From Oribacterium sp. P6A1 (GTDB lineage: Bacteria > Bacillota > Clostridia > Lachnospirales > Lachnospiraceae), in the NCBI RefSeq assembly GCF_000702885.1, contig NZ_JNKO01000002.1, positions 62,001 to 126,000 of the forward strand: a stretch of 64,000 bases of DNA. Reading direction: 5' to 3'. Made by a program: the position numbers and the translations under genes. The notes under the pieces are model-generated. The model searched no databases, was not told the origin of the DNA, and was given only the letters and a program-made list of their open reading frames with translations. Shown in pieces: positions 1 to 64,000 of the stretch. The first letter of the stretch is position 1. The number at the start of each line of letters is the position of its first letter.

Positions 1-60
1 TGTCATAAAACAAACGCTATAGCTGATATGTAAAAATTGGTATGAATTATGTGAAGGAAA

Positions 61-801
61 ATGGGGTATAGTATGAATGAAACAGCAAAAAAGAAAACTG
101 CCATCGTGACCGGAGCCTCATCGGGTATCGGAAAAGCCATAGCACACAGGCTCGTGAAAATGGGGTATGAGGTTTACGGCATAGGAAGAAACTTTGATGA
201 GGAAGAAATACCGGGATTCCATCACGTTATCTGTGATCTGAGAGAAACCCGGGAGATGCTTGCGGCTATAAAGCGGATAGTTAAGACTCCTGGCACTGAA
301 CCGGAGGTTCTGGTAAATAATGCCGGTTCCGCATACTATGGCCTTCATGAAGAATTGAATCCGGAGAAGATACAGGAGATGGTGAGAGTCAATCTTGAGA
401 TTCCCATGGTCATCACCCAGCAGCTTCTCAGAATTCTGAAAGAGAATAAAGGGTATATCTTCAATATCTCCTCTGTTACGGCCATATCCAGCAATCCCCA
501 CGGAGCGGCATATGGTGCAACCAAAGCAGGGCTCCTGAGTTTTGGCCGAAGCCTTTTTGATGAGGCGAGAAAATACGGAATAGGCGTTACTTCTATTCTG
601 CCTGATATGACGGATACGGCACTTTATCGAAATGCTGATTTTGAAGCTGATGCTGCCATGGATGCCCATCTGGAACCGGAAGATGCGGCAGATGCCGTGG
701 AGTATGCATTAAGCGTGAGAAAAGGAGTTTGCGTGCCTGAGATAGTTATAAGGCCACAGCTTCACAGAATTAAAAAGAAAAGCAGGGATTTTTGCAGATA
801 A
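61..801 (+). CDS. SDR-family NAD(P)-dependent oxidoreductase
   Basis: A classical short-chain dehydrogenase/reductase of 246 residues, close to the usual 250. The N-terminus has the Rossmann glycine motif TGASSGIG. It is followed by NNAG, the catalytic serine in NISSVTA, and the YxxxK pair in AYGATK, so the catalytic set is complete. The substrate cannot be read from the sequence. The start is uncertain: ATG at 61 has AAGG only 3 nt upstream, while ATG at 73 (MNETAKK) has a GGGG 6 nt upstream. It is followed by 154 nt before the next gene on the same strand. No operon partner points to a pathway. Confidence 0.9.
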   Translation: MGYSMNETAKKKTAIVTGASSGIGKAIAHRLVKMGYEVYGIGRNFDEEEIPGFHHVICDLRETREMLAAIKRIVKTPGTEPEVLVNNAGSAYYGLHEELNPEKIQEMVRVNLEIPMVITQQLLRILKENKGYIFNISSVTAISSNPHGAAYGATKAGLLSFGRSLFDEARKYGIGVTSILPDMTDTALYRNADFEADAAMDAHLEPEDAADAVEYALSVRKGVCVPEIVIRPQLHRIKKKSRDFCR

Positions 802-955
802 AAAAAGTAAGGATCCAGCTCATGGACAAAGGGGGATTTGTCTACAAGTTAGACCCTACTATCTATGATTTTAATCTTAAATCAATGAAAGTCAAATAAA
901 TAAAGTATAAAATTTATTCAAAATATTGCGGTTTTTACGGAGGAGAGGTGCGGTA

Positions 956-1903
956 ATGGAGAATATGAAAATAACGGTTGCCGGAGTCGGAGCCATCGGA
1001 GGATTGCTCGCGGCTATGCTTGGAAGAAAGTATGAAGACCGTATTACGCTCATTGCGAGAGGCGAACATGCAAAAGCCCTGAGAGAGAAGGGACTCACCA
1101 TGGAGAGCGAGTTTTACGGTGACAGCTTCATGAAACCGGCGGCGGTAGCGGAAAAAGGAGAGGAGATACCGGTACAGGATCTGGTGCTGATATGCTGCAA
1201 GAATTATTCTCTTGACCAGCTTTCAGAGCAGATCAGGCCATGTATAGGTCCTGATACCATAGTGATGCCTGTTATGAACGGTGTGGAGCCGGGGGACAGA
1301 GTACGTGAGAAGTTTCCGGAAGCCATATGCATAGATGCGCTTATTTATACCATAACAGCAAAGGCTTCCGACCATTCTGTTAAACAGTCGGGTCCTTACA
1401 CGCACATGTTCATCGGCTCAAAGTTAAAAGATGAGCGCCATACCGAAGCTGCGAAAAAGGTACATGAGCTTTTTAAAAGCGTGGGATTTGATGCAAGATA
1501 CAGTGATGACATCATGTCGGAGATATGGCAGAAGTTCATCCTGAATTGCGGTTTCAATGTCATAACCGCGAGATATCTCACCAATACGGGAGGTGTCCGC
1601 AGAAACAGTGAGTGGGCAAAGGATTTTCATGAGCTTATGAAAGAGGCGGAAGCAGTCGGACGTATGGAAGGCGTGAATATTCCGGAAGGAACAGCAGAGA
1701 AGAAATATGAGTATTGTATGGAAAATCAGAAAGATGATGCTACCTCTTCTCTAAAGAGGGATGTGGAAGCCGGAAGGCAGGCGGAACTTGATGCCTTTCT
1801 CGGGGCTGTGATCAGAAAGGCCGGGAAATACGGCATAGAGGTGCCGTATTCCGAAAAGTACCACAGGGAACTGTCGGGAATGATAGATGCATACATGGCA
1901 TAA
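956..1903 (+). CDS. Ketopantoate reductase family protein (PanE/ApbA-like)
   Basis: A 315-residue oxidoreductase with an N-terminal NADP-binding motif (GVGAIGGLLAA) and a family C-terminal helical domain containing a lysine/asparagine-rich active site region (WQKFILNCGFN). Family members reduce 2-dehydropantoate to pantoate in CoA synthesis, but many paralogues in Clostridia act on other 2-oxo acids, so the exact substrate is open. The start at 956 is chosen because GGAGGAGAGG (939-948) lies 7 nt upstream. A start 30 nt earlier is possible but lacks such a site. A strong terminator follows at 1930. Confidence 0.85.
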   Translation: MENMKITVAGVGAIGGLLAAMLGRKYEDRITLIARGEHAKALREKGLTMESEFYGDSFMKPAAVAEKGEEIPVQDLVLICCKNYSLDQLSEQIRPCIGPDTIVMPVMNGVEPGDRVREKFPEAICIDALIYTITAKASDHSVKQSGPYTHMFIGSKLKDERHTEAAKKVHELFKSVGFDARYSDDIMSEIWQKFILNCGFNVITARYLTNTGGVRRNSEWAKDFHELMKEAEAVGRMEGVNIPEGTAEKKYEYCMENQKDDATSSLKRDVEAGRQAELDAFLGAVIRKAGKYGIEVPYSEKYHRELSGMIDAYMA

Positions 1904-1929
1904 GTGTTATATCATAAATAATAATTAAC

Positions 1930-1978
1930 GGAGACTCCAATGGCGGATGAACAATCTGCAGATGGAGTCTCCTTTTTT
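1930..1978 (+). terminator. Rho-independent terminator of the PanE-like gene
   Basis: Perfect 10-bp arms GGAGACTCCA (1930-1939) and TGGAGTCTCC (1963-1972) are followed directly by six T. The position, 27 nt after the stop codon, fits transcription end of the upstream gene. Confidence 0.85.
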
Positions 1979-2072
1979 ATCTGCCATAAGGCTGTCATGT
2001 CACCGGAACAGGTACCGGTGCTAAAAAACCGGATAGGAATTACCTATGATTATGAGAAGAAATACCTATAAT

Positions 2073-2183
2073 TATAACGGACACGAATGGTCATGTCTGT
2101 TATAAACCTTTGTGCTGTTTTTTAAACAAAATTGAAAAAATAATAAAAAACAGGTTGATTTTGCGAGGGTTTGAACTTACTAT
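2073..2183 (+). promoter_or_regulatory. Candidate promoter and operator of the pxp operon
   Basis: An inverted repeat TATAACGGACA (2073-2083) / TGTCTGTTATA (2094-2104) has one wobble position and lies about 140 nt before the first gene. A possible promoter TTGATT (2155-2160), 17-nt spacer, TACTAT (2178-2183) lies between it and the GTG start at 2242. The inverted repeat could be an operator. Neither element is proven. Confidence 0.35.
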
Positions 2184-2241
2184 ATAACTATGATTCAAAT
2201 ATGTTTTGAAGAGATATAACCAAGAGAAGGGGGTAAACAAA

Positions 2242-3543
2242 GTGAAACAGGGAAATCAAGTCCTTAATCAAGTCCTAAAATACGGTGATCAGGCAATTGA
2301 CGCAGGTGATGCAGTTCAGGGTTTCAAGGAAGAAACAAAGGTGAACTCAAAGAAGAGCGGAAGCGGGGCTTTGCTGGGTGCAGCATTCCTCATGGCAACC
2401 AGTGCCATCGGTCCGGGATTTTTGACACAGACCTCATCATTTACAGGTCAGCACCAGGCAAGCTTTGGATTCGTTATTCTGGCATCGGTCCTTTTGGCAG
2501 CCATCGCACAGCTAAACATCTGGAGAGTTCTCTGTGCCACAGGCCTGAGAGGACAGGACATAGCAAACAAAGTCCTTCCGGGACTCGGATATTTTCTTTC
2601 CGCACTGATCGTTCTCGGCGGTCTGGTATTCAATATCGGTAATGTCGGCGGCGGTGCTCTCGGATTCAACACATTACTGGGTATCCCCACAACAGTTGGT
2701 TATGTGCTTACAGGTGCCATTGCCATCGCGGTATTCCTTTCCAAGAATGCAAAGGGGGTTATGGATACCCTGGTTAAGATTCTCGGCGGAATCATGATTG
2801 CAGTTATCTTCATCGTTATCCTCATCGTAAAGCCGCCTGTAGGTGATGCTGTAAAGAACACTGTGATTCCTGCAACAGGCTATGGCGCATTGTTCCCGGC
2901 TATACTTACACTCCTTGGAGGAACAGTAGGCGGATACATCACATTCTCAGGTGCTCACAGACTCATCGATGCAGGAATGACAGGTGAGAGCAAGATGAAG
3001 GAAGTAACCAAGAGTTCGGTTACGGGTATCTTGATTGCAGCCCTGGTAAGAGTATTTCTTTTCCTTGCGGTTCTCGGAGTAGTAGCAAAGGGAGCGACAC
3101 TGGACAGCGGAAATCCTGCAGCGGATGCTTTCAGACAGGGAGCAGGAGAAATAGGTTACAGATTTGCGGGACTGGTTCTTCTTTGCGCAGCAGTAACATC
3201 GGTTATAGGTGCAGCTTACACATCGGTTTCTTTCCTTAAGACCTTTAGCAAGAAGATAGCAGATCATGAGAATCTCTGGGTTATCGGATTCATCGCAGTT
3301 TCAACACTGGTAATGATCATTTCCGGTTCACCTGCAGCTCTCCTCATTATCGCAGGAGCTGTAAACGGACTGATTCTTCCTATATCCCTCGGTATCTCAC
3401 TGGTGGCTTCCCAGAAGAAGTCAATCATGGGAGCTGACTACAAGCATCCTACAGTTCTCCTTGTTCTCGGTATCCTCGTAGTTATCATATCAGCTTATGT
3501 GGGTATCACATCCCTTGGAAACTTCAGTAAGCTTTTCAGCTGA
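2242..3543 (+). CDS. NRAMP-superfamily transporter, YcsG-like
   Basis: A polytopic membrane protein of about 433 residues with an N-terminal cytoplasmic stretch of about 40 residues and roughly 11 hydrophobic segments. The first segment (ATSAIGPGFLTQTSSFTG) and the next (AAIAQLNIWRV) match the YcsG branch of the NRAMP superfamily, which in Bacillus sits in the ycsFG-kipIA locus. The metal-coordinating DPGN of true NRAMP manganese/iron carriers is absent from segment 1, and no MPH motif is seen in the middle segment (GAHRL instead). Position at the head of the 5-oxoprolinase operon suggests import of 5-oxoproline or a related lactam, which is inference. GTG at 2242 is preferred because AGAAGGGGG lies 9 nt upstream; TTG at 2206 is an alternative. 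Confidence 0.75.
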   Translation: MKQGNQVLNQVLKYGDQAIDAGDAVQGFKEETKVNSKKSGSGALLGAAFLMATSAIGPGFLTQTSSFTGQHQASFGFVILASVLLAAIAQLNIWRVLCATGLRGQDIANKVLPGLGYFLSALIVLGGLVFNIGNVGGGALGFNTLLGIPTTVGYVLTGAIAIAVFLSKNAKGVMDTLVKILGGIMIAVIFIVILIVKPPVGDAVKNTVIPATGYGALFPAILTLLGGTVGGYITFSGAHRLIDAGMTGESKMKEVTKSSVTGILIAALVRVFLFLAVLGVVAKGATLDSGNPAADAFRQGAGEIGYRFAGLVLLCAAVTSVIGAAYTSVSFLKTFSKKIADHENLWVIGFIAVSTLVMIISGSPAALLIIAGAVNGLILPISLGISLVASQKKSIMGADYKHPTVLLVLGILVVIISAYVGITSLGNFSKLFS

Positions 3544-3674
3544 GTACAGGTTTTTAGGAAAACATGTTGATGAGTTATATACGGGTCTTAAAGAAATCGA
3601 CTTGTATGGTTTACGGATGTAAAATGTAAAATAGATACAGATATTCATGGAAGGTTCCGTGAATGTTTGGCCGG

Positions 3675-3758
3675 GTTAAGCCGTCGAATGCTGAAGCATG
3701 TTATCATGCATTTCATTCGGCGGCTAACGTTCAAGTAGGAGAAGTTTCCTGTCTGAAC
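3675..3758 (+). repeat. Structured intergenic element, copy A
   Basis: Two consecutive hairpins. The first has arms around AAGCCGTC / GGCGGCTAACG with a long loop. The second has arms TTCAAGTAGGA / TCCTGTCTGAA. The layout (RTAAGGCCGTC, loop, GRCGGC-NAACG, second stem with GAGYAGG-like 5' arm) recurs at 23431, 56789 and 63147 in the same orientation. Here it lies 62 nt upstream of pxpB, inside the operon. It may be a mobile palindromic unit or an RNA element. Confidence 0.55.
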
Positions 3759-3820
3759 CAGGCTGTTTATATGGATCGGGAATGGATAGTTCCCGGTTGG
3801 ATTAGGAGAAATATATATCT

Positions 3821-4543
3821 ATGCAGAAGATAAAAATCGTGCCGGAGGGAGATTCTTCAATTCTTGTGGTATTTGAACAGACCATCTGTCCGGAGGTCAA
3901 TCAAAAGATCGCAGCTGCGGCAAAGCTCATTAAGGCACAGCAGATATCGGGAATCATTGATATGATCCCTACCTACTGTTCACTTCTTATTAATTACAAT
4001 CCTCTGGTCATAAGCTATGAGGCGCTGAGAGACCGAGTTGATTCCATAGTTCGCATGGAATCCAGAACGGAAGGCGGAAGAAAAAAGGTATGGGAGATTC
4101 CGGTGGTTTACGGAGGCGTTTACGGACCGGATCTTGAAACCATTGCGGAACATGCAGGTCTTTCCAGAGAAGAGGTTATAAAGATACATTCAAGTCAGGA
4201 TTATCTCATATATATGCTGGGATTTCTGCCGGGATTTACCTATCTCGGAGGTCTTGATGAAAGGATACACACACCGAGACTTGCGACGCCCAGAGTAAGG
4301 ATACCTGCAGGTTCGGTGGGAATCGGAGGTTCCCAGACCGGTATCTATCCCATGGATTCACCGGGAGGGTGGCAGCTTATGGGCATGACTCCCGTAAAAA
4401 CCTACGATGCAGGAAGAGAGGTACCCATACTTGTGGAAGCGGGAGACTATATCCGGTTTATCCCTGTATCTGAAGAAGAATATCTATCCATAAAAAAAGA
4501 GGTGGATGCAGGTACATATAAGGTTAATGTTGAGGAAGGGTAG
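3821..4543 (+). CDS. pxpB: 5-oxoprolinase subunit PxpB (KipI family)
   Basis: A 240-residue KipI/allophanate-hydrolase-subunit-1 family protein. Recognisable family blocks are GDSSILVVF near the N-terminus, IIDMIPTYCSLLINY, and the signature LPGFTYLGGLDERIHTPR...IPAGSVGIGGSQTGIYPMDSPGGWQLMG across the C-terminal half. In characterised bacteria PxpB works with PxpC and PxpA to open 5-oxoproline to glutamate with ATP. AGGAG lies upstream of the ATG. The paired domain is also homologous to part of the carboxyltransferase domain of urea carboxylase, which matters because biotin carboxylase genes follow in this operon. Confidence 0.93.
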   Translation: MQKIKIVPEGDSSILVVFEQTICPEVNQKIAAAAKLIKAQQISGIIDMIPTYCSLLINYNPLVISYEALRDRVDSIVRMESRTEGGRKKVWEIPVVYGGVYGPDLETIAEHAGLSREEVIKIHSSQDYLIYMLGFLPGFTYLGGLDERIHTPRLATPRVRIPAGSVGIGGSQTGIYPMDSPGGWQLMGMTPVKTYDAGREVPILVEAGDYIRFIPVSEEEYLSIKKEVDAGTYKVNVEEG

Positions 4544-4656
4544 ACCGGTGCAGCTTTGCGGGGACATACAGCAGAGGCTGAAGAATTCTGTTATGCATCC
4601 GGAGCCTCGCAAAGGGAATTTTACTTTTACGATATGCCGGAATTAAGGAGAGATCA

Positions 4657-5664
4657 ATGGGCTTCAGAGTAATTAAAGGCGGACTGCTCACCACGGTGCA
4701 GGATCTGGGACGAAGCGGTTATCAGAGCCAGGGCTTTAATGTGGGCGGAGTAATGGACAGGAGATCATTCCGGATAGCCAATCTGCTTTTGGACAATCCG
4801 GAAAATGAGGCGGTACTTGAATGTACCCTCATAGGACCGACGCTGGAATTCACTTCCAGCCAGATCATAGCCATCACAGGAGGAGATTTCAGACCCGAAC
4901 TGAATGATGATCCTGTACCTATGTATACCGCCATATATGTCAATAAAGGAGATGTTTTGAAGGTGGGTTCGGCAAGGACCGGAAGAACCTGTTATATAGC
5001 ATTTTCAAATTATATGCAGATTCCTGTGGTTATGGGATCCAGGAGCACAAATCTGAAATGCGGAATAGGCGGATTCAAAGGAAGAAAACTGAATGATGGT
5101 GACTATATTTCTACCAGAATAAAGAGGAGAAAGTATCTGCCCTTCTTCCTTTCACGCTCACTTCCTCTGCATGAATTCGATAACAGTACGGAAACTGTAA
5201 GAGTGGTTATGGGACCTCAGGATGATATGTTTTCATCCAAGGGGATAGAAACATTCCTGAACAGTGAATTTACCGTATCCAGCAATTTTGACAGGATGGG
5301 CGTTCGAATGGAAGGTCCTTTCGTGGAGAGCAGGACCGGATCGGATATCATTTCCGACGGAATAGCTCTCGGCGCCATACAGGTGCCGGCTCACGGTAAG
5401 CCCATCATACTTCTGGCGGATCATCAGACAGCCGGGGGATATGCAAAGATAGGAACCGTGGCAAGTGTGGATCTGCCCAAGGTGGCGCAGCGCCGTATAG
5501 ACGACAAAATAAGATTCAAGAGTATAACGGTGGAAGAGGCCCAGCATCTCATCAAGGTGGAGGAGCATGAATATCAGGAATTCAGAAACCGTATTCATAA
5601 ACCGTGTAAGGAAGTACTGGAAGTAAGACTTACAGCCCAGAGGCTTGAGAAGCTGTTCGGCTGA
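4657..5664 (+). CDS. pxpC: 5-oxoprolinase subunit PxpC (KipA family, biotin-dependent carboxyltransferase domain)
   Basis: A 335-residue KipA/allophanate-hydrolase-subunit-2 family protein. It opens with the family start KGGLLTTVQDLGRSGYQ, continues with GGVMDRRSFRIANLLLDN, and has MGPQDDMFS and the late block GIALGAIQVPAHGKPIILLADHQTAGGYAKIGTV (conserved tail ending in QRR). It partners PxpB and PxpA in 5-oxoproline hydrolysis. The fold is the same as the carboxyltransferase half of urea carboxylase. ATTAAGGAGAG precedes the ATG. A 113-nt gap separates it from pxpB, and the next gene starts 31 nt after its stop. Confidence 0.93.
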   Translation: MGFRVIKGGLLTTVQDLGRSGYQSQGFNVGGVMDRRSFRIANLLLDNPENEAVLECTLIGPTLEFTSSQIIAITGGDFRPELNDDPVPMYTAIYVNKGDVLKVGSARTGRTCYIAFSNYMQIPVVMGSRSTNLKCGIGGFKGRKLNDGDYISTRIKRRKYLPFFLSRSLPLHEFDNSTETVRVVMGPQDDMFSSKGIETFLNSEFTVSSNFDRMGVRMEGPFVESRTGSDIISDGIALGAIQVPAHGKPIILLADHQTAGGYAKIGTVASVDLPKVAQRRIDDKIRFKSITVEEAQHLIKVEEHEYQEFRNRIHKPCKEVLEVRLTAQRLEKLFG

Positions 5665-5695
5665 ACTGTATAAAGGGGATGGAAAGGAAGAACCG

Positions 5696-6160
5696 ATGAT
5701 GGATTTAGAGAAGATAGAGGGACTTGTAAAGATACTGGAAAAATCATCACTGAAGACTATGTCAGTGAGGGACGGAGAGTTCAAGATCACCATGAGTAAG
5801 CTTGATAATCCTCCTGTTATTTCGGGAGCGGCAGGAGCTTTGCCCATGACAGTGACAACTTCAGTTACAGAGGACGGAAAAGCATCACAAACCGATAAAG
5901 GAGCAGTGGATGATGAGACAGAGGTGAATATCACATCACCTATAGTAGGAACCTTCTACTCCGCTGCAGGGCCGGATATCCCTGCATACGTAAAGGTGGG
6001 AGACATGGTAAAGGCCGGAGAGACAGTATGTATCGTAGAGGCCATGAAGATGATGAATGAGATAAGTGTTGATTATGACTGCGAGATCGAAGCTGTGCTG
6101 GTATCCAATGAGCAGAAGGTGGAGTACGGTCAGCCTCTTTTCAGAGTAAAGAAAGTCTGA
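5696..6160 (+). CDS. accB: Biotin carboxyl carrier protein (AccB-like)
   Basis: A 154-residue biotin carrier with an AccB-type N-terminus (LEKIEGLVKILEKSSLKTMSV), a linker, and a C-terminal biotinyl domain. The biotinylation motif EAMKMM places the acceptor at about K118. The start at 5696 is set by GGAAAGGAAG 5 nt upstream; a longer frame from 5645 overlaps pxpC and lacks a site. No acetyl-CoA carboxyltransferase genes (accA/accD) are in the operon, so its partner for carboxyl transfer is probably PxpBC rather than AccAD, by inference. Confidence 0.92.
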   Translation: MMDLEKIEGLVKILEKSSLKTMSVRDGEFKITMSKLDNPPVISGAAGALPMTVTTSVTEDGKASQTDKGAVDDETEVNITSPIVGTFYSAAGPDIPAYVKVGDMVKAGETVCIVEAMKMMNEISVDYDCEIEAVLVSNEQKVEYGQPLFRVKKV

Positions 6161-6249
6161 TTCTCTGACAGGCTAAAAACGCCTGTTATAAGGCCGGCCC
6201 CGGATATGAGTATACAGGGGTAAGGTACAGAACCAGTGTGGAGGTTTAG

Positions 6250-7599
6250 ATGTTTAAAAGAGTTTTGGTTGCAAACCGCGGAGAAATAGCAGTCAGAGTC
6301 ATTCGTGCCCTCCGTGACATGGGAATAGTCTCAGTAGCGGTTTACTCAAAGGAGGACAGGGATGCACTTCATGTGCGTCTGGCTGATCTCAGGGTCTGTA
6401 TAGGTGAGGGTCCTGCCAGAGATTCGTATCTTAATATGGATGCCATCATTTCGGCAGCTCTCAACATGGAGTGCGAGGCCATTCATCCGGGTTACGGTTT
6501 CCTTTCCGAGAACAGTGAGTTTGCAAGGAGATGTGAGGAAAACAATCTGGTATTTATAGGTCCGGCATCCTGGATAATTGATGAGATGGGAAATAAGTCC
6601 GCTGCAAGAAAGAAGATGATGGAAGCGGGAGTTCCGGTAGTTCCCGGAACCAAAGAGCCGGTGTATGACTCCGCAGCGGCTCTTACGGAGGCGAGAAACA
6701 TTGGCTTCCCTGTTATGATAAAGGCCAGCTCAGGAGGCGGCGGAAAGGGCATGCGGGAATGTTTTTCCGAGGATGATTTTGAAGATGCATTTAATACTGC
6801 ACAGCGTGAGTCTGCCAATGCCTTCGGAGATGACACTATGTACATCGAAAAGCTGGTGGTGCATCCCAGGCATGTGGAGGTTCAGCTTATAGGAGATAAC
6901 TTTGGCAATGTTGTCACTCTGGGTGAAAGAGACTGTTCCGTACAGCGTAATCACCAGAAGCTTATTGAAGAGTCACCATCCCCGGCCATTGATGAGGAGA
7001 CCCGCAGCAGGATGTACAGGGATGCAGCCATTGCAGCGAAGACGGTGGGATATAACAGCGCAGGAACCATTGAATTTATTGTGGATCAGAGCGGTGAATA
7101 CTATTTCATGGAGATGAATACCCGTATTCAGGTGGAGCATGGAGTTACCGAAATGGAGACGGGGACAGATCTTATGGTGGAGCAGATCAGGGTTGCTGCA
7201 GGGGAACCTCTCAGCTTTGCGCAGGAGGATATAGTTCTTAAGGGTCATACCATAGAGTGCCGTGTGAATGCAGAGATCCCCGAGAAGCATTTCATGCCCA
7301 GCCCCGGAAAGATCACGAATCTTCTGCTTCCGGGAGGAAACGGAGTGAGAGTGGACACGGCTGTATACACAGGCTATACCATTCCCTCGGAATATGATTC
7401 CATGATCGCAAAGATCATCGTCCATGCACCTACGAGAGAGGCGGCCATAATGAAGATGAAGGCGGCGCTGGACGAGACTGTCATCATGGGTGTTGATACA
7501 AATCTTGATTTTCAGTATAAGATCATGAACAACCTGACATTCATGAACGGGAAAGCGGATACAGGATTTATAGCGGCATTTACAGAAGGAGGCAGATAA
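6250..7599 (+). CDS. accC: Biotin carboxylase (AccC-like)
   Basis: A 449-residue ATP-grasp biotin carboxylase, the normal AccC length. It shows the N-terminal VLVANRGEIAVRVIRA, the glycine-rich ATP loop KASSGGGGKGMR, EKLVVHPRHVEVQ, ERDCSVQRNHQKLIEE and the catalytic EMNTRIQVEHGVTE. It carboxylates biotin on the carrier protein using ATP and bicarbonate. GGAGG precedes the start. Its TAA overlaps the ATG of pxpA by one base (TAATG), which indicates translational coupling and supports joint function with the Pxp proteins. Confidence 0.95.
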   Translation: MFKRVLVANRGEIAVRVIRALRDMGIVSVAVYSKEDRDALHVRLADLRVCIGEGPARDSYLNMDAIISAALNMECEAIHPGYGFLSENSEFARRCEENNLVFIGPASWIIDEMGNKSAARKKMMEAGVPVVPGTKEPVYDSAAALTEARNIGFPVMIKASSGGGGKGMRECFSEDDFEDAFNTAQRESANAFGDDTMYIEKLVVHPRHVEVQLIGDNFGNVVTLGERDCSVQRNHQKLIEESPSPAIDEETRSRMYRDAAIAAKTVGYNSAGTIEFIVDQSGEYYFMEMNTRIQVEHGVTEMETGTDLMVEQIRVAAGEPLSFAQEDIVLKGHTIECRVNAEIPEKHFMPSPGKITNLLLPGGNGVRVDTAVYTGYTIPSEYDSMIAKIIVHAPTREAAIMKMKAALDETVIMGVDTNLDFQYKIMNNLTFMNGKADTGFIAAFTEGGR

Positions 7600-8363
7600 T
7601 GCAGGTAGATTTAAACAGTGATCTGGGAGAGAGCTTCGGACGATATACATTGGGCATGGACAGCGAGATTATTCCGCTTATAACAAGTGCCAATGTTGCC
7701 GCAGGCTTCCATGCCTCTGACCCGCTGGTGATGAAGAAGACGGTTGAGTCGGCAAAGAGTTCGGGCATCGCAGTGGGAGTCCACCCGGGATATCCGGATC
7801 TTATGGGCTTCGGAAGAAGGAACATGGTGGTTTCCGATGAGGAATCCTATGCCTACACCATGTATCAGATAGGAGCGCTGGATGCTTTTCTGAAGGCTCA
7901 GGGCATGAAACTTCAGCATGTAAAGCCCCATGGCGCCTTTTATAACATGGCAGCCAAGGACAGAAGCCAGTCGGAGGCAATATGCAGAGCCATCAAAGAC
8001 TATGATCCCGGGCTCATTGTTATGGCACTTCCTTCAGGAGAACTTTACAAGGCGGCAAAGGATATGGGACTGAGAGCTGCGGCAGAGGTTTTTGCCGACA
8101 GAGCCTACGAGGAGGACGGAACTCTGGTAAACAGAAAGAAGCCCGGAGCCATGATCACCGACGAGGAGGAATCTCTTAAGCGTGTTATCCGCATGGTTAA
8201 AGAACATAAGGTAAGGGCCATAAGCGGCAAGGATATAGATATCACTGTGGATTCGATCTGTGTTCACGGAGACGGAGTCAAGGCGCTTCAGTTTGTGAAG
8301 AGGCTGAGGGAAGGCCTTACTGCCGAGGGCATAAGCATTAAACCCCTGAGGGAATTTTTGTAA
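7599..8363 (+). CDS. pxpA: 5-oxoprolinase subunit PxpA (LamB/YcsF family)
   Basis: A 254-residue LamB/YcsF protein. Family hallmarks are VDLNSDLGESFGRYTLG at the N-terminus, TSANVAAGFHASDP, GVHPGYPDLMGFGRR, HVKPHGAFYNMAA, EVFADRAYEEDGTLVNR and the late SICVHGDG. These include the conserved acid and histidine residues of the presumed hydrolytic site. It completes the PxpABC set and is translationally coupled to accC. A terminator follows at 8410, so this is the last gene of the operon. Confidence 0.95.
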   Translation: MQVDLNSDLGESFGRYTLGMDSEIIPLITSANVAAGFHASDPLVMKKTVESAKSSGIAVGVHPGYPDLMGFGRRNMVVSDEESYAYTMYQIGALDAFLKAQGMKLQHVKPHGAFYNMAAKDRSQSEAICRAIKDYDPGLIVMALPSGELYKAAKDMGLRAAAEVFADRAYEEDGTLVNRKKPGAMITDEEESLKRVIRMVKEHKVRAISGKDIDITVDSICVHGDGVKALQFVKRLREGLTAEGISIKPLREFL

Positions 8364-8409
8364 TAAGGAAAATGCCTTCATGGAAATTTAATATGTGAGA
8401 TGATTGATT

Positions 8410-8462
8410 AAGAACTGCTTTTTAATGACGATTTTTATCGACTTTAAAGGCAGTTCTTTTTC
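8410..8462 (+). terminator. Terminator of the pxp operon
   Basis: AAGAACTGC (8410-8418) pairs with GCAGTTCTT (8450-8458), with further A/T pairing inside and a T run at the 3' side. It lies 47 nt after the pxpA stop. Confidence 0.75.
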
Positions 8463-8623
8463 GACGCACTCCTTGAAAATATTAGTGAAATAATTGAAAA
8501 ATTTGCATGGATGAAAGATGGTGTTGATTCGGAGATATTAAACTTTTTTTGATTTTTGCCGATAAGAGAAGTACAGGGAATGAGTGTATAGTTAATCAAG
8601 GATAGATAGGAGATCAAACAAGG

Positions 8624-9490
8624 ATGTTAGATATATATATTCATATTAGACCCATAACGTATGAGGATTGCGGCTTGCTGGGAGGCAGATCTGCCTTTGC
8701 GGCAGGTACGGAGCTGCATAACATAAGAGGGAAGAGCAGAGTGGATTTCATGGAGGAAGTACTCCATCTTCTCATCAGAAAATCAAAGTACGGCAGATTT
8801 ATTTATCCATTCAAACGAATTGCGGTGTGTTTTATAGATCTGGATGGTGCTGTCAGTGTTGCGTACACAGGCGACGGCGATATAGAGAATAATGCATACT
8901 CATATATAGACAGTAAGGGAAGAACAGGAAAAGTCTTCAGGTATTATGATATCGGAGAGATGCTCTGCAAAAGAAATATACAGGTTTACGGAATCTTTCA
9001 GCAGCAGGACGATGATACCTACAGAGCCATAGGGAACATATCGAAGGAAAAAGATACCGGAGATATCTCTTCTCCGGAGGGTATATGGCAGGATAAGGAG
9101 CTGACTCATGGCTTTGATGTTGTGAGATGCCTTGACCTTCGCGGAAGCTGTAAGGCAAAGGTTGTGGAAGCTTCGTCTTTCCATAATTATGTAAAGTATG
9201 ATCTGGGTGAGGATTTTTTCATCGAAGGTTATGACAATTACAATACAGGTTCCAGAGAATACTGGGTAGGAAGAGACTACACCAAGGAGAAGTACCTTCT
9301 TAACTGCTTTGAACTGGATGAGGAGGGAAAAGAAGAAATAGTCAGCTCCGATTGGAAGATAAGTGTTGACCGCAGGTTTGCGGAGATACTTTGTAAGCTT
9401 ACAGACAGATACGAATATATCTTCATTGATAACGACTACAGGATATCCATGGCGGGTATCAATATAGAGAAAATAAAAGAGAAGCTTTGA
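8624..9490 (+). CDS. Uncharacterised protein, 288 residues
   Basis: I do not recognise this family. It is a soluble, acidic protein with no signal peptide or membrane segment, rich in aromatic residues and Asp/Glu. Segments such as RFIYPFKRIAVCFIDLDGAVSVAYTG and GIFQQQDDDTYRAIGNI suggest a beta-rich fold. AGGAGATC stands upstream of the ATG, and codon use matches its neighbours. It is a single gene between the pxp operon terminator and the nitronate monooxygenase gene, with about 100 nt to the latter. The function is unknown. Confidence 0.75.
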   Translation: MLDIYIHIRPITYEDCGLLGGRSAFAAGTELHNIRGKSRVDFMEEVLHLLIRKSKYGRFIYPFKRIAVCFIDLDGAVSVAYTGDGDIENNAYSYIDSKGRTGKVFRYYDIGEMLCKRNIQVYGIFQQQDDDTYRAIGNISKEKDTGDISSPEGIWQDKELTHGFDVVRCLDLRGSCKAKVVEASSFHNYVKYDLGEDFFIEGYDNYNTGSREYWVGRDYTKEKYLLNCFELDEEGKEEIVSSDWKISVDRRFAEILCKLTDRYEYIFIDNDYRISMAGINIEKIKEKL

Positions 9491-9592
9491 GATGCTTTAA
9501 AATCCGTTTGACTTATATATGAAAAGAAACTAATCTATAAATTGCTATGGTTAAAAAATTTTAGCTAAAAAATATGAGCAAACGGAGATGAT

Positions 9593-10648
9593 ATGTCACT
9601 TTTGAAAATTCATGGAAAAGAGATAAAGATACCACTTATTCAGGGAGGAATGGGGGTTGGAGTTTCTCTTGAAAAGCTTGCGGGTGCTGTTGCGAAGTGC
9701 GGAGGCATGGGCTGTATCAGCACAGCAGATTGCGGTTACAGAGAAGAAGATTTTATGAGGGCTCCCGAGGAGGCCAATTTAAGAGCTCTTAAGAAGGAGA
9801 TACAGAAGGCAAAGGAGATTTCAGAAGGAATGGGCCTCATCGCCATCAATGCCATGGTGGCAACACAGCAGTATGCCGAAGCTGTTAAGACTGCAGTAAA
9901 GAACGGTGTGGATGCTGTTATTTCAGGAGCGGGACTTCCGCTTGATCTTCCGGAGCATGTACCGGAGGGAGAAGCTCTTATAGCACCTATAGTATCAAGC
10001 GACAGGGCTTTCAAGGTTATCGCAAAGTCATGGGAAAGGAACTACCATCGTTTCCCTGATTTTGTTGTTCTTGAGGGACCTAAAGCCGGAGGACATCTGG
10101 GATTTAAAGAGAAGGAGCTTCTGGAGGGAAGCTGCGGATCTGTTACGGATATACTGAAAAAGCTGGTGGAAGCAGTAAAACCCTATGAGGAAGCCATAGG
10201 AAGAAGGATTCCTGTTTTTGCTGCCGGTGGAATCTGGGACAAGGCTGATATTGAGGAGGTTCAGGATCTCGGAGCAGCCGGCGTGCAGATGGCCACAAGG
10301 TTTATAGCTACCGAGGAGTGCGATGCATCCCGGGAATATAAGGAGACTCTCATTAAGGCTTCATCTCAGGATGTCAGAATCATTCACAGTCCGGTGGGTA
10401 TGCCTGGAAGAGCACTGTTCACACCGCTTATCAAGAGGCTTGAAGAATCGGGCAGGATACCGCCCACTCATTGTTCCCGCTGCATCAAGACCTGTAATCC
10501 CGGTCAGGTGCCGTATTGTATCACCAGGGCTCTTATCGAAGCGGTAAAGGGCAACTATGAAGAGGGACTTTTCTTTACCGGGGCCAATGTTGAAAAGCTG
10601 ACAGGCATGACAACTGTTCCGGAGCTGGTGAAGGAGCTGGGATTCTGA
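9593..10648 (+). CDS. Nitronate monooxygenase family protein (2-nitropropane dioxygenase-like)
   Basis: A 351-residue FMN-dependent TIM-barrel protein. It begins with IPLIQGGMGVGVSLEKLAGAV, then has GAGLP, GPKAGGHLG, the FMN phosphate-binding stretch VFAAGGIWD...GAAGVQMATRFIATEEC and SPVGMPGRAL. A C-terminal cysteine-bearing tail (HCSRCIKTCNPGQVPYCIT) is common in clostridial members. Family enzymes oxidise alkyl nitronates, or, in the FabK branch, reduce enoyl-ACP. No fatty acid genes are adjacent, so nitronate monooxygenase-like is the safer name. GGAG precedes the ATG. Confidence 0.88.
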   Translation: MSLLKIHGKEIKIPLIQGGMGVGVSLEKLAGAVAKCGGMGCISTADCGYREEDFMRAPEEANLRALKKEIQKAKEISEGMGLIAINAMVATQQYAEAVKTAVKNGVDAVISGAGLPLDLPEHVPEGEALIAPIVSSDRAFKVIAKSWERNYHRFPDFVVLEGPKAGGHLGFKEKELLEGSCGSVTDILKKLVEAVKPYEEAIGRRIPVFAAGGIWDKADIEEVQDLGAAGVQMATRFIATEECDASREYKETLIKASSQDVRIIHSPVGMPGRALFTPLIKRLEESGRIPPTHCSRCIKTCNPGQVPYCITRALIEAVKGNYEEGLFFTGANVEKLTGMTTVPELVKELGF

Positions 10649-10748
10649 GCAGTTTGTAAAGTCGGAGAAAAGCTTTCTTTGGGGATAGGAGTCATTACTT
10701 CCGGAAATATCTTTCTAAACTTTTTGTGAACTGAGATTATATGGATTG

Positions 10749-10780
10749 ACACCGGTTTAGGCCGGTGTTATTCTTTTTTT
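10749..10780 (+). terminator. Terminator of the nitronate monooxygenase gene
   Basis: ACACCGG (10749-10755) pairs with CCGGTGT (10762-10768) across a short loop, followed by a run of T broken by one C up to 10780. Confidence 0.85.
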
Positions 10781-10785
10781 ATTCG

Positions 10786-10812
10786 TTAGCACTCAATTTA
10801 ATTGATTGCTAA
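10786..10812 (+). promoter_or_regulatory. CIRCE operator (HrcA binding site) upstream of lon
   Basis: TTAGCACTC, a 9-nt spacer (10795-10803), then GATTGCTAA. The CIRCE consensus is TTAGCACTC-N9-GAGTGCTAA, so both arms and the spacer length match with one mismatch. It lies 59 nt upstream of the lon start, in the leader/promoter region, and implies repression of lon by HrcA with release at heat shock. Confidence 0.88.
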
Positions 10813-10871
10813 CAAGCGTAAACATTAGCCTATAAAGGCACAGTTCCCGAGAGGAACAGACAGGAGTATAA

Positions 10872-13307
10872 ATGAAAGTATTACCACTCTATAATGTGTT
10901 GGTCTTACCAGATTCAAATATTTATTTTCAGACTCAGGCGTTTCGTGCTATTGCAGGAAACAATGTTTATCAGGGAGATTCTGTGACTATCCTTGTTATG
11001 AAGGAACAGCAGATCCGGGAGCAGATAACTGATAAGAGCTTTTATCCCATCGGTGTTGAGGGAAAGATTGAAGAGATAAGCGGAGAAGGCTACGTAATCA
11101 TAAAGACCGAGAATCGTGTGGATGTAAAGGAAATTGCTGTGAATGATCAGCATGAGATATTTGTTGACACGGTAAAGCGGGACAGCATCAAGGATATGGA
11201 TGTAAATGAGGCCCGGCAGAGACTTCTTAAGATCAAGGTTGACCTGAAGGAGCTGGTATCCAGATTCCGTTGGGGATCCATTATGGAAAGCCATATTGAT
11301 CAGTATACTTCCATAGAAGAGGCTGCGGCGGTTCTCAGCTCGTGGATATCCATTACCAATGAGGAGAGATATGCCGTACTGGAGATGGATTCTGAAAAGG
11401 AGAGGTTCGAGGCTCTTGAGAAGATAATCTATGAGTATGCCGAAGTGACCAGGGTAACTACCGATGCCCAATTCGCGCAGCAGGAAGACTATCAGAAGCT
11501 GTACAAGGAGAATGCACTTAAGAAGCAGATCGACTACCTCCAGAAGGAGCTGGACGAGATGCATCCTGAGCAGGTGACTGAGGTCCGTAAGTTCGAGCTG
11601 AAGATTCAGGAATCAGAGATGAACGAAGAGGCGAGAAGGGAAGCGGGCAAGGTACTTAACCGTCTAAAGAATGACGGCGACAATTCTGCCGAGTCAGGTA
11701 TGCTTTATGACTATCTCGACTTTGTAACGGGACTCTCCTGGAAGAAGGAGGAACCTGAGCAGATTGATCTTTCGGAAGCTGAGAAGATTCTTGATGAGGA
11801 TCACTTCGGAATGAAGAAGGTGAAGGAGAGAATCATTCAGCAGATAGCTGTGATGAATCTGAAGAGAAAACAGTCAGGCTCCATCATTGTATTTGTGGGT
11901 GCTCCTGGAACCGGTAAGACTTCCATAGGAAAGTCCATCGCAAAGGCTCTCCACAGGAAATATGTGAGAGTATCTCTCGGCGGTGTCAAGGATGAGGCGG
12001 ATATCAGAGGTCACAGACGTACATACATCGGTGCCATGCCGGGACGTATCATGGATGGAATAAGCAAGGCCGGAGTATCAAATCCCGTTATGGTTCTTGA
12101 TGAGATCGATAAGCTTTCAAGCTCCTACAACGGAGATCCCGCAAGCGCACTTCTCGAGGTGCTGGATCCGGAGCAGAACAACACCTTCACAGATCACTAC
12201 ATGAATGTGCCCTATGACTTAAGTGATGTGTTGTTCATCTGTACCGCCAATACTCTGGATACTATTCCGGGTCCGCTTCTCAACCGTATGGAGGTGATTC
12301 AGTTCCAGGGCTACACACCCAGAGAGAAGTTCCAGATAGCGGAGAAGCATCTGCTTCCCAAGGCTCTGGATGCCGTTGGTCTGAATCCGGGAGACATTAA
12401 GGTTAATGATGATGCCTTGGAAACTATTATTTCCGATTACACCCGGGAAGGCGGCGTCAGAGGTCTTAAGAAGAGACTGGATACCCTTTGCCGTATAGCG
12501 GCGGTGAAGTTTGTCAGGGAGAATGGGGTGCCGGAGATCGAAGATAAAACGGATGGTAAAGCCGTGAATCTGACAGAAGATACGGTTTCAGTGGATGCAA
12601 GTGTAAAACATGATGTAATATCCGGAGATGGCCTCCAGGAATCCGGAGAAGAGAAAGAAACAGCTGTCTGCATAGAACCAAAGATAGTTGTGACAAAGGA
12701 AGAGCTTCGGGAATATCTGGACATGCATGCTCTGACTCATAACAAGGTGAAGGATGAGGCACGTCCCGGTGTAGTGACCGGTCTTGCCTGGACTCAGGTG
12801 GGAGGCGAGATACTTTACATCGAGTCACTGTTCACAAAGGGAGAGGGTAAGACTGTAGTAACGGGACAGCTTGGAGATGTGATGAAGGAGTCTGTGCAGA
12901 TCGCACTTTCACTGGTCAAGGCGAAATTCCCTGAGCTTGCTTCAAAGTTCAAGGAGAACGATCTCCACATTCATGTGCCTGACGGCTCAACTCCGAAGGA
13001 TGGTCCTTCAGCGGGAATCACCATGACAACGGCTCTTGCATCCCTTGTAACAGGACGTCCGGTTTCTCCTCACATCGCCATGACAGGTGAGATTTCCCTT
13101 GAGGGAACCGTTAATGCCATAGGCGGACTTCCGGAGAAGCTTATGGCGGCAGAGCGCGCCGGAGTCACAAAGGTATTTATTCCGAAGGATAATGTTGAAG
13201 ACCTCCGTGATGTGGCTTCCGAGGTAAAGGACAAGCTGGAGATCATTCCTGTGGAGTATGTTGAGGAAGTACTCAAGGCTGCAGGAATTATGACAGAGGA
13301 TAAATGA
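10872..13307 (+). CDS. lon: ATP-dependent protease Lon
   Basis: An 811-residue Lon protease. It has the N-terminal substrate-binding LAN domain (about 1-200), a coiled segment, and the AAA+ module with Walker A GAPGTGKTS (about 342-350) and Walker B VMVLDEIDK. The C-terminal peptidase has catalytic Ser713 in DGPSAGIT and Lys756 in GGLPEKLMAAERAG, 43 residues apart as in E. coli Lon. An acidic insertion of about 50 residues (about 550-600) lies between the AAA lid and the protease domain and explains the extra length. AGGAG precedes the ATG. Control by HrcA is indicated by the upstream CIRCE site. Confidence 0.97.
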   Translation: MKVLPLYNVLVLPDSNIYFQTQAFRAIAGNNVYQGDSVTILVMKEQQIREQITDKSFYPIGVEGKIEEISGEGYVIIKTENRVDVKEIAVNDQHEIFVDTVKRDSIKDMDVNEARQRLLKIKVDLKELVSRFRWGSIMESHIDQYTSIEEAAAVLSSWISITNEERYAVLEMDSEKERFEALEKIIYEYAEVTRVTTDAQFAQQEDYQKLYKENALKKQIDYLQKELDEMHPEQVTEVRKFELKIQESEMNEEARREAGKVLNRLKNDGDNSAESGMLYDYLDFVTGLSWKKEEPEQIDLSEAEKILDEDHFGMKKVKERIIQQIAVMNLKRKQSGSIIVFVGAPGTGKTSIGKSIAKALHRKYVRVSLGGVKDEADIRGHRRTYIGAMPGRIMDGISKAGVSNPVMVLDEIDKLSSSYNGDPASALLEVLDPEQNNTFTDHYMNVPYDLSDVLFICTANTLDTIPGPLLNRMEVIQFQGYTPREKFQIAEKHLLPKALDAVGLNPGDIKVNDDALETIISDYTREGGVRGLKKRLDTLCRIAAVKFVRENGVPEIEDKTDGKAVNLTEDTVSVDASVKHDVISGDGLQESGEEKETAVCIEPKIVVTKEELREYLDMHALTHNKVKDEARPGVVTGLAWTQVGGEILYIESLFTKGEGKTVVTGQLGDVMKESVQIALSLVKAKFPELASKFKENDLHIHVPDGSTPKDGPSAGITMTTALASLVTGRPVSPHIAMTGEISLEGTVNAIGGLPEKLMAAERAGVTKVFIPKDNVEDLRDVASEVKDKLEIIPVEYVEEVLKAAGIMTEDK

Positions 13308-13479
13308 ATTTCTGTTATGGCTGACATTAAAAACCGGCAGTTGTGAATTGACATACGTGGTGATACGGTTTTAGGAGACAAACTGTGAGACGGTGATCCT
13401 GAGAAAGGTATACTAAAGAATCCGGAATTCAGGATAAGCATCAGTCTGTCATAAATTTATACAGTATATATTGAGTGCA

Positions 13480-13510
13480 ATGGGGCAAATGATTAAATCA
13501 TTTGCCCCAT
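13480..13510 (+). terminator. 14-bp perfect hairpin between lon and acetolactate synthase
   Basis: ATGGGGCAAATGAT and its exact complement flank a three-base TAA loop. The 3' side continues ATTGTTTTAT, a weak T-rich tail. It lies 170 nt after lon and 33 nt before the next start, so it may end lon transcription or act as an attenuator for the next gene. Confidence 0.6.
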
Positions 13511-13543
13511 ATTGTTTTATAGAAACGTATGCGGAGGACAGAT

Positions 13544-15199
13544 ATGAACGTAGCGGAGATGGTTGTAAAAGCCCTTGAACATGAACAGGTGGAATATGCT
13601 TTTGGCATTCCGGGAGAGGAAAATCTGGACCTGGTCAGGGCTCTTGATAAGTCGGAAAAAATTGAAACCATCATCGTCCGCCATGAACAGGGTGCTGCTT
13701 TCATGGCGGATGTTTACGGAAGACTCACAGGAAAGGCAGGAGTCTGCTTTTCCACCCTTGGACCGGGAGCCACCAATCTGATTACCGGTGTGGCAGATGC
13801 AAACGGTGATGGTGCACCACTGGTTGCCATAACCGCACAGGTTTCAACGGACAAGATACCACTGACTTCTCATCAGTATCTGGATCTGGAGGCATTGTTC
13901 CAGCCCATCACAAAGAGAACCAAAATGATAATGTCCAGAAACTCTGTAAATGAGATCGTGCGTCTCGCTTTTAAATATGCTGAGGGAGAGAAGCCGGGAG
14001 CTTCGCATATCTGTATACCCCAGGATGTGGCGGAAGAAGAGGTGCCCGAGGGAGTTTCACAGAAGCTTCTCCACAGGCCGGTAAAAGGGAAGGAGTATGC
14101 GGATAAAAATGAGCTTGAGGAGGCCGCGGCCATAATCAACAGATCCCAGAGACCGGTTATCCTGGTGGGACATTCGGCGGTGCGGTCCCATGCCGAGAAG
14201 GCGCTTACGGCATTTGCGGAAAAACTCCATATCCCCGTCATTAATACTATGATGGCAAAGGGAATCATTTCATATACAAGTGAATATTTTCTTTCCACCA
14301 TAGGCATCCCCCAGAGAGACTACCCCAATATTTGTCTCGACATGGCGGATCTCGTAATATGTATAGGCTATGACATAGTTGAGCTTGCTCCGTCGAAGTG
14401 GAATGTGGATGGAAAGCATACCATCATTCACATGGACTCAAGACCTGCCCATGTAAACAAATTGTACCAGCCTGAGGTGGAGGTGGTAGGTGACATAGAG
14501 AATTCACTGGAGGAGCTGCTTCTCTATGTGGATGCAAAGAAAAAACCGGAAGTCTTCTTCGATATAAAGAAGTCCTTTGAAACAGAAAATGCAGAGTATA
14601 AGACAGACGATTCTTTCCCGGTAAAGCCCCAGAGGCTTTTAAGCGACGTAAGAAAGATCCTTGGACCCGATGACATAGTTTTATCGGATGTGGGAGCTCA
14701 CAAGATGTGGATTTCCAGACATTATGAATGCTATAAGCCCAATACCTGCATCATTTCAAACGGCTTTGCCACCATGGGAATATCTCTTCCCGGGGCTATA
14801 GCGGCCAAGCTTGTGCATCCGGAAAACAGAGTCATAGCCATAACCGGAGACGGCGGATTCATGATGAATTCCCAGGAGCTGGAAACGGCGGTGCGCCTTA
14901 AGCTCAACATAGTTGTTCTGATACTTAATGACAGCAGCTACGGACTCATCAAATGGAAGCAGAATGACCGCTTTAATGAAAGCTTCTGTGTTGATTTTAC
15001 AAATCCGGATTTTGTGATGCTGGCTGAATCCATGCATGCAAAGGGATTCAGAATAGAAAGCACAGATCATCTTATAGAGACTCTGGAAGAAGCTTTCCGG
15101 TGTGAAGGACCGGCAGTTATCGACTGCCCTGTTGATTACAGTGAGAACGAGAAACTGAGCCGGCATCTTAGAGAGGTCATGGAGAGATACAGGCAGTGA
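13544..15199 (+). CDS. Acetolactate synthase, catabolic (AlsS-like) large-subunit type
   Basis: A 551-residue ThDP enzyme that joins two pyruvates to acetolactate. The N-terminal Pyr domain has FGIPGEENLDL and the catalytic glutamate E48 in RHEQGAAFMADVYGR, followed by TLGPGATNL. The C-terminal PP domain holds the ThDP motif GDGGFMMN...LNDSSYGLIKWKQ. No small regulatory subunit gene is adjacent, which fits the catabolic AlsS type, but a biosynthetic or other ThDP role is not excluded. The start at 13544 is chosen because GGAGG (13533-13537) lies 6 nt upstream. Confidence 0.88.
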   Translation: MNVAEMVVKALEHEQVEYAFGIPGEENLDLVRALDKSEKIETIIVRHEQGAAFMADVYGRLTGKAGVCFSTLGPGATNLITGVADANGDGAPLVAITAQVSTDKIPLTSHQYLDLEALFQPITKRTKMIMSRNSVNEIVRLAFKYAEGEKPGASHICIPQDVAEEEVPEGVSQKLLHRPVKGKEYADKNELEEAAAIINRSQRPVILVGHSAVRSHAEKALTAFAEKLHIPVINTMMAKGIISYTSEYFLSTIGIPQRDYPNICLDMADLVICIGYDIVELAPSKWNVDGKHTIIHMDSRPAHVNKLYQPEVEVVGDIENSLEELLLYVDAKKKPEVFFDIKKSFETENAEYKTDDSFPVKPQRLLSDVRKILGPDDIVLSDVGAHKMWISRHYECYKPNTCIISNGFATMGISLPGAIAAKLVHPENRVIAITGDGGFMMNSQELETAVRLKLNIVVLILNDSSYGLIKWKQNDRFNESFCVDFTNPDFVMLAESMHAKGFRIESTDHLIETLEEAFRCEGPAVIDCPVDYSENEKLSRHLREVMERYRQ

Positions 15200-15210
15200 C
15201 AATATTTACA

Positions 15211-15266
15211 AAGCCGAAGGGCTGAATCTTGATTAATCCATCGAGAATCAGCTGTTCGGCTTTTTT
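15211..15266 (+). terminator. Terminator after acetolactate synthase
   Basis: AAGCCGAA (15211-15218) pairs with TTCGGCTT (15255-15262), with an inner stem GCTGA/TCAGC, and ends in TTTTTT. Confidence 0.85.
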
Positions 15267-15332
15267 GCCATGATGAATATTATAAAAACCTTCGGCAAAG
15301 TTTTGGATAAATAATAACGTCAATTTCGTTAT

Positions 15333-15647
15333 TTACATTGAACCTAAAACAAGCTTCATATAGTTGCTTCGGTTATAAAGAATTCTTCCTACCTCGACTT
15401 TGTTGGCTCTGATCCGATAGAAGGCATTATATTTTTTGCAGGAAATATAATAAATCCCTGTAAAGACATCTTCATAACAAAGACGCTTTCCAAGTTTTGG
15501 GTTTTTACAGATTTCTTTAAGTTCATTTCTTAAGGCTGAAATGTAGTTATCAGTGGTACTTAAATCCGTTGATGAAGTGTAAACTTCATTCCATACCTGA
15601 TCTAAATCTTCCAAAGCTGCAGGAGAATAAACTAATTCATAATACAT
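15333..15647 (-). CDS. RelE/ParE-family toxin
   Basis: A 104-residue ParE/RelE-superfamily protein with the start YELVYSPAALEDLDQVWNEVY, the central NPKLGKRLCYEDVFTGIYY and the C-terminal YNAFYRIRANKVEVGRILYNRSNY, all typical of the toxin fold. Such proteins cleave mRNA on ribosomes or block gyrase; which applies is not visible. It starts one base after the antitoxin stop region, with GGAG inside the antitoxin end as its ribosome site, so the pair is translationally coupled. Confidence 0.88.
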   Translation of the reverse strand: MYYELVYSPAALEDLDQVWNEVYTSSTDLSTTDNYISALRNELKEICKNPKLGKRLCYEDVFTGIYYISCKKYNAFYRIRANKVEVGRILYNRSNYMKLVLGSM

Positions 15648-15648
15648 G

Positions 15649-15924
15649 TCATTTCTCCATCAGTTGTCGCTTCTTTTGAAAGTGTTTATCAACATCGTCG
15701 TCGCTGATCCATCCTGATTCTTCTCCCGATAAGAAACCTTGGTTGAGCTCATTCATGAGTCTGACCATGGCCCTTGCCTTGTCAAATAATTCATCATCTT
15801 CTATTTTATGGATACTATATTCGCCATGACCGTTCTTGGTAAGGTAGACCGGCTTGCCTGCTTCTACCTTATCTAATATTTGCCCATAATTTCTTAATTC
15901 TGATATAGGTGCTATTGTCGGCAT
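15649..15924 (-). CDS. Phd/YefM-family antitoxin
   Basis: A 91-residue antitoxin with the Phd/YefM start PTIAPISELRNYGQILDKVEAGKPVYLTKNGHGEYSI. The N-terminal half is the DNA-binding dimer domain. The charged C-terminal half (about 45-91) would neutralise the toxin. GGGAGGT precedes its ATG. It comes first in the operon, the usual order for type II systems with autorepression. The 299-bp divergent region to the SGNH gene presumably carries both promoters. Confidence 0.88.
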   Translation of the reverse strand: MPTIAPISELRNYGQILDKVEAGKPVYLTKNGHGEYSIHKIEDDELFDKARAMVRLMNELNQGFLSGEESGWISDDDVDKHFQKKRQLMEK

Positions 15925-16238
15925 GATATTACCTCCCTGACATTAAAAATTTGGATTTAGATTAATTTGATTATAAGTTAATTGCTATATGTTTCAATGT
16001 ATTATTCGTAAAAACTTTCGAAAAAATCGCTATTTTTGCTGTATTGCTTCATCGTAAGACAGTGTAAGAATTAGTATGAAAGGTTACACAGGGAATAATG
16101 CAGATGCTGGATAAAGCCTGAACAAGACACTTATATCATTAAATCGTAAGAGGGTTTCATAGAATCTATACTTGTTTTGGCAGGGCTATGAATCTAAAAT
16201 AACTGTTAAGTTATAGAGATATTATGAGGAAGGTGAAT

Positions 16239-17099
16239 ATGAAACTTATATATAAAAGATTTCGTGATCTTGTTAAGGCAGCTGTCCTTATGACAACAGT
16301 TCTCAGTGTGGTTGGAGGATGTGCGACCACAGCCCTTGCCTCCACTAAGGTGGCCTGCATAGGGGATTCTCTTACCAGGGGATATCTTCTTGATAATGAG
16401 GCAGATTCCTATCCGGCACAGCTTCAGAAGGCTTTGGGCGGAGGCTTCGAAGTTAAGAACTTCGGACAGACTGCATCCTATGTTATAGATGATGGGCCCC
16501 TTGAGTATGTGGACACCGAGATGTATCCGGAAAGTGTCAAGTATGATGCGGACATACTGATATTCATGTTCGGCGCCAATGATATCCGCGCATATAACTG
16601 GACTCCCAAGTATTTTGAGAATCAGTACAGAGAGGTGGTTGAAACTTATTTAAGGAGCAATAGGGTAAGGAAGATTTATTTCATAATTCCGCCTGAGGCC
16701 AGGGATGAGTATTTCGGGCTACAGAGAAATGCTGTTGAACCTACACTTAAGCTTGCGGGTGGACTTGGAGCCACTGTCATAGACAGCTATAATCTCGCTA
16801 TAGGCCATCCTGAGTATTATATGCCGGATAAAGTACATCTCTACGGAGAGTTTTACGGTAAGCTTTCAAACCTTGTGGCTTCTGCCATAAAGGGAGAGGC
16901 CGAGGCTCAGGAGATATCAGGAGTAAAATATATCAATGCGCCAGAGGAAAACATAACTCAAGAAGTAAGTCAGGAGAATAATGAGCTTTTTGCAGCAGCG
17001 GAGAAAGCAAAGGCTGAGAGAGATGCGGCCAATGCCGAAGCGCTGAAAGCTTTGATTGAGGCTCATCCTGATTACGAGACCACAGGACTTTGGGACTGA
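16239..17099 (+). CDS. Exported SGNH/GDSL-family hydrolase
   Basis: A 286-residue secreted esterase-like protein. A signal peptide (about 1-28) ends at VVGGC, a possible lipobox with Cys28; cleavage after ALA a few residues later is the alternative. Block I GDSLTRG carries the nucleophile Ser44. GAND (block III) and the DKVHL dyad (block V) follow, so the catalytic residues are present. The C-terminus is a charged Ala/Glu/Lys-rich helix (about 245-286). It probably acts on acetylated wall or glycan polymers outside the cell, by family inference. The start at 16239 follows GAGGAAGG. Confidence 0.85.
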   Translation: MKLIYKRFRDLVKAAVLMTTVLSVVGGCATTALASTKVACIGDSLTRGYLLDNEADSYPAQLQKALGGGFEVKNFGQTASYVIDDGPLEYVDTEMYPESVKYDADILIFMFGANDIRAYNWTPKYFENQYREVVETYLRSNRVRKIYFIIPPEARDEYFGLQRNAVEPTLKLAGGLGATVIDSYNLAIGHPEYYMPDKVHLYGEFYGKLSNLVASAIKGEAEAQEISGVKYINAPEENITQEVSQENNELFAAAEKAKAERDAANAEALKALIEAHPDYETTGLWD

Positions 17100-17109
17100 G
17101 CTTTTACCG

Positions 17110-17161
17110 GAAGGAGAACTTTGATGAACATGATCATCAAGGTTCTCCTTCGTTTTATTTT
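17110..17161 (+). terminator. Terminator after SGNH hydrolase
   Basis: GAAGGAGAACTTTGATGA (17110 on) pairs with TCATCAAGGTTCTCCTTC (17134-17151) with one mismatch, followed by a T-rich tail. Confidence 0.85.
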
Positions 17162-17333
17162 TAAGCGTGTTCAGATGAAAGAGATATGGTGGTATTATAG
17201 GAAAGATTGCATGATTAAAATTTATAAAGAATTAAATTGCGCAAAATACAATTTTATATTACCTTTAGAATGAACGAGATAGTATATAGATAGATGAGAG
17301 GATTTCTGCTCATTTTTGAGCGGTGAAATATAC

Positions 17334-18500
17334 ATGAGTTTAACTTACGAAATTAGAAATGATAAAGGAAATACCATAGCCTGTGTAACTGGATATGAGG
17401 GGAGCATAAAGAATCTGAATATTCCGGAATACATGGTCCTTGAAAAGGAAGAGAATACAGGCCGCCGAAGTTTTGAGGATGTCGGCACAAAGGAAGATGC
17501 TTCCGGTTCCGGGTTTACAGGCGAAGGAGCACTGATTCCTGTCACTGAAATCAATAACAGGGCCTTTGCATCAAGGACTGATCTTGAGACAGTGACACTT
17601 TCCGACAAGATCAAAAAGATACGTCCTTATGCTTTTCACAGCTGTCATCATCTTCATTATCTGAGTCTTACGGATGGTGTGGTGGATTATTATGACGGAG
17701 CCCTGCGTCAGTGTCAGGAACTTCAGGAAGTGGAAATAATTTTTAATAAGAAGAACAGTTTCAGACTGCTGAAGGAAATGATAGGAGACGGTGATGCCAT
17801 GATTCCTGTACTTATTCACTTTCCTGTAGATGAAGAGCTCCAAAATGTGGATGAACTTCTGTCAGAGCTTCCTGAGAGAGCTGTGAAGAGGGTCAGTGCA
17901 GAGCTTCCGGATGGAGGTTCAGAAATAATGACTATTGTTACAGCAGCGCTTACATTTCCATCATATGCGGATAATTATGAGGAGGATACCTTCAGCAGAG
18001 CTTTTCATGAGCATATAGAGGGTTCCGGTTATGTGACAAGACAGCTGGTTACCAGAACAGACATTGATTTCACAGGTTACGACAGATTGTTTTCGAGATT
18101 TATCTATGATGAACCTGCCAGCGCTGTCAATGCAGCTTTCGGCAGACTTATGTATCCCTACAGACTTAGCGAAGAGTTCAGGAAGCAGTATGAGGATTAT
18201 CTGAGAGAGAAGAGTCCGGAGATACTTCCAAAGCTCATAGCGGGATATAATGCACCACGCTTCGGACATGAGGGAGAGCTCATATGGATTCCTCAGGATA
18301 AAACAAGGACTGAGGAGAGGATAAGGTTCATGGTGGAACAGGAGCTTATTTCGGAAGAAGCAGTGGCACCGGCTCTTAGGATGGCAGCAAAGGAAGGAGC
18401 AGTGACCACCAGCGCCCTGCTGATGGACTATCAGAACCGGTATTTCAGGAATAGGGATTCAGGAAAGGGAGCCTTCGGACCCGAGATATTTGAACTGTAA
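17334..18500 (+). CDS. Leucine-rich-repeat protein (BspA/LRR_5 type), cytoplasmic
   Basis: A 388-residue protein with BspA-type LRR segments in the first half, for example VTEINNRAFASRTDLETVTLSDKIKKIRPYAFHSCHHLHYLSL and GALRQCQELQEVEI. There is no signal peptide, so unlike classic BspA adhesins it should stay inside the cell. The C-terminal half (about 190-388) is alpha-helical and unrecognised. It is followed, with no clear terminator, by the VWA protein and the AAA ATPase, so it may be a substrate adaptor of that machine. ATG at 17334 is chosen; a TTG frame begins 18 nt earlier. Confidence 0.75.
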   Translation: MSLTYEIRNDKGNTIACVTGYEGSIKNLNIPEYMVLEKEENTGRRSFEDVGTKEDASGSGFTGEGALIPVTEINNRAFASRTDLETVTLSDKIKKIRPYAFHSCHHLHYLSLTDGVVDYYDGALRQCQELQEVEIIFNKKNSFRLLKEMIGDGDAMIPVLIHFPVDEELQNVDELLSELPERAVKRVSAELPDGGSEIMTIVTAALTFPSYADNYEEDTFSRAFHEHIEGSGYVTRQLVTRTDIDFTGYDRLFSRFIYDEPASAVNAAFGRLMYPYRLSEEFRKQYEDYLREKSPEILPKLIAGYNAPRFGHEGELIWIPQDKTRTEERIRFMVEQELISEEAVAPALRMAAKEGAVTTSALLMDYQNRYFRNRDSGKGAFGPEIFEL

Positions 18501-18638
18501 AAATATTTGATGGCAGACGGTAAAGGAATTTAAAATGCTGTCCAAGAACTATTTGATAAACAGGTATATTCGATGATGCCTGAGTATGAAGATATGATAC
18601 CGGAACAGTAACAGAAACTGATTTTTGAGAGAAGATTT

Positions 18639-20234
18639 ATGGCGGAGAAAAAACTGATGAAGGCCCATCAGGACCTTAGTGATTTCGGAAACAGAATATT
18701 GACGGAGGCTCGGACGGAGCTGTACCTCGCCATGCGTTTTATGGGAAGGGCTCTGGACAGCCTTTCTTACACCCTGGATCTCAGTACGCAGAGAATGGGT
18801 ACAGATGCAAGGACAATACATTATAATCCGACCTTTGTATTTCATCTTTTTGTGGAGAGTCCGCAGAAACTGGACAGGCTGTATCTTCATATTATTCTTC
18901 ACTGTATATTCAGGCACATGTTCACTTCGGACCAGTACGAGGATAAGGAGCTTTGGGACCTTGCAGCGGATATACAGGTGGAGTCGGTGCTGGATTCCAT
19001 GGATTATGACATTATCAATCGTCCGGCCTATCCCTTCAGGGAGCAGTGGTATGAAAAACTTAAAGCGGAATGCAAGGTGCTGACGGCAGAGAGGATATAC
19101 AATTATTTTAAACTTAACAACATAGATCTGGATACGAGGCTTCGGCTTCATGAAGAGTTTTACAGATGTGACCATCAGTTCTGGAAGAGACTGGAGGATG
19201 GGGAAGAAGGTCCTGACAAAGGGGACGAGAATTCTCCTGATAGTGATATGATGCCTCCGGAGGCTGCCTCTCCTGAAAATAAGGATAAAAACAGTGATCC
19301 TCCGGAAGAGGAGAAGCAAAATGAATCTTCCGGAGATTCCCCTGAAAAATCCGATGATTCAAAGGATGACAGAGATGCTTCCGGAAGATCTCATGGACCG
19401 GACGGAAAGGAGTCCACCGGAGATGCACCGGCTGATGGGGGGAATCCCGGAGCAAAAAGACAGGAAAAGGCAGGCAAAGGAGCCCCGCTTCATAATATCT
19501 CTCCCGAAGAGCTTGCTGAAAACTGGAAGGATACGGCAGAGCGGCTTAAGACTGAGCTTGAAACTTTTTCTAAGGATGCTTCGGATGAGACAGGCAGTCT
19601 CGGATGGGTGCTGGCTGCCCAGTACAGAAAGGAAACGGACTTCAGAGAGTTTCTCAGAAAGCTTACGGTGGTGAGAGAGGAAACAAGGGTGGATCCCGAC
19701 AGCTTTGACTACGGTTACTACAACTATGGTATGGAATTTTACGGGAATATGCCTCTTATAGAGGAGAATGAATTCTGTGAGGACAGGAGGATATCGGATC
19801 TGGTCATCGCTATAGATACTTCGGCCTCAACGAAGCAGGAGCAGGTTCAGAAGTTTCTTAATGAAACGGCTGCGCTTCTTAGGAACAGGACCACCTTCTT
19901 CAAACAGATAAGGGTTCATATAGTTGAATGTGATGACCGGGTTCAGAGGGATGTGACATTACAGAAGCCTGAAGAGATAGAGGAGTATGCGGAGAACTTC
20001 CAGATGAGGGGAGGTTACGGTACGGATTTCCGGCCGGTATTTGAGTATATCGAGGAGCTCCGGAAAAAGAGGGAGCTTCCGGAGATGAAGGGAATGCTCT
20101 ATTTTACAGACGGTTATGGCCGGTATCCCGAGAAGCAGACGGACTATGATACAGCCTTTGTCTTTGACCCCCTCGGAGATATCAATGACAAGGATGTGCC
20201 GGATTGGGCAATGAAGCTTTACTTGAAAGAATAA
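18639..20234 (+). CDS. VWA-domain protein with N-terminal metallopeptidase-like domain (DUF2201 type)
   Basis: A 531-residue protein. Residues about 1-170 resemble the putative metallopeptidase domain fused to VWA-like domains, but the zinc motif region reads HIILHCIFRH (H84, H88, H93), so the catalytic Glu of HExxH is replaced by Ile. A long acidic, low-complexity linker (about 185-285, rich in Asp, Glu, Ser, Pro) follows. The C-terminal VWA domain has an intact metal site: DTSAS (about 393), GGYGTDF and YFTDGYG. It probably works with the next gene, a MoxR-like AAA ATPase, as in other VWA/MoxR chaperone pairs. Confidence 0.8.
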   Translation: MAEKKLMKAHQDLSDFGNRILTEARTELYLAMRFMGRALDSLSYTLDLSTQRMGTDARTIHYNPTFVFHLFVESPQKLDRLYLHIILHCIFRHMFTSDQYEDKELWDLAADIQVESVLDSMDYDIINRPAYPFREQWYEKLKAECKVLTAERIYNYFKLNNIDLDTRLRLHEEFYRCDHQFWKRLEDGEEGPDKGDENSPDSDMMPPEAASPENKDKNSDPPEEEKQNESSGDSPEKSDDSKDDRDASGRSHGPDGKESTGDAPADGGNPGAKRQEKAGKGAPLHNISPEELAENWKDTAERLKTELETFSKDASDETGSLGWVLAAQYRKETDFREFLRKLTVVREETRVDPDSFDYGYYNYGMEFYGNMPLIEENEFCEDRRISDLVIAIDTSASTKQEQVQKFLNETAALLRNRTTFFKQIRVHIVECDDRVQRDVTLQKPEEIEEYAENFQMRGGYGTDFRPVFEYIEELRKKRELPEMKGMLYFTDGYGRYPEKQTDYDTAFVFDPLGDINDKDVPDWAMKLYLKE

Positions 20235-20320
20235 ATCGCTGAATCCGATCATAGATAATTGGATACATGTACTCTATTTCAGAGAGACGATAGTCATTAA
20301 TGATAACAGGCGGAGAGAAT

Positions 20321-21835
20321 ATGAATATAAAAGAAGCAAAGCAGGAAGTTGTAAATACAGTTAAAGCCTATCTCATGAAGGATGAGACAGGAGCCTACAG
20401 GATACCTGTGGAGAAGCAGAGACCGGTACTTCTTATGGGACCTCCCGGAATCGGTAAGACTGCCATCATGGAGCAGATAGCTGAGGAGCTTAACATTAAC
20501 CTTGTATCCTACACCATAACTCACCATACGAGGCAGTCGGCCATAGGCCTTCCGTATATCAGTAAGAAAAAATACGGTACGGAGGAGTATTCTGTTACAG
20601 AATACACCATGTCAGAGATCATTGCGGCGATCTATGACCAGATTGAGAAATCGGGAGTTAATGAGGGCATACTTTTCCTGGATGAGATAAACTGCGTGTC
20701 GGAGACATTGGCACCTACCATGCTGCAGTTCCTTCAGTACAAGACCTTCGGTTCCCACAGAGTCCCTGAGGGATTTGTGATAGTGACTGCGGGAAATCCC
20801 CCTGAGTACAACAAGTCGGTAAGGGATTTCGATATAGTTACTCTGGACAGAGTGAAGAGGATCGATATAGCCGAGGACTATTCGGTGTGGAAGGAATATG
20901 CCTATAAGATGGATGTTTCCGGGGCCATCCTTGCATATCTTGAGATAAAGAAGGAAAATTTCTATTCAGTTAAGGCGGGGCTTGAGGGTAAGCACTTTGT
21001 TACCGCAAGAGGCTGGGAGGATCTGAGCCGTATAGTTAAGGTTTATGAGGACATGGGACTTCCTGTAACGAGAGATCTGGTGGGGCAGTACATAGGTGAT
21101 CCTGAGATCGCAAGAGATTTTGCCACCTATTATGAGCTTTACAACAAGTATCGAGTTACTTATCAGGTCCCTGAAATACTTGAGGGCAATTTCCCTAAGG
21201 ACCTTTCTGCAATCATTTCTGCTTCCTTCGATGAAAAGCTGTCTCTTCTCGGACTTATGGTGGATACTCTTAACCATGAGTTTAGACATTATGCCGAGCA
21301 GCTTGACATACAGAGAGCGGTTTTCGGAGAGGTTAAGAAGCTTAAGGAGCTGTCTGAAAAGGCCGGTGGAAAATGCGATCTTCTTGACGCTCTTCGTACA
21401 AATCATGATGCTATGAAGCTTCATATGGAGAGGAGCATAAAGGCTCACATGCTCAGCCGTTATCAGTTAAGGATACAGAAAAAGACACTTCTTGCCCTTG
21501 AGGAGCTTGAAAACAAGATGACTCTTACCGGAGGGGATAACGAATCCCTTTACGGAATCGCAAAGCAGTGGTTCACAGAAAGAGAGTCTGCGAGGGCTCT
21601 TTCCATAAACAAGACCGGTGGGCACCTTACCAATGCTTTCGCTTTCATCAACAGGGCTTTTGGCGAGGGACAGGAGCTGGTCATCTTCCTCAGTGACATT
21701 AATGCCGGTTTCTACAGTCTTAAGTTCATATCCGAGTGCGGAAATGATGCGTACTATAAGTATAATGAGTACCTTTTACTGAAGGATCAGCGGGCAAAGC
21801 TCAGGGAAGAGGTGCTGAAGGTTATGGAGCTGTAA
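20321..21835 (+). CDS. MoxR-type AAA+ ATPase
   Basis: A 504-residue AAA+ protein. Walker A is GPPGIGKTAIM near residue 45, Walker B is ILFLDEINCV, and sensor-type residues follow in VTAGNPPEYNKS. The C-terminal half is helical and specific to this family. AAA/VWA pairs of this kind remodel protein complexes or insert metals. Here the LRR protein and the VWA partner are directly upstream on the same strand. ATG at 20321 is chosen because AGGCGGAGAG (20308-20317) precedes it; a start at 20300 has no site. Confidence 0.85.
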   Translation: MNIKEAKQEVVNTVKAYLMKDETGAYRIPVEKQRPVLLMGPPGIGKTAIMEQIAEELNINLVSYTITHHTRQSAIGLPYISKKKYGTEEYSVTEYTMSEIIAAIYDQIEKSGVNEGILFLDEINCVSETLAPTMLQFLQYKTFGSHRVPEGFVIVTAGNPPEYNKSVRDFDIVTLDRVKRIDIAEDYSVWKEYAYKMDVSGAILAYLEIKKENFYSVKAGLEGKHFVTARGWEDLSRIVKVYEDMGLPVTRDLVGQYIGDPEIARDFATYYELYNKYRVTYQVPEILEGNFPKDLSAIISASFDEKLSLLGLMVDTLNHEFRHYAEQLDIQRAVFGEVKKLKELSEKAGGKCDLLDALRTNHDAMKLHMERSIKAHMLSRYQLRIQKKTLLALEELENKMTLTGGDNESLYGIAKQWFTERESARALSINKTGGHLTNAFAFINRAFGEGQELVIFLSDINAGFYSLKFISECGNDAYYKYNEYLLLKDQRAKLREEVLKVMEL

Positions 21836-22034
21836 GGGCTGATATGGCAAGCTTGACATCTTTGTGACAAACCTCTATGATTTAACTCATATTGTGCAAA
21901 AATAAATACAAAGCAGTACAAAGCAGGCGATAGCCGGGCGTTGTACCACCGGTGCCGGCATTTCCATAATCGGGGATGGAACTTTAGCGCCAAAACGCAA
22001 AAGGATTAAGGCACTGAGGTTTCAAGGTAGAGTA

Positions 22035-22652
22035 ATGAATAATATGAGACAGAGGCAGGTGCAGAACAGGAAACGGTTTTTGCCTGCAGTGTTAGCTATA
22101 GAGGAGCTTATAAGAAGCGGTGATGAACGGATCATCATCGCGATAGATGGGCGTACAGGGGCAGGCAAGACTACGGTTTCCAAGTATCTTCATGAGAAGT
22201 TTGGCGGTAACCTGTTCCATATGGATGATTTTTATCTCCAAAGCCATCAGAGAACAAAAGAACGTTTGATGGAGGTTGGAGGAAACGTGGATTATGAGCG
22301 TTTCAAACGGGAAGTTCTTGATGTTGTGGAAAGAGGAGAGGTGGTTCATTACCGTCCCTTTAACTACCATACCATGGACTTTGATGCAGAATTCGCAAGA
22401 GATATTCCGCCAAAGAGACTTAATATCATAGAAGGTACCTATTGTTTGAATCCCTATTTCGGAGATCCATATGACCTCCGTATATTCATGGATGTTGAAT
22501 ACAATCAGCAGATTGAGAATGTGATCGAAAGGGAGGGGACTTCTGAGCTTGATGATTACATCGACAAGTGGATACCTAAGACAGATATCTATATAGAGAG
22601 AATGGGCGTACAGGAAAGATGCAACATAAGCATTGCATTTTCAAAGGATTGA
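22035..22652 (+). CDS. Uridine-kinase-like P-loop kinase
   Basis: A 205-residue kinase of the uridine kinase/phosphoribulokinase superfamily. Walker A is DGRTGAGKTT, followed by HMDDFYL (the catalytic acid block), NVDYERF and a lid-like IEGTYCLNPYF. True uridine kinases are of similar length, but the C-terminus is shorter here and the substrate is unknown. It stands directly upstream of an ECF transporter cluster, so it may phosphorylate the imported compound and trap it in the cell, by inference. The 200-nt region before it contains small GC-rich hairpins but no riboswitch class that I recognise. Confidence 0.8.
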   Translation: MNNMRQRQVQNRKRFLPAVLAIEELIRSGDERIIIAIDGRTGAGKTTVSKYLHEKFGGNLFHMDDFYLQSHQRTKERLMEVGGNVDYERFKREVLDVVERGEVVHYRPFNYHTMDFDAEFARDIPPKRLNIIEGTYCLNPYFGDPYDLRIFMDVEYNQQIENVIEREGTSELDDYIDKWIPKTDIYIERMGVQERCNISIAFSKD

Positions 22653-22749
22653 CTCCCAATTTCTTAAAATTAGTATATAATAATGGCAGTTTTTATTCAT
22701 TTATCCATGTTCAAAATGAAAATCATTTAAAACGAAGGGGAGATAAAAT

Positions 22750-23352
22750 ATGGGTAAGCTTTTCAAAACTAATTTCTCAACTGCAGTGATCGTTCTGATT
22801 CCTGCCTGCATCGGTATCAATTATATCGGCAAGCTTTTTGCTCAGGTGCTTAAGCTTCCGCTCTGGCTTGATTGTATCGGAACATGCATAGGTGCCATCC
22901 TTGGCGGACCTGTAATCGGAGGCATCTGCGGTGCGGCCAACAACCTTATCTACGGATTTACAACAGGAGACAATATCACTCTGGTTTACGCACTTACATC
23001 ACTTTTCATAGGTATTTCTGTAGGTGTTATGTCGAGACTCGGATTTATGGAGAGTTTTCCCAAGGCAATGATCACAGCCTGTGTCGGCGGTCTTGCAGCA
23101 GTTATCGTTTCCACACCCCTCAACATCATTTATTGGGGAGGCCAGACCGGAAACGTATGGGGAGATGCTGTTTTTGCAGCAACCCAGGCTGCCAACTTAC
23201 CTGTATGGTTAGGATCACTTCTCGATGAGCTGGTAGTGGATGTACCTGACAAACTTATTACAGGTGTCATCGTATATCTTATAGTCAGCAAGCTTCCCGG
23301 GAAGCTCACATCACTCTATGATGCAAATGCAGTGGTTGAGTCACTTGATTAA
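22750..23352 (+). CDS. ECF transporter substrate-binding (S) component
   Basis: A 200-residue membrane protein with about six hydrophobic segments and the architecture of ECF S components: LPLWLDCIGTCIGAILGGPVIGGICGAANNLIYG in the N-terminal half, as in vitamin and nucleoside-type S proteins. Substrate residues cannot be assigned. It is followed by T and fused A components, so this is a dedicated (group I) ECF system. The flanking kinase and cysteine hydrolase suggest a nucleoside-like or amide-bearing vitamin substrate. AAGGGGAG precedes the ATG. Confidence 0.85.
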   Translation: MGKLFKTNFSTAVIVLIPACIGINYIGKLFAQVLKLPLWLDCIGTCIGAILGGPVIGGICGAANNLIYGFTTGDNITLVYALTSLFIGISVGVMSRLGFMESFPKAMITACVGGLAAVIVSTPLNIIYWGGQTGNVWGDAVFAATQAANLPVWLGSLLDELVVDVPDKLITGVIVYLIVSKLPGKLTSLYDANAVVESLD

Positions 23353-23430
23353 TGCCTTGTTTTTGTTAAACTGATAACGGAACATTGAAACTTAAGCGGT
23401 CATGTCTGTCATGGCCGCTGTTTTATTCTC

Positions 23431-23524
23431 GATAAGGCCTTCACGCGGGCGTTGTGCTTGCACAAAAGCATATGTGAAGGCCAACGTGGAATAGAGCAGG
23501 GTGTATTTCCACTACTCTGTTAAA
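23431..23524 (+). repeat. Structured intergenic element, copy B
   Basis: GATAAGGCCTTCAC ... GTGAAGGCCAACG forms stem 1 with a loop of about 23 nt. Stem 2 uses AGAGCAG / CTACTCT. It matches copies A, C and D in order, spacing and orientation. It lies inside the ECF operon, ending 16 nt before the T-component start. Confidence 0.6.
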
Positions 23525-23539
23525 GGATCTATATAAAAT

Positions 23540-24313
23540 ATGAAATCTATATCACTTTATTCCGATAACGGCTCATGGCTTGTAAAACTTCATCCTTTTT
23601 CAAAGATGTTCTATCTGGTGGCGGCAATTCTTATTCCTCTTATATCCGGACGTCTGTTTATGTTCGCAATTACGGTATTCATAAGCATCTGCATGCTGGG
23701 AAGTGCCCGGATGCTGAAAAAAGCGCTGCCTCTTATAGCGTTTTCATTTACCATCATATTGACCATTTTTATAATTCAGGGAATCTTTTATAAGGACAAT
23801 GACTCCCTTCTGCTTTCTCTCGGTCCTGTGAACTTTTACAGAGAGGGACTTTTGTACTCGGCCCATATCGGTTTTAACATCCTGAATATGCTGCTGAGCT
23901 TTTCTGTACTGGTGCTTTCCACCAGCCCTTCCGAACTTGTGGAAGAACTTGAAAAAAAGGGTTTCAGTCCGAAGTTTGGATACATAATTAATTCTGTCTT
24001 TCAGATAGTTCCGGAAATGATGGGGACCATGCACACCATTTCAGATGCGCAAAGAAGCCGCGGAATGGAAACCGAGGGTAAACTGATGACGAGAATAAAG
24101 GCCTTTCTGCCTCTCATTTCCCCTGTAGTAATGTCCGCCCTGACTTCCACCCGGGAAAGAGCAATAGCACTTGAGGTAAGGGGCTTTGGATCAAAGGTGA
24201 AAAAGACATATCTTTACAGTCATCCTTACAGCACTGCGGATCAAATCATGAAGTGGGTGAGCATCCTTTGCTTTCCGGCAGTCATCATCCTTAGAGTGAC
24301 AGGTATTCTGTAA
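23540..24313 (+). CDS. ECF transporter transmembrane (T) component
   Basis: A 257-residue EcfT protein with about five membrane segments and the coupling-helix motifs SDAQRSRGMETEG and ERAIALEVRGFGSK, which carry the Ala-Arg-Gly signatures that dock on the ATPase subunits. It links the S component to the fused ATPase encoded next. The start follows element B; a GGATC/AAGGAT stretch serves as a weak ribosome site. Confidence 0.92.
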   Translation: MKSISLYSDNGSWLVKLHPFSKMFYLVAAILIPLISGRLFMFAITVFISICMLGSARMLKKALPLIAFSFTIILTIFIIQGIFYKDNDSLLLSLGPVNFYREGLLYSAHIGFNILNMLLSFSVLVLSTSPSELVEELEKKGFSPKFGYIINSVFQIVPEMMGTMHTISDAQRSRGMETEGKLMTRIKAFLPLISPVVMSALTSTRERAIALEVRGFGSKVKKTYLYSHPYSTADQIMKWVSILCFPAVIILRVTGIL

Positions 24314-24346
24314 AAGAATTAATCAAATATGACCAAGGAGCTTGTA

Positions 24347-26074
24347 ATGTCTCTGATTGAAATAAAAAATCTAAAATATCGTTATCCTGGAACAACCGAG
24401 CTTGCCCTTGATGATATAAGCCTTAGTATTGAAAAGGGGGAGTTCATAGGAATAGCCGGGGAGAACGGTGCCGGAAAGAGCACACTTTCCCAGGCTCTTC
24501 TCGGACTCATACCACAGTTTTATAAGGGTGCATACGGTGGTTCTGTGGTTGTGGACGGCCTTACGGCAAAGACCGCGCCGGTGGCCGAATTATGCAGTAA
24601 AGCCGGGCTGGTCTTTCAGAATCCCTTTAATCAGCTCAGCGGTGCCAAGGACACAGTTTATGATGAAGTTGGTTTCGGCCTGCAGAATCTGGGAACAGAG
24701 CCTTCTGAAATCCATGCCCGTGTTGAGGAAGTTCTGAAACGGTTCGGGATATGGGAGTATCGTGACAGAAATCCCTTTGATCTTTCCGGAGGGCAGCTCC
24801 AGAGAGTTGCCATAGCTTCGGTGCTGGCCATGAATCCAGGTATCCTGATCCTGGACGAGCCCACATCACAGCTTGATCCGGCAGGCTCCGAGGAAGTGTT
24901 CCATACCGTGGATGAGCTTACGGAAACCGGCATTACCATCATCATGATAGAGCAGAAAATCGAAAAGCTTGCGGAGTACTGTGATAAGATCATACTTATG
25001 CATCACGGAAGGCTCATTGATTTTGATACTCCGGAAAAGATCTTTTCAAGGGATGATCTCATGGAGTATGGCGTAATGCCTCCTGTCTATACTGAATTTG
25101 CAAGGAAGAATGCTCTGAGACTTCCTGACGGAAATTATCCTGTAACTAAGAAGGGGCTTCTGGAACTTATAAAATCCAGGGGTGTTGATCGTGAAAAACT
25201 TTTAACAGCGCTTTTGAAAATAATCAGTTCCGATGTCTGTGAACCGGGCATGGAAGGTGATAAAATAAAATCTCCGGGAAAAGGCTTTTCGGCAGAGGCT
25301 TCCGGTTCAGAATCATCAGACCGGACTTTTACCGTTGAGGACCTGCATTTTTCATATATAAAAGGAAATGAAATCTTTAATGGAATAAATCTTTGTCTGG
25401 ACAGAAGACCTACCGCCATCATCGGACAGAACGGCGCCGGGAAGACAACCCTCGTTCGCATCCTGAAAGGACTTCTCAAGCCTGACAGCGGCAGACTTGA
25501 TTTCAGAGGTCAGGATATAGCTTCAAAAACAGTTGCGGAGCTGGCAGGTAAAGTGGGTTATGTTTTCCAGAATCCTGACGACCAGATATTCAAATACAAT
25601 GTTCTGGATGAGGTTATGTTCGGCCCTCTAAACATTGGCATGACTCGTGAAGAGGCAGCTGAAAGAGCTCATGAAGCCTTGAGGACCGTAGGACTTCAGG
25701 AGGTTTCAGGGAAGAATCCCTATGACCTTGAGCTTTCGGACCGTAAAATGGTGGCTATTGCTTCGGTTCTGGCCATGGATACGGATGTTATCATACTTGA
25801 TGAGCCTACCATAGCTCAGGACTATAAGGGAAGGAAGAAGATCCGGGAGATAATAAGAGATCTTTCTTCAAAGGGAAAACTTGTCATAGCCATACTTCAT
25901 GATATGGACTTTGTGGCTCAGTCATTTGAAAGAGTCATAGCCATGGCACACGGAGAAATCCTTGCAGACGGAACTCCGGATGAGATATTCAGAAATCATC
26001 CGGTTCTTGAAAAGGCGGCATTGAATCCGCCTCATCTTGTTTCCCTGATGGAAGAGCTGGAAATGGAAGCATGA
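24347..26074 (+). CDS. ECF transporter ATPase, fused A1-A2
   Basis: A 575-residue protein with two ABC ATPase domains. Domain 1 has Walker A GENGAGKST, signature LSGGQLQRVAIA and Walker B ILILDEPTSQLD. Domain 2 has Walker A GQNGAGKTT and Walker B VIILDEPTIAQD, but its signature is LSDRKMVAIA in place of LSGGQ, so the two ATP sites are not equivalent. It powers the adjacent S and T proteins. ATG at 24347 is preferred over 24329 because AAGGAG (24334-24339) lies 7 nt upstream. Confidence 0.92.
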   Translation: MSLIEIKNLKYRYPGTTELALDDISLSIEKGEFIGIAGENGAGKSTLSQALLGLIPQFYKGAYGGSVVVDGLTAKTAPVAELCSKAGLVFQNPFNQLSGAKDTVYDEVGFGLQNLGTEPSEIHARVEEVLKRFGIWEYRDRNPFDLSGGQLQRVAIASVLAMNPGILILDEPTSQLDPAGSEEVFHTVDELTETGITIIMIEQKIEKLAEYCDKIILMHHGRLIDFDTPEKIFSRDDLMEYGVMPPVYTEFARKNALRLPDGNYPVTKKGLLELIKSRGVDREKLLTALLKIISSDVCEPGMEGDKIKSPGKGFSAEASGSESSDRTFTVEDLHFSYIKGNEIFNGINLCLDRRPTAIIGQNGAGKTTLVRILKGLLKPDSGRLDFRGQDIASKTVAELAGKVGYVFQNPDDQIFKYNVLDEVMFGPLNIGMTREEAAERAHEALRTVGLQEVSGKNPYDLELSDRKMVAIASVLAMDTDVIILDEPTIAQDYKGRKKIREIIRDLSSKGKLVIAILHDMDFVAQSFERVIAMAHGEILADGTPDEIFRNHPVLEKAALNPPHLVSLMEELEMEA

Positions 26075-26100
26075 GGTTTGAATGATTCGGAGGGTACAGA

Positions 26101-26682
26101 GTGAAAAAAGAAGATCTTATACTTGTCATAGATATGCAGAAGGTCTATACGGCCGGCGGGCCCTGGGCCTGCGGAAATGTGAAGAGAGCGGCAGGCAGTA
26201 TATCAAAACTGCTTGACAGAGTGATAGATTTGGAGGATAAAGCTCCTTCCGCAATGCTGACACGTTTCATTGCGGCTGACATGGATGATGCCTCCGGAGT
26301 ATGGTCGGAGTACAATGATGTGAACAGGGAAATAAACGAGGACCCTGTTATGAATGAGTTCATACCTGAGATTGCAAGATATGTAGAGGAGTTTCCCTAT
26401 TTTGACAAGTGCACCTACAGCTGTTTTTCCCAGCCTTATGTGAGAGCGGCCGGGGATAAGGCCATGGTTCACGGCGGCGATATAGTGCTTACCGGTGTAG
26501 TGGCTGAATGCTGTGTGCTGTCGACGTTTTTTCAGGGAGCAGACCTTGGATATCATTTCATTTATCTTACCGATGCCTGTGCCGGGCTTGATGATGAAAC
26601 CGAGGCTGCCGTTCTGAAAGTGCTTCAGGGGCTTTCTCCGCTGCATGTTGAATTTATGACAACAGAAGAATATTTAAAATGA
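26101..26682 (+). CDS. Cysteine hydrolase, isochorismatase superfamily
   Basis: A 193-residue isochorismatase-fold hydrolase. The N-terminal DMQ (LVIDMQKVYT) supplies the catalytic Asp, and GVVAECCVLST contains the nucleophilic cysteine. Related enzymes are nicotinamidases and N-carbamoylsarcosine-type amidohydrolases. The GTG start follows GGAGGG. It lies 26 nt after the ECF ATPase, so it is probably the last gene of that operon and processes the imported compound. Confidence 0.85.
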   Translation: MKKEDLILVIDMQKVYTAGGPWACGNVKRAAGSISKLLDRVIDLEDKAPSAMLTRFIAADMDDASGVWSEYNDVNREINEDPVMNEFIPEIARYVEEFPYFDKCTYSCFSQPYVRAAGDKAMVHGGDIVLTGVVAECCVLSTFFQGADLGYHFIYLTDACAGLDDETEAAVLKVLQGLSPLHVEFMTTEEYLK

Positions 26683-26700
26683 TGATAAGAGGGGTTAATC

Positions 26701-27723
26701 ATGAAAAAATCAGTTTTTCGTTCGGTTGTTATTGCGCTGACGGTGAGTGCCATGATCAGTGCCAATGCTTATGCCGACAATTATGTGACAGAAGTTGCGG
26801 GGACGGACGCAGCGGCGGCTTCAGCGCAGGTTGGAGCAGCTGCGACTATGTCATATGAGGAGAAGATGGCGCAGGTGGCTGCAGTAAACGGTGTGAATTC
26901 AAACATGGACATGACAGCCATCAATCAAGCTGCAGCGTCTCCAGCGGAGGCTATGGCCACGGGACAAAAGATGGAATCGGTGAACGGCATGTCTGTTACC
27001 TATCAGATGGCAACTGGAGAAACGGTTGTTCTTGACGGAATCACCATAGCTTCCTGGGTTACCGGAAATGATGGCAATGTTGTCACAGTTGACCAAAATC
27101 AGGTGGCAGCGTATGTACAGGGCTTAAAGGATATGTATGATTCAAAAGGGGTCCAGACCTGGAACAGCGCAGACGGCACGGTAAAGACATTGGCAACAAG
27201 CTATGGATACTATATTGATCCGGCAGGTGAAGCTGCAGCACTTACGGCTGATATTCAGTCCCTTCAGTCGGTTGTGAGACAGCCTGTATATGCAGCGGTT
27301 GCGGCTCAGGGCGCCATGCCTCAGTGGGGCAATACATTTGTTGAAGTGGATATTTCTTCACAGCATGCATACTTCTATCAGGACGGAACATGTGTCTGGG
27401 AGAGTCCCATAGTTTCGGGAACAGCTACAAATCCGGGGAGAGCAACACCTACTGGTCTGTTTACCGTGAATTACAAGACCACAGACAGGGTTTTGAGAGG
27501 CCCTATAGGCAAGAACGGAAAGCCGACCTATGAGTCACATGTGGATTACTGGATGCCGTTTAACGGAGGCATAGGACTTCACGATGCAAACTGGAGATCC
27601 TCATTTGGAGGCGATATCTATGTGAACAACGGAAGTCATGGCTGTATCAACCTGCCTCATGACAGAGCACAGGCTTTGTACGGAATGATCGATAAAGGAA
27701 CAGTTGTTGTTGTCTGTGACTGA
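26701..27723 (+). CDS. Exported L,D-transpeptidase (YkuD domain)
   Basis: A 340-residue secreted enzyme. It has a signal peptide (about 1-25, ending ANAYA), an Ala-rich linker, a central domain (about 85-195) and a C-terminal YkuD domain. The catalytic motif SHGCINL carries Cys315, preceded by GGIGLHDANW. It would make 3-3 peptidoglycan cross-links or attach proteins to the wall. It lies 18 nt after the cysteine hydrolase, so co-transcription with the ECF operon is possible, although the function is unrelated. Confidence 0.92.
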   Translation: MKKSVFRSVVIALTVSAMISANAYADNYVTEVAGTDAAAASAQVGAAATMSYEEKMAQVAAVNGVNSNMDMTAINQAAASPAEAMATGQKMESVNGMSVTYQMATGETVVLDGITIASWVTGNDGNVVTVDQNQVAAYVQGLKDMYDSKGVQTWNSADGTVKTLATSYGYYIDPAGEAAALTADIQSLQSVVRQPVYAAVAAQGAMPQWGNTFVEVDISSQHAYFYQDGTCVWESPIVSGTATNPGRATPTGLFTVNYKTTDRVLRGPIGKNGKPTYESHVDYWMPFNGGIGLHDANWRSSFGGDIYVNNGSHGCINLPHDRAQALYGMIDKGTVVVVCD

Positions 27724-27925
27724 AACGGGGTAAAATTCATCAGGATTTGTTCATAATTGCTTATAAATCCTTTAATTACGCCGATAATAGGGGTGCTGAA
27801 AAGGATTTGTTTGGTCGATTTTATAAATATTTTATAAAATTCCACTGTTTTTCATAAGGTTTTACTCAAGAAACGGTAAGGAATGTTTATAGTATCTTTA
27901 GGTCAAGTTCATATTTAAGTTTTAG

Positions 27926-27962
27926 AATAGCCTCTGTTGTGTGACAATGGAGGTTATTTTTT
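27926..27962 (+). promoter_or_regulatory. Hairpin covering the ribosome site of the NlpC/P60 gene
   Basis: AATAGCCTC (27926-27934) can pair over nine positions with GAGGTTATT (27950-27958), which contains most of the GGAGG ribosome site. The hairpin is followed at once by TTTTTT running into the TTG start codon, so it could act as an attenuator-terminator or block translation. Confidence 0.5.
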
Positions 27963-28677
27963 GATTATTAGAAAAGTATTATTTGGCAGTACAGAGGCCG
28001 GAGCTCAAGGGAAGGATAGATACAGATTCGTCTCTGCACCCTTAAGAAGAGGTGTGAAAAAACTTGGTGCTTCTGTTTTAGTAACAATGTTGGCTATAAC
28101 GGCGTTTACAGTACCTTCTTTCGCAACAAGTAAAACTTATGACAATACATATCTGGAAGAAACAGTAAACGCAGAATATGAAAAAAGAATGAAAGCAGCA
28201 GAGAACTCATCTATAGAGGAAGGTGCGGTATCTACGGAGGGAACCAGCGGAGAAATCGACAATGCTGCACTAAGCATTCCGGAGGCAGAAAGCGTGGCTC
28301 AGGAGGCGGTTGACATCGCTATTGAGCAGAAGTCTTCCGGAGAAGCGGTTATTGAGTTTGCTTCACAGTTCATAGGAAATCCTTACAGATACGGAGGAAG
28401 CAGTCTTACTTCCGGAACAGACTGTTCGGGATTTGTTATGAGCGTATACAGAAACTTTGGGATATCATTGCCCCATTCTTCATCGGCACTTCGCTCTGTG
28501 GGAGTTCCGGTGGCAAGTCTTGCCGAGGCACAGCCCGGTGATATCATTTGTTATTCAGGGCATGTAGGTTTGTATCTGGGAGACGGCAGATTGTTATCTG
28601 CTCTTGGATCCCGTTATGGAATTACTATAAACAGCGCAACATACAAAAGAATACTGGCAATCAGAAGAGTAGTCTGA
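27961..28677 (+). CDS. Exported NlpC/P60 peptidoglycan endopeptidase
   Basis: A 238-residue wall hydrolase. The N-terminus has a basic stretch then a signal segment (LGASVLVTMLAITAFTVPSFA). A helical linker follows, then the NlpC/P60 domain with the catalytic cysteine in GTDCSGFV (Cys155) and His201 in GHVGLYLGDG. It cuts stem peptides in peptidoglycan. TTG at 27961 is taken as the start because GGAGG (27949-27953) lies 7 nt upstream. The unusual start codon sits in a T run that is part of the hairpin described at 27926. Confidence 0.88.
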   Translation: MIIRKVLFGSTEAGAQGKDRYRFVSAPLRRGVKKLGASVLVTMLAITAFTVPSFATSKTYDNTYLEETVNAEYEKRMKAAENSSIEEGAVSTEGTSGEIDNAALSIPEAESVAQEAVDIAIEQKSSGEAVIEFASQFIGNPYRYGGSSLTSGTDCSGFVMSVYRNFGISLPHSSSALRSVGVPVASLAEAQPGDIICYSGHVGLYLGDGRLLSALGSRYGITINSATYKRILAIRRVV

Positions 28678-29075
28678 AGACATAGGGCAGATGTGAGGAA
28701 GGTGGGTTTTGCGGCAGGTCCTAAGGACATGGCTGCAGCGTCAGCCCTCTGGAAGAGATCCGATATCGGCTTTTGACACTCAATTATGGCATGATTTTGA
28801 TATTTAAAGGGCTGCGTGGCATGTGAAAAAGATTTTTTTTGCCAGGCAGCTGATGTGAATAGATAATAAATTATGTGGATAAATTTAAGAGTTTTTATAT
28901 AAAAACGGCAAAAAAGGAGCTTCGGCTCCTTTTTTTGTCCACATTATATGGATAAGTCTGTGTAAAAGTATAAAAGTTATTAAAAACGCAGAAAACTATG
29001 TTGATAACTTTGGGGAATTGTGCAAAAAAATTATTTATTTTTGACTTTTTTTATTAGTTATTTATAATTAGATAT
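28678..29075 (+). terminator. 398-bp intergenic region with a terminator
   Basis: The only clear element is GGAGC-TTCG-GCTCC (28916-28929) preceded by A6 and followed by T7, a strong and possibly bidirectional terminator for the NlpC/P60 gene. The remaining sequence is AT-rich towards 29075 and should hold the promoter of the ArsR gene. I see no coding potential. Confidence 0.8.
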
Positions 29076-29423
29076 ATGGGTGATAAAAAAGAAAACAAAG
29101 ACAACAAAGATAACAAACTGATCATGCTTAAGGCTATCGCAAATCAAACCCGAATAGATATTCTGAAATGGCTGGCAGAGCCGGAGAAGTATTTTCCGGG
29201 ACGCAAGGAAGAAAGTTTAAATGACATTGACTTTATGGGAGGGGTCTCAGTCACAGACATTCAGAAAAGGGCGGGAAAGGCGCAGTCTACCACGTCTCAT
29301 GATCTTGACCTGCTTGTAAAGGCGGGATTTCTTGAAGTGAAGTATGTGGGAAGATACAGCTACTTCCGGCGCAATCAAAAGGCGCTGAAGAAGCTTGCGA
29401 AATACATCAAAAATGAGATATGA
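29076..29423 (+). CDS. ArsR-family winged-helix regulator
   Basis: A 115-residue protein with the ArsR fold: LKAIANQTRIDILKWL, then the recognition helix SVTDIQKRAGKAQSTTSHDLDLLVKAGFLEVKYVGRYSYF. The Lys/Asp/Asn-rich N-terminus (about 1-14) is unusual and low in complexity. No metal-binding CxC motif is visible, so the ligand is unknown. It stands alone: a terminator precedes it and another follows, and the neighbouring HIT gene converges on it. Confidence 0.85.
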   Translation: MGDKKENKDNKDNKLIMLKAIANQTRIDILKWLAEPEKYFPGRKEESLNDIDFMGGVSVTDIQKRAGKAQSTTSHDLDLLVKAGFLEVKYVGRYSYFRRNQKALKKLAKYIKNEI

Positions 29424-29432
29424 CCTTAAAAA

Positions 29433-29492
29433 GGCTCCGGCTTAGGTTCAGCTTTTCGCTTTACAGCGCAGAGTTGAACAAAAGCCGGAGTC
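29433..29492. terminator. Bidirectional terminator between ArsR and HIT genes
   Basis: GGCTCCGGCTTAGGTTCA (29433-29450) pairs with TGAACAAAAGCCGGAGTC (29475-29492) with minor mismatches. A A-rich left side and T-rich right side allow use from both converging genes. Confidence 0.7.
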
Positions 29493-29540
29493 TTCTTGTT
29501 ATCAGGAATTTCCTGTTTGGTTATATGGCTTCTTATCCCT

Positions 29541-29990
29541 TTACTTTGCTAAAATGGCCTCACGGATGGGAGCTGCGATCTTCTCAAGCTCAGCCTCGTC
29601 CGAGATTTTATTTTTGTCAGGATCCATGGCAAAGGTTCCGCCCCATTCAAACTGATCTTTGTACTTTGGAACGAGGTGCATGTGAAGATGATGACCTGTG
29701 TCACCGTACATACCGTAGTTGAGCTTGTCCGGGTTATATACCTTATGAATTGCATCAGCTACTGTGGTAACATCCGCGATAAAAGCATTCCTGTCCTCCA
29801 AAGAGAGTTCAAGCATCTCTGAAACGTGATACTTTGATGCAACTATACATCTTCCGGGGTGACTCTGCTCTTTGAAAAGATAAACTGTAGAAGCTGGAAG
29901 CTCGCAGATCTCATAGCCGAATTTTTTTACCAGTTCTCCCTTAGCGCAGTATGCGCAGTCAGGATGTTCTTTTGCCATATCCTGTGACAT
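29541..29990 (-). CDS. HIT-family hydrolase
   Basis: A 149-residue histidine triad protein. It has the nucleotide-binding active site HHLHMHLVPK and an N-terminal CAYC pair that may bind zinc. HIT proteins hydrolyse or transfer nucleotides (AMP-lysine, Ap4A and similar). The start is set at 29990 (MSQDMAKEH) because GGAGGT lies 5 nt upstream; a longer frame to 30029 has no site. Confidence 0.9.
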   Translation of the reverse strand: MSQDMAKEHPDCAYCAKGELVKKFGYEICELPASTVYLFKEQSHPGRCIVASKYHVSEMLELSLEDRNAFIADVTTVADAIHKVYNPDKLNYGMYGDTGHHLHMHLVPKYKDQFEWGGTFAMDPDKNKISDEAELEKIAAPIREAILAK

Positions 29991-30284
29991 AAAATACCTC
30001 CGATTTGTAGCATCAGCTCCTTTTGACATGAGTCAAAAGGACTGAAAATATTGCCGGTTCAATGGGGAACCGTTACCTGAACTGTTTTATGTAATCGCTT
30101 ACATTGCTAGTATATCACTATGTCCTGCTATAAGATAGGATATTTTCTGTTTATTTATAATATTACCTAAGGTTATATAATAGCCGGATAAACATAAAAA
30201 AATGCCATTTGAAACATTTTTTATTATGATTATATTTAGTAGTTGAATAATTTAAAGCGTAAAAGCGTTGAAGGAGAAGAGCGT

Positions 30285-30538
30285 TTACAGGAGTTCTCTT
30301 CAGAGAGCGATGGATGGTGTGATCATCGCGAGGATGGTAAATGACTTATCACTCCCGAGCTGCAGCTTTGAACGGCATTCGGTGTTTTTTCGGTTGCCAA
30401 GTAAAGGCTGACGTAGATCCCACGTTACAGGGAAAAGGATTGTTAGATCCATGAGTGCAGGACATGGTCCTGAAGTCGGGTGGTACCGCGTGATATGATT
30501 TTGCGTCCCGGGAGTATAAAAGCTCCCGGGATTTTTTT
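30285..30538 (+). promoter_or_regulatory. T-box leader of the NSS amino-acid transporter
   Basis: The region has the T-box sequence GGGTGGTACCGCG (about 30478-30490), an upstream stem I region with AGAGAGCGATGG and GAACGG-type elements, and a terminator CCCGGGAG (30507-30514) / CTCCCGGG (30523-30530) followed by T7. The bulge UGGU would pair with a tRNA ending in ACCA, i.e. discriminator A. I could not assign the specifier codon reliably. It should read through when the cognate tRNA is uncharged. Confidence 0.9.
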
Positions 30539-30569
30539 CGTCCCGGCAGGATTATTTTGGAGGCTTAAA

Positions 30570-31943
30570 ATGAACAAAAAGAAAAGAAGTAAATTTTCCG
30601 GTAAGCTTGGTTACGTATTGTCAGCTGCCGGAGCATCAGTTGGTCTGGGAAATATCTGGAGATTTCCTTATCTTGCCGCAAAGTACGGCGGTGGAATTTT
30701 CCTGATCATCTATATTCTTCTGGCGGTGACTTTCGGCTACACCATGATAATAGCCGAGACAGCCCTCGGAAGAATGACAAAGAAGTCACCTGTGGGAGCA
30801 TTTAACCATTTCGGACATGGCTGGCAGTTCAGCCTGAGCGGATGGATCAATGCCATAATCCCGATTCTTATCGTTCCTTACTACAGCGTTATAGGCGGAT
30901 GGGTAGTCAGATATCTGGCAGAGTATTTTGTAGGCGGTGGTGTTGAGAACCTTGCAACTGACGGATATTTTACAGGCTTTATAACAGATGGTTTTCAGGT
31001 TGAAGTCTGTTTCCTGATTTTCTCACTTGCTGTTCTTACCATCATTTATCTCGGAGTACAGAACGGTATCGAGAGAGTATCCAAGTTCATGATGCCTATA
31101 CTTGTGGTACTGGCTGTGATCATCGCAGGATACTCAATGACAAGACCTGGAGCTGTTGCAGGAATAAAGTATTTCCTTATTCCGAATCCGAAAAATTTCT
31201 CATGGATGACAGTGGTTTCCGCTATGGGACAGATGTTCTATTCCCTTTCTATCGCAATGGGAATCCTTGTTACCTTCGGTTCTTACATGAAGAAAGAGGT
31301 TTCTATCGAAGAGGCTACTGAGCAGGTAGAGATATTTGATACAGCCATCGCTATCATGGCAGGCCTCATGATCATCCCGGCAGTATTCGCTTTTTCGGGC
31401 GATGCGGCTGCAGAGAATCTTCAGGCAGGACCTTCACTCATGTTCATCACCATGCCTAAGATCTTTGCAAGTATGGGTCTTGGCGCACCTATGGGTATCC
31501 TTTTCTTTGTGCTTGTGCTTTTTGCGGCGCTTACTTCGGCCATAGCTCTCAGCGAGTCTGCAGTTTCCACATTTGAGGATGAGCTTCACTGGAGCAGAAG
31601 AAGATCTACAGTGTTTACCGGAGTTATCATGATAGTTCTCGGAACACTTTCAGCACTTGGTTACGGTCCTCTTGATACAGTGACCATTATAGGAATGCAG
31701 TTCCTTGATTTCTTCGACTTCCTTACCAACTCGGTAATGATGCCTGTGGCTGCAATGTGCACATGTCTTCTTATTGTGCGTGTTGTAAACATTGACAAGA
31801 TCGCAGAAGAGGTTATGCTTGAGGGCAAGCGTTTCCGCCGTAAGCCGGTGTTCGATTTCATGATCAAGTACCTTTGTCCGTTCTTCGTTGTGATCATCCT
31901 GTTCTCATCAGTTGCCAGCGTATTCGGACTTATAAGCATGTGA
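30570..31943 (+). CDS. Sodium-dependent amino-acid transporter (NSS/SNF family)
   Basis: A 457-residue transporter with about 11-12 membrane segments. The first segment has the family hallmark SAAGASVGLGNIWRFPYLAAKYGGG, which holds sodium and substrate sites in LeuT-type carriers. TVVSAMGQMFYSLSIAMG (segment 6 region) is also typical. The start at 30570 follows TTGGAGG. The T-box leader shows control by the charging of one tRNA, so the substrate should be the matching amino acid, probably not tryptophan since the discriminator pairing base suggests A73. Confidence 0.95.
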   Translation: MNKKKRSKFSGKLGYVLSAAGASVGLGNIWRFPYLAAKYGGGIFLIIYILLAVTFGYTMIIAETALGRMTKKSPVGAFNHFGHGWQFSLSGWINAIIPILIVPYYSVIGGWVVRYLAEYFVGGGVENLATDGYFTGFITDGFQVEVCFLIFSLAVLTIIYLGVQNGIERVSKFMMPILVVLAVIIAGYSMTRPGAVAGIKYFLIPNPKNFSWMTVVSAMGQMFYSLSIAMGILVTFGSYMKKEVSIEEATEQVEIFDTAIAIMAGLMIIPAVFAFSGDAAAENLQAGPSLMFITMPKIFASMGLGAPMGILFFVLVLFAALTSAIALSESAVSTFEDELHWSRRRSTVFTGVIMIVLGTLSALGYGPLDTVTIIGMQFLDFFDFLTNSVMMPVAAMCTCLLIVRVVNIDKIAEEVMLEGKRFRRKPVFDFMIKYLCPFFVVIILFSSVASVFGLISM

Positions 31944-32045
31944 TGACAGGCTGATTTCTCCGGCGGGATAAAAGTGAAATTTTATAATCCTCCGGATGAA
32001 GAATGATTTTCCGGGCAGACGGCAATACAGAATAAGTATTATTTA

Positions 32046-32090
32046 AAGGGCGTGTTTTTCTTTATTAAAATGAAAGGCACGCCCTTTATA
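32046..32090 (+). terminator. Terminator after the NSS transporter
   Basis: AAAGGGCGTG pairs with CACGCCCTTT, followed by ATAAAT. The T tract is poor, but the stem is perfect over ten pairs. Confidence 0.65.
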
Positions 32091-32218
32091 AATTGAAGAA
32101 ACTGTAAAATATGGTACAATATAAAGTGCTTTTAAAGGGAGATGAATCGTGCATATTTGGTGGTGGGAATCTAATGAAAAAACATTCTCGCAGTATTAAC
32201 TAAAAGGGAGGGATTTAA

Positions 32219-33373
32219 GTGAAGTTACATAACATTATCCTGGCAACAGCAGCTTTTATGGCAGCATTTGCTTTGTCATCCTTTGCATCAGAGATCAGTA
32301 CGGTTCGGCTTGACCTTTCACCGGATAACGAGGGCAGTATGGGAGCGGGAGAACTGTCGGTGGGTGAAGAGCCGGCAGTCTATGACGGAACATATTTTGT
32401 GTATGATTACAGCACTTCGGGTGACAAAAAGACACCTAAGACGGCATATACATACACTATAGATGTACATCCTTCAAACGGGTATACATTTTCTTCCAAC
32501 TGTTCCGTAGAGGTCAGTGCGGCAACTTCTGTAAGCATACAGTCAAGAACCGCGGATCGTATAAGGATAAAGGCCACTACATTCCCGTTTTATGTTCTGA
32601 AGAATCCAACGAACTTTAGTGATAACGGCAATGAGATAAGCTGGAACAAGGTTGAATATGCCGACAAGTATTCCGTATATATCTATTGGGAAGACAGTGA
32701 AGGGGAAGATCACGAAACTCATACCACGGTTTCCAATTCAAAGCATAAGGTCAGTGTTTCCAGCTATAACACCGGAAACAAGACACTGAAATATATATCG
32801 GTACAGGCTCAGGCCAGCGGCGAGGGAGGAAAGTTTATAGCCGGTTCACAGTATGTGACCAATGAAGGCACCGTAGATGATGACAAGAGTTCTTCGGGCT
32901 ATACTTTCAATATTCCTGTGGCAAGGTCCAATTCCCTGACTACATCATCCACTACAACAACTGTGAAAAACAGTGCGGAGAAGGTTTTCGGACCGGGATT
33001 CAATCTTCAGAACATCCCCGGAACCACAGGATCTTCCGAAGGAACATGGATGCAGTATATGAATGACTGGTATTATCTCCAGAATGGACAATTTCTTACT
33101 GGATGGATATGCCCGGATGGAGTAAACTGGTATCTGTTGGGCTCAAACGGAGCCATGCTCACAGGACTCCAGAGAGTAAACGGCAGATGGTATCTGCTGA
33201 ACACGACGCAAGGTTCCACCTATGGGGCAGTGCTTCATGGATGGTGGAAGATAAATGACAAATGGTACTATTTCAATGAACAGCATGATGGTACTTTTGG
33301 AGCTATGCTTACCAATACAACAACACCTGACGGACTTCATGTAGGTACGGACGGGGCATGGCTCGGATATTGA
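32219..33373 (+). CDS. Exported protein with choline-binding-like C-terminal repeats
   Basis: A 384-residue secreted protein. A signal peptide (about 1-22, ending SSFAS) is followed by beta-rich sequence with a fibronectin-III-like part (about 125-210: NPTNFSDNGNEISWNKVEYADKYSVYIYW). The C-terminal repeats carry the aromatic motif of cell-wall/choline-binding domains: WYYLQNGQFLTGWI, NWYLLGSNGAMLTGL, RWYLLN and KWYYFN (about 280-370). It probably attaches to the cell surface. The GTG start is supported by GGGAGGG. It ends 27 nt before the nucleotidyltransferase gene. Confidence 0.8.
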   Translation: MKLHNIILATAAFMAAFALSSFASEISTVRLDLSPDNEGSMGAGELSVGEEPAVYDGTYFVYDYSTSGDKKTPKTAYTYTIDVHPSNGYTFSSNCSVEVSAATSVSIQSRTADRIRIKATTFPFYVLKNPTNFSDNGNEISWNKVEYADKYSVYIYWEDSEGEDHETHTTVSNSKHKVSVSSYNTGNKTLKYISVQAQASGEGGKFIAGSQYVTNEGTVDDDKSSSGYTFNIPVARSNSLTTSSTTTTVKNSAEKVFGPGFNLQNIPGTTGSSEGTWMQYMNDWYYLQNGQFLTGWICPDGVNWYLLGSNGAMLTGLQRVNGRWYLLNTTQGSTYGAVLHGWWKINDKWYYFNEQHDGTFGAMLTNTTTPDGLHVGTDGAWLGY

Positions 33374-33399
33374 TAACATTTTGGGGAGGAGTATTAGAA

Positions 33400-34320
33400 A
33401 TGAAAAAAACAGCACTTGTAATTATGGCGGCAGGGCTTGGTTCCCGCTTCGGAGGCGGAATCAAGCAGCTTGCGAAGCTTGGTCCTTCAGGAGAGATCAT
33501 TATGGACTATTCTATCCACGATGCACTGGACGCGGGCTTTGATAAGATCGTTTTCATCATTCGTAAGGATATAGAAAAGGATTTTCGCGAGATAATAGGC
33601 AATCGTATCGAGAAGATCGCAAAATGTGAGTACGTTTTTCAGGAGATTGACAAGCTGCCGGAGGGTTACAGTGTTCCTGAAGGAAGAACAAAGCCGTGGG
33701 GAACAGCCCATGCGCTGATTCAGGTAAGAGAAAATATAGATTGTCCTTTCGCGGTTATCAATGCAGATGATTTCTACGGAAAGGAAGGCTTCAGGCTCAT
33801 TCATGATTATCTTGTAAATGAGATGGATGAGGATGCAAAGGTCTTTGATATGTGCATGGCCGGATATATCGTAGGCAACACACTCTCAGATAACGGTACT
33901 GTAAACCGTGGCGTATGCAAGATGGGAGAAAATGATTATCTCAAGGAGATCAATGAGACCTATGATATTGCAAAACATGCAGACGGAAGCCTGGTGGGAA
34001 CTGACGGAAACGGCAAAGAGGTACGTGTAGACGGAGATGCCATCGTTTCCATGAATATGTTTGGTTTCCCGAGCAGTTTTTTGGATACATTGATAGAGAA
34101 TTTCCCTGCATGGCTGGATGCCCATGGCAAGGAAATGAAGTCAGAGTATCTCCTTCCATATGAGGTGAGTCAGCTTATGCTAGCCGGCAGGGCAAGTGTT
34201 AAGGTGCTGAAGGATCACGACAAGTGGTTCGGAGTTACATACGCAGAGGATAAGGAAGCAGTTCAAAAGTCCCTGCTTGAGTTGGTTAATCAGGGGGTAT
34301 ATCCTGCCAGCTTATACTGA
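33400..34320 (+). CDS. Sugar-phosphate nucleotidyltransferase family protein
   Basis: A 306-residue NTP-transferase. The N-terminal nucleotide loop is MAAGLGSRFGGGIKQLAKLGPSGEIIMDYSIHDA, with AVINADDFYG as the metal-binding block and TKPWGTAHAL as the typical sugar-nucleotidyl stretch. Reactions of this family attach NMP to a sugar phosphate; the exact sugar is not visible. The start at 33400 follows GGGGAGGAG. Downstream in the same direction is a glucokinase, which suggests a glucose-derived nucleotide sugar, by inference. Confidence 0.85.
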   Translation: MKKTALVIMAAGLGSRFGGGIKQLAKLGPSGEIIMDYSIHDALDAGFDKIVFIIRKDIEKDFREIIGNRIEKIAKCEYVFQEIDKLPEGYSVPEGRTKPWGTAHALIQVRENIDCPFAVINADDFYGKEGFRLIHDYLVNEMDEDAKVFDMCMAGYIVGNTLSDNGTVNRGVCKMGENDYLKEINETYDIAKHADGSLVGTDGNGKEVRVDGDAIVSMNMFGFPSSFLDTLIENFPAWLDAHGKEMKSEYLLPYEVSQLMLAGRASVKVLKDHDKWFGVTYAEDKEAVQKSLLELVNQGVYPASLY

Positions 34321-34378
34321 GGAAACGCTTTACGGGTTTCCCTAAAGATATTTGGGCAGAATGGAATAGAAGTTTTTA

Positions 34379-35659
34379 ATGGCTGATACATACAGAGAAA
34401 ATAGAAAAAATGAGCTGAGAAAGAGGATAGTTGATACAGACCGTCTTAAGCAGCAGGAATCAAAGCATATTCGAGAAGGAAGGAAGAGTACAGGATCACG
34501 ACGGATCATATTTATTCTTATGGCGGTTGTCATAATCCTGACGCTTGCGGCGATAAGCTATTACCTTCTTCGAAGAAGGTATCAGGGCTTTAGTGTAAAC
34601 TGGTCAATTGATACCACAGCAGAGGCGGGGGCCATTGAATCTGATTATGAGGATTATCAGATTTATGCGGACGGTTTCCTGAAGGTGACAAGAGATGGTG
34701 CCACTTATATAAATTCCGCAGGAAAGGTCATATGGAATCAGGCTTTCGAGATGAACAGCCCCTGTGTGACGGTGAACGGAGATTATTGTGCCATCGGTGA
34801 TCAGGGAAAGACATCCATTTTCATCATGAATACATCCGGTACTACGGGACAGGCGGAGACTAACCTCCCCATTAACAAGCTGTCCATAGCCGAAACAGGA
34901 GTTGTATATGCACTTCTGGAGGATTCCTCCGCAAGTTATATAACTGTATTCACCAGAGAGGGAGCGGCTCTTGATATCTCCATAAAATCAATTCTCGACG
35001 GAGACGGATATCCTATAGATATCGCGGTATCCCCGGACGGAACGGAGCTTATCACATCCTTTGCATATATTGATAACGGTTCTATCGGCAACAAGATCAT
35101 ATTCTACAATCTTGACGAGATAGGACAGAATGCGGGCAGCAACCGTGTTGTGGGAGGATTTACGGACGACTTCGCAGGACATCTGACCGGTCGTGTACAT
35201 TTTTCCGATAATACTTATGCTCAGGCATTTTATGACGGCGGTATAGCATTTTTCAGCACGAAAGTCCTCACCAGTCCGGAGCTTTTGCAGAATGTAGCCA
35301 TAGAAGATACCATAAAAGCCATATCTTATTCAGATGATTATGTGGGAACCGTAACATTGAATTCAGACGAAAATACGCCGGAGGCTTACAATCTCACAGT
35401 ATATCGTGTGAACGGACAGATGGTTTTCAGTGTGCCTGTCGGTTTCAATGTCTCAGGATTTGATATAGATGAGGACATGGTATTTCTGTACAACGACAAA
35501 AATCTGAGAGTCTATGATATGAGCGGAAACATAAAATTCGACGGAAGCATAGATAAAACCATTTCAAAGGTAAGTGCCGTATCAAAGGCAGCAGGTCCTT
35601 TGGGAATGGACGTTCTGATAGGAAGCTCAGGATATATGGAGTCGATTAAATTGAAGTAA
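34379..35659 (+). CDS. DUF5711-like membrane-anchored beta-propeller protein
   Basis: A 426-residue protein with a basic cytoplasmic N-terminus (1-41), one membrane segment (about 43-64) and a large outer domain of repeated beta strands, such as ADGFLKVTRDGATYINSAGKVIWNQ, that look like propeller blades. It resembles the clostridial DUF5711 family; the function is unknown. It lies 58 nt after the nucleotidyltransferase and ends at a clear terminator. Confidence 0.72.
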   Translation: MADTYRENRKNELRKRIVDTDRLKQQESKHIREGRKSTGSRRIIFILMAVVIILTLAAISYYLLRRRYQGFSVNWSIDTTAEAGAIESDYEDYQIYADGFLKVTRDGATYINSAGKVIWNQAFEMNSPCVTVNGDYCAIGDQGKTSIFIMNTSGTTGQAETNLPINKLSIAETGVVYALLEDSSASYITVFTREGAALDISIKSILDGDGYPIDIAVSPDGTELITSFAYIDNGSIGNKIIFYNLDEIGQNAGSNRVVGGFTDDFAGHLTGRVHFSDNTYAQAFYDGGIAFFSTKVLTSPELLQNVAIEDTIKAISYSDDYVGTVTLNSDENTPEAYNLTVYRVNGQMVFSVPVGFNVSGFDIDEDMVFLYNDKNLRVYDMSGNIKFDGSIDKTISKVSAVSKAAGPLGMDVLIGSSGYMESIKLK

Positions 35660-35665
35660 TGAGCG

Positions 35666-35720
35666 GGTCAAGAAGCCACAAATCTTTGCGGGTATATGGG
35701 ATTTGGGCTTTTTGACCTTT
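35666..35720 (+). terminator. Terminator after the DUF5711-like gene
   Basis: GGTCAAGAAGCC (35666-35677) pairs with GGGCTTTTTGACC near 35705-35715, with AAATC/GATTT pairing inside, and TTT after. Confidence 0.7.
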
Positions 35721-35800
35721 GCAGCATTATAAAGTGGGTGAAAAATCTTTAGCCCACATCTTAATTTTTATTTCAAAAACTATATTACGGAGGGGCTGTT

Positions 35801-36754
35801 ATGAATCAGTATGTTGTAGGTATTGACGTTGGAGGGACCACGGTAAAGTGCGGAATCTTTACTATCACCGGTGTTCTTATGGACAAGTGGGAGGTTCCTA
35901 CAAGAAAGGAAGAGGAAGGAAGATACATCTTACCTGACGTAGCAGATTCCCTTAAGGCGCATCTTGCGGAAAAGAAGATAGAGCTTAATGATATCGAAGG
36001 TATCGGTATAGGCGTTCCGGGACCTGTTGAGCCAAACGGATATGTTCATGTATGTGTTAATCTCGGATGGCATGATCACTGGCCTGCAAAGGAGATGCAG
36101 GAGCTCATGGGCGGGAATATCAGATGTGAAGCAGGAAATGATGCCAATGTTGCAGCCCTGGGTGAAATGTGGCAGGGCGGTGGAAAAGGCCACAACAACA
36201 TTCTGATGGTAACTCTCGGAACAGGAGTAGGCGGCGGCCTCATTATGAACGGTCGTATAGTTGCAGGAGTTCACGGTGCGGGAGCAGAAATCGGACACAT
36301 CCATGTACGAGAGGATGAGAAGGAACAGTGCAACTGCGGCGGTCATGGATGCCTTGAGCAGGTGGCCAGCGCCACAGGTATAGTCCGCGAAGCAAAGCGC
36401 GTCCTTGCGGCTTCAGATGAAGCTTCAACCATGAGAGATTTTGGAGAGGCATTGACAGCGAAGGATGTCTGCGATTGTGCAAAGGCAGGAGATGCTCTTG
36501 CGGAAAAGAGCCTCGGAACCAGTCTTAGATATCTTGGACTTGTGCTTTCCCAGGTATCCATGGTGGCTGATCCGGAACTTTACGTTATCGGCGGAGGAGT
36601 TTCAAAGGCAGGAGAGTATCTAATCGATGGAATCAGGAAGCATTATGATGAGCTGACACCGCTTCTTAAGGAAAAGGCTGATATAACACTTGCCACCCTC
36701 GGCAATGATGCCGGTATCTACGGAAGTGCGAGAATGGTGCTTTCCAACGAGTGA
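35801..36754 (+). CDS. ROK-family glucokinase
   Basis: A 317-residue sugar kinase. The N-terminal ATP-binding motif GIDVGGTTVKCGIF, the sugar site EAGNDANVAALGE, TLGTGVGGG and the ROK zinc motif CNCGGHGCLEQVAS are all present, and the length is normal for glucokinase. It phosphorylates glucose (or a related hexose) with ATP. GGAGGGG precedes the ATG. The following histidine kinase starts 30 nt downstream, so the two may be co-transcribed. Confidence 0.92.
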   Translation: MNQYVVGIDVGGTTVKCGIFTITGVLMDKWEVPTRKEEEGRYILPDVADSLKAHLAEKKIELNDIEGIGIGVPGPVEPNGYVHVCVNLGWHDHWPAKEMQELMGGNIRCEAGNDANVAALGEMWQGGGKGHNNILMVTLGTGVGGGLIMNGRIVAGVHGAGAEIGHIHVREDEKEQCNCGGHGCLEQVASATGIVREAKRVLAASDEASTMRDFGEALTAKDVCDCAKAGDALAEKSLGTSLRYLGLVLSQVSMVADPELYVIGGGVSKAGEYLIDGIRKHYDELTPLLKEKADITLATLGNDAGIYGSARMVLSNE

Positions 36755-36784
36755 CCCTGCAGAACCTGACGGGAAATATAGACA

Positions 36785-38203
36785 TTGAAAAAATCGTTAT
36801 TTATCAAATTTATAGTCGCGTATATCATTTTTGGTGTCCTTGGATTCACGGTGGTGGCACTGTTTTCTTCCAGACTTACCTACAGGTATCTTCTTCAGGA
36901 GCAGGCCAACAGTCTCTACAGTGAGGCGACCCTCATAGCTACCACCTATTCCGAAACCAGGGATACAAGTCTCAGTGAAGATGTGGTAAATGAACAGATG
37001 AATGCTGTTTCCACCTTTCTCCATGTAGATATATGGATTGTGGACAGGAACGGAAAGATACTCAGCGACGCAAATAAAAAGGGATATAAAGACCGGCAGA
37101 TAGAGAATTTTGATACTACCCGCACCGGTGGCAGATACGAGGTTGGAACCTATCATGATATGTTTCCTTCGGAGGTGCTGACGGTCATGGCGCCGGTTAC
37201 AAGGGCGTATACCACAAGCGGATATGTGATCATTCATAATTCGGTACAGAATATCCTTTCTTCGCAATACGAGATACTGAATATAGTATATGTGACTTCT
37301 CTCATTATCTTTCTGCTTTCCATGGGTATACTGGTGGTGTTTTACATCATCGTATACAGGCCGCTGAATAAGATAACCATAGGAGCCACAAAGTATGCGG
37401 CGGGTGATTATGCATACAAGATAGAGACTAATTCACGGGATGAAATGGGATATCTTGCAGAAACCCTTAATTTCATGTCTGATGAGATCTCAAAGGCGGA
37501 TGACTATCAGAGGCAGTTCATAGCCAATGTCAGCCACGATTTCAGATCGCCTCTTACTTCCATAAAAGGTTATCTTGAGGCCATACTTGACGGAACGGTG
37601 CCCAAGGAGCTGGAGGAGAAGTATCTCAGGAGGCTTATATCGGAAACCGAGAGACTTACGAAACTTACAAAATCCATGCTGAATCTGGGGTCTTTGGATA
37701 AGAAGGGATTCCTCAGCAGAACGAATTTTGACATTAACAGAGTCATAAGGGACGTCTGTGCGAGCTTTGAGATGACCTGCCAGAAGAAGGAAATGGTGTT
37801 TCAACTGACCTTTGCGGAGAAAAAGGAGATGGTCTATGCGGACTACTCAAAGATACAGCAGGTGCTATACAATCTTATAGACAATGCTTTGAAGTTCAGC
37901 AATCCTAAATCCTCTATTTCCATAAAGACGGGTATAAGAGGAAACAGAGTGTTCATTTCGGTGAAGGATACCGGAATAGGCATACCAAAGGCGGATCTCA
38001 GTAAGATCTGGGACAGATTTTATAAGGCGGATCAGTCAAGAGGCAAGGATAAGCACGGTACAGGACTGGGACTCAGTATCGTAAAGTCCATCATCAATGC
38101 TCACGGGGAAAACATTGACTGTATCTCAACAGAGGGTGTTGGAACGGAATTTGTATTTACTTTGCCGCCGGCGTACTATCCGGAGCAGAACGGTGAAGGA
38201 TAA
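36785..38203 (+). CDS. Sensor histidine kinase
   Basis: A 472-residue membrane kinase. It has membrane segment 1 (about 5-29), an extracellular sensor domain (about 30-163), membrane segment 2 (about 165-187), HAMP, and HisKA with the phosphorylated His251 in NVSHDFRSPLTS. The HATPase has DNALKFSN, DTGIGIPK and GTGLGLS. The start codon is TTG at 36785 with only a weak GGGAAAT site. Its likely response regulator is on the opposite strand, converging from 39125. Confidence 0.9.
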   Translation: MKKSLFIKFIVAYIIFGVLGFTVVALFSSRLTYRYLLQEQANSLYSEATLIATTYSETRDTSLSEDVVNEQMNAVSTFLHVDIWIVDRNGKILSDANKKGYKDRQIENFDTTRTGGRYEVGTYHDMFPSEVLTVMAPVTRAYTTSGYVIIHNSVQNILSSQYEILNIVYVTSLIIFLLSMGILVVFYIIVYRPLNKITIGATKYAAGDYAYKIETNSRDEMGYLAETLNFMSDEISKADDYQRQFIANVSHDFRSPLTSIKGYLEAILDGTVPKELEEKYLRRLISETERLTKLTKSMLNLGSLDKKGFLSRTNFDINRVIRDVCASFEMTCQKKEMVFQLTFAEKKEMVYADYSKIQQVLYNLIDNALKFSNPKSSISIKTGIRGNRVFISVKDTGIGIPKADLSKIWDRFYKADQSRGKDKHGTGLGLSIVKSIINAHGENIDCISTEGVGTEFVFTLPPAYYPEQNGEG

Positions 38204-38267
38204 AGCTGTTATCATGATACGTATTTCGGGAGTATTTTCCTGAATCTGATTCTGATAAGAGATAAAT

Positions 38268-38303
38268 AAAAAGGTGGGCGGATTTCGATCCGCTCACCTT
38301 TTT
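38268..38303. terminator. Bidirectional terminator between kinase and response regulator
   Basis: AAAAAGGTGGGCGGAT (38268-38283) pairs with ATCCGCTCACCTTTTT (38288-38303). A5 on one side and T5 on the other give an end signal for both converging genes. Confidence 0.88.
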
Positions 38304-38378
38304 GCATGAGACATCCTGATAAGTTATTTATGTGAAATCTCATGTAATGTGGTACATGTACCCGGATATATTCTATTT

Positions 38379-39125
38379 TTATCCGACTCTGAATTTATAA
38401 CCGATACCCCAGACTGTAGAGATCTCCCACTCTGTGTTGCCTGAGATCTTTTCACGGAGACGCTTTATATGTACGTCAACTGTTCTGCTGTCACCTGCGA
38501 ACTCATATCCCCATATATGGTCAAGCAGCTGTTCTCTGGTGAATACCTGATTGGGAGATGAAGCAAGGAAAAACAGAAGCTCCAGCTCCTTGGGCGGCAT
38601 CTCCACGGCGTGACCCTTATAGAATACAGAGTAGTTTGTTTTATTTATTATGAGATCTGTGTACTCTATGAAGTTGCCGCTCCTGAGAGTCTCCTCACCT
38701 TCGTTCTGGGAATGGGTGCGGACAGATTCCTGAGAAGCTTCCATGGTCTGTTCATGAGTATATCTTCTGAGGACTGCTTTTACTCTTGCAACCAGCTCCT
38801 TTGACTCAAAGGGCTTTATCATATAGTCATCTGCCCCGAGCTCCAGTCCCAGAACCTTATCAAAGGTCTCTCCTTTTGCGGAAAGCATGATGACAGGAAC
38901 AGGACTAATGGCTCGGAGTCTTCTGCAGACCTCGTAGCCGTCTATTCCCGGAAGCATGAGGTCGAGAATCACAAGATTAGGCTTATATTCCGGAAAGAGC
39001 TTTAGTGCTTCTTCACCGTCTTCGGCGCACATGGTATCGAACATCTCTTTTTCGAGATACAAAGAGATGAGCTCAGATATAGAGGTGTCATCATCAACAA
39101 TTAATATTTTTTGCTTTTCAGCCAT
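38379..39125 (-). CDS. OmpR/PhoB-family response regulator
   Basis: A 248-residue regulator. The receiver domain has the acidic pocket DDD (about 11-13), phospho-acceptor Asp55 in ILDLMLPG, and the conserved Lys in DYMIKPFE. A longer than usual linker (about 125-150) leads to a C-terminal winged helix (KELELLFFLASSPNQVFTREQLLDHIWGY...DSRTVDVHIKRLREKI). GGGGGG upstream of the ATG is the ribosome site. It starts 19 nt after mutS2, so it is probably read from the mutS2 transcript, while its probable kinase converges from the other strand. Confidence 0.93.
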   Translation of the reverse strand: MAEKQKILIVDDDTSISELISLYLEKEMFDTMCAEDGEEALKLFPEYKPNLVILDLMLPGIDGYEVCRRLRAISPVPVIMLSAKGETFDKVLGLELGADDYMIKPFESKELVARVKAVLRRYTHEQTMEASQESVRTHSQNEGEETLRSGNFIEYTDLIINKTNYSVFYKGHAVEMPPKELELLFFLASSPNQVFTREQLLDHIWGYEFAGDSRTVDVHIKRLREKISGNTEWEISTVWGIGYKFRVG

Positions 39126-39144
39126 TTCCCCCCCCGATTTATAC

Positions 39145-41640
39145 CTATTTACTCTTGAAAAATACGATAGTCACGCCGTCCTGTCCTTCACCGAACTCAC
39201 CAAGACGGAAGGACTCAACATATTTAAGCTTCTTCAGCTGCTGATGAACAGCCTTTCTGAGTGCACCGGTTCCTCTTCCGTGAACCACCCGGACCTGAGG
39301 CAGGTGAGCGAGATATGCGTCATCCAGATACTTCTGAAGTTCGGGAATGGCTTCAAAGGTAGTCATGCCGATAAGATTGATCTCCGGAGAAATGCCCATG
39401 GTCTTCTGCATGCGGATGCTGCCGCCGGAGGTGCTTCCCTTTTTGTGCTTTCCCGGAGCTTCGATACCGGGACCTGATACCTTTCCGGTATCCACAAGCT
39501 CGATGTCTCTGACTGAAACTTTTGTGCGGATGATACCTGCTGTAACGTAAAGCTCACCCTTATGGTCAGGAAGGGTGGAAACAGTGGCATTAAGGTTCAT
39601 GGAAGCTACATGAACGGTATCACCGAGGTGAAGGCTCTTGGCAGATACAGGCTTGGAAGGCCCCTTGACCTTCTGGGCGTTTGAAAGACTTGCCTGGGTT
39701 TCCCTTAGCTTTTTGTTAAGGGTGGATCTCGTTTTCTCTGCATCGAGAGTGGCTGATCCGTTCTGCTCCTGCCTGCGCAGCTCCTTAACTATGCCGTCGG
39801 CAGTTTCCTTGGCATCTGCAAGGATCTGGGCAGCTTCTTCCCGGGCTTTTTGGAGTATCTTGTCACGGCCCTTCTCCACGCCCTTGGAGTTCTCCCGGGC
39901 TCTGCGTTTGTATTCCTCAATCTCTGATTTATAACGTTCGATTTCCTGCTTTTCCCGTTCTATGGTGACACGGCTTTCCTCAAGACTGGCAATAACGTCT
40001 TCGAACTTTACATCTTCCTGTTCAAGACGGCTCTTTGCATCATCGATGATGTAGGATGGAAGTCCCAGCTTCTGTGAAATGGCAAAAGCATTGGACTTAC
40101 CAGGAACACCGATGAGAAGTCTGTAGGTCGGGCTCAATGTTGTGACATCGAACTCGCAGCTTGCATTTTCGACTCCCGGAGTTGAAAGGGCATAGACCTT
40201 GATTTCGGCATAGTGAGTCGTGGCAACTGTTCTTGTCTTCATATTATGAAGGAAGTTGAGTATGGCCATGGCGAGGGCCGCACCTTCTGTGGGGTCGGTT
40301 CCCGCACCCAGCTCGTCAAAGAGACAGAGGCTGTGGCTGTCTGCCTTTTCAAGGATTTTTACGGTGTTGGTCATGTGGGCAGAGAAGGTTGAAAGGCTCT
40401 GCTCGATGGACTGCTCATCTCCGATGTCAGCGAAGATCTCCTCAAATACGGAAAGCTCCGAACCTTCCTTTGCCGGAATGAACAGACCGGACTGTCCCAT
40501 AAGCTGGAAGAGACCTATGGTCTTTAAGCAGACCGTCTTGCCGCCGGTGTTGGGACCTGTAATAACCAGCATGTCAAAATCCTTGCCGAGATATACCGTG
40601 GTAGGAACTACCTTTTTCGGATCTATCAAAGGGTGTCTGCCTTCGATGATGGAAATGTAGTACTTATCATTTAGAACAGGCATGGTGGCATGCATTGACT
40701 CTGCGAACTTTGCCTTGGCAAAAACAAAGTCAAGATGGGCAAGGATCTCGATGTCGTTATGTATGGTTTCTGTATATGGCATGAGAGAACCGGAAAGAGT
40801 TTCCAGAACCTTCTCGATCTCTTTCTTTTCCTCGGCTTCCAGCTCCTTGATATCGTTGTTCAGCTTTACTATGCTCATAGGTTCTATAAACAGAGTGGAA
40901 CCTGTGGAGCTCTGGTCGTGGACCATGCCGGGGAAAGCGGACTTGTACTCAGCCTTTACGGGAAGACAGTATCTTCCGTCCCTCATAGTGATGACAGCAT
41001 CCTGCAGCATGGATCTTGAGCTGTTCAGAATGCTGTTAAGAGAGCTGTGTATACGCTCCTCAAATACATGCTTCTTTTTCCGGACAGCAAAAAGACCCGC
41101 ACTGGCATCATCTGCCACAGAATCTTCGGAAATGATGCATCGGGTGATTTCTTTGTTTATCTGGGTGAGAGGCTCAATGTCACGAAAATATCCTGAAAGA
41201 CTGTCATCCTCGGTTAATTCTTTCAGCTTCTCCGGGTCAGGTTTGTTTTTTGTATAGTGGGCATTGAGTCTTACAGCTCTGGGAACCGGTTTTTTCGGCT
41301 CCTGGGCTTTTTCACTGTCTCTTGCATAGGATTTGGCACGTCCCGCAGCAGTGAGAACCCCGCTGATCTGAAGCAATTCGGATATGGAAAGTGATGCTGC
41401 GATATCAAGTCTCTTGAGACTGTTGTTCACATCCTTTACACCCGAAAATGAGATGTTGCCGTAAAGACCTATACGTGTCATGGCAGCATCCGTCTCAAGA
41501 AGGTTTTGCTCAATCTCCGAAATGTCAGTGGAAGGCAGAAGATCATGTATAAGCTGCTTTCCCTTGGGGGAATTTGCATAACCCTCCAGGCGTTCTTTTA
41601 TTTTATTAAATTCCAATGTATTTAAAGCTTTATCATTCAT
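39145..41640 (-). CDS. mutS2: Endonuclease MutS2
   Basis: An 831-residue MutS2. It lacks the mismatch-recognition domain and starts with the clamp/lever region (LEFNKIKERLEGYA). The ATPase has GPNTGGKTVCLKT, then DIGDEQSIEQSLSTFSAHM and LFDELGAGTDPTEGAAL. A long coiled coil (about 520-640) follows. The C-terminal Smr domain has VRVVHGRGTGALRKAVH. It acts on recombination intermediates or stalled ribosomes in Firmicutes. No ribosome site is visible, and a TATACT hexamer (41648-41653 on the minus strand) sits just before the ATG. Confidence 0.96.
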   Translation of the reverse strand: MNDKALNTLEFNKIKERLEGYANSPKGKQLIHDLLPSTDISEIEQNLLETDAAMTRIGLYGNISFSGVKDVNNSLKRLDIAASLSISELLQISGVLTAAGRAKSYARDSEKAQEPKKPVPRAVRLNAHYTKNKPDPEKLKELTEDDSLSGYFRDIEPLTQINKEITRCIISEDSVADDASAGLFAVRKKKHVFEERIHSSLNSILNSSRSMLQDAVITMRDGRYCLPVKAEYKSAFPGMVHDQSSTGSTLFIEPMSIVKLNNDIKELEAEEKKEIEKVLETLSGSLMPYTETIHNDIEILAHLDFVFAKAKFAESMHATMPVLNDKYYISIIEGRHPLIDPKKVVPTTVYLGKDFDMLVITGPNTGGKTVCLKTIGLFQLMGQSGLFIPAKEGSELSVFEEIFADIGDEQSIEQSLSTFSAHMTNTVKILEKADSHSLCLFDELGAGTDPTEGAALAMAILNFLHNMKTRTVATTHYAEIKVYALSTPGVENASCEFDVTTLSPTYRLLIGVPGKSNAFAISQKLGLPSYIIDDAKSRLEQEDVKFEDVIASLEESRVTIEREKQEIERYKSEIEEYKRRARENSKGVEKGRDKILQKAREEAAQILADAKETADGIVKELRRQEQNGSATLDAEKTRSTLNKKLRETQASLSNAQKVKGPSKPVSAKSLHLGDTVHVASMNLNATVSTLPDHKGELYVTAGIIRTKVSVRDIELVDTGKVSGPGIEAPGKHKKGSTSGGSIRMQKTMGISPEINLIGMTTFEAIPELQKYLDDAYLAHLPQVRVVHGRGTGALRKAVHQQLKKLKYVESFRLGEFGEGQDGVTIVFFKSK

Positions 41641-41681
41641 GCATCTCAGTATAGCAAATGCATCAAGTTTTTGCCACTTTC

Positions 41682-41710
41682 TTGCTTGTCTATGGGGAGT
41701 TGTATATAAT
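41682..41710 (+). promoter_or_regulatory. Promoter of the HtrA-like gene
   Basis: TTGCTT (41682-41687), a 17-nt spacer, then a perfect TATAAT (41705-41710). The predicted transcript start falls at or next to the ATG at 41718, and no ribosome site lies between them. Confidence 0.55.
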
Positions 41711-41717
41711 ATTCTCT

Positions 41718-43019
41718 ATGGACGATAACGACTTTATTAAAGAAAATATAGTGGGTAGACAGGAGAGCTGGAAGAAGAGAGTCAAGCATTATGCCAGAGT
41801 CACAGTATCTGCTGTTTTGTTCGGAACCCTGAGTGCCGGAGTCTTCGCCATACTGGAACCGAAGTTCGCCGGTCATTTCTATGAAGATGAGCCGGAAACT
41901 GTGAGATTTGAAACCGAGCCCGAGACAGCCGAATCCGAGACTGTGGAAGTGACTGAGCCTGAGACCACTAAAACCGAGCCTGAGACGGAAGAGACGCCGA
42001 AGGAGACTGTTTCCGTAGAGAATGTGGTAAGGGATGAGATACGGAAATACCAGTTCAGTGCAGATGACTTTGAGCGTATGAACAGTACCCTCCAAAAGGT
42101 TGCATCAGGAGCGGACCATTCTTTGGTGGAGGTACGGAGCCGTGAAACTGCCAATGATTTTTTCGGACAGCTGGTGAAGTCCGGAAAGAGTTCGGCAGGG
42201 GTAGTCATTGCCAGAACCTCAGGGGAAATACTGATACTTACTTCCGATACAGTGGCCAGTGATACAGGCAGCATCGAAGCTGTATTTTACGGTGATAAGA
42301 TTTACAGTGCAGCTGTGAAATCAGTGGACGAGGTGGATGGCATAGCGGTTGTGTCGGTGCCGCTGTCGGGTCTGACTGCGAGAGACGGACAGAACATCAG
42401 GACCATTTCCATCGGTGATTCCTCAATGATACACAGAGGGGATATGATCATCGCAGTGGGAGCTCCTGCCGGAGTTTACAGCTCGTCAACAGTGGGTTCC
42501 ATAGCAGCTGTTTCTTTCAATACCATAAGCGCGGACGGTAATGTCAAAGACATGATTGCGGACATAGACATTGACCCTACCTACGGAAGCTTTGTGATAA
42601 ACACAGAAGGGGAGCTGATAGGATGGGTGAAACCGGAGGATAAGAGCGGTGGCCATGGCTATGAACATATCGTGGGAATCTCTGATTATCTTGACGTGAT
42701 AGAAACCATTTCCAACGGTACGGAGTTTGCTTATCTCGGTCTCAAGGCCCAGGAAATGACTCAGGAGATGGCTGAGGCAAGACTTCCTGAGGGGCTCTAT
42801 ATACGTGAGAGCATACAAAATTCCCCGGCCTATGATGCCGGCATACAGAACGGTGATGTGCTGGTAGGCATAAATGACAGGGAAATCCGCAGGATGACGG
42901 ATTATCATGAGGCTCTTAAAGAGCTTCGTGCCGGTGAAGATGCGGATGTGACGGTTATGAGGCAGAACGGTGCTGAGTACGTCAGCGTTCATTTCAGCGT
43001 TACCGTTGCAGGACGATAA
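41718..43019 (+). CDS. HtrA-like PDZ protein with a degenerate protease triad
   Basis: A 433-residue protein: cytoplasmic N-terminus, one membrane segment (about 29-48), a Glu/Thr-rich spacer (about 56-98), a trypsin-like domain (about 125-345) and a C-terminal PDZ domain (about 350-430, GLYIRESIQNSPAYDAGIQNGDVLVGIN). Aligned by eye with HtrA, the triad is lost: the His position of LTNxHV reads LTSDTV (T178), the Asp of TDIAV reads DGIAV (G208), and the Ser of GNSGGP reads PTYGSF (Y289). It is therefore likely a binding or sensing protein, not a protease. ATG at 41718 lacks a ribosome site. Confidence 0.85.
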   Translation: MDDNDFIKENIVGRQESWKKRVKHYARVTVSAVLFGTLSAGVFAILEPKFAGHFYEDEPETVRFETEPETAESETVEVTEPETTKTEPETEETPKETVSVENVVRDEIRKYQFSADDFERMNSTLQKVASGADHSLVEVRSRETANDFFGQLVKSGKSSAGVVIARTSGEILILTSDTVASDTGSIEAVFYGDKIYSAAVKSVDEVDGIAVVSVPLSGLTARDGQNIRTISIGDSSMIHRGDMIIAVGAPAGVYSSSTVGSIAAVSFNTISADGNVKDMIADIDIDPTYGSFVINTEGELIGWVKPEDKSGGHGYEHIVGISDYLDVIETISNGTEFAYLGLKAQEMTQEMAEARLPEGLYIRESIQNSPAYDAGIQNGDVLVGINDREIRRMTDYHEALKELRAGEDADVTVMRQNGAEYVSVHFSVTVAGR

Positions 43020-43123
43020 AAAACATGATAGTATGAGCGACGTGAGTCTGCCCGGGTATCCAAAGATCCGGCAGCACAGGTGAAAATAATCGAATTATTG
43101 CTTTGGATTAGAAAGAATATTTG

Positions 43124-44143
43124 ATGGAAATAAACGAGTTTTTTAAAGAGAGGAATATGGAGACGGCTTCAGCCGGCATGAGATTCATAGATACATTTTA
43201 TGACGGACTCAGAGTTTCGGATGTATATCTTGTGAAGACGAAGAACGCAGCTCTGACAAAGAACGGAAAGGAATATCTAAACGTTACGCTGCAGGACCGT
43301 ACAGGTCAGGTAGATGCCAAGGTATGGGAACCGAATTCACCGGGAATCAGTGATTTTGACGTTCTTGATTATGTTTATGTGGAGGGTAATGTTACTGTCT
43401 ACAACGGAACCAATCAGCTCAGCATTCAGAGACTCAGAGTTGCAAATGAAGGTTCCTATGAGCCGAAGAACTATCTTCCGGTTTCTTCACGTTCTATAGA
43501 GGAGATGGAGGCAGAGCTTGATCAGATGATCAAGTCTGTAAAGAATACTTACCTGAGTAAGCTGCTCAACATCATATTCATAGAAGATGAGGCGTTCCAT
43601 AAGGAGTTCCTGCAGCACAGCGCTGCAAAGTCAGTGCATCACGGATATGTGGGAGGACTTGCGGAGCATACTTTGTCAGTGGCTTCCGTATGTGACTATT
43701 TTGCAAAGCATTATCCTGATCTTCGCAGAGATCTGCTCATAACAGCAGCTCTTTGTCATGATATAGGAAAGGTTAAGGAGCTTACCGCATTCCCGAGGAA
43801 TGATTACAGTGATGAAGGTCAGCTTATCGGGCATATCGTGATCGGATACCAGAAGGTGATGAATGTTGCCGGAAGTATCCCCGGTTTCCCGGACACCCTG
43901 GGAGCAGAGCTTGGACACTGTATCCTTGCGCATCACGGAGAGCTTGAGTACGGTTCACCTAAGAAGCCGGCCCTTATGGAGGCTATGGCACTTTCCTTTG
44001 CGGATAATGTTGATGCCAAGCTTCAGACCATGAGAGAGGCTCTTGATGCAGCGGATAAGAACGGAAAGGCTGCAGAAGGAAACGGATGGATAGGATTCAA
44101 CAGACTTATCGATTCAAATATGCGTAAAACAAGCGAGTCCTGA
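43124..44143 (+). CDS. YhaM-family 3'-5' exoribonuclease
   Basis: A 339-residue protein with an N-terminal OB-fold (about 25-110: YLNVTLQDRTGQVDAKVWE) and a C-terminal HD domain. The HD metal residues are in HHGYVGGLAEHTLSV and LCHDIGKVKEL, with a further His in ILAHHGELEYGSPK. The organisation and length match YhaM, which trims RNA (and DNA) 3' ends. ATG at 43124 is taken over the TTG one codon earlier. A terminator follows at 44221. Confidence 0.92.
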   Translation: MEINEFFKERNMETASAGMRFIDTFYDGLRVSDVYLVKTKNAALTKNGKEYLNVTLQDRTGQVDAKVWEPNSPGISDFDVLDYVYVEGNVTVYNGTNQLSIQRLRVANEGSYEPKNYLPVSSRSIEEMEAELDQMIKSVKNTYLSKLLNIIFIEDEAFHKEFLQHSAAKSVHHGYVGGLAEHTLSVASVCDYFAKHYPDLRRDLLITAALCHDIGKVKELTAFPRNDYSDEGQLIGHIVIGYQKVMNVAGSIPGFPDTLGAELGHCILAHHGELEYGSPKKPALMEAMALSFADNVDAKLQTMREALDAADKNGKAAEGNGWIGFNRLIDSNMRKTSES

Positions 44144-44220
44144 ATTCCGGAACCGGATTCTGAATCGATGGGATTCTATTAAATAAAGCGAAAAAAGAAT
44201 TAAATTACCATAATATGTTA

Positions 44221-44276
44221 CCCCGTTTCTGTCGATGTACCCATTAGATTGAGTACGACCGATAGAAACGGGGTCT
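44221..44276 (+). terminator. Terminator between YhaM and the GGDEF-like gene
   Basis: CCCCGTTTCTGTCG (44221-44234) pairs with the segment ending GATAGAAACGGGG near 44273, followed by TCTTTAT. It ends 20 nt before the next ATG, so it could also attenuate that gene. Confidence 0.75.
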
Positions 44277-44295
44277 TTATATATGCGGGGTTATT

Positions 44296-45945
44296 ATGGA
44301 TACATCGAACTATAGTCAGGATATTGTAACGAAGCTTGATAATCTGGAAGAGTATAAGACAGAGACATTTGAAGCCACCATACGAATTTGCAATGAGCTT
44401 TTAAATGTGGCGAGACGCAGAAAGGACAAGTCTCTTTCCAGCTTGTGCAATTACTATATTGCCAGATACTATTTTAATATGAGGAACTGCAGTGAGTGTG
44501 TGAGATATCTGAAAAAGTCTATCAATGAGGCTAATGAATCAAACGCGCAGCTTGAGATGTGCCGTTCGCTGGTGCTGCTGGCAAGCACATTTACCAGACA
44601 GGGTAACAAGACCAACGCCATGCAGACATTATCCACTGTTATCAGGATAGCTGAGGGAAAGATAGCGGATCATGGTGAATTCGGACATATACTTATCCGT
44701 TCCTATGAGGATCTTTCGGATGTCTGCTATACCATAGGAAATTATCAGGAGGGGCTTAAGTATCAGCTGGCAACGGAGAGACTCTTCTACCTTATAAATA
44801 AGGAAAGGTTTTTCCCTATGTACTATATGCGTCACCTCTGTTCACTGGTACGCTGCTATGTGCTTCTGGGAGATACCACCAATGCCGGAGATATCATATC
44901 CCAGATAGACAATTTTGTTCAGGAGAATAAGAATACTTCTCTTGAACCTTATGTTTCCGTATCCCATATTATCTGGAATGAGTATACGGGTGACCACAAG
45001 TGGGATGACGTATACATTGACAAGCTCAATACCTTCTTTTCCACCAGGAATTTTCAGGGACTGTTTATTCCGGAGTTTTTCTTTGTGCTGAATCTGCTGG
45101 CGGATAATGACACCTATGTGGATTATTTCAAGAATCTGGTTGTCAAGATGGAAAATTTCCTGAATTATACTGATATCTATGGTTTTAAACAGGAGCTCAG
45201 CAACATCAAGATCAATTTCTATGAGACAACCCAGAATGATTCGAAGAAGAAAGATGAGCTGGATCGTTTCAGGGAGTATACCAATGCTGCTCTTCAGGCA
45301 CAGAACCGTGCCATGAGCCTTTTGATAGAAGTTGAAACAATGAGCATCTTGGATTATGATGTTAGGGCTGCATTGGAGAGGCGTACAGTGGAGGACGATC
45401 TGACAGGTCTTCCTAATCGCAGATCCTTCAATGACAATGCGGATCAGTTTTTCGAGAGGTGTTCCGCAAAGGGACTTAATTTTGGTATAGCCATGATGTC
45501 TATTGACAATGTTAAGCGTATCAACGATATGTATGGTTATACTATAGGGGACCGCTGCCTTATAGAGCTGTCCAATATACTGAAGAGATATGTTACGGAT
45601 CATCTTTTCGTGGCCCGTTATGTGGGAGCTGAGTTTATACTTCTGTTTGAAGATTTTTCGGATGATGAAGTCATTGACAGACTCAGGAACATCAACGATG
45701 ATGTGCTTAAGTCCATAAGAATCCAGGATCTTCCCGAATTTACTCTTTCCCAGGGAGTATGTATCCATAAGCCGGAAGGGCTGAACAGAATCTGGGACTA
45801 TACCTCATGTGCCGATCTTGCACTTGTGAAGGCCATGCAGATAGGAACGGGACAGGCGATACTGGTACACAATATCAGTGAGCTGAACAATGCTCACAGC
45901 ATCACACTTAATGTTGCGGGGAAGGTATTCGGCGAAGCTCAGTGA
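44296..45945 (+). CDS. TPR-like protein with degenerate GGDEF domain
   Basis: A 549-residue soluble protein. Residues about 15-320 are alpha-helical repeats resembling TPRs (paired helices such as SSLCNYYIARYYFNMRNCSECVRYLKKSI). The C-terminal GGDEF domain (about 370-520) has DDLTGLPNRRSF and DNVKRINDMYGYTIGDRCL, but the active loop reads YVGAEF (about 442-447) instead of GGDEF, so cyclase activity is unlikely. It may bind c-di-GMP or GTP, or signal through the repeat domain. The neighbouring genes give no pathway. Confidence 0.82.
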   Translation: MDTSNYSQDIVTKLDNLEEYKTETFEATIRICNELLNVARRRKDKSLSSLCNYYIARYYFNMRNCSECVRYLKKSINEANESNAQLEMCRSLVLLASTFTRQGNKTNAMQTLSTVIRIAEGKIADHGEFGHILIRSYEDLSDVCYTIGNYQEGLKYQLATERLFYLINKERFFPMYYMRHLCSLVRCYVLLGDTTNAGDIISQIDNFVQENKNTSLEPYVSVSHIIWNEYTGDHKWDDVYIDKLNTFFSTRNFQGLFIPEFFFVLNLLADNDTYVDYFKNLVVKMENFLNYTDIYGFKQELSNIKINFYETTQNDSKKKDELDRFREYTNAALQAQNRAMSLLIEVETMSILDYDVRAALERRTVEDDLTGLPNRRSFNDNADQFFERCSAKGLNFGIAMMSIDNVKRINDMYGYTIGDRCLIELSNILKRYVTDHLFVARYVGAEFILLFEDFSDDEVIDRLRNINDDVLKSIRIQDLPEFTLSQGVCIHKPEGLNRIWDYTSCADLALVKAMQIGTGQAILVHNISELNNAHSITLNVAGKVFGEAQ

Positions 45946-46118
45946 TGTGCGGCTGATGATGATCTGAGCCGGAATTGTGCTCCGGAAGTTCAGGCTTCTG
46001 TACAATTTGCCTGTGCTTTTTATGGCACACAGTTAAATAATGTTTGATTTATGAGGGTCATGAACTGGCCCTCATTTCTTGGCGTAAGGGGATTTCACTG
46101 CGCCATTGGAGATAAGAA

Positions 46119-47624
46119 ATGAATAAAAATGAGCAGTTTACAGTAAAAATAGAGGATTTTTCCGGTGAAGGACTGGGAATAGGTAAGACCGGTGAGGGGT
46201 TTGTCTGGTTCATAAAGGATACTGTCATAGGTGATACGGTGCTGGCGGCAGCCACTAAGGTTAAAAAGAATTACGGCTTTGCGAGACTTGTAAAGGTCCT
46301 GGAGAAAAGCAGAGACCGTCAGGAACCGAAGTGCGGAATTGCAAGACGCTGCGGAGGCTGTCAGCTTCAGCAGATGAGCTATGAGGCCCAGCTTAAGTTC
46401 AAACAGGATAAGGTATATAACAATCTTCGACGTATCGGAGAGGTGGATGAGAAACTGCTTAATGAGGTCTTTGAACCGATAGTGGGTATGAATGAGCCCC
46501 TTCGTTACAGAAATAAAGCCCAGTTTCCGGTTTCCAGAAACAAAGACGGCAGAATCATTGCGGGTTTTTATGCAGGACGTACCCATGATGTTATTGAGTG
46601 TGAGGATTGTCTTCTGGGAGTCACAGATAACAAGGTGATACTCGACCGTATCATCGGATGGATGGAAGACTATGACATTGAGCCTTATGACGAGAAGACA
46701 GGCAAGGGGCTGGTAAGACATGTGTTAATAAGAAGGGGATTTACAACAGGACAGAGAATGGTTTGTCTTGTGATAAACGGAACTGAGCTTCCTCACAGGG
46801 AGGAACTGGTGGGCGTACTTTGCGGAGGAAGAGACACAGATTCAGAACTTAAGTGTTCCGGTTCGGCTGTTGTGGATCAGCCCGGTGAAGTTTCCGGATC
46901 AGGTGAATCCAAGGGTAAGAACACTTTCGGTGCTGATGAATACTCTGGTTCATCTGATGTAAAAGTGGATTCTCTCAGTTTCAGTGTAAATATGGAGAGG
47001 ACCAATGTCATCATGGGAACTAAGATAGTTGATGTTTATGGTTCCGGGTACATCGAGGATTATATCGGAAATATTAAGTTCCGTATTTCTCCACTCAGTT
47101 TCTATCAGGTGAATCCTGTTCAGACTGAGAAGATGTATGGTGCCGCTCTTGAATTTGCAGAACTGAAGGGAACGGAAAATGTATGGGACCTTTACTGCGG
47201 TATCGGTACCATCTCACTTTTTATGTCCCGCAAGGCCAGACATGTATACGGAGTTGAGATTATACCGGAAGCCATCAGGGATGCAAAGCAGAATGCTGAA
47301 ATTAACGGGATTGAGAATGCCGAGTTCTATGTCGGAGCGGCAGAGGAGGTTCTTCCAAAATGGTATGAGAAGCATCCGAATGAGCGCATAGATGTTGTGT
47401 GCGTGGATCCCCCCAGGAAGGGCTGCGATGAGAAAGCATTGGCAACTATAGTACAGATGGCACCCGAAAAGCTTGTATACGTGAGCTGCGATTCCGCAAC
47501 TCTGGCAAGGGATGTGAAGTACCTGAGAGCCAACGGATATGAGCTTAAACATGTGCGCCCGGTGGATAATTTCCCACAGACGGTACATGTGGAGACTGTC
47601 GTGGGACTGCAAAAGGTGAAGTAG
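46119..47624 (+). CDS. rumA: 23S rRNA (uracil-5-)-methyltransferase, RlmD/RumA family
   Basis: A 501-residue methyltransferase. It has the N-terminal TRAM domain (1-60), iron-sulfur cysteines in CGIARRCGGCQLQ and a later CEDC, the SAM motif LYCGIGTISLF, and the catalytic region VCVDPPRKGCDEK...YVSCDSATLARD, which contains the nucleophilic Cys. A Ser/Gly-rich insertion (about 240-290) lengthens it. GGAGA precedes the ATG. Its last codons (GAGACTGTCGTG) begin a repeat found again beside a recombinase remnant at 52840, which marks the gene end as a mobile-element boundary. Confidence 0.93.
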   Translation: MNKNEQFTVKIEDFSGEGLGIGKTGEGFVWFIKDTVIGDTVLAAATKVKKNYGFARLVKVLEKSRDRQEPKCGIARRCGGCQLQQMSYEAQLKFKQDKVYNNLRRIGEVDEKLLNEVFEPIVGMNEPLRYRNKAQFPVSRNKDGRIIAGFYAGRTHDVIECEDCLLGVTDNKVILDRIIGWMEDYDIEPYDEKTGKGLVRHVLIRRGFTTGQRMVCLVINGTELPHREELVGVLCGGRDTDSELKCSGSAVVDQPGEVSGSGESKGKNTFGADEYSGSSDVKVDSLSFSVNMERTNVIMGTKIVDVYGSGYIEDYIGNIKFRISPLSFYQVNPVQTEKMYGAALEFAELKGTENVWDLYCGIGTISLFMSRKARHVYGVEIIPEAIRDAKQNAEINGIENAEFYVGAAEEVLPKWYEKHPNERIDVVCVDPPRKGCDEKALATIVQMAPEKLVYVSCDSATLARDVKYLRANGYELKHVRPVDNFPQTVHVETVVGLQKVK

Positions 47625-48035
47625 TCGAAGTCCTTGAATTTACGCACTTTTTCGAGCATTTCACGTTTGAGAAGACTGATAGGTCGGAGCGTGAAAAGCG
47701 TCTGAAGAAGTATATTCGTGTGATTGTAGCTGTCGAACTCGACACGGTAGGTGCAAAACTAACGCCTACGTCGTGACGGTAGGTGCAAACCCGAATCTGT
47801 ATAGATAAAACAAAATAAAATCGTCGAAAGGCGCTTAGCTTACAGCATTTCCTGTAGGTTAAGCGTCTTTTTTTGTTTATCCAAATTTATAAGAAAGGGG
47901 GACACCAATGGTTTTTGATTATTTCTATGGCAGAGAAACTGAACAATACGCTTTTTATCAGATTCCCAAGGTCTTGATCACAGATGATAAGTTTTCAGGA
48001 ATAACCATGGATTCAAAACTTCTGTATTCGCTCAT
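47592..48035 (+). repeat. Long direct repeat, copy 1 (rumA 3' end)
   Basis: About 445 bp, matching 52840-53285 at a constant offset near 5248-5249 with interspersed substitutions. The shared stretch runs from GAGACTGT, through GAATTTACGCACTTTTTCG, a terminator and a ribosome site, into the first about 42 codons of a RepA_N gene. This points to two related mobile elements or a duplicated element end. Confidence 0.85.
47832..47877 (+). terminator. Terminator within repeat copy 1
   Basis: GCGCTTAGCTTACAG pairs with CTGTAGGTTAAGCG around ATTTC, followed by TCTTTTTTT. The same structure is present in copy 2 at 53077. Confidence 0.8.
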
Positions 48036-48267
48036 GTTGGACCGATCATCTTTGTCAGCTAAGAATGGCTGGCTTGATGAGGAAGGCAGAGTTTATATCT
48101 TTTACACGCTGGAGCAGATTATGGCTGATATGCACTGTGCCAATCAGAAAGCTACAAAGCTCTTAAAAGAACTAGAGACGAAAGCTGGTTTGATTGAACG
48201 TCAAAAACAGGGACAGGGTAAGCCAACAAGAATTTATGTGAAGGATTTTGCAACAGGATTACGCTGA
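47908..48267 (+). pseudogene. RepA_N-type replication initiator, truncated to N-terminal domain
   Basis: 119 residues with the RepA_N signature: FYQIPKVLITD, SKLLYSLMLDRSSLSAKNGWLDEEGRVYIFYTLEQIMADM, ATKLLKELETKAGLIERQKQGQGKPTRIYVK. Full initiators of this type in plasmids and integrative elements are over twice this length, so the DNA-binding N-domain remains and the C-domain is gone. A short open frame continues one base out of phase after the stop (to about 48375, DSLPDPDVYLQKRYIYE), which suggests a frameshift. AAAGGGGG precedes the ATG. Confidence 0.8.
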
Positions 48268-48461
48268 TGAAATTGATTTCGATTCATTACCGGATCCTGA
48301 TGTCTATCTTCAAAAAAGATATATATATGAATCTTATAAGGCGTATATGAAGTTCCGTAATAAGAAAACGAAGTAGAACATTGAAGGATATCATGAGGTG
48401 TAGTAAAATAAATTCACTAATATGAATGTTATATAAGTGAATGGCAAGCGAGGTATCACTC

Positions 48462-48824
48462 ATGATTATCAGTGAAAGAATCATAAAGGTTTTGAAAGAA
48501 CGCAATATGACACAGGCGGAGTTCGCAAAGCAGGTGGGAATTTCTACCAGCACCATAAGCGAATGGAAAAAGAGAAAGACTAATCCTACTGTAGAAAAGA
48601 TAATGGACATCTGTAATGTTTTGCAAATTACCCCGGAGCAACTTCTTACCGGTAAAGGAATTGAGGATGAAGAGGAAATTGCTGCAGCAAGTCCTGAAAG
48701 CAAATTTACGCCGGGAGATATTCAGATGATTGAAGATTATCATAATCTCAAGGAAGAACAGCAGAAGCGTCTTATGGCTTATATGGAAGCACTGAAGAAG
48801 ATAGAGAGCCTTGAGGATATGTAG
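48462..48824 (+). CDS. XRE-family transcriptional regulator 1
   Basis: A 120-residue repressor-like protein. The HTH (about 6-58) reads RIIKVLKERNMTQAEFAKQVGISTSTISEWKK, followed by a conserved LLTGKGI and a helical C-terminal region (about 85-120) likely for dimerisation. It is collinear without gaps with the second XRE protein at 51107, identical at roughly two thirds of positions by eye. AGGT lies 7 nt before the ATG at 48462. Palindromes at 48859 and 48914, between this gene and the ORF6N gene, are candidate operators. Confidence 0.88.
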   Translation: MIISERIIKVLKERNMTQAEFAKQVGISTSTISEWKKRKTNPTVEKIMDICNVLQITPEQLLTGKGIEDEEEIAAASPESKFTPGDIQMIEDYHNLKEEQQKRLMAYMEALKKIESLEDM

Positions 48825-48858
48825 TTAAAATTATTCGATTAAAAATTTGGACCAGTGG

Positions 48859-48885
48859 TTTGCGGTCGATTTTTTCGACCACAAA
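48859..48885. promoter_or_regulatory. Inverted repeat upstream of the ORF6N gene
   Basis: TTTGCGGTCGA (48859-48869) and TCGACCACAAA (48875-48885) are complementary but for one position, separated by five T. It may be an operator or the terminator of the XRE gene. Confidence 0.5.
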
Positions 48886-48913
48886 AAACATCTTTGTTTG
48901 AATATAGAATACA

Positions 48914-48936
48914 TGAAGTCACAATTTGTGACTTCA
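48914..48936. promoter_or_regulatory. Perfect 11-bp-arm palindrome upstream of the ORF6N gene
   Basis: TGAAGTCACAA, one T, then TTGTGACTTCA. The sequence closely resembles a palindrome inside the ORF6N coding region at 49172 and another at 52391. It lies 31 nt before the ATG, an operator-like position. Confidence 0.7.
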
Positions 48937-48967
48937 AAAAAAGAAAATGCAAAGGAATATAGTGTTT

Positions 48968-49582
48968 ATGAAAAATACAACAGACTTACTCACAGTTGAG
49001 TCTATTAGAAACTGTGTATATATGATACGCGGACAACAGGTGATGCTCGACAGTGATTTGGCTGATATTTATGGATATGAGGTAAAAAGATTAAATGAGC
49101 AGGTTAAGAGAAATATAAACAGATTTCCAGAAGATTTTATGTTTCAATTGACAAGAGAGGAAGTTGATTTGGTGAAGTCGCAAAATGCGACTTCACGTAA
49201 TGGTTCATTTTTTGAAGGGCAGGATGGTGGTAGAAGAAAAATGCCTTATGCTTTTACAGAGCAAGGAATCTATATGTTAGCGACAGTTCTTAGAGGTGAG
49301 TTAGCTGAGCAACAAAGCATTTTTATTATGCGAGCTTTTAAGGAAATGCGTCATTATATCCGTCAGAATCAGCAGTTTGTAACTCAGTCCGAAATGAGCA
49401 TGGTTACTGCTAAGGTTTCAGAGTTATCTGTGCAAATGGCAGGAGCAATTGATCATCAGAAGAAAACGGATACTGTAATGGATTTTTCGGAGATCCTACA
49501 GAATGAGCATAAAGGTTTTGAACATGAAAAACTGTATGTATTTGGCAAGGATGTAACCCTTTTGGAGAGGATTGGGACATAA
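48968..49582 (+). CDS. ORF6N-domain protein (phage antirepressor-like)
   Basis: A 204-residue protein. The ORF6N domain (about 10-110) shows VESIRNCVYMIRGQQVMLDSDLADIYGYEVKRLNEQVKRN, RFPEDFMFQLT and RRKMPYAFTEQGIYMLATVLR. Such proteins are common in phages and mobile elements and are thought to act in DNA-dependent regulation. Codons for KSQNATS form a palindrome (49172-49196). The end (from about residue 170) does not look like ORF6N and reads, in the same frame across the stop, into a toxin-like fragment, so the 3' end is probably a fusion. ATG at 48968 is preferred, with AAGGA upstream. Confidence 0.85.
   Translation: MKNTTDLLTVESIRNCVYMIRGQQVMLDSDLADIYGYEVKRLNEQVKRNINRFPEDFMFQLTREEVDLVKSQNATSRNGSFFEGQDGGRRKMPYAFTEQGIYMLATVLRGELAEQQSIFIMRAFKEMRHYIRQNQQFVTQSEMSMVTAKVSELSVQMAGAIDHQKKTDTVMDFSEILQNEHKGFEHEKLYVFGKDVTLLERIGT
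49172..49196. repeat. Palindrome inside the ORF6N coding region
   Basis: GTGAAGTCGCA (49172-49182), AAA, then TGCGACTTCAC (49186-49196): perfect 11-bp arms. It matches the upstream palindrome at 48914 except at the R/Y positions and the centre. Confidence 0.85.
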
Positions 49583-49690
49583 GAAAAAACAGTATCTCTG
49601 TATATCAAGTTCAACAAGCTGGAGAACTGTTTCGTGATCGTCATTTCGTTCCATGAACAGAAATATCCGCTTACATACTATTTCAGATAA
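49583..49690 (+). pseudogene. C-terminal remnant of a toxin-like gene (MqsR-like?)
   Basis: Directly after the ORF6N stop, and in the same frame, about 35 codons are open, ending in LYIKFNKLENCFVIVISFHEQ...YPLTYYFR and stopping at 49690. The pattern (strand, strand, ISFHE near the C-terminus) resembles small RNase-type toxins found upstream of MqsA/SocA-type antitoxins. There is no start codon of its own. The assignment is tentative, but the next gene, an antitoxin, supports it. Confidence 0.45.
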
Positions 49691-49717
49691 TCAGGAGGCA
49701 AATCGGAGGTGACCATT

Positions 49718-50728
49718 ATGACAGAGAAGGGAAGAAGAGATTTCTGCATAGAGTGCAGGAAAGAGACAGAGTACCTTTTGCAGAAGAAGGACATCGTGAA
49801 GAATATAAGGGATAAGGAATATTCCTTTGTAATTACTGTGGCTGTCTGCGCAGAATGCGGGGAGGAAATGAGCATTCCGGGTCTTATTGATAAGAATGTT
49901 CAGGAAATCGATGAGCAGTACAGGACGGCAGAGGGGCTTGTATCGATTGATGATATCGAAAGGCTGATGAAGATCTATAAGATTGGAAAGGCTCCGTTGT
50001 CTCTGGCGCTTGGGTTCGGAGAGGTGACGATTCCGAGATACCTGGAAGGACAGGTGCCTTCCAAAGAGTATTCGGATATCATGAAAACAGCGCTTTCATC
50101 TCCGGCATACATGAAGCAGAAGCTCATGGAGAACAGGGAGAAGCTGACGGATGCGGCATACAGGAAAGCTTTTACCGCGGCAGAAAGCATAGAAAGTCTG
50201 TTTTCCGTATCAGATAAGATGCTCCGGGTGATCGCATATATCTTTGAAAAGCTGGAGGAGGTAACGCCCCTCATGCTTCAGAAGCTGCTTTACTTTATCC
50301 AGGGAGTGTATTCCGCATTATATGGAAGACCAATCTTTGAAGAGGATTGCAGGGCTTGGGTACACGGTCCGGTCTATCCGGAGGTATATGAGCTGTTCCG
50401 GGATTTCAAATATAATCCGATAGATGATGCGCGGTTCGCGCTTCTGGAAGGGACAGAGGATGCCCTGACGGATGATGAGAAACGTGTAATTGACCTTGTT
50501 GTGAATACGTTTGGGATGTATGGCGGAAAGGTACTGGAGAGGATCACACATAATGAGGATCCGTGGATGGAAGCGAGAAAAGGATATGGAGACAGCATTC
50601 CTTCCAGTGAGCTTCTGCCGAAAGAACGGATCATGAAGTATTATATCCTTATAAACCAGAAATACGGCATAGACACGGAGGACGGTCTTCGGACATATAT
50701 CCATGACATGCTTGATAAAGCATCATGA
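49718..50728 (+). CDS. SocA/Panacea-domain antitoxin with MqsA-like N-terminus
   Basis: A 336-residue protein. The N-terminus has two CxxC pairs (CIECRKE and CAECGEE), a likely zinc site. An HTH (about 85-125: IYKIGKAPLSLALGFGEVTIPRYL) follows, and a C-terminal DUF4065/SocA (Panacea) domain (about 170-330: LQKLLYFIQGVYSALYGRPIF, WVHGPVYPEVYELF). Such proteins are antitoxins for varied toxins. GGAGGTGA lies 5 nt before the ATG. Its toxin gene seems reduced to a fragment upstream, so this may be an orphan antitoxin. Confidence 0.85.
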   Translation: MTEKGRRDFCIECRKETEYLLQKKDIVKNIRDKEYSFVITVAVCAECGEEMSIPGLIDKNVQEIDEQYRTAEGLVSIDDIERLMKIYKIGKAPLSLALGFGEVTIPRYLEGQVPSKEYSDIMKTALSSPAYMKQKLMENREKLTDAAYRKAFTAAESIESLFSVSDKMLRVIAYIFEKLEEVTPLMLQKLLYFIQGVYSALYGRPIFEEDCRAWVHGPVYPEVYELFRDFKYNPIDDARFALLEGTEDALTDDEKRVIDLVVNTFGMYGGKVLERITHNEDPWMEARKGYGDSIPSSELLPKERIMKYYILINQKYGIDTEDGLRTYIHDMLDKAS

Positions 50729-51106
50729 TTCATAATAATTGAATCCGGTTTATAAAATCAGAGCATAAGGCTCAGAAGAGTTAAATCTTCTGGGTCTTAT
50801 TTTATGCAACTTTATGAATATAGAGTAACGTTGGAGAATGGTCAATAAGCACAGAAAAAAACGTGCGGTATAAAACAGCACGTTAAGATAGACAATATTT
50901 AGGAGGAGCCGTAATTAATCTGCGGCAAACCTGCGGTAGGTGGGAAGATTAATTCGACGCATTACATAAAGGCCTATTCAAAGCTATCCGGAATAAGGGC
51001 AGGCTTGAAGAAGACTGCATGATTTTGTAGTTGATGTCATATGAGCTTGATGTTAGAATTAATTCATGTAAATGAAATTCAATATACTGAAATTCGGAAG
51101 GGCGTT
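50729..51106 (+). other. Intergenic region after the SocA gene
   Basis: A hairpin with arms AATAAGGCTCAGAAGA / TCTTCTGGGTCTTATT-like (50763-50805) looks like the terminator of the SocA gene. A further inverted repeat AACGTGC/GCACGTT spans 50860-50884. A stretch near 50955-51030 stays open in one frame (LFKAIRNKGRLEEDCMIL) but has no start codon and may be gene debris. The rest holds nothing I recognise. Confidence 0.55.
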
Positions 51107-51469
51107 ATGACAATTACCAAAAGAATCATAAAACTTATAAAGCAGAGAAAAATGACACAGGTGGAATTTGCCAGGCAAATAGGCATTGCCAATTCTACTA
51201 TCAGTGAGTGGAAAAAGAAGGGTTCCTGTCCTTCTGCGGATAAGGTAATGGATATTTGTAATGTTTTAAAGGTTACTCCGGAACAGCTTCTGACAGGTAA
51301 AGGAATTGATGATGAGGAGGATATTGCTACATCAAATCCGGAAAGCCGTTTTACACCATATGATATTCAAATAATCGATAATTATCATAATTTAAGGGAG
51401 GAACAGCAAAAGAGGCTTGTGGCTTATATGGAAACGCTGAAGAAGTTGGATGATTTAGAAAACCTATGA
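51107..51469 (+). CDS. XRE-family transcriptional regulator 2
   Basis: A 120-residue paralogue of the XRE protein at 48462. The HTH is RIIKLIKQRKMTQVEFARQIGIANSTISEWKKK, with the same PEQLLTGKGI and C-terminal EEQQKRLVAYMETLKK. The start at 51107 follows GGAAGGG; the open frame extends 66 nt further upstream without a ribosome site. It lies 31 nt before the DinD gene and is probably co-transcribed with it. Confidence 0.88.
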   Translation: MTITKRIIKLIKQRKMTQVEFARQIGIANSTISEWKKKGSCPSADKVMDICNVLKVTPEQLLTGKGIDDEEDIATSNPESRFTPYDIQIIDNYHNLREEQQKRLVAYMETLKKLDDLENL

Positions 51470-51500
51470 TAAAGGTAGCAAATAGCGGGCTGGGAAGAAT

Positions 51501-52343
51501 ATGGAGAAGAAAGTTATAACATTATATAAGAAAAAATTTGATGATATTAGGCATGAAGAGAATGGCGTGGAGTTTTGGTATGCCCGAGAGTTGATGGAAC
51601 TGCTTGAATATGCTCAATGGCGAAATTTTGAGAAGATTATAGAAAAGGCAAAAGTTTCCTGTGATAACAATGGGATATGTGTATCAGACCATTTTGCTGA
51701 CGTCAGCAAAATGGTCGAAATAGGCAGTAAGGCGAGGAGACCAGTGGATGATTATATGCTTACCCGCTATGCTTGCTATCTTATTGCTGAGAACGGTGAC
51801 CCACGCAAAGAGCAGATTGCTTTTGCACAGGGGTATTTTGCTGTACAAACGCGAAAACAGGAACTTATAGAGGAAAGAATATCTTACATAGAGAGAACCG
51901 ATGCTCGCATTAAACTTAGAGAATCTGAGAAGCGCTTATCACAAAATATTTATGAGCGTGGTGTTGATGAAGAAGGATTTGCAAGGATTCGCTCTAAAGG
52001 TGATCAGGCTCTGTTTGGAGGATTTACTACAAAGGAGATGAAAGAACGCCTTGGTGTTAAGGACTCCAGACCACTCGCTGATTTCTTGCCAACGCTTACG
52101 ATCGCAGCCAAGAATCTTGCTACAGAGATGACAAATTATAATGTAGAGGAAAAAGATTTGCAGGGGGAGACGGATATAACAGTGGAACATGTTGATAATA
52201 ACAGTTCGGTAAGAGAAATGTTGGGACAGAGAGGGATAAAGCCGGAAAACCTTCCACCTTCAGAAGATATAAGAAAACTGGAACGTAGAGTTAAAAGGGA
52301 GGATAAACAACTTGCTGAGAAAGCGGGAAAGCTTCATGAATAA
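51501..52343 (+). CDS. dinD: DNA-damage-inducible protein D (DinD) homologue
   Basis: A 280-residue protein, close to the 274 of E. coli DinD. It has the BRO-N/KilA-like start (FDDIRHEENGVEFWYARELMELLEYAQWRNFEKII), DHFADVSKMVEIGSKARRPVDDYMLTRYACYLIAENGDPRK, a helical middle, and a charged C-terminus. E. coli DinD inhibits RecA filaments after DNA damage. Here it follows an XRE repressor, so it may be derepressed on damage. The codons for DHFADVSKMV form a perfect 30-bp palindrome at 51687. Confidence 0.9.
   Translation: MEKKVITLYKKKFDDIRHEENGVEFWYARELMELLEYAQWRNFEKIIEKAKVSCDNNGICVSDHFADVSKMVEIGSKARRPVDDYMLTRYACYLIAENGDPRKEQIAFAQGYFAVQTRKQELIEERISYIERTDARIKLRESEKRLSQNIYERGVDEEGFARIRSKGDQALFGGFTTKEMKERLGVKDSRPLADFLPTLTIAAKNLATEMTNYNVEEKDLQGETDITVEHVDNNSSVREMLGQRGIKPENLPPSEDIRKLERRVKREDKQLAEKAGKLHE
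51687..51716. repeat. Perfect 30-bp palindrome inside the DinD coding region
   Basis: The left arm GACCATTTTGCTGAC (51687-51701) is followed with no spacer by its exact complement GTCAGCAAAATGGTC (51702-51716). It encodes the family-conserved peptide DHFADVSKMV. Confidence 0.9.
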
Positions 52344-52390
52344 ACTTCGTCCTGACTATCTCAAATAGATGATATTTTGAAAATAATATT

Positions 52391-52415
52391 TCAAGGTCAC
52401 AATTTGTGACCTTGA
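52391..52415. repeat. Palindrome downstream of DinD
   Basis: TCAAGGTCACAA, one T, then TTGTGACCTTGA: perfect 12-bp arms. The core TCACAATTTGTGA is the same as in the palindrome at 48914. It lies 47 nt after the DinD stop and is not followed by a T run, so a terminator role is unlikely. Confidence 0.8.
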
Positions 52416-52539
52416 ATAAGAATTTTTAGAAATAAAAAGAAACGGGCAAGTTCTGTCAGGCATAAGCCCTACCCGATGAAAACCCATTTCTTCACCCGTG
52501 ATAATAAAGGGATTTTTCTGATCAGTCAAGAAAAATTGA

Positions 52540-52872
52540 AAGGATTATTATGAAGAAGACTCCGGAAAAAATATTGCAGGGCGACCTGACTTCCAAAGGA
52601 TGCTTGAGGATATTGAAGATGGCAAGGACGAGGTTAAACTATATTCAGAGTTTACGGATTTAGAGAAAAAGAAATTTCTTGGTTCGTTTCTGAAGGATAT
52701 TCTCATTCATGACGATGAATTGGAGGATGGAAGATTCCTAAAAGCGATTCGCTTTAGGTTCCCTGTTTACTACGGTGGATTGGAAACAGAGGAGATTGAT
52801 TTGGATTCCTCGAATTTTTGGGACAAAGAAACAACAGGCGAGACTGTAGTGCTGCTTACAATAGTGAACTAA
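52540..52872 (+). pseudogene. Large serine recombinase with internal deletion
   Basis: An open frame with no start codon. Its first part, YEEDSGKNIAGRPDFQRMLEDIEDGKDEV, matches the N-terminal resolvase domain of transposon/ICE recombinases. It then jumps to KKKFLGSFLKDILIHDDELEDGRFLKAIRFRFPVYYGG and ETTGETVVLL, the C-terminal end of the same family. Several hundred residues between are missing and the catalytic serine region upstream is also gone. It ends inside the long direct repeat (copy 2), which suggests an old element end. Confidence 0.8.
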
Positions 52873-53285
52873 TAGAAATTCTTGAATTTACGCACTTTTT
52901 CGAGCATTTCACGTTTGATAAGACTGATTATTCTGAGCGTGGAAAGCACATGAAAAAGTATATTCGGGTAGTTGTAGCTGTCGAACTCGTGACAGTAGGT
53001 GCAAAAATAGAGCCTATGTCGTGACAGTAGTGCACTACTTGAATATGTCTGATATAAACAAAATAAGAATCGTCGGAAGACGCTTAACTTACAGCATTTC
53101 CTGTGGGTTAGGCGTCTTTTTTGTTTTATTCCAAATCTAAGAAAGGAGGAACGCCAGTGGATTTTGATTATTTTTATGGCAGAGGGGCAGATCAATTTGC
53201 TTTTTATCAGATTCCTAAGATTTTGATTACGGATGAAAAATTTGCAGGAATAACGATGGAATCTAAAATTCTCTACTCCTTATGC
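52840..53285 (+). repeat. Long direct repeat, copy 2
   Basis: It matches 47592-48035. It begins at GAGACTGT within the last codons of the recombinase remnant, runs through the conserved 19-nt GAATTTACGCACTTTTTCG and the terminator, and ends about 42 codons into a second RepA_N gene. Confidence 0.85.
53077..53122 (+). terminator. Terminator within repeat copy 2
   Basis: GACGCTTAACTTACAG pairs with CTGTGGGTTAGGCGTC around ATTTC, followed by TTTTTTG. Confidence 0.8.
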
Positions 53286-53330
53286 TTGCAGGCTTTTTTA
53301 CGTTTCCGGAGAAAAAACTTGACGAGCTAA
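53157..53330 (+). pseudogene. RepA_N initiator fragment 2
   Basis: A GTG start after GAAAGGAGGA, then MDFDYFYGRGADQFAFYQIPK and ITMESKILYSL, matching the first 42 residues of the copy at 47908. After LCLQAF the similarity stops and the frame closes within 15 codons, so this gene was cut by a rearrangement at about 53285. Confidence 0.8.
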
Positions 53331-53366
53331 CGGTTTATAGCTACAATAAGGCTAACATTCGTTAGC
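53319..53366 (+). promoter_or_regulatory. Promoter and TetR operator
   Basis: TTGACG (53319-53324), a 17-nt spacer, TACAAT (53342-53347). Just downstream is the perfect inverted repeat GCTAAC-ATTC-GTTAGC (53351-53366), with a further GCTAAC half-site at 53326 in the spacer. This arrangement fits autorepression by the TetR protein encoded next. Confidence 0.75.
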
Positions 53367-53384
53367 GAAGATTGGGAGGATATC

Positions 53385-53975
53385 ATGTTAACAAAGCAAA
53401 GAATACTGGATGAAGCATTAACGCTGTTTGCTGAGAACGGATATGACGGAACCGGCGTAGATCTGATTGCTGAACGTGTCGGCATCAAGGGACCTTCCCT
53501 CTATAAGCACTATAAGGGGAAGGAAGAAATTCTAAATGCCCTGATAGATGCGGCTGAGGAACGTTATGAGGAGTACTTCGGATCGGAGAAGCATATCGGG
53601 AAACTGCCTCAGAGCCGGGAAGAGTTTATAAAGGTGACGATGGAAAGAATCTCATTTACGATGCGGGATCCCGTAATCCGTAAAACGCGGATGCTTCTTG
53701 TTCAGGAACAGTTCAGAAATGAAAGGATTTCCGAGGTTACGACCAGGCATCAGCTGGACGGAATACAGAGGATGTTTGCAAAGATCATCAAAGGTATGAT
53801 GGATGAAGGTATCGTTAAGAATGATGATCCGGAACTGCTTGCGGTAGAACTAACCGCGCCTGCTGTTCTGCAGATTGCAAGGTCGGACAGGCAGCCGCAA
53901 TATGAGGAAGAATGCATGGAATACATCGAAAAGCATTTACGGCATTTTTGCAAGGTATACATGAGAGAGGATTGA
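53385..53975 (+). CDS. TetR-family transcriptional regulator
   Basis: A 196-residue regulator. The N-terminal HTH is QRILDEALTLFAENGYDGTGVDLIAERVGIKGPSLYKHYKGKEEIL. The C-terminal ligand domain is helical and not classifiable by eye. GGGAGG precedes the ATG. The acetyltransferase gene follows 21 nt later and is likely in the same transcript, controlled by the operator at 53351. Confidence 0.92.
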   Translation: MLTKQRILDEALTLFAENGYDGTGVDLIAERVGIKGPSLYKHYKGKEEILNALIDAAEERYEEYFGSEKHIGKLPQSREEFIKVTMERISFTMRDPVIRKTRMLLVQEQFRNERISEVTTRHQLDGIQRMFAKIIKGMMDEGIVKNDDPELLAVELTAPAVLQIARSDRQPQYEEECMEYIEKHLRHFCKVYMRED

Positions 53976-53996
53976 TCAAACGGATTTAATCGTAGT

Positions 53997-54536
53997 ATGG
54001 AGAAAACCTGTGACCCCAATAAAGCAGAAGTGGTTATCGGAACAGAAAGACTGTTTCTGCGGGAAATGAACATGGGCGACTATGAAGCACTTTATTCGGT
54101 CCTTGCGGATTCTGACAATATGCAGCACTATCCATATGCTTTTGATGAGGGAAGAGTCCGGGACTGGATAGAGAGGAACATGGAACGATATCGCAAGGAT
54201 GGGTTCGGACTTTGGGCGGTATGCCTGAAGGATACGGGTGAAGTAATCGGCGACTGTGGGCTGACGCTGCAGGATATAGAAGGAGAAATGCTTCCGGAGA
54301 TCGGATACCACATCCGTCGCGGCTGCCAGTGCAGAGGCTATGCAAAGGAAGCTGCATCAGCAGTACGGGATTGGGCGTTTAAGAATACAGATTACCCTGC
54401 GCTGTATTCATATTGTAAATATACAAATACAGCTTCCATAAAGACAGCGGAGGCTATCGGGATGAGATTTGACAGAGAATATTCTGATGAAGAAAACGGG
54501 ATAACACATGTATCGGTAATATATCGGAGGACATGA
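53997..54536 (+). CDS. GNAT acetyltransferase (RimJ/RimL-like)
   Basis: A 179-residue N-acetyltransferase. The order TERLFLREMNMGDYEALY, TGEVIGDCGLTLQDIEGEMLPEIGYHIRRGCQCRGYAKEAASAVRDWAF and NTASIKTAEAIGMRFDREY is that of Acetyltransf_3 proteins, with the acetyl-CoA loop at RGCQCRGYAKE. The substrate may be a protein N-terminus, an antibiotic or another small amine. It sits directly behind a TetR gene, so it could be induced by the ligand of that regulator. Confidence 0.88.
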   Translation: MEKTCDPNKAEVVIGTERLFLREMNMGDYEALYSVLADSDNMQHYPYAFDEGRVRDWIERNMERYRKDGFGLWAVCLKDTGEVIGDCGLTLQDIEGEMLPEIGYHIRRGCQCRGYAKEAASAVRDWAFKNTDYPALYSYCKYTNTASIKTAEAIGMRFDREYSDEENGITHVSVIYRRT

Positions 54537-54538
54537 TC

Positions 54539-54637
54539 ATGAATGAATACATTGCATATTGCGGGCTGGACTGTGAGGCTTGCGAAAAGGTAGGAGCAAT
54601 TATAGGGAACAATCCTGATGCACGTGGCAGGCATTGA
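54539..54637 (+). pseudogene. DUF3795-like fragment
   Basis: A 32-codon frame MNEYIAYCGLDCEACEKVGAI, the start of small cysteine-rich DUF3795 proteins (CGLDCxxC), which are normally over 100 residues. It stops after about 32 residues, so only the start survives. GGAGGACATG lies just upstream. Confidence 0.55.
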
Positions 54638-54652
54638 AAATGCCGGAAGCGT

Positions 54653-54859
54653 ATGATGGCAAATGTAATAACAGGAATAAGAATCCTTGTGAGTGCGGCA
54701 CTCCTGCTTTGTCCCGTGTTTTCTCCAATCTTTTATGCAATGTACGGGGACAAACTGATCCAGTACGATGCGCTTGCCGTTAATACGATCGTTAAAAACA
54801 AAAACAATGAAGTAAGTTCCTGTGATATCAGTCAGTCAGCAGATCTGCTGTTTGGATAG
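54653..54859 (+). pseudogene. CDP-alcohol phosphatidyltransferase-like N-terminal fragment
   Basis: The first about 31 residues (MMANVITGIRILVSAALLLCPVFSP and on) match the N-terminal membrane helix of CDP-alcohol phosphatidyltransferases. From GDKLIQYDALAV on the sequence is different and ends at 68 residues, before the catalytic DGxxAR motif. The junction lies at about 54745. It is probably a fusion of debris, not a working enzyme. Confidence 0.5.
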
Positions 54860-54913
54860 GACAGATTTGAACAGGAAATGACAGTAAAATTACAGGTTCA
54901 AGGAGGCGATCAA

Positions 54914-55429
54914 ATGAATTGCAAAATAACAAAAATGTTCCAATTTAAGGTTATCGGTTTTCAAAAGGTATTTGATAACGATACCGCTTATCAGGAAATC
55001 CCGAAGTTCTGGGACAATATCTGCGAGAAGTATGCGGCAAATGTTTATGCAGGGAATGCTCCTGCAAATCCTTATGAGAAGGCTATCGTGGAGAACTGCA
55101 TCGGTGAGTACGGTGTCTGCATCGACGATATCGGAGAGGGAAAGTTCCGTTATCTTGTGGCCGGTAAGTATGCCGGAGGCGAAGTTCCTGAAGGAATGGT
55201 GGTCTATGAGTTCCCTAGAGGTGATTGGGCAGTGTTTGACTGTATCGGCCCTATCCCGGAGGCATTGCAGAGCCTGAATACACAGATTTTCAAAGAGTGG
55301 CTTCCAGGGAATCCGGACTATGAACTTTGCGGGAATGCATCTGCAGAGTGGTATGACTGTGTAAATGGAGAAAAGACGGATAAGGATTACCACAGTGCGA
55401 TATGGATCCCGGTAAAAAAGAAAGACTGA
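54914..55429 (+). CDS. GyrI-like effector-binding domain protein
   Basis: A 171-residue protein of the AraC effector-binding/GyrI-like fold, with FQFKVIGFQKVFDNDTAYQEIPKFWDNICEKY, GKFRYLVAGKYAGGEVPEGMVVYEFPRGDWAVFDCIGPIPEALQ and CVNGEKTDKDYHSAIWIPV. In many Firmicutes this domain is the C-terminal half of an AraC regulator; here the HTH half is absent. AGGAGG lies 7 nt before the ATG at 54914, so the stand-alone form is probably expressed. It may bind a small cationic compound. Confidence 0.85.
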   Translation: MNCKITKMFQFKVIGFQKVFDNDTAYQEIPKFWDNICEKYAANVYAGNAPANPYEKAIVENCIGEYGVCIDDIGEGKFRYLVAGKYAGGEVPEGMVVYEFPRGDWAVFDCIGPIPEALQSLNTQIFKEWLPGNPDYELCGNASAEWYDCVNGEKTDKDYHSAIWIPVKKKD

Positions 55430-55502
55430 AAAAACCGAAAGCATTGTCTGAAAGAAGGATCGGGCAACCGGTTCTTCTTTCACAAGATGAAAGGAGTTCA
55501 AA

Positions 55503-55661
55503 ATGAAAAGAAGACATAAAATAATATGTTACAGCGAAAGAGAAATGGACAGACGAGCAGATGCCTTGATAGAACAGGGATACAAGGTTGAGAGGTATTT
55601 AGGGGTACTGTATGTTCAGGCAATGTGCATCCCCACATATAAAGTGTTTTTTTGGAGGTGA
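55503..55661 (+). CDS. Small hypothetical protein, 52 residues
   Basis: A short gene with a strong ribosome site (AAGGAG) before ATG. The product, starting MKRRHKIICYSEREMDRRADAL, is basic at its N-terminus and ends in a hydrophobic stretch. It resembles nothing I can name. It overlaps the next frame at its stop. Confidence 0.45.
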   Translation: MKRRHKIICYSEREMDRRADALIEQGYKVERYLGVLYVQAMCIPTYKVFFWR

Positions 55662-55930
55662 ACAAAAAAGAGGATATCCTGAATTCACTTGTAAATATTA
55701 CACATCTGCGTACATGCAGGGAAGAATATAGGTTAGCACACGATGATGCGGTTTTAAGTAATATGGTATCAAAGGATAATTATCCGGATATTCCGATCAT
55801 CCTCGTAACTCATTCATCAAAAGAATCTCAGGCTGCGTATAAGGCATTGGGATGTGTGCATGCTGAGGAGATAATACCCTGGATTGCAGATGAGGAGCCA
55901 TTTGATGTACAGCTGGAATTTGTATTATAA
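55652..55930 (+). pseudogene. Alpha/beta-hydrolase-like fragment
   Basis: About 92 codons with a section LRTCREEYRLAHDDAVLSNMVSKDNYPDIPIILVTHSSKESQ that resembles the middle of alpha/beta hydrolases, followed by an unrelated-looking end. There is no ribosome site, and a family protein would be two to three times longer. The identity is uncertain. Confidence 0.35.
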
Positions 55931-55962
55931 ATGGCTGTGTTCAGCAGAAGAGGTGGGGACAG

Positions 55963-56346
55963 ATGAAGATAGAGCATATTGCTATGTATGTGAATGATTT
56001 GGAAGGAACCCGAGATTTCTTCGTAAAGTATCTTGGTGGGTTGTCAAATGATGGATATCATAATGAATTAACAGGATTCAGATCATACTTTATCACTTTT
56101 GATGACGGGGCAAGACTTGAGATCATGAATAAGCCCTCTATGGAAGATTCAGCAAAGATAGTCAATCGTACAGGGTATATTCATATAGCATTTTCGGTTG
56201 GAAGTGCTGAAGAGGTTGACCGTCTGACAAGAGTATTTCGAGAAGATGGATATGAAGTGATTAATGGTCCTCGAACAACAGGTGACGGATATTATGAAAG
56301 CTGTATTATCGGCGTAGAGGGAAATCAGATAGAGATTACAGTTTGA
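55963..56346 (+). CDS. VOC-family (glyoxalase-like) protein
   Basis: A 127-residue single-domain VOC protein, with IEHIAMYVNDLEGTRDFFVKYLGG at the start, the metal-type His in the first strand and Glu in LEIMNKP, then GYIHIAFSV and a last strand GNQIEITV. It may be a lyase, dioxygenase or binding protein for an antibiotic; no neighbour decides this. AGGTGGGG precedes the ATG. Confidence 0.88.
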   Translation: MKIEHIAMYVNDLEGTRDFFVKYLGGLSNDGYHNELTGFRSYFITFDDGARLEIMNKPSMEDSAKIVNRTGYIHIAFSVGSAEEVDRLTRVFREDGYEVINGPRTTGDGYYESCIIGVEGNQIEITV

Positions 56347-56374
56347 ATTACTGTAGGATATATGACTAAGACAA

Positions 56375-56587
56375 ATGGTTAAATACGAAATTATTGACTT
56401 GCCTATAATAGCGATTATTGGCAAGGAAGGCGTAGGCACGAAAGGAAAGAATTATTCATTTCTGAAAGGAGGCTTGAAAGGAATGTTTATTGCGGATATG
56501 ATTGCCCCATGCGGACTGGACTGCAGCATCTGTAAACGTGCACTGGCTGAGACCGGCCCCTGTGCCGGATGCTCTGTAAGGAGCTGA
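56375..56587 (+). pseudogene. Fused fragments: effector-binding domain start and DUF3795 start
   Basis: The first about 35 codons (MVKYEIIDLP...IIGKEGVGTKGK) look like the start of a GyrI-like effector-binding protein. From ATG at 56483, behind AAAGGAGG, the frame reads MFIADMIAPCGLDCSICKRAL, the start of a DUF3795 protein, and stops after 35 codons. A further open stretch (IPGYLDDVTGVYQTPQGYY) follows to about 56727 in another frame. Three pieces of different genes are joined here. Confidence 0.55.
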
Positions 56588-56746
56588 TTCCGGGGTATCT
56601 GGATGATGTGACCGGGGTATATCAGACTCCGCAGGGATACTATGTGAAGGACGAGGACGTGGATGAGTTTGATAAAGAGTTTCCGCCCAAAGAGAAACTG
56701 AAGCTTTTGGGACAGATATTCGGATAAGCGTTAGCAATTATAAGAG

Positions 56747-56784
56747 ACCGCTGATGGAATTTTTAAGTCTGTCGGCGGTTTTTT
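56747..56784 (+). terminator. Terminator before element C
   Basis: ACCGCTGA (56747-56754) pairs with TCGGCGGT (56772-56779), followed by six T. It separates the debris region from the regulator gene. Confidence 0.8.
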
Positions 56785-56788
56785 GCGC

Positions 56789-56870
56789 GGTAAAGCCGTC
56801 ATGCGGGCGTGCTTGCACTCACATTTGACGGCCTACGCGACATCGAGCAGCTTGCTGCGAGATTGTTGGC
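56789..56870 (+). repeat. Structured intergenic element, copy C
   Basis: GGTAAAGCCGTCATG ... ATTTGACGGCCTACG forms stem 1, and ATCGAGCAGC / GCTGCGAGAT forms stem 2 with a TT loop. The right end TTGGCG serves as the -35 box of the next promoter. Confidence 0.6.
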
Positions 56871-56919
56871 GAAAAAAAGTTTCATTGCTATAATAAACAT
56901 GACATACAGCTGACATGTT
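56866..56919 (+). promoter_or_regulatory. Promoter and candidate operator of the WYL regulator
   Basis: TTGGCG (56866-56871), a 17-nt spacer, perfect TATAAT (56889-56894). Immediately downstream AACATG (56896-56901) and CATGTT (56914-56919) form an inverted repeat, and TGACAT occurs twice within it. The site fits autoregulation. Confidence 0.7.
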
Positions 56920-56953
56920 AGATCTACTATGATACATACGGAGCGTGAGAGAA

Positions 56954-57871
56954 ATGAAGATAGACAGACTTATCGGAATACTGTCCGTGCTGCTGCAGGA
57001 AGAGAAAACCACGGCACCGGAGCTGGCGGAACGATTTGAGGTATCGAGAAGGACAATCAACCGGGATATCGAGGATCTGTGCAAGGCGGGGATTCCCATA
57101 AGAACAGCGCAGGGAACCGGCGGCGGTATCAGCATTATGGACGGTTACCGGATGGACAGGACGATCCTGACATCAAAGGATATGCAGATGATCCTTGCAG
57201 GACTGCGAAGTCTGGACAGCGTGAGCGGAAGTAGCTATTATGGGCAGCTCATGGAGAAGATTCAAGCGGGATCCTCTGAGTTTATTACCGGCAGGGATTC
57301 CATTCTGATTGATCTGTCATCATGGTATCGGGAATCGCTTGCTCCGAAGATAGAGACCATACAGGATGCAATCGGGTTAAGGAAGACCATCAGATTTAAG
57401 TATTATTCTCCAGGCGGGGATACGGAAAGGGAAATAGAGCCTTATTATCTGATTTTCAAATGGACAAGCTGGTATGTTTATGGCTACTGTCTTATGAGAA
57501 ACGATTTCAGACTATTTAAGCTGAATCGCATGGATAGTATTACGCATATAGCCTCCTTTGAAGGAAATCGTGAGGTTCCGCTGCCAGATCTTTCTAACGA
57601 GAAAGTATTCCCTGCGAAAGACCGGGTGAAAGCATTGTTTGATCCTTCGATGAAATGGCAGCTTGTGGAAGAGTATGGCGTGGATTCCTTTACGGAACAA
57701 GATGATGGAAGCCTGTTGTTTGAACGTGAGTATGCGGATGATGAGGGATTGCTTGCCTGGATTCTTTCATGCAGAGATATGGTGACTGTCCTGGAACCGG
57801 AGCGAATCAGGGAAAAGCTCTATCAGATTACCTCTGAAATAGCCAAAAGATATGAAGGAGAACGGGAATGA
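56954..57871 (+). CDS. HTH-WYL (YafY-family) transcriptional regulator
   Basis: A 305-residue regulator. The N-terminal HTH is RLIGILSVLLQEEKTTAPELAERFEVSRRTINRDIEDLCKAGIPI. A WYL domain (about 135-215) has KYYSPGGDTEREIEPYYLIFKWTSWYVYGYCLMRNDFRLFKLNRM, with a WCX-like C-terminal region. WYL domains sense nucleic-acid or nucleotide ligands in some systems. Its TGA overlaps the ATG of the next gene (ATGA), which points to coupled expression. ATG at 56954 is preferred over GTG at 56945. Confidence 0.9.
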   Translation: MKIDRLIGILSVLLQEEKTTAPELAERFEVSRRTINRDIEDLCKAGIPIRTAQGTGGGISIMDGYRMDRTILTSKDMQMILAGLRSLDSVSGSSYYGQLMEKIQAGSSEFITGRDSILIDLSSWYRESLAPKIETIQDAIGLRKTIRFKYYSPGGDTEREIEPYYLIFKWTSWYVYGYCLMRNDFRLFKLNRMDSITHIASFEGNREVPLPDLSNEKVFPAKDRVKALFDPSMKWQLVEEYGVDSFTEQDDGSLLFEREYADDEGLLAWILSCRDMVTVLEPERIREKLYQITSEIAKRYEGERE

Positions 57872-58905
57872 AAAACAAAGCGTTGGTCGTGATAGACCTT
57901 CAGAATGACATTACGAAGAATTACCAAAAGATCATAGGGCAGGTAAACAAGGCAATCGATTGGGCGATGTCGAACGATATGCATGTCGTCTATATCAGAC
58001 ACTACAATCTGTCGGAAAAGACAAGAACCTTTAAGTCGGACACAAAAGGGGCTGAGCTGGTTCCTGAAATGAAGGTGGTATCCGATAATATCTTTGTGAA
58101 GACGAAGGCAAATGCGCTTACGAGCGAGGAATTTACAGAGTTCATTGAAAAGAATGGAATTAACGAGTTCTTTATTGCCGGTGCGGATGCCACAGGCTGC
58201 GTAAAGTCCACATGCTTCAATATGACAAAGGCAGGATATAGCGTTCACGTGATATCCGATTGTGTTACAAGCTATGATCTGAAAAAGATGGATGAAATGT
58301 ACGCATACTATGCGAAAAAGGGCTGTGAGGTCAAAGAACTTAAGGATTATATGGGGGGCGCTGATCGTCCGGTGGACGATCGTTTAGCGAGGACCGGAAC
58401 GAAGTGGAGACAGAGTATGAGATTAGATGGTTTTGGGTTACTTGTAGAAGACATGGGGAAGATGATTCGCTTTTACAGGGATGTTCTCGGATTTGAGATC
58501 AAGGAAGAAGAGAATACTTCTAATGTTTATCTTGTAAAGGATGGAACGCTTTTTCTGCTTTACGGCAGGAAGGATTTTGAGAAGATGACAAGCCGGCGGT
58601 ATGAGTATATAAAAGGACTGAACGGTCATTTTGAAATAGCGCTGTATGTCGATACTTTTGAAGAGGTGGATGAAGCATATAAGAAGGCCGTGGAAAATGG
58701 AGCGACATCCGTGCTGGAACCAGAACTTGAACCTTGGGGGTGCGGGTGTCCAGTGGACACCTCTCGCGAAGCGAGAAGCACCGACCGAGCCGGGAGGCGA
58801 GACCAGAGAACCTGCTATATCGCTGATCCGGAAGGCAACTTGATAGAGATCGGTTCCTGGAATAAGTCTTATGAAACAAAAGACTTGACGGAGGGGTGCA
58901 CGTGA
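57868..58905 (+). CDS. Isochorismatase-fold hydrolase joined in frame to a VOC domain
   Basis: A 345-codon frame. Residues 1-160 form a cysteine hydrolase (LVVIDLQNDI, then ADATGCVKSTCFNM with the nucleophilic Cys). Residues 184-340 form a VOC domain (MRLDGFGLLVEDMGKMIRFYRDVLGFE ... RTCYIADPEGNLIEIGSW). Between them lies a 22-codon GC-rich insert, and a second, related insert interrupts the VOC domain. GGAGA (58406-58410) lies 6 nt before ATG 58417, so the VOC part may also be made separately. It may be two genes fused by the first insert. ATG overlaps the WYL stop. Confidence 0.8.
   Translation: MKNKALVVIDLQNDITKNYQKIIGQVNKAIDWAMSNDMHVVYIRHYNLSEKTRTFKSDTKGAELVPEMKVVSDNIFVKTKANALTSEEFTEFIEKNGINEFFIAGADATGCVKSTCFNMTKAGYSVHVISDCVTSYDLKKMDEMYAYYAKKGCEVKELKDYMGGADRPVDDRLARTGTKWRQSMRLDGFGLLVEDMGKMIRFYRDVLGFEIKEEENTSNVYLVKDGTLFLLYGRKDFEKMTSRRYEYIKGLNGHFEIALYVDTFEEVDEAYKKAVENGATSVLEPELEPWGCGCPVDTSREARSTDRAGRRDQRTCYIADPEGNLIEIGSWNKSYETKDLTEGCT
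58358..58415 (+). repeat. GC-rich palindromic insert 1
   Basis: The core GATCGTCC-GGT-GGACGATC is a palindrome, followed by TTAGCGAGGACCGGAACG and GTGGAGACAGAG. The layout matches insert 2 (58736). It keeps the frame open between the hydrolase and VOC parts and ends with a ribosome site for the VOC start. Confidence 0.7.
58736..58807 (+). repeat. GC-rich palindromic insert 2
   Basis: GGTGTCCA-GTGGACACC and TCTCGC-GAA-GCGAGA are palindromes, followed by GACCGAGCCGGGAGGCGAGA and CCAGAG. It encodes about 22 residues rich in Arg, Asp and Ser (CPVDTSREARSTDRAGRRDQ) placed between EPWG and RTCYIADPEG of the VOC fold, which are adjacent in ordinary relatives. Confidence 0.7.
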
Positions 58906-58958
58906 GAAGTTAAAAACAGTGATAAGGCATCCGATCAAAGTGAAAGGGGATTGATCTT

Positions 58959-59711
58959 ATGGAATATATCAGAGTTACAAAGGATAACCTGGAAAAGGAA
59001 CACATTTGCTGTGCTATTTCCAACAACAAGGATGCACAGGTATCTTCAAAGAAGGCGTGGCTTGCGGACAGATTTGATGAGGGGCTTGTATTCTTAAAAA
59101 GTGTGGAGCGCGGGAAGTGCTTCATCGAATATATCCCGGCAGAAAATGCGTGGGCTCCAATTGAGGCAGACGGGTATATGTATATAGACTGCCTGTGGGT
59201 GTCCGGATCTTTCAAGGGGCATGGATACTCAAGTGACCTGCTTTCCGAATGCATCAAAGACAGCAAGGAGAAGGGAAAGAAAGGACTTTGCATTCTTGCT
59301 GCAGCAAAGAAAAAGCCGTTTCTGGCTGATCCGAAATTCCTAAAGTACAAAGGCTTTATTGCCGGTGATGAAGCTGATAATGGGATACAGTTATGGTATC
59401 TGCCGTTTGAAAAAGGAACCGAGAAACCAGTGTTCAAGGAATGTGCCAGACATCCCCACATAGATGAGAGCGGTTATGTTCTTTACTATACGAATCAGTG
59501 CCCATTTAATGCAAAGTATGTACCGGTTTTGGAACAGACAGCGAAAGATAATGGTATTCCCTTCAAGGCGATTCACATAGAGAGCAGGGATGAAGCACAG
59601 AATGCCCCGACTCCGATCACGAATTATGCTCTTTTTCATGATGGAGAGTATGTAACAAATGAGCAGATGAACGATAAGAAGTTCCTAAAACTGGCCAATG
59701 GATCTTCTTAA
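58959..59711 (+). CDS. GNAT acetyltransferase with YoaP-like domain
   Basis: A 250-residue protein. The N-terminal GNAT fold (about 1-150) has YMYIDCLWVSGSFKGHGYSSDLLSECIKDSKEKGKKGLCILAA. The C-terminal YoaP-like domain (about 165-250) has YTNQCPFNAKYVPVLEQTAKDNGIPFKAIHI and TNYALFHDGEYVTNEQM, resembling a thioredoxin-like part. The full length is kept, unlike several neighbours. AAAGGGG lies upstream. The natural substrate is unknown. Confidence 0.88.
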   Translation: MEYIRVTKDNLEKEHICCAISNNKDAQVSSKKAWLADRFDEGLVFLKSVERGKCFIEYIPAENAWAPIEADGYMYIDCLWVSGSFKGHGYSSDLLSECIKDSKEKGKKGLCILAAAKKKPFLADPKFLKYKGFIAGDEADNGIQLWYLPFEKGTEKPVFKECARHPHIDESGYVLYYTNQCPFNAKYVPVLEQTAKDNGIPFKAIHIESRDEAQNAPTPITNYALFHDGEYVTNEQMNDKKFLKLANGSS

Positions 59712-59745
59712 TATAAATTCGTGACTGCGCCGAAGTAATATACAT

Positions 59746-62013
59746 ATGATGGTAATGCTATGGAATAAACCATGCGTCGGGAAGGAATGGTGCATAGTCT
59801 TGAAAAGAGCTGATACTCAAAAACAGGTATTTACTATTTTTATCACTATTTTAATGTCACTGAACCTTATTACAGGGGTATTTGCCGGAACGGAAGAAGT
59901 TTCAAGGGATACCCTTTGTGTCGGCGTGCCTGTAGACAGGTGCCCTATGTTTTATCTCGATGATGAAGGCGGGATAACCGGCATAGGAGCCGATATGATG
60001 AGGGCTGTCTCGGAAGAAGCAGGCTACGACGTTTCCTTTAAACGTATAAATGAAGTGACTCTAAAGGAGGCTCTGGATAATGAAGAGTATGATGTTGTTA
60101 TGCCCTTCGGAAGTGCCATTCCAAGCGCGGCAGGGCATGAAACCATTGTTTCGGAAAATCTGCTGCAGACTCCTTTTACCCTTGTAAAGGGTGGGGACAG
60201 AAATCTTTCTTCGATAAATAAGCTTAAAGTTGGGATGTTAAAATCCCTTGGGGGTGCAGCAGAGACTGTAAAGCAGCTTTTTCCGGGAATGGAAATAGTG
60301 TTTTACAACAGCATGGATGATTCTGTAAAAGCACTTCGAACAGGAGAGGTTGATGCTCTTCTGAACAATTCCTATGTATGGAGTTATGTGCTTCAAAAGC
60401 CTGCTTATGGAGATCTTTCGGTTCAGCCCTCAAATATGTTCTCAATGGATTTTCGTGTGGGAGCTATGGATACTCCGAAAGGTCATGAAATAATAGACCG
60501 GTTAAATGCCGGAATAGAGGCAGTGCCCGATACTCATCTTCAGGCCATAGTTCTTGACCATACCTCCAGAAAGCTCTATAAATATGATTTTTCCGATTAT
60601 CTGTATCAGTACAGATGGTTTCTTATTTTCGGAGGAATGCTTTTTGCGGCCCTTATCATTATAACCACTATGAGAGTGAGGGTCATGAGACTTGAGCAGG
60701 AAGAAAAAGTGCGTCAGCTTATCGACAAGGATCCGCTTACGGGAGTCTTAAGTCTCAATGGTTTCAGAAAACGTGTTGAAGAGTTGCTTCGAGACCATCC
60801 TGATGTGCCGTACCTTATTTCATATAATAATATAAAGAATTTCAAATATATAAATGACAGTCTCGGTATGGCGGCCGGTGATGATCTGCTCAGATTCTGG
60901 GCCCAGAAATCTATGGAAGTCATGACCGAGGAAGATGCTATCGGCAGAATAGAGGGAGATCATTTTGTGGTTCTGAGAAAAGCCGGCGGGGATGAAAAAA
61001 TGCTTCGTGATGAAATCGATGTGTTTGAACCGGTCAGAAACTTTTTTATCGACAAGGGCAAGGGAAACAAAGTACAGATCTGCAGTGGTGTCTATGTCCT
61101 GACTCCAAGGGATCATCAGATTATAGATGTTGATCATATGCTCGATTTCGCAAGAGTTGCGGAGAAAAGAGTCAGAGACAGTAAGAAAGACGGATATGAG
61201 TTCTATAATCCTGAGCAGTGGGAAAGAGGAAAGAGAAGCGCTCATATCATCGGGCATCTTCCTGTTGCCATTAAAGATGAAGAAATACAGGTATGGTACC
61301 AGCCTCAGGTGAACTATGAGACCGGAAAGATAACAGGAGCAGAGGCTCTTTGCAGATGGAATCATTCGAAACTCGGATGGTTACGTCCTGTGGAATTCAT
61401 TCCGGCTTTGGAAGAAGCAGGTCTTATATACGATCTTGACTGTTATGTGTGGGAAAGAGTATGTCAGGATCTCAGGAAATGGAAAGATCAGGGTAAATAC
61501 CGTTCTGTATCCGTGAATCTTGCCAGATGTGATATAAGCGAAGAAAGGAATATCTCCGGACACTTCTATGATTTGATAAAGAAGTATGGACTTGAACCTG
61601 ATCAGCTTCATATTGAGATCACTGAAAACGCATATACAGAGGAACCTGAGCTTATCAAAAAAACAACGGAAGAGCTCAGAGAGTTCGGATTTCGTGTAGA
61701 AATGGATGATTTCGGAAGCGGATATTCTTCTCTTTCCATGCTCAAAGAAATTCCTATGGATCGTATAAAGCTGGATTTCCGTTTTCTTACTGGGGCAGGT
61801 GATCCTGAAAAAGGCCGTATCATAGTCAGCTATATTATAAAGATGGTTCATTCTCTTGGAATGGATATCATTGCAGAAGGTGTAGAAAAAATAAGCCAGG
61901 CGGATTATCTGAAAGAACAGGGCTGCACCGAGATGCAGGGCTACTATTTCCATAAACCTATGCCGGTTTCGGAATTTGAAGAATTGAATGACAGGATAGA
62001 AGCGGAGCAGTAA
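59746..62013 (+). CDS. Periplasmic-binding-like sensor with GGDEF and EAL domains
   Basis: A 755-residue membrane protein. It has a signal/anchor segment (about 25-48), an SBP_bac_3-type ligand domain (about 55-280: LCVGVPVDRCPMFYLDDEGGITGIGADMM), a membrane helix (about 291-312), a GGDEF domain whose loop reads EGDHF, and an EAL domain. The EAL domain keeps the key residues: GAEALCRW, IEITEN, DDFGSGYSSL, KLDF, AEGVE, QGYYF. It is therefore probably a c-di-GMP phosphodiesterase sensing an extracellular small molecule. The start is uncertain; TTG at 59800 (MKRADTQ) would give a cleaner signal sequence than ATG 59746. Confidence 0.88.
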   Translation: MMVMLWNKPCVGKEWCIVLKRADTQKQVFTIFITILMSLNLITGVFAGTEEVSRDTLCVGVPVDRCPMFYLDDEGGITGIGADMMRAVSEEAGYDVSFKRINEVTLKEALDNEEYDVVMPFGSAIPSAAGHETIVSENLLQTPFTLVKGGDRNLSSINKLKVGMLKSLGGAAETVKQLFPGMEIVFYNSMDDSVKALRTGEVDALLNNSYVWSYVLQKPAYGDLSVQPSNMFSMDFRVGAMDTPKGHEIIDRLNAGIEAVPDTHLQAIVLDHTSRKLYKYDFSDYLYQYRWFLIFGGMLFAALIIITTMRVRVMRLEQEEKVRQLIDKDPLTGVLSLNGFRKRVEELLRDHPDVPYLISYNNIKNFKYINDSLGMAAGDDLLRFWAQKSMEVMTEEDAIGRIEGDHFVVLRKAGGDEKMLRDEIDVFEPVRNFFIDKGKGNKVQICSGVYVLTPRDHQIIDVDHMLDFARVAEKRVRDSKKDGYEFYNPEQWERGKRSAHIIGHLPVAIKDEEIQVWYQPQVNYETGKITGAEALCRWNHSKLGWLRPVEFIPALEEAGLIYDLDCYVWERVCQDLRKWKDQGKYRSVSVNLARCDISEERNISGHFYDLIKKYGLEPDQLHIEITENAYTEEPELIKKTTEELREFGFRVEMDDFGSGYSSLSMLKEIPMDRIKLDFRFLTGAGDPEKGRIIVSYIIKMVHSLGMDIIAEGVEKISQADYLKEQGCTEMQGYYFHKPMPVSEFEELNDRIEAEQ

Positions 62014-62039
62014 GAAATAAACCGGTTCGATGCCGTTTT

Positions 62040-62086
62040 ACTAAACTCCCGGGGAATGTGTTGGAAATATTCCCCGGGAGTTTAGT
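62040..62086. terminator. 18-bp perfect hairpin after the EAL gene
   Basis: ACTAAACTCCCGGGGAAT (62040-62057) and its exact complement (62069-62086) enclose an 11-nt loop. No T run follows, so it is a very stable structure of unclear use, possibly an RNA 3' end protector. Confidence 0.6.
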
Positions 62087-62131
62087 ATCGGATCTTGAGA
62101 ATGAATCCCGGAAGTACCGGGAAGTATATAT

Positions 62132-62174
62132 AAAAGGTGCGAAAGGGCTGATATTTCAGCCTTTTCGCACCTTT
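62132..62174. terminator. Bidirectional terminator before the membrane protein gene
   Basis: AAAAGGTGCGAAAGGGCTGA pairs with TCAGCCTTTTCGCACCTTTG around TATT, with one wobble. It covers the stop codon of the minus-strand gene and ends the EAL gene from the other side. Confidence 0.75.
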
Positions 62175-62821
62175 GCATTTACACATCGCTGTGCAATATA
62201 GTTATAAACAAAGTCGTAGTCGGAAGGTTCCACATAAATCTGATTATGGTCCAGAAGTTTATTGACCTTTATTACACACATCCATCTGCTGCCGATTACC
62301 TGTCGAACATTTATAAAATCCGAGGTAGAGGTATTGCGGGTCGCGGCAAGCATGCCTGTTCCGATGGTTCCGGCCCTTCCTGAAGCGATTCCAGCCATGG
62401 CTGTGAGCCATCCCAGGGCTTCCGATTTCTTAAACTGACTCGGCAGCTGTATATGGACTACCTTTTCCTCGTCCATTTCAAACAGAACCATATATTTAAA
62501 ACCATACATTGCAGCCAGAATGATATATGATAAGATGACTACTCCTATAAAGAAAAGAATGACCCAAAAGCCTATTATCCATTCATCCGGATCTATGGCC
62601 GGGGTTATGCTTCCATCTTCGATAAGATCAATAAGCAGTGCAAATATGGCGATTATTGCTGCGGACATACCAAGAACCCTGAATACGGTAAATAAGATAA
62701 CAGGATTTTTGAGCATAGGAAACTCATATATCCATCGGTACTTGCCGTCGGGACAGAGATAGACATTTTCCGTTACTCTTTCGCCATTGATGATTCCGGG
62801 TGTGTTCTGGTTATTGTTCAT
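62156..62821 (-). CDS. Uncharacterised membrane protein, 221 residues
   Basis: Not recognised. It has a polar N-terminus (about 1-37), two hydrophobic hairpins (about 38-65 and 83-110), and a cytoplasmic C-terminal region (about 111-221) with a Gly/Ala-rich stretch (ASGRAGTIGTGMLAATR) and a final YVEPSDYDFVYNYIAQRC. The membrane part followed by an IRQV-like PH/DUF segment suggests a small regulatory protein. AGGTGAAC precedes the ATG. It stands alone, convergent with the EAL gene. Confidence 0.7.
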   Translation of the reverse strand: MNNNQNTPGIINGERVTENVYLCPDGKYRWIYEFPMLKNPVILFTVFRVLGMSAAIIAIFALLIDLIEDGSITPAIDPDEWIIGFWVILFFIGVVILSYIILAAMYGFKYMVLFEMDEEKVVHIQLPSQFKKSEALGWLTAMAGIASGRAGTIGTGMLAATRNTSTSDFINVRQVIGSRWMCVIKVNKLLDHNQIYVEPSDYDFVYNYIAQRCVNAKVRKG

Positions 62822-63006
62822 AGTTGTTCACCTCAAATTATCATAATAATGGTGGACATAAGAAATATATAACGCCACATGTTTCTATAGTATGGTATCG
62901 ACACAAATTAACAGAAATATTCATTAAAGTATGTAATACGGGCAGTCTCTATCTGATATATTGACAGTATAATACTGTAAAAATATAATTGTAAGCGAAC
63001 AATTTA

Positions 63007-63144
63007 ACGGGGAGCTCGTAGACGGGCTGAGAGGGAATGATCAATTCCGACCCACAACCTGATTTGGATAATGCCAACGTAGGTAAATACCGTAATTTGA
63101 TTTTATCAGTGGAAGCGTTGTCCCCCGTGGGCGGCGCTTTTTTT
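63007..63144 (+). promoter_or_regulatory. TPP riboswitch with terminator platform
   Basis: The THI-box core is present: CTGAGAGG (63027-63034), ACCTGAT (about 63057), and GATAATGCCAACGTAGG (63067-63083). A terminator follows: AAGCGTTGTCC pairs with GGGCGGCGCTT (63129-63139) then seven T (63138-63144). It should turn off the permease gene downstream when thiamine pyrophosphate is plentiful. Confidence 0.95.
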
Positions 63145-63146
63145 GT

Positions 63147-63240
63147 GATAAGGCCGTCAAGTGCATATCATGTGTACATGGTTATGTATTTGACAGCCAA
63201 CGCGGAATCGAGTAGGGTATTTTCCCCTATTCGATTGGCA
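63147..63240 (+). repeat. Structured intergenic element, copy D
   Basis: GATAAGGCCGTCAA ... TATTTGACAGCCAACGC forms stem 1. AATCGAGTAGGG / CCCCTATTCGATT forms stem 2. It lies between the TPP riboswitch terminator and the permease ribosome site (TTGGAGGG), in the same orientation as the other copies. Confidence 0.65.
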
Positions 63241-63268
63241 ATATCCATTTTATTCTTGGAGGGATGAT

Positions 63269-64000
63269 ATGGAAAAAAAGACAACGGTTTTTGACAATGC
63301 ACTTATCTGGTTCGGTGCGGGGGTATCGATAGCTGAGATACTGACAGGTACTTATCTGGCACCTCTGGGATTTCAGAGGGGACTCCTGGCTGTTCTGCTG
63401 GGACATCTTATCGGTGGCGTTCTGTTCTATCTTGCGGGGATGATAAGCGGACAAACCGGAAAGAGTGCCATGGAGACGGTTAAGATGACCTTTGGAAACC
63501 GGGGCGGAATGTTGTTTGCGGCACTGAATGTACTTCAGCTTGTAGGCTGGACTGCCATTATGATTTATGACGGGGCTCTTTCCGCTGCCGGAATATGGAA
63601 TACGGATAAAAACATCTGGTGTCTGATCATCGGAGGGCTTATCATTCTGTGGATAATGGTAGGTGTGACTAATCTCGGAAAACTGAACCGTATTGCCATG
63701 ACGGCACTTTTCATTCTTTCGGTGGTTCTATGTGTTGTTATAGTGAGACAGGGAGGGGGAACTGCGGCAGCTGAAAGCATATCCTTCGGTGCGGCTTTGG
63801 AACTGTCGGTTTCCATGCCTTTGTCATGGCTTCCTGTGGTGGGTGATTACACAAGAGAGGCCGGGGATGCCCACAGGTCAACATTGGCAAGCACCATAGT
63901 CTACAATCTGGTGAGCTGCTGGATGTTTCTTATCGGAATGGGGGCGGCGCTGCTCACGGGAACATCTGACATAGCTGAGATAATGCTTAGGGCAGGTCTG
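63269..64000 (+). CDS. cytX: CytX-like hydroxymethylpyrimidine permease (NCS1 family), partial
   Basis: The frame is open to the window edge (244 codons seen). The N-terminus FDNALIWFGAGVSIAEILTGTYLAPLGFQRGLLAVLLGHLIGGVLFYLAG matches the cytosine/purine permease family and its thiamine-regulated CytX branch. About seven membrane segments are present so far. GGAGGG lies 4 nt before the ATG. The TPP riboswitch upstream indicates import of the thiamine pyrimidine precursor. The C-terminus lies beyond the window. Confidence 0.9.
   Translation, partial: MEKKTTVFDNALIWFGAGVSIAEILTGTYLAPLGFQRGLLAVLLGHLIGGVLFYLAGMISGQTGKSAMETVKMTFGNRGGMLFAALNVLQLVGWTAIMIYDGALSAAGIWNTDKNIWCLIIGGLIILWIMVGVTNLGKLNRIAMTALFILSVVLCVVIVRQGGGTAAAESISFGAALELSVSMPLSWLPVVGDYTREAGDAHRSTLASTIVYNLVSCWMFLIGMGAALLTGTSDIAEIMLRAGL

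Follow-up and report, generated by a model that had tools for sequence, protein, structure and literature searches.

The window analysed here, a stretch of 64,000 nucleotides from Oribacterium sp. P6A1, carries at positions 2242-8363 of its forward strand a run of six genes in the order NRAMP-pxpB-pxpC-accB-accC-pxpA (Table 1). Oribacterium sp. P6A1 is a gut-type bacterium, and 5-oxoproline is a common cyclic by-product of glutamate. All six reading frames are intact, and the gaps between successive genes are 277, 113, 31, 89 and -1 bases. The original prediction had placed PxpB, PxpC, the biotin carrier, the biotin carboxylase and PxpA together, with accC and pxpA overlapping by one base; the first point was confirmed by the intact reading frames and by profile matches far above chance, and the second by the coordinates. 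It passed over the first gene of the operon, of the NRAMP family, for which a TTG at 2206 is a possible alternative start. The NRAMP protein of the Bacillus subtilis pxp operon is described as a Mn2+ importer (PMC10448178), and the Oribacterium protein probably imports Mn2+ as well.

Table 1. Genes of the Oribacterium operon and their profile matches (family scores with cut-offs, in bits).
Gene and product	Positions	Strand	Pfam match	Family match
NRAMP-family metal transporter (YcsG/MntG-like, probable Mn2+ importer)	2242..3543	+	PF01566, E 3.5e-25	
pxpB (KipI-like, carboxyltransferase subdomain C/D)	3821..4543	+	PF02682, E 5.9e-76	TIGR00370, 219.3 (cut-off 145.55)
pxpC (KipA-like, carboxyltransferase subdomain A/B)	4657..5664	+	PF02626, E 4e-91	TIGR00724, 284.8 (cut-off 230.2)
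accB, biotin carboxyl carrier protein, biotin site EAMKM	5696..6160	+	PF00364, E 1.3e-19	TIGR00531, 145.7 (cut-off 115.2)
accC, biotin carboxylase	6250..7599	+	PF02786/PF00289/PF02785, E 5.6e-73/7.1e-46/1.9e-40	TIGR00514, 648.7 (cut-off 626.5)
pxpA (LamB/YcsF, ring-opening subunit)	7599..8363	+	PF03746, E 1.4e-101	NF003814, 370.4 (cut-off 226)

PxpA exceeded the cut-off of its subfamily, the PxpA subunit of the PxpABC 5-oxoprolinase, and PxpB that of its equivalog. PxpC, however, scored 231.3 bits against the 500 set for the equivalog NF045499 and reached the broader TIGR00724 alone, and for this reason we filed the operon as a PxpABC-like variant and not as a strict member. The solved sequence nearest to PxpB is 2phc. 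The predicted model of PxpC (pLDDT 89.9) matches E. coli YbgK (5dud) at Z 38.4 and urea amidolyase (5i8i) at Z 37.7 (rmsd 2.2, 308 residues aligned); the model and the C-terminal columns also reveal a conserved C-terminal helix typical of the clade of pxp-accBC cassettes. When we counted columns with a residue present in more than 90% of the cassette clade and in less than 15% of unlinked homologues, PxpA differed in one, PxpB in six and PxpC in 30. By this measure of sequence the ring-opening subunit is nearly unchanged in cassettes whereas the transferase subunits PxpB and PxpC are changed, differences that common descent alone may explain.

The 30 columns and the low score of PxpC would fit a scheme in which AccBC and PxpBC together carboxylate a different small amide or lactam by way of biotin, PxpA hydrolyses the product, and 5-oxoproline is not the main substrate. 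We regard this as improbable, with PxpA differing in a single column, PxpB above its equivalog cut-off, and two of the Lactobacillaceae plasmid cassettes encoding a putative hydro-lyase of a family with members such as D-glutamate cyclase, which forms 5-oxoproline.

Both Acc proteins of the window reached the equivalogs of bacterial acetyl-CoA carboxylase (Table 1). All ten catalytic positions checked are intact in the window AccC and in 65 of 71 linked AccCs, and the biotin lysine is present in all 67 pxp-linked AccBs. In a phylogenetic tree, 58 cassette AccCs (from Lachnospiraceae, Oscillospiraceae, Eubacteriaceae, Turicibacter, Globicatella and Streptococcus) formed one clade (SH-aLRT 100), separate from all 32 fatty-acid AccCs. 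A second tree rejected a single clade for all 25 pxp-linked AccCs (AU p 0.005), and we therefore conclude that AccC entered pxp clusters at least twice, with accB alongside.

The gene order of the window was found from Lachnospiraceae to Streptococcus, and in its exact form in 53 of 152 tabulated pxpC loci. Where PxpC was at least 59% identical to that of the window, accC adjoined in 45 of 47 fetched loci (in two of the 45 as the inactive form described below) and the other two loci broke off at contig ends; where PxpC was at most 53% identical, accC adjoined in 2 of 33. Within the genus, a biotin carboxylase was detected in 16 of 17 genomes, and as all 16 adjoin pxp genes the neighbourhood is not a matter of chance. 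The survey of clostridial pxp loci that had been proposed as a check found accBC in 4 of 41 sampled loci, so that most lack the pair, although five of the 41 are cut off less than 2.5 kb past pxpC; among Bacilli it was present at three of 12 hand-picked loci. In the plasmid collection, the arrangement pxpB-pxpC-accB-accC-pxpA-NRAMP occurs in L. plantarum, L. brevis and L. fermentum records, and three of the four loci inspected there have both accB and accC.

The accBC genes might sit in the pxp operon for co-regulation only, as the cell's acetyl-CoA carboxylase genes, so that malonyl-CoA supply tracks nitrogen or citrate signals. In Staphylococcus aureus, a six-gene operon with pxpB, pxpC, pxpA, accB and accC is bound by CcpE, which positively regulates accBC; in that study accBC is attributed to fatty-acid synthesis, and the pxp genes are placed in amino-acid metabolism (PMC11315280). 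We found no biotin carboxylase in the Oribacterium sp. P6A1 genome besides the cassette AccC, and the fatty-acid operon on another contig (ACP-accD-accA-fabH-fabK-fabD-fabG) is without accBC; the earlier statement that accA and accD are absent holds at the locus but not genome-wide. With no second biotin carboxylase detected and accDA located elsewhere, the gene content indicates that in this genus AccB and AccC of the cassette probably also serve AccDA for malonyl-CoA. The original prediction had counted against itself the case that these are the only accBC genes of the genome and serve malonyl-CoA synthesis, and half of this was found, the cassette AccC being the only biotin carboxylase detected. 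Among 24 genomes in which the cassette supplies the sole biotin carboxylase, AccDA was found in 14. In 8 of the 24, however, AccDA was not found and the only transferase was of the oxaloacetate decarboxylase type, yet AccBC was intact and has therefore been retained for another role. Another AccC-size reading frame was present in 30 of 43 cassette genomes searched (in two more, the sole other match was of pyruvate carboxylase size), and the separate clade of window-type AccCs and the accompaniment of pxp by accBC in plasmid-collection records also speak against co-regulation alone, which we consider quite unlikely.

Five cassettes, four of them from Streptococcaceae genomes and the fifth from an Oscillospiraceae MAG, lack accB and encode an AccC predicted to be inactive. 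Each of these AccCs is an uninterrupted reading frame between pxpC and pxpA in which at least the first 65 positions of the ATP-grasp profile are missing. The streptococcal proteins retain none or one of the ten catalytic residues checked, and that of the MAG retains six, without those matching E. coli K159, E288, N290 and R292. As accB is absent in all five, carrier and catalysis go together. Such an AccC is not expected to yield malonyl-CoA, a further point against co-regulation. The dN/dS values of 0.21-0.32 (six pairs, four genomes) indicate that the streptococcal form is maintained, and the model of the S. 'caviae' protein is still biotin carboxylase-like (380 residues, Z 47.8, rmsd 2.6 to 4mv9). 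These observations favour a view of AccC, with AccB, as a structural or regulatory Pxp subunit, in which PxpABC opens the ring through phosphorylation by ATP, as is assumed for the ordinary type, while AccBC makes the enzyme responsive to the status of bicarbonate, biotin or fatty acids. We judge this unlikely: the inactive form is seldom encountered (at E <= 1e-70, in 4 of 335 Streptococcaceae genomes, compared with 3 for the intact one), the catalytic residues and biotin lysine conserved among linked AccCs and AccBs would be needless for a mere scaffold, and the two inactive-form genomes checked each have another, intact AccBC that could act in trans.

In urea carboxylase, Lys1605 of KlUA probably acts as the general base (PMC5770610). 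Counting along the alignment, this residue corresponds to Arg153 of the window PxpB, position 155 aligning with 1607. It can be seen that the position is Arg in all 134 PxpBs compared (65 linked, 69 unlinked) versus Lys in all three bacterial urea carboxylases, a pattern that does not indicate urea-carboxylase-like chemistry; since linked and unlinked PxpBs agree, linkage to accBC leaves the position unaltered. The proposed analogy with urea carboxylase, supported in fold for PxpC, fails at the catalytic lysine.

The pairing of pxp with accBC in many Firmicutes and on plasmids suggests that the ring is opened with the help of biotin-carried CO2. Our preferred reading, held tentatively and at close to even confidence, is that the operon encodes a 5-oxoprolinase with its own carboxybiotin module, AccBC being part of the Pxp enzyme and giving carboxybiotin to PxpBC. 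AccC, with its intact catalytic residues, would use ATP and bicarbonate to carboxylate biotin at the biotin site of AccB. AccBC would then act on PxpBC, and probably bind it, as the conserved gene order, the repeated recruitment and complex 9YX5 (see below) suggest. PxpBC would transfer the carboxyl onto the N or the enol-form O of the lactam (probably 5-oxoproline); this carboxylation we infer. PxpA would hydrolyse the activated ring, with loss of CO2 and release of glutamate, while the NRAMP protein probably brings in Mn2+. AccDA of this genus is probably fed by the AccB and AccC of the cassette as well. Of the biotin-dependent route first proposed, the functional association of AccB and AccC with PxpBC is upheld by the repeated recruitment, the plasmid loci, the eight genomes in which AccDA was not found and 9YX5. 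Against the carboxybiotin step itself stand the Arg at the Lys1605 position, the work of PxpABC in operons described without accBC, the clostridial and hand-picked Bacilli loci, most of them without accBC, the five accB-less cassettes with predicted inactive AccC, and the probable duty of AccBC in acetyl-CoA carboxylase. An unlikely extension is that carboxybiotin drives prokaryotic 5-oxoprolinases as a rule: PxpBC would be a carboxyltransferase that lacks its own biotin carboxylase and in most cases relies on the acyl-CoA carboxylase module of housekeeping metabolism (compare 9YX5), the cassette would be the version with the module in the operon, which in this genus took over malonyl-CoA synthesis, and in some streptococci the cassette AccC would have become a dead docking subunit, with the housekeeping AccBC borrowed.

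If carboxybiotin drives PxpABC, a widespread glutamate-repair enzyme would count among the biotin carboxylases, a second class of carboxyltransferase would use the acetyl-CoA carboxylase module, and nitrogen recycling would respond to biotin or bicarbonate status. The inactive streptococcal AccC and the genomes without detected AccDA open the question to simple assays. An extra accBC beside pxp genes should also not be counted as fatty-acid genes, as was done in S. aureus (PMC11315280); the extra copy of Lp. pentosus has perhaps been booked in the same way.

Among known systems, PxpABC of B. subtilis and C. glutamicum supports 5-oxoproline use, from operons described without accBC (PMC13274462, PMC10448178), and the coupling of ATP to the opening of this highly stable lactam is only assumed to be phosphorylation by PxpBC (PMC13274462). 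The Oribacterium operon resembles these in PxpA and PxpB, which match the curated families, in the fold that its PxpC shares with YbgK of E. coli YbgJK, and in the NRAMP neighbour of B. subtilis (PMC10448178); it differs in having accB and accC between pxpC and pxpA, and in a PxpC that lies under the equivalog cut-off and has the extra helix. The caprolactamase CapAB likewise opens a lactam with ATP, and bicarbonate and carboxyphosphate are discussed as mediators, but it has no biotin carrier and is declared dissimilar to PxpABC (PMC8453981). The five genes named for S. aureus equal those of Oribacterium (PMC11315280), so this gene set is already published, minus the carboxybiotin interpretation. 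Urea carboxylase (urea amidolyase; 3va7, 5i8i) has four homologous modules, namely biotin carboxylase, two carboxyltransferase halves and biotin carrier, whereas in Oribacterium these are separate chains, Lys1605 is replaced by Arg, and PxpA takes the place of allophanate hydrolase; no window protein reached TIGR02712, the single-chain urea carboxylase of about 1200 residues (cut-off 1303.85 bits; best accC, 536.1). Finally, PDB 9YX5, known here by title, chain names and sequence matches that leave open the contact partner of PxpBC and the reaction, is a long chain acyl-CoA carboxylase complex of M. smegmatis with MSMEG_0435-0436, homologues of PxpC and PxpB, bound. In it the PxpBC homologues are complexed with AccA3, a BC-BCCP subunit of an acyl-CoA carboxylase and a single chain where Oribacterium has separate AccB and AccC, and the PxpB homologue carries the same Arg as Arg153 of the window.

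The six genes of the operon are all intact and lie head to tail (see the table), and the one-base overlap of accC and pxpA noted in the original prediction is borne out by their coordinates. The NRAMP gene probably encodes a Mn2+ importer, by analogy with YcsG/MntG, the NRAMP protein of the Bacillus subtilis pxp operon that is reported as such (PMC10448178). An ORF of 288 aa at 8624-9490, directly 3' of pxpA, had no Pfam or NCBIfam match, and no RNA element was matched by Rfam in window positions 1-14000. Scanning of 1850-8700 gave 8 promoter-like sites (11.5 expected) and 9 terminator-like sites (4.7 expected); these results were left out of the interpretation.

Genes of the pxp operon in the window
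Gene	Position	Strand	Observation
NRAMP-family transporter	2242-3543	+	intact ORF
pxpB	3821-4543	+	intact ORF; curated family confirms PxpB
pxpC	4657-5664	+	intact ORF; matches the broader TIGR00724 family, not the PxpC equivalog
accB	5696-6160	+	intact ORF; curated family confirms AccB
accC	6250-7599	+	intact ORF; curated family confirms AccC
pxpA	7599-8363	+	intact ORF; curated family confirms PxpA

In a sample of 391 evenly drawn genomes, 41 PxpB loci were left after removal of three urea carboxylases and one spurious match (in genome G034), and accC was present in the pxp cluster at four of them, window included; five others (L126, L130, L132, L141 and L156) end no more than 2.5 kb downstream of pxpC, and accBC is possible there. 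We also fetched the best 80 of 572 PxpC relatives as named loci, a set that is no census. Within it, accC lay downstream of pxpC at 45 of the 47 loci with PxpC identity of at least 59%, the other two stopping at contig ends, and at 2 of the 33 with at most 53%, both from Terrisporobacter. Gene orders were tabulated for 152 loci, leaving out second copies of one genome (L182, L184, L319 and L324-L326). L248 (fatty-acid operon nearby on the opposite strand) and L259 (weak accB match) were also dropped before counting. The commonest order was NRAMP-pxpB-pxpC-accB-accC-pxpA (53 loci), and the main unlinked orders were pxpA-NRAMP-pxpB-pxpC (28), pxpA-pxpB-pxpC (17) and pxpB-pxpC-pxpA (17); wherever accB was in the cluster it directly followed pxpC, except at L153. 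A chance neighbourhood was rejected as the origin of the pxp-accBC pairing, since the same pairing is found across genomes of the genus and at related loci.

Beyond the class, PxpB was found in 287 of 398 Bacilli genomes searched, and 3 of 12 loci hand-picked among these 287, mostly from small genomes, had the order pxpB-pxpC-accB-accC-pxpA-NRAMP (L335-L337). In a plasmid collection 743 records matched PxpC, and among the best four, which were inspected, this order was seen on records from L. plantarum (L353, 50 kb), L. brevis (L354, 31 kb) and L. fermentum (L355, 760 kb). In the first two a putative hydro-lyase gene precedes pxpA and transposase genes adjoin the unit; the fourth (Fusobacterium, 2.1 Mb) carried pxpA-NRAMP-pxpB-pxpC without accBC.

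A tree was calculated from 97 biotin carboxylases, without a mixture model and without L191 (at a contig end). In it the 58 AccCs of such cassettes formed a single clade (SH-aLRT 100) with members from Lachnospiraceae, Oscillospiraceae, Eubacteriaceae, Turicibacter, Globicatella and Streptococcus, and all 32 AccCs whose neighbours mark them as fatty-acid enzymes lay outside this clade. A move of housekeeping accBC genes into the pxp operon was therefore rejected as a full account of the window type, because the tree splits cassette from fatty-acid AccC even within the same organisms (Streptococcus porci, S. ovuberis). Such a move does fit the second pxp locus of genome G456 (L264/L350; L350 4060-8900), which has a short pxpB ORF and carries accBC of its own, as the AccC there groups among the fatty-acid ones; this perhaps represents a recent, separate recruitment. 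The AccC of Terrisporobacter fell outside the cassette clade in the 97-row tree and inside it in a second tree of 54 hand-chosen rows, calculated with a mixture model and with the inactive AccCs described below left out. A single origin of all 25 pxp-linked AccCs in the 54-row tree was rejected (AU p 0.005, quick tree), and we conclude that AccC was recruited to pxp clusters on at least two occasions. One clade uniting the window type with L335-L337 was not rejected (p 0.81), and these AccCs could share one origin.

The original prediction held that the lactam is carboxylated via biotin before PxpA opens the ring, and that it would fall if these were the only accBC genes of the genome and served malonyl-CoA synthesis. 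Half of this was found. A PF02785 search of the window's own genome (G000; 3.70 Mb, 95 contigs, 97.57% complete) detected no biotin carboxylase other than the cassette AccC, and contig C56 (L011, 1-6950; 6,950 bases) carries ACP-accD-accA-fabH-fabK-fabD-fabG without accB or accC. The two other strong biotin domains (two further matches being weak) and a third carboxyltransferase match all belong to the gene cluster of a sodium-pump decarboxylase on contig C13; a decarboxylase of this kind needs no biotin carboxylase. The two biotin domains there (L012, 3518-9052) are near-identical, one ending a 397-aa protein and the other in a protein of 121 aa. Likewise, a relative that is 99% complete in two contigs (G009) has a single biotin carboxylase, adjoining pxp, and a fatty-acid operon with accDA but without accBC. 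A biotin carboxylase was matched in 16 of 17 genomes of the genus; in all 16 one adjoins pxp, and in 15 it is the sole one. The exception, G005 (L179), has a second AccC on a different, distant branch of the tree, in a fatty-acid operon that also includes an accB; this AccC groups beside that of genome G433 and was perhaps acquired. In G035, which is only 77% complete, PxpB was found and no biotin carboxylase was, a single hint that PxpABC may occur in genomes lacking this enzyme altogether. Since the sole biotin carboxylase lies at pxp and accDA stands without accBC, acetyl-CoA carboxylase probably relies on the cassette AccBC in this genus.

Malonyl-CoA synthesis does not seem to account for all cassettes. 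The cassette AccC was the sole biotin carboxylase match in 24 genomes, 15 of the genus and 9 among 43 cassette genomes (G428, the same genome as G011, was not counted). Of the 24, 14 had AccDA in split or fused form; it was not found in the other ten, for which completeness is given for G001 (97%), G006 (93%) and G010 (73%) only. Eight of the ten (G001, G010, G430, G447, G454, G455, G462 and G463) have only the carboxyltransferase of a decarboxylase cluster, and G006 and G449 additionally an acyl-CoA-carboxylase-type subunit of about 547 aa. As AccB and AccC are intact in all eight, their cassette AccBC seem to be kept for a purpose other than malonyl-CoA, and the evident partner, we infer, is PxpBC.

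A likeness of PxpC to urea carboxylase in fold is supported. The predicted PxpC model (pLDDT 89.9) superposed on E. coli YbgK (5dud; Z 38.4, rmsd 1.7, 299 aligned) and on the carboxyltransferase of Kluyveromyces lactis urea amidolyase (5i8i; Z 37.7, rmsd 2.2, 308 aligned). The PxpB sequences speak against a mechanism like that of urea carboxylase. In the K. lactis enzyme Lys1605 is described as probably acting as general base when the carboxyl group is transferred (PMC5770610). Bacterial urea carboxylases have as its equivalent the Lys of TTKYNPAR, and by alignment it is Arg153 in the window PxpB. Arg occupies this position in every PxpB compared, 65 linked and 69 unlinked, with L183, L191 and L205, whose contigs end there, labelled linked by hand, and second copies of one genome (L182, L184, L296, L300, L301, L303 and L307-L311) left out. 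There is thus no switch at this position between linked and unlinked PxpB.

Columns conserved in more than 90% of the cassette clade and less than 15% of unlinked proteins numbered 6 in PxpB, 30 in PxpC and 1 in PxpA, and common descent alone could explain them. Among the six is PxpB His150 (155 counted from the ORF start), three residues before Arg153; this His does not vary within the cassette clade and is uncommon outside it. In PxpC, seven of the columns fall within a C-terminal extension that contains a helix (residues 316-333 of the window's PxpC). Terrisporobacter shares this extension in part, many unlinked PxpCs have a gap there, and L224 and L226 retain it; it is a possible docking element.

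At five loci (L224, L226, L320, L321 and L322), four of them in Streptococcaceae genomes, the AccC encoded between pxpC and pxpA by an unbroken ORF is predicted from its sequence to be catalytically inactive. All five retain the N- and C-terminal domains and lack at least the first 65 positions of the ATP-grasp profile. The streptococcal proteins keep none or one of ten catalytic residues checked, and that of L224 keeps six, those matching E. coli K159, E288, N290 and R292 being missing. This check and that of the AccB motif (5 of 67, MKV, read by eye) left out second copies of one genome (L182, L184, L296, L300, L301, L303, L307-L311, L319 and L324-L326). In L224 (an Oscillospiraceae MAG) and L226 (Streptococcus 'caviae') accB is missing, and the accC ORF runs without interruption for 407 and 393 aa, respectively. 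When 335 Streptococcaceae genomes were searched with the inactive form (E <= 1e-70), seven had a cassette-type AccC, three intact and four of the inactive form (100, 91, 90 and 72% identity to the query), and accB was absent from the cassette in all four. Carrier and catalysis thus appear to have been lost together. Two of the inactive-form genomes, G466 and G464, each have intact AccBC in a fatty-acid operon. The two inactive lineages were placed as sisters in the 97-row tree, on long branches that make the placement unsure; one loss or two may have occurred. In six pairs from the four streptococcal genomes dN/dS of the inactive AccC was 0.21-0.32, versus 0.02-0.15 for neighbouring genes, indicating that selection is relaxed but not lost, and the L226 AccC model superposed on biotin carboxylase 4mv9 (Z 47.8, rmsd 2.6, 380 aligned). 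The maintenance of a predicted inactive AccC with its modelled fold kept argues that the AccC protein matters to the Pxp system beyond catalysis.

The gene arrangement, and the suspicion it raises, are already in print and not new: a CcpE-controlled six-gene operon of Staphylococcus aureus includes pxpB, pxpC, pxpA, accB and accC, with accBC assigned to fatty-acid synthesis in the report (PMC11315280), and an extra accB/accC copy and pxpB/pxpC are listed as separate species-specific traits of Lp. pentosus (PMC12427679). In open-licence PMC literature we found no proposal of a biotin-dependent 5-oxoprolinase, nor did we see there the separate AccC clade, repeated recruitment of AccC, sharing with acetyl-CoA carboxylase, genomes without AccDA or a conserved inactive AccC.

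Building on the gene content and order, the AccC clade, the intact genes, the PxpC fold and the complex known from a relative, we propose that AccC would carboxylate the biotin of AccB, PxpBC would hand the carboxyl to 5-oxoproline, on N or O, PxpA would open the activated ring and CO2 would leave. For ordinary PxpABC the published assumption is that PxpBC phosphorylates and PxpA opens the ring (PMC13274462). Discussion of a lactamase unrelated to it has considered bicarbonate, carboxyphosphate and a carboxyester of the lactim (PMC8453981). PDB entry 9YX5, for which no paper was found in open-licence PMC literature, is entitled 'Structure of the long chain acyl-CoA carboxylase complex from Mycobacterium smegmatis with MSMEG_0435-MSMEG_0436 bound'. 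From its title, chain names and sequence matches, it holds PxpC and PxpB homologues, the latter also with Arg at the Lys1605 position, together with AccA3, described as a BC-BCCP subunit (PMC11001197). A pair of the PxpBC type is thus able to bind a biotin carboxylase complex whose role is in acyl-CoA carboxylation.
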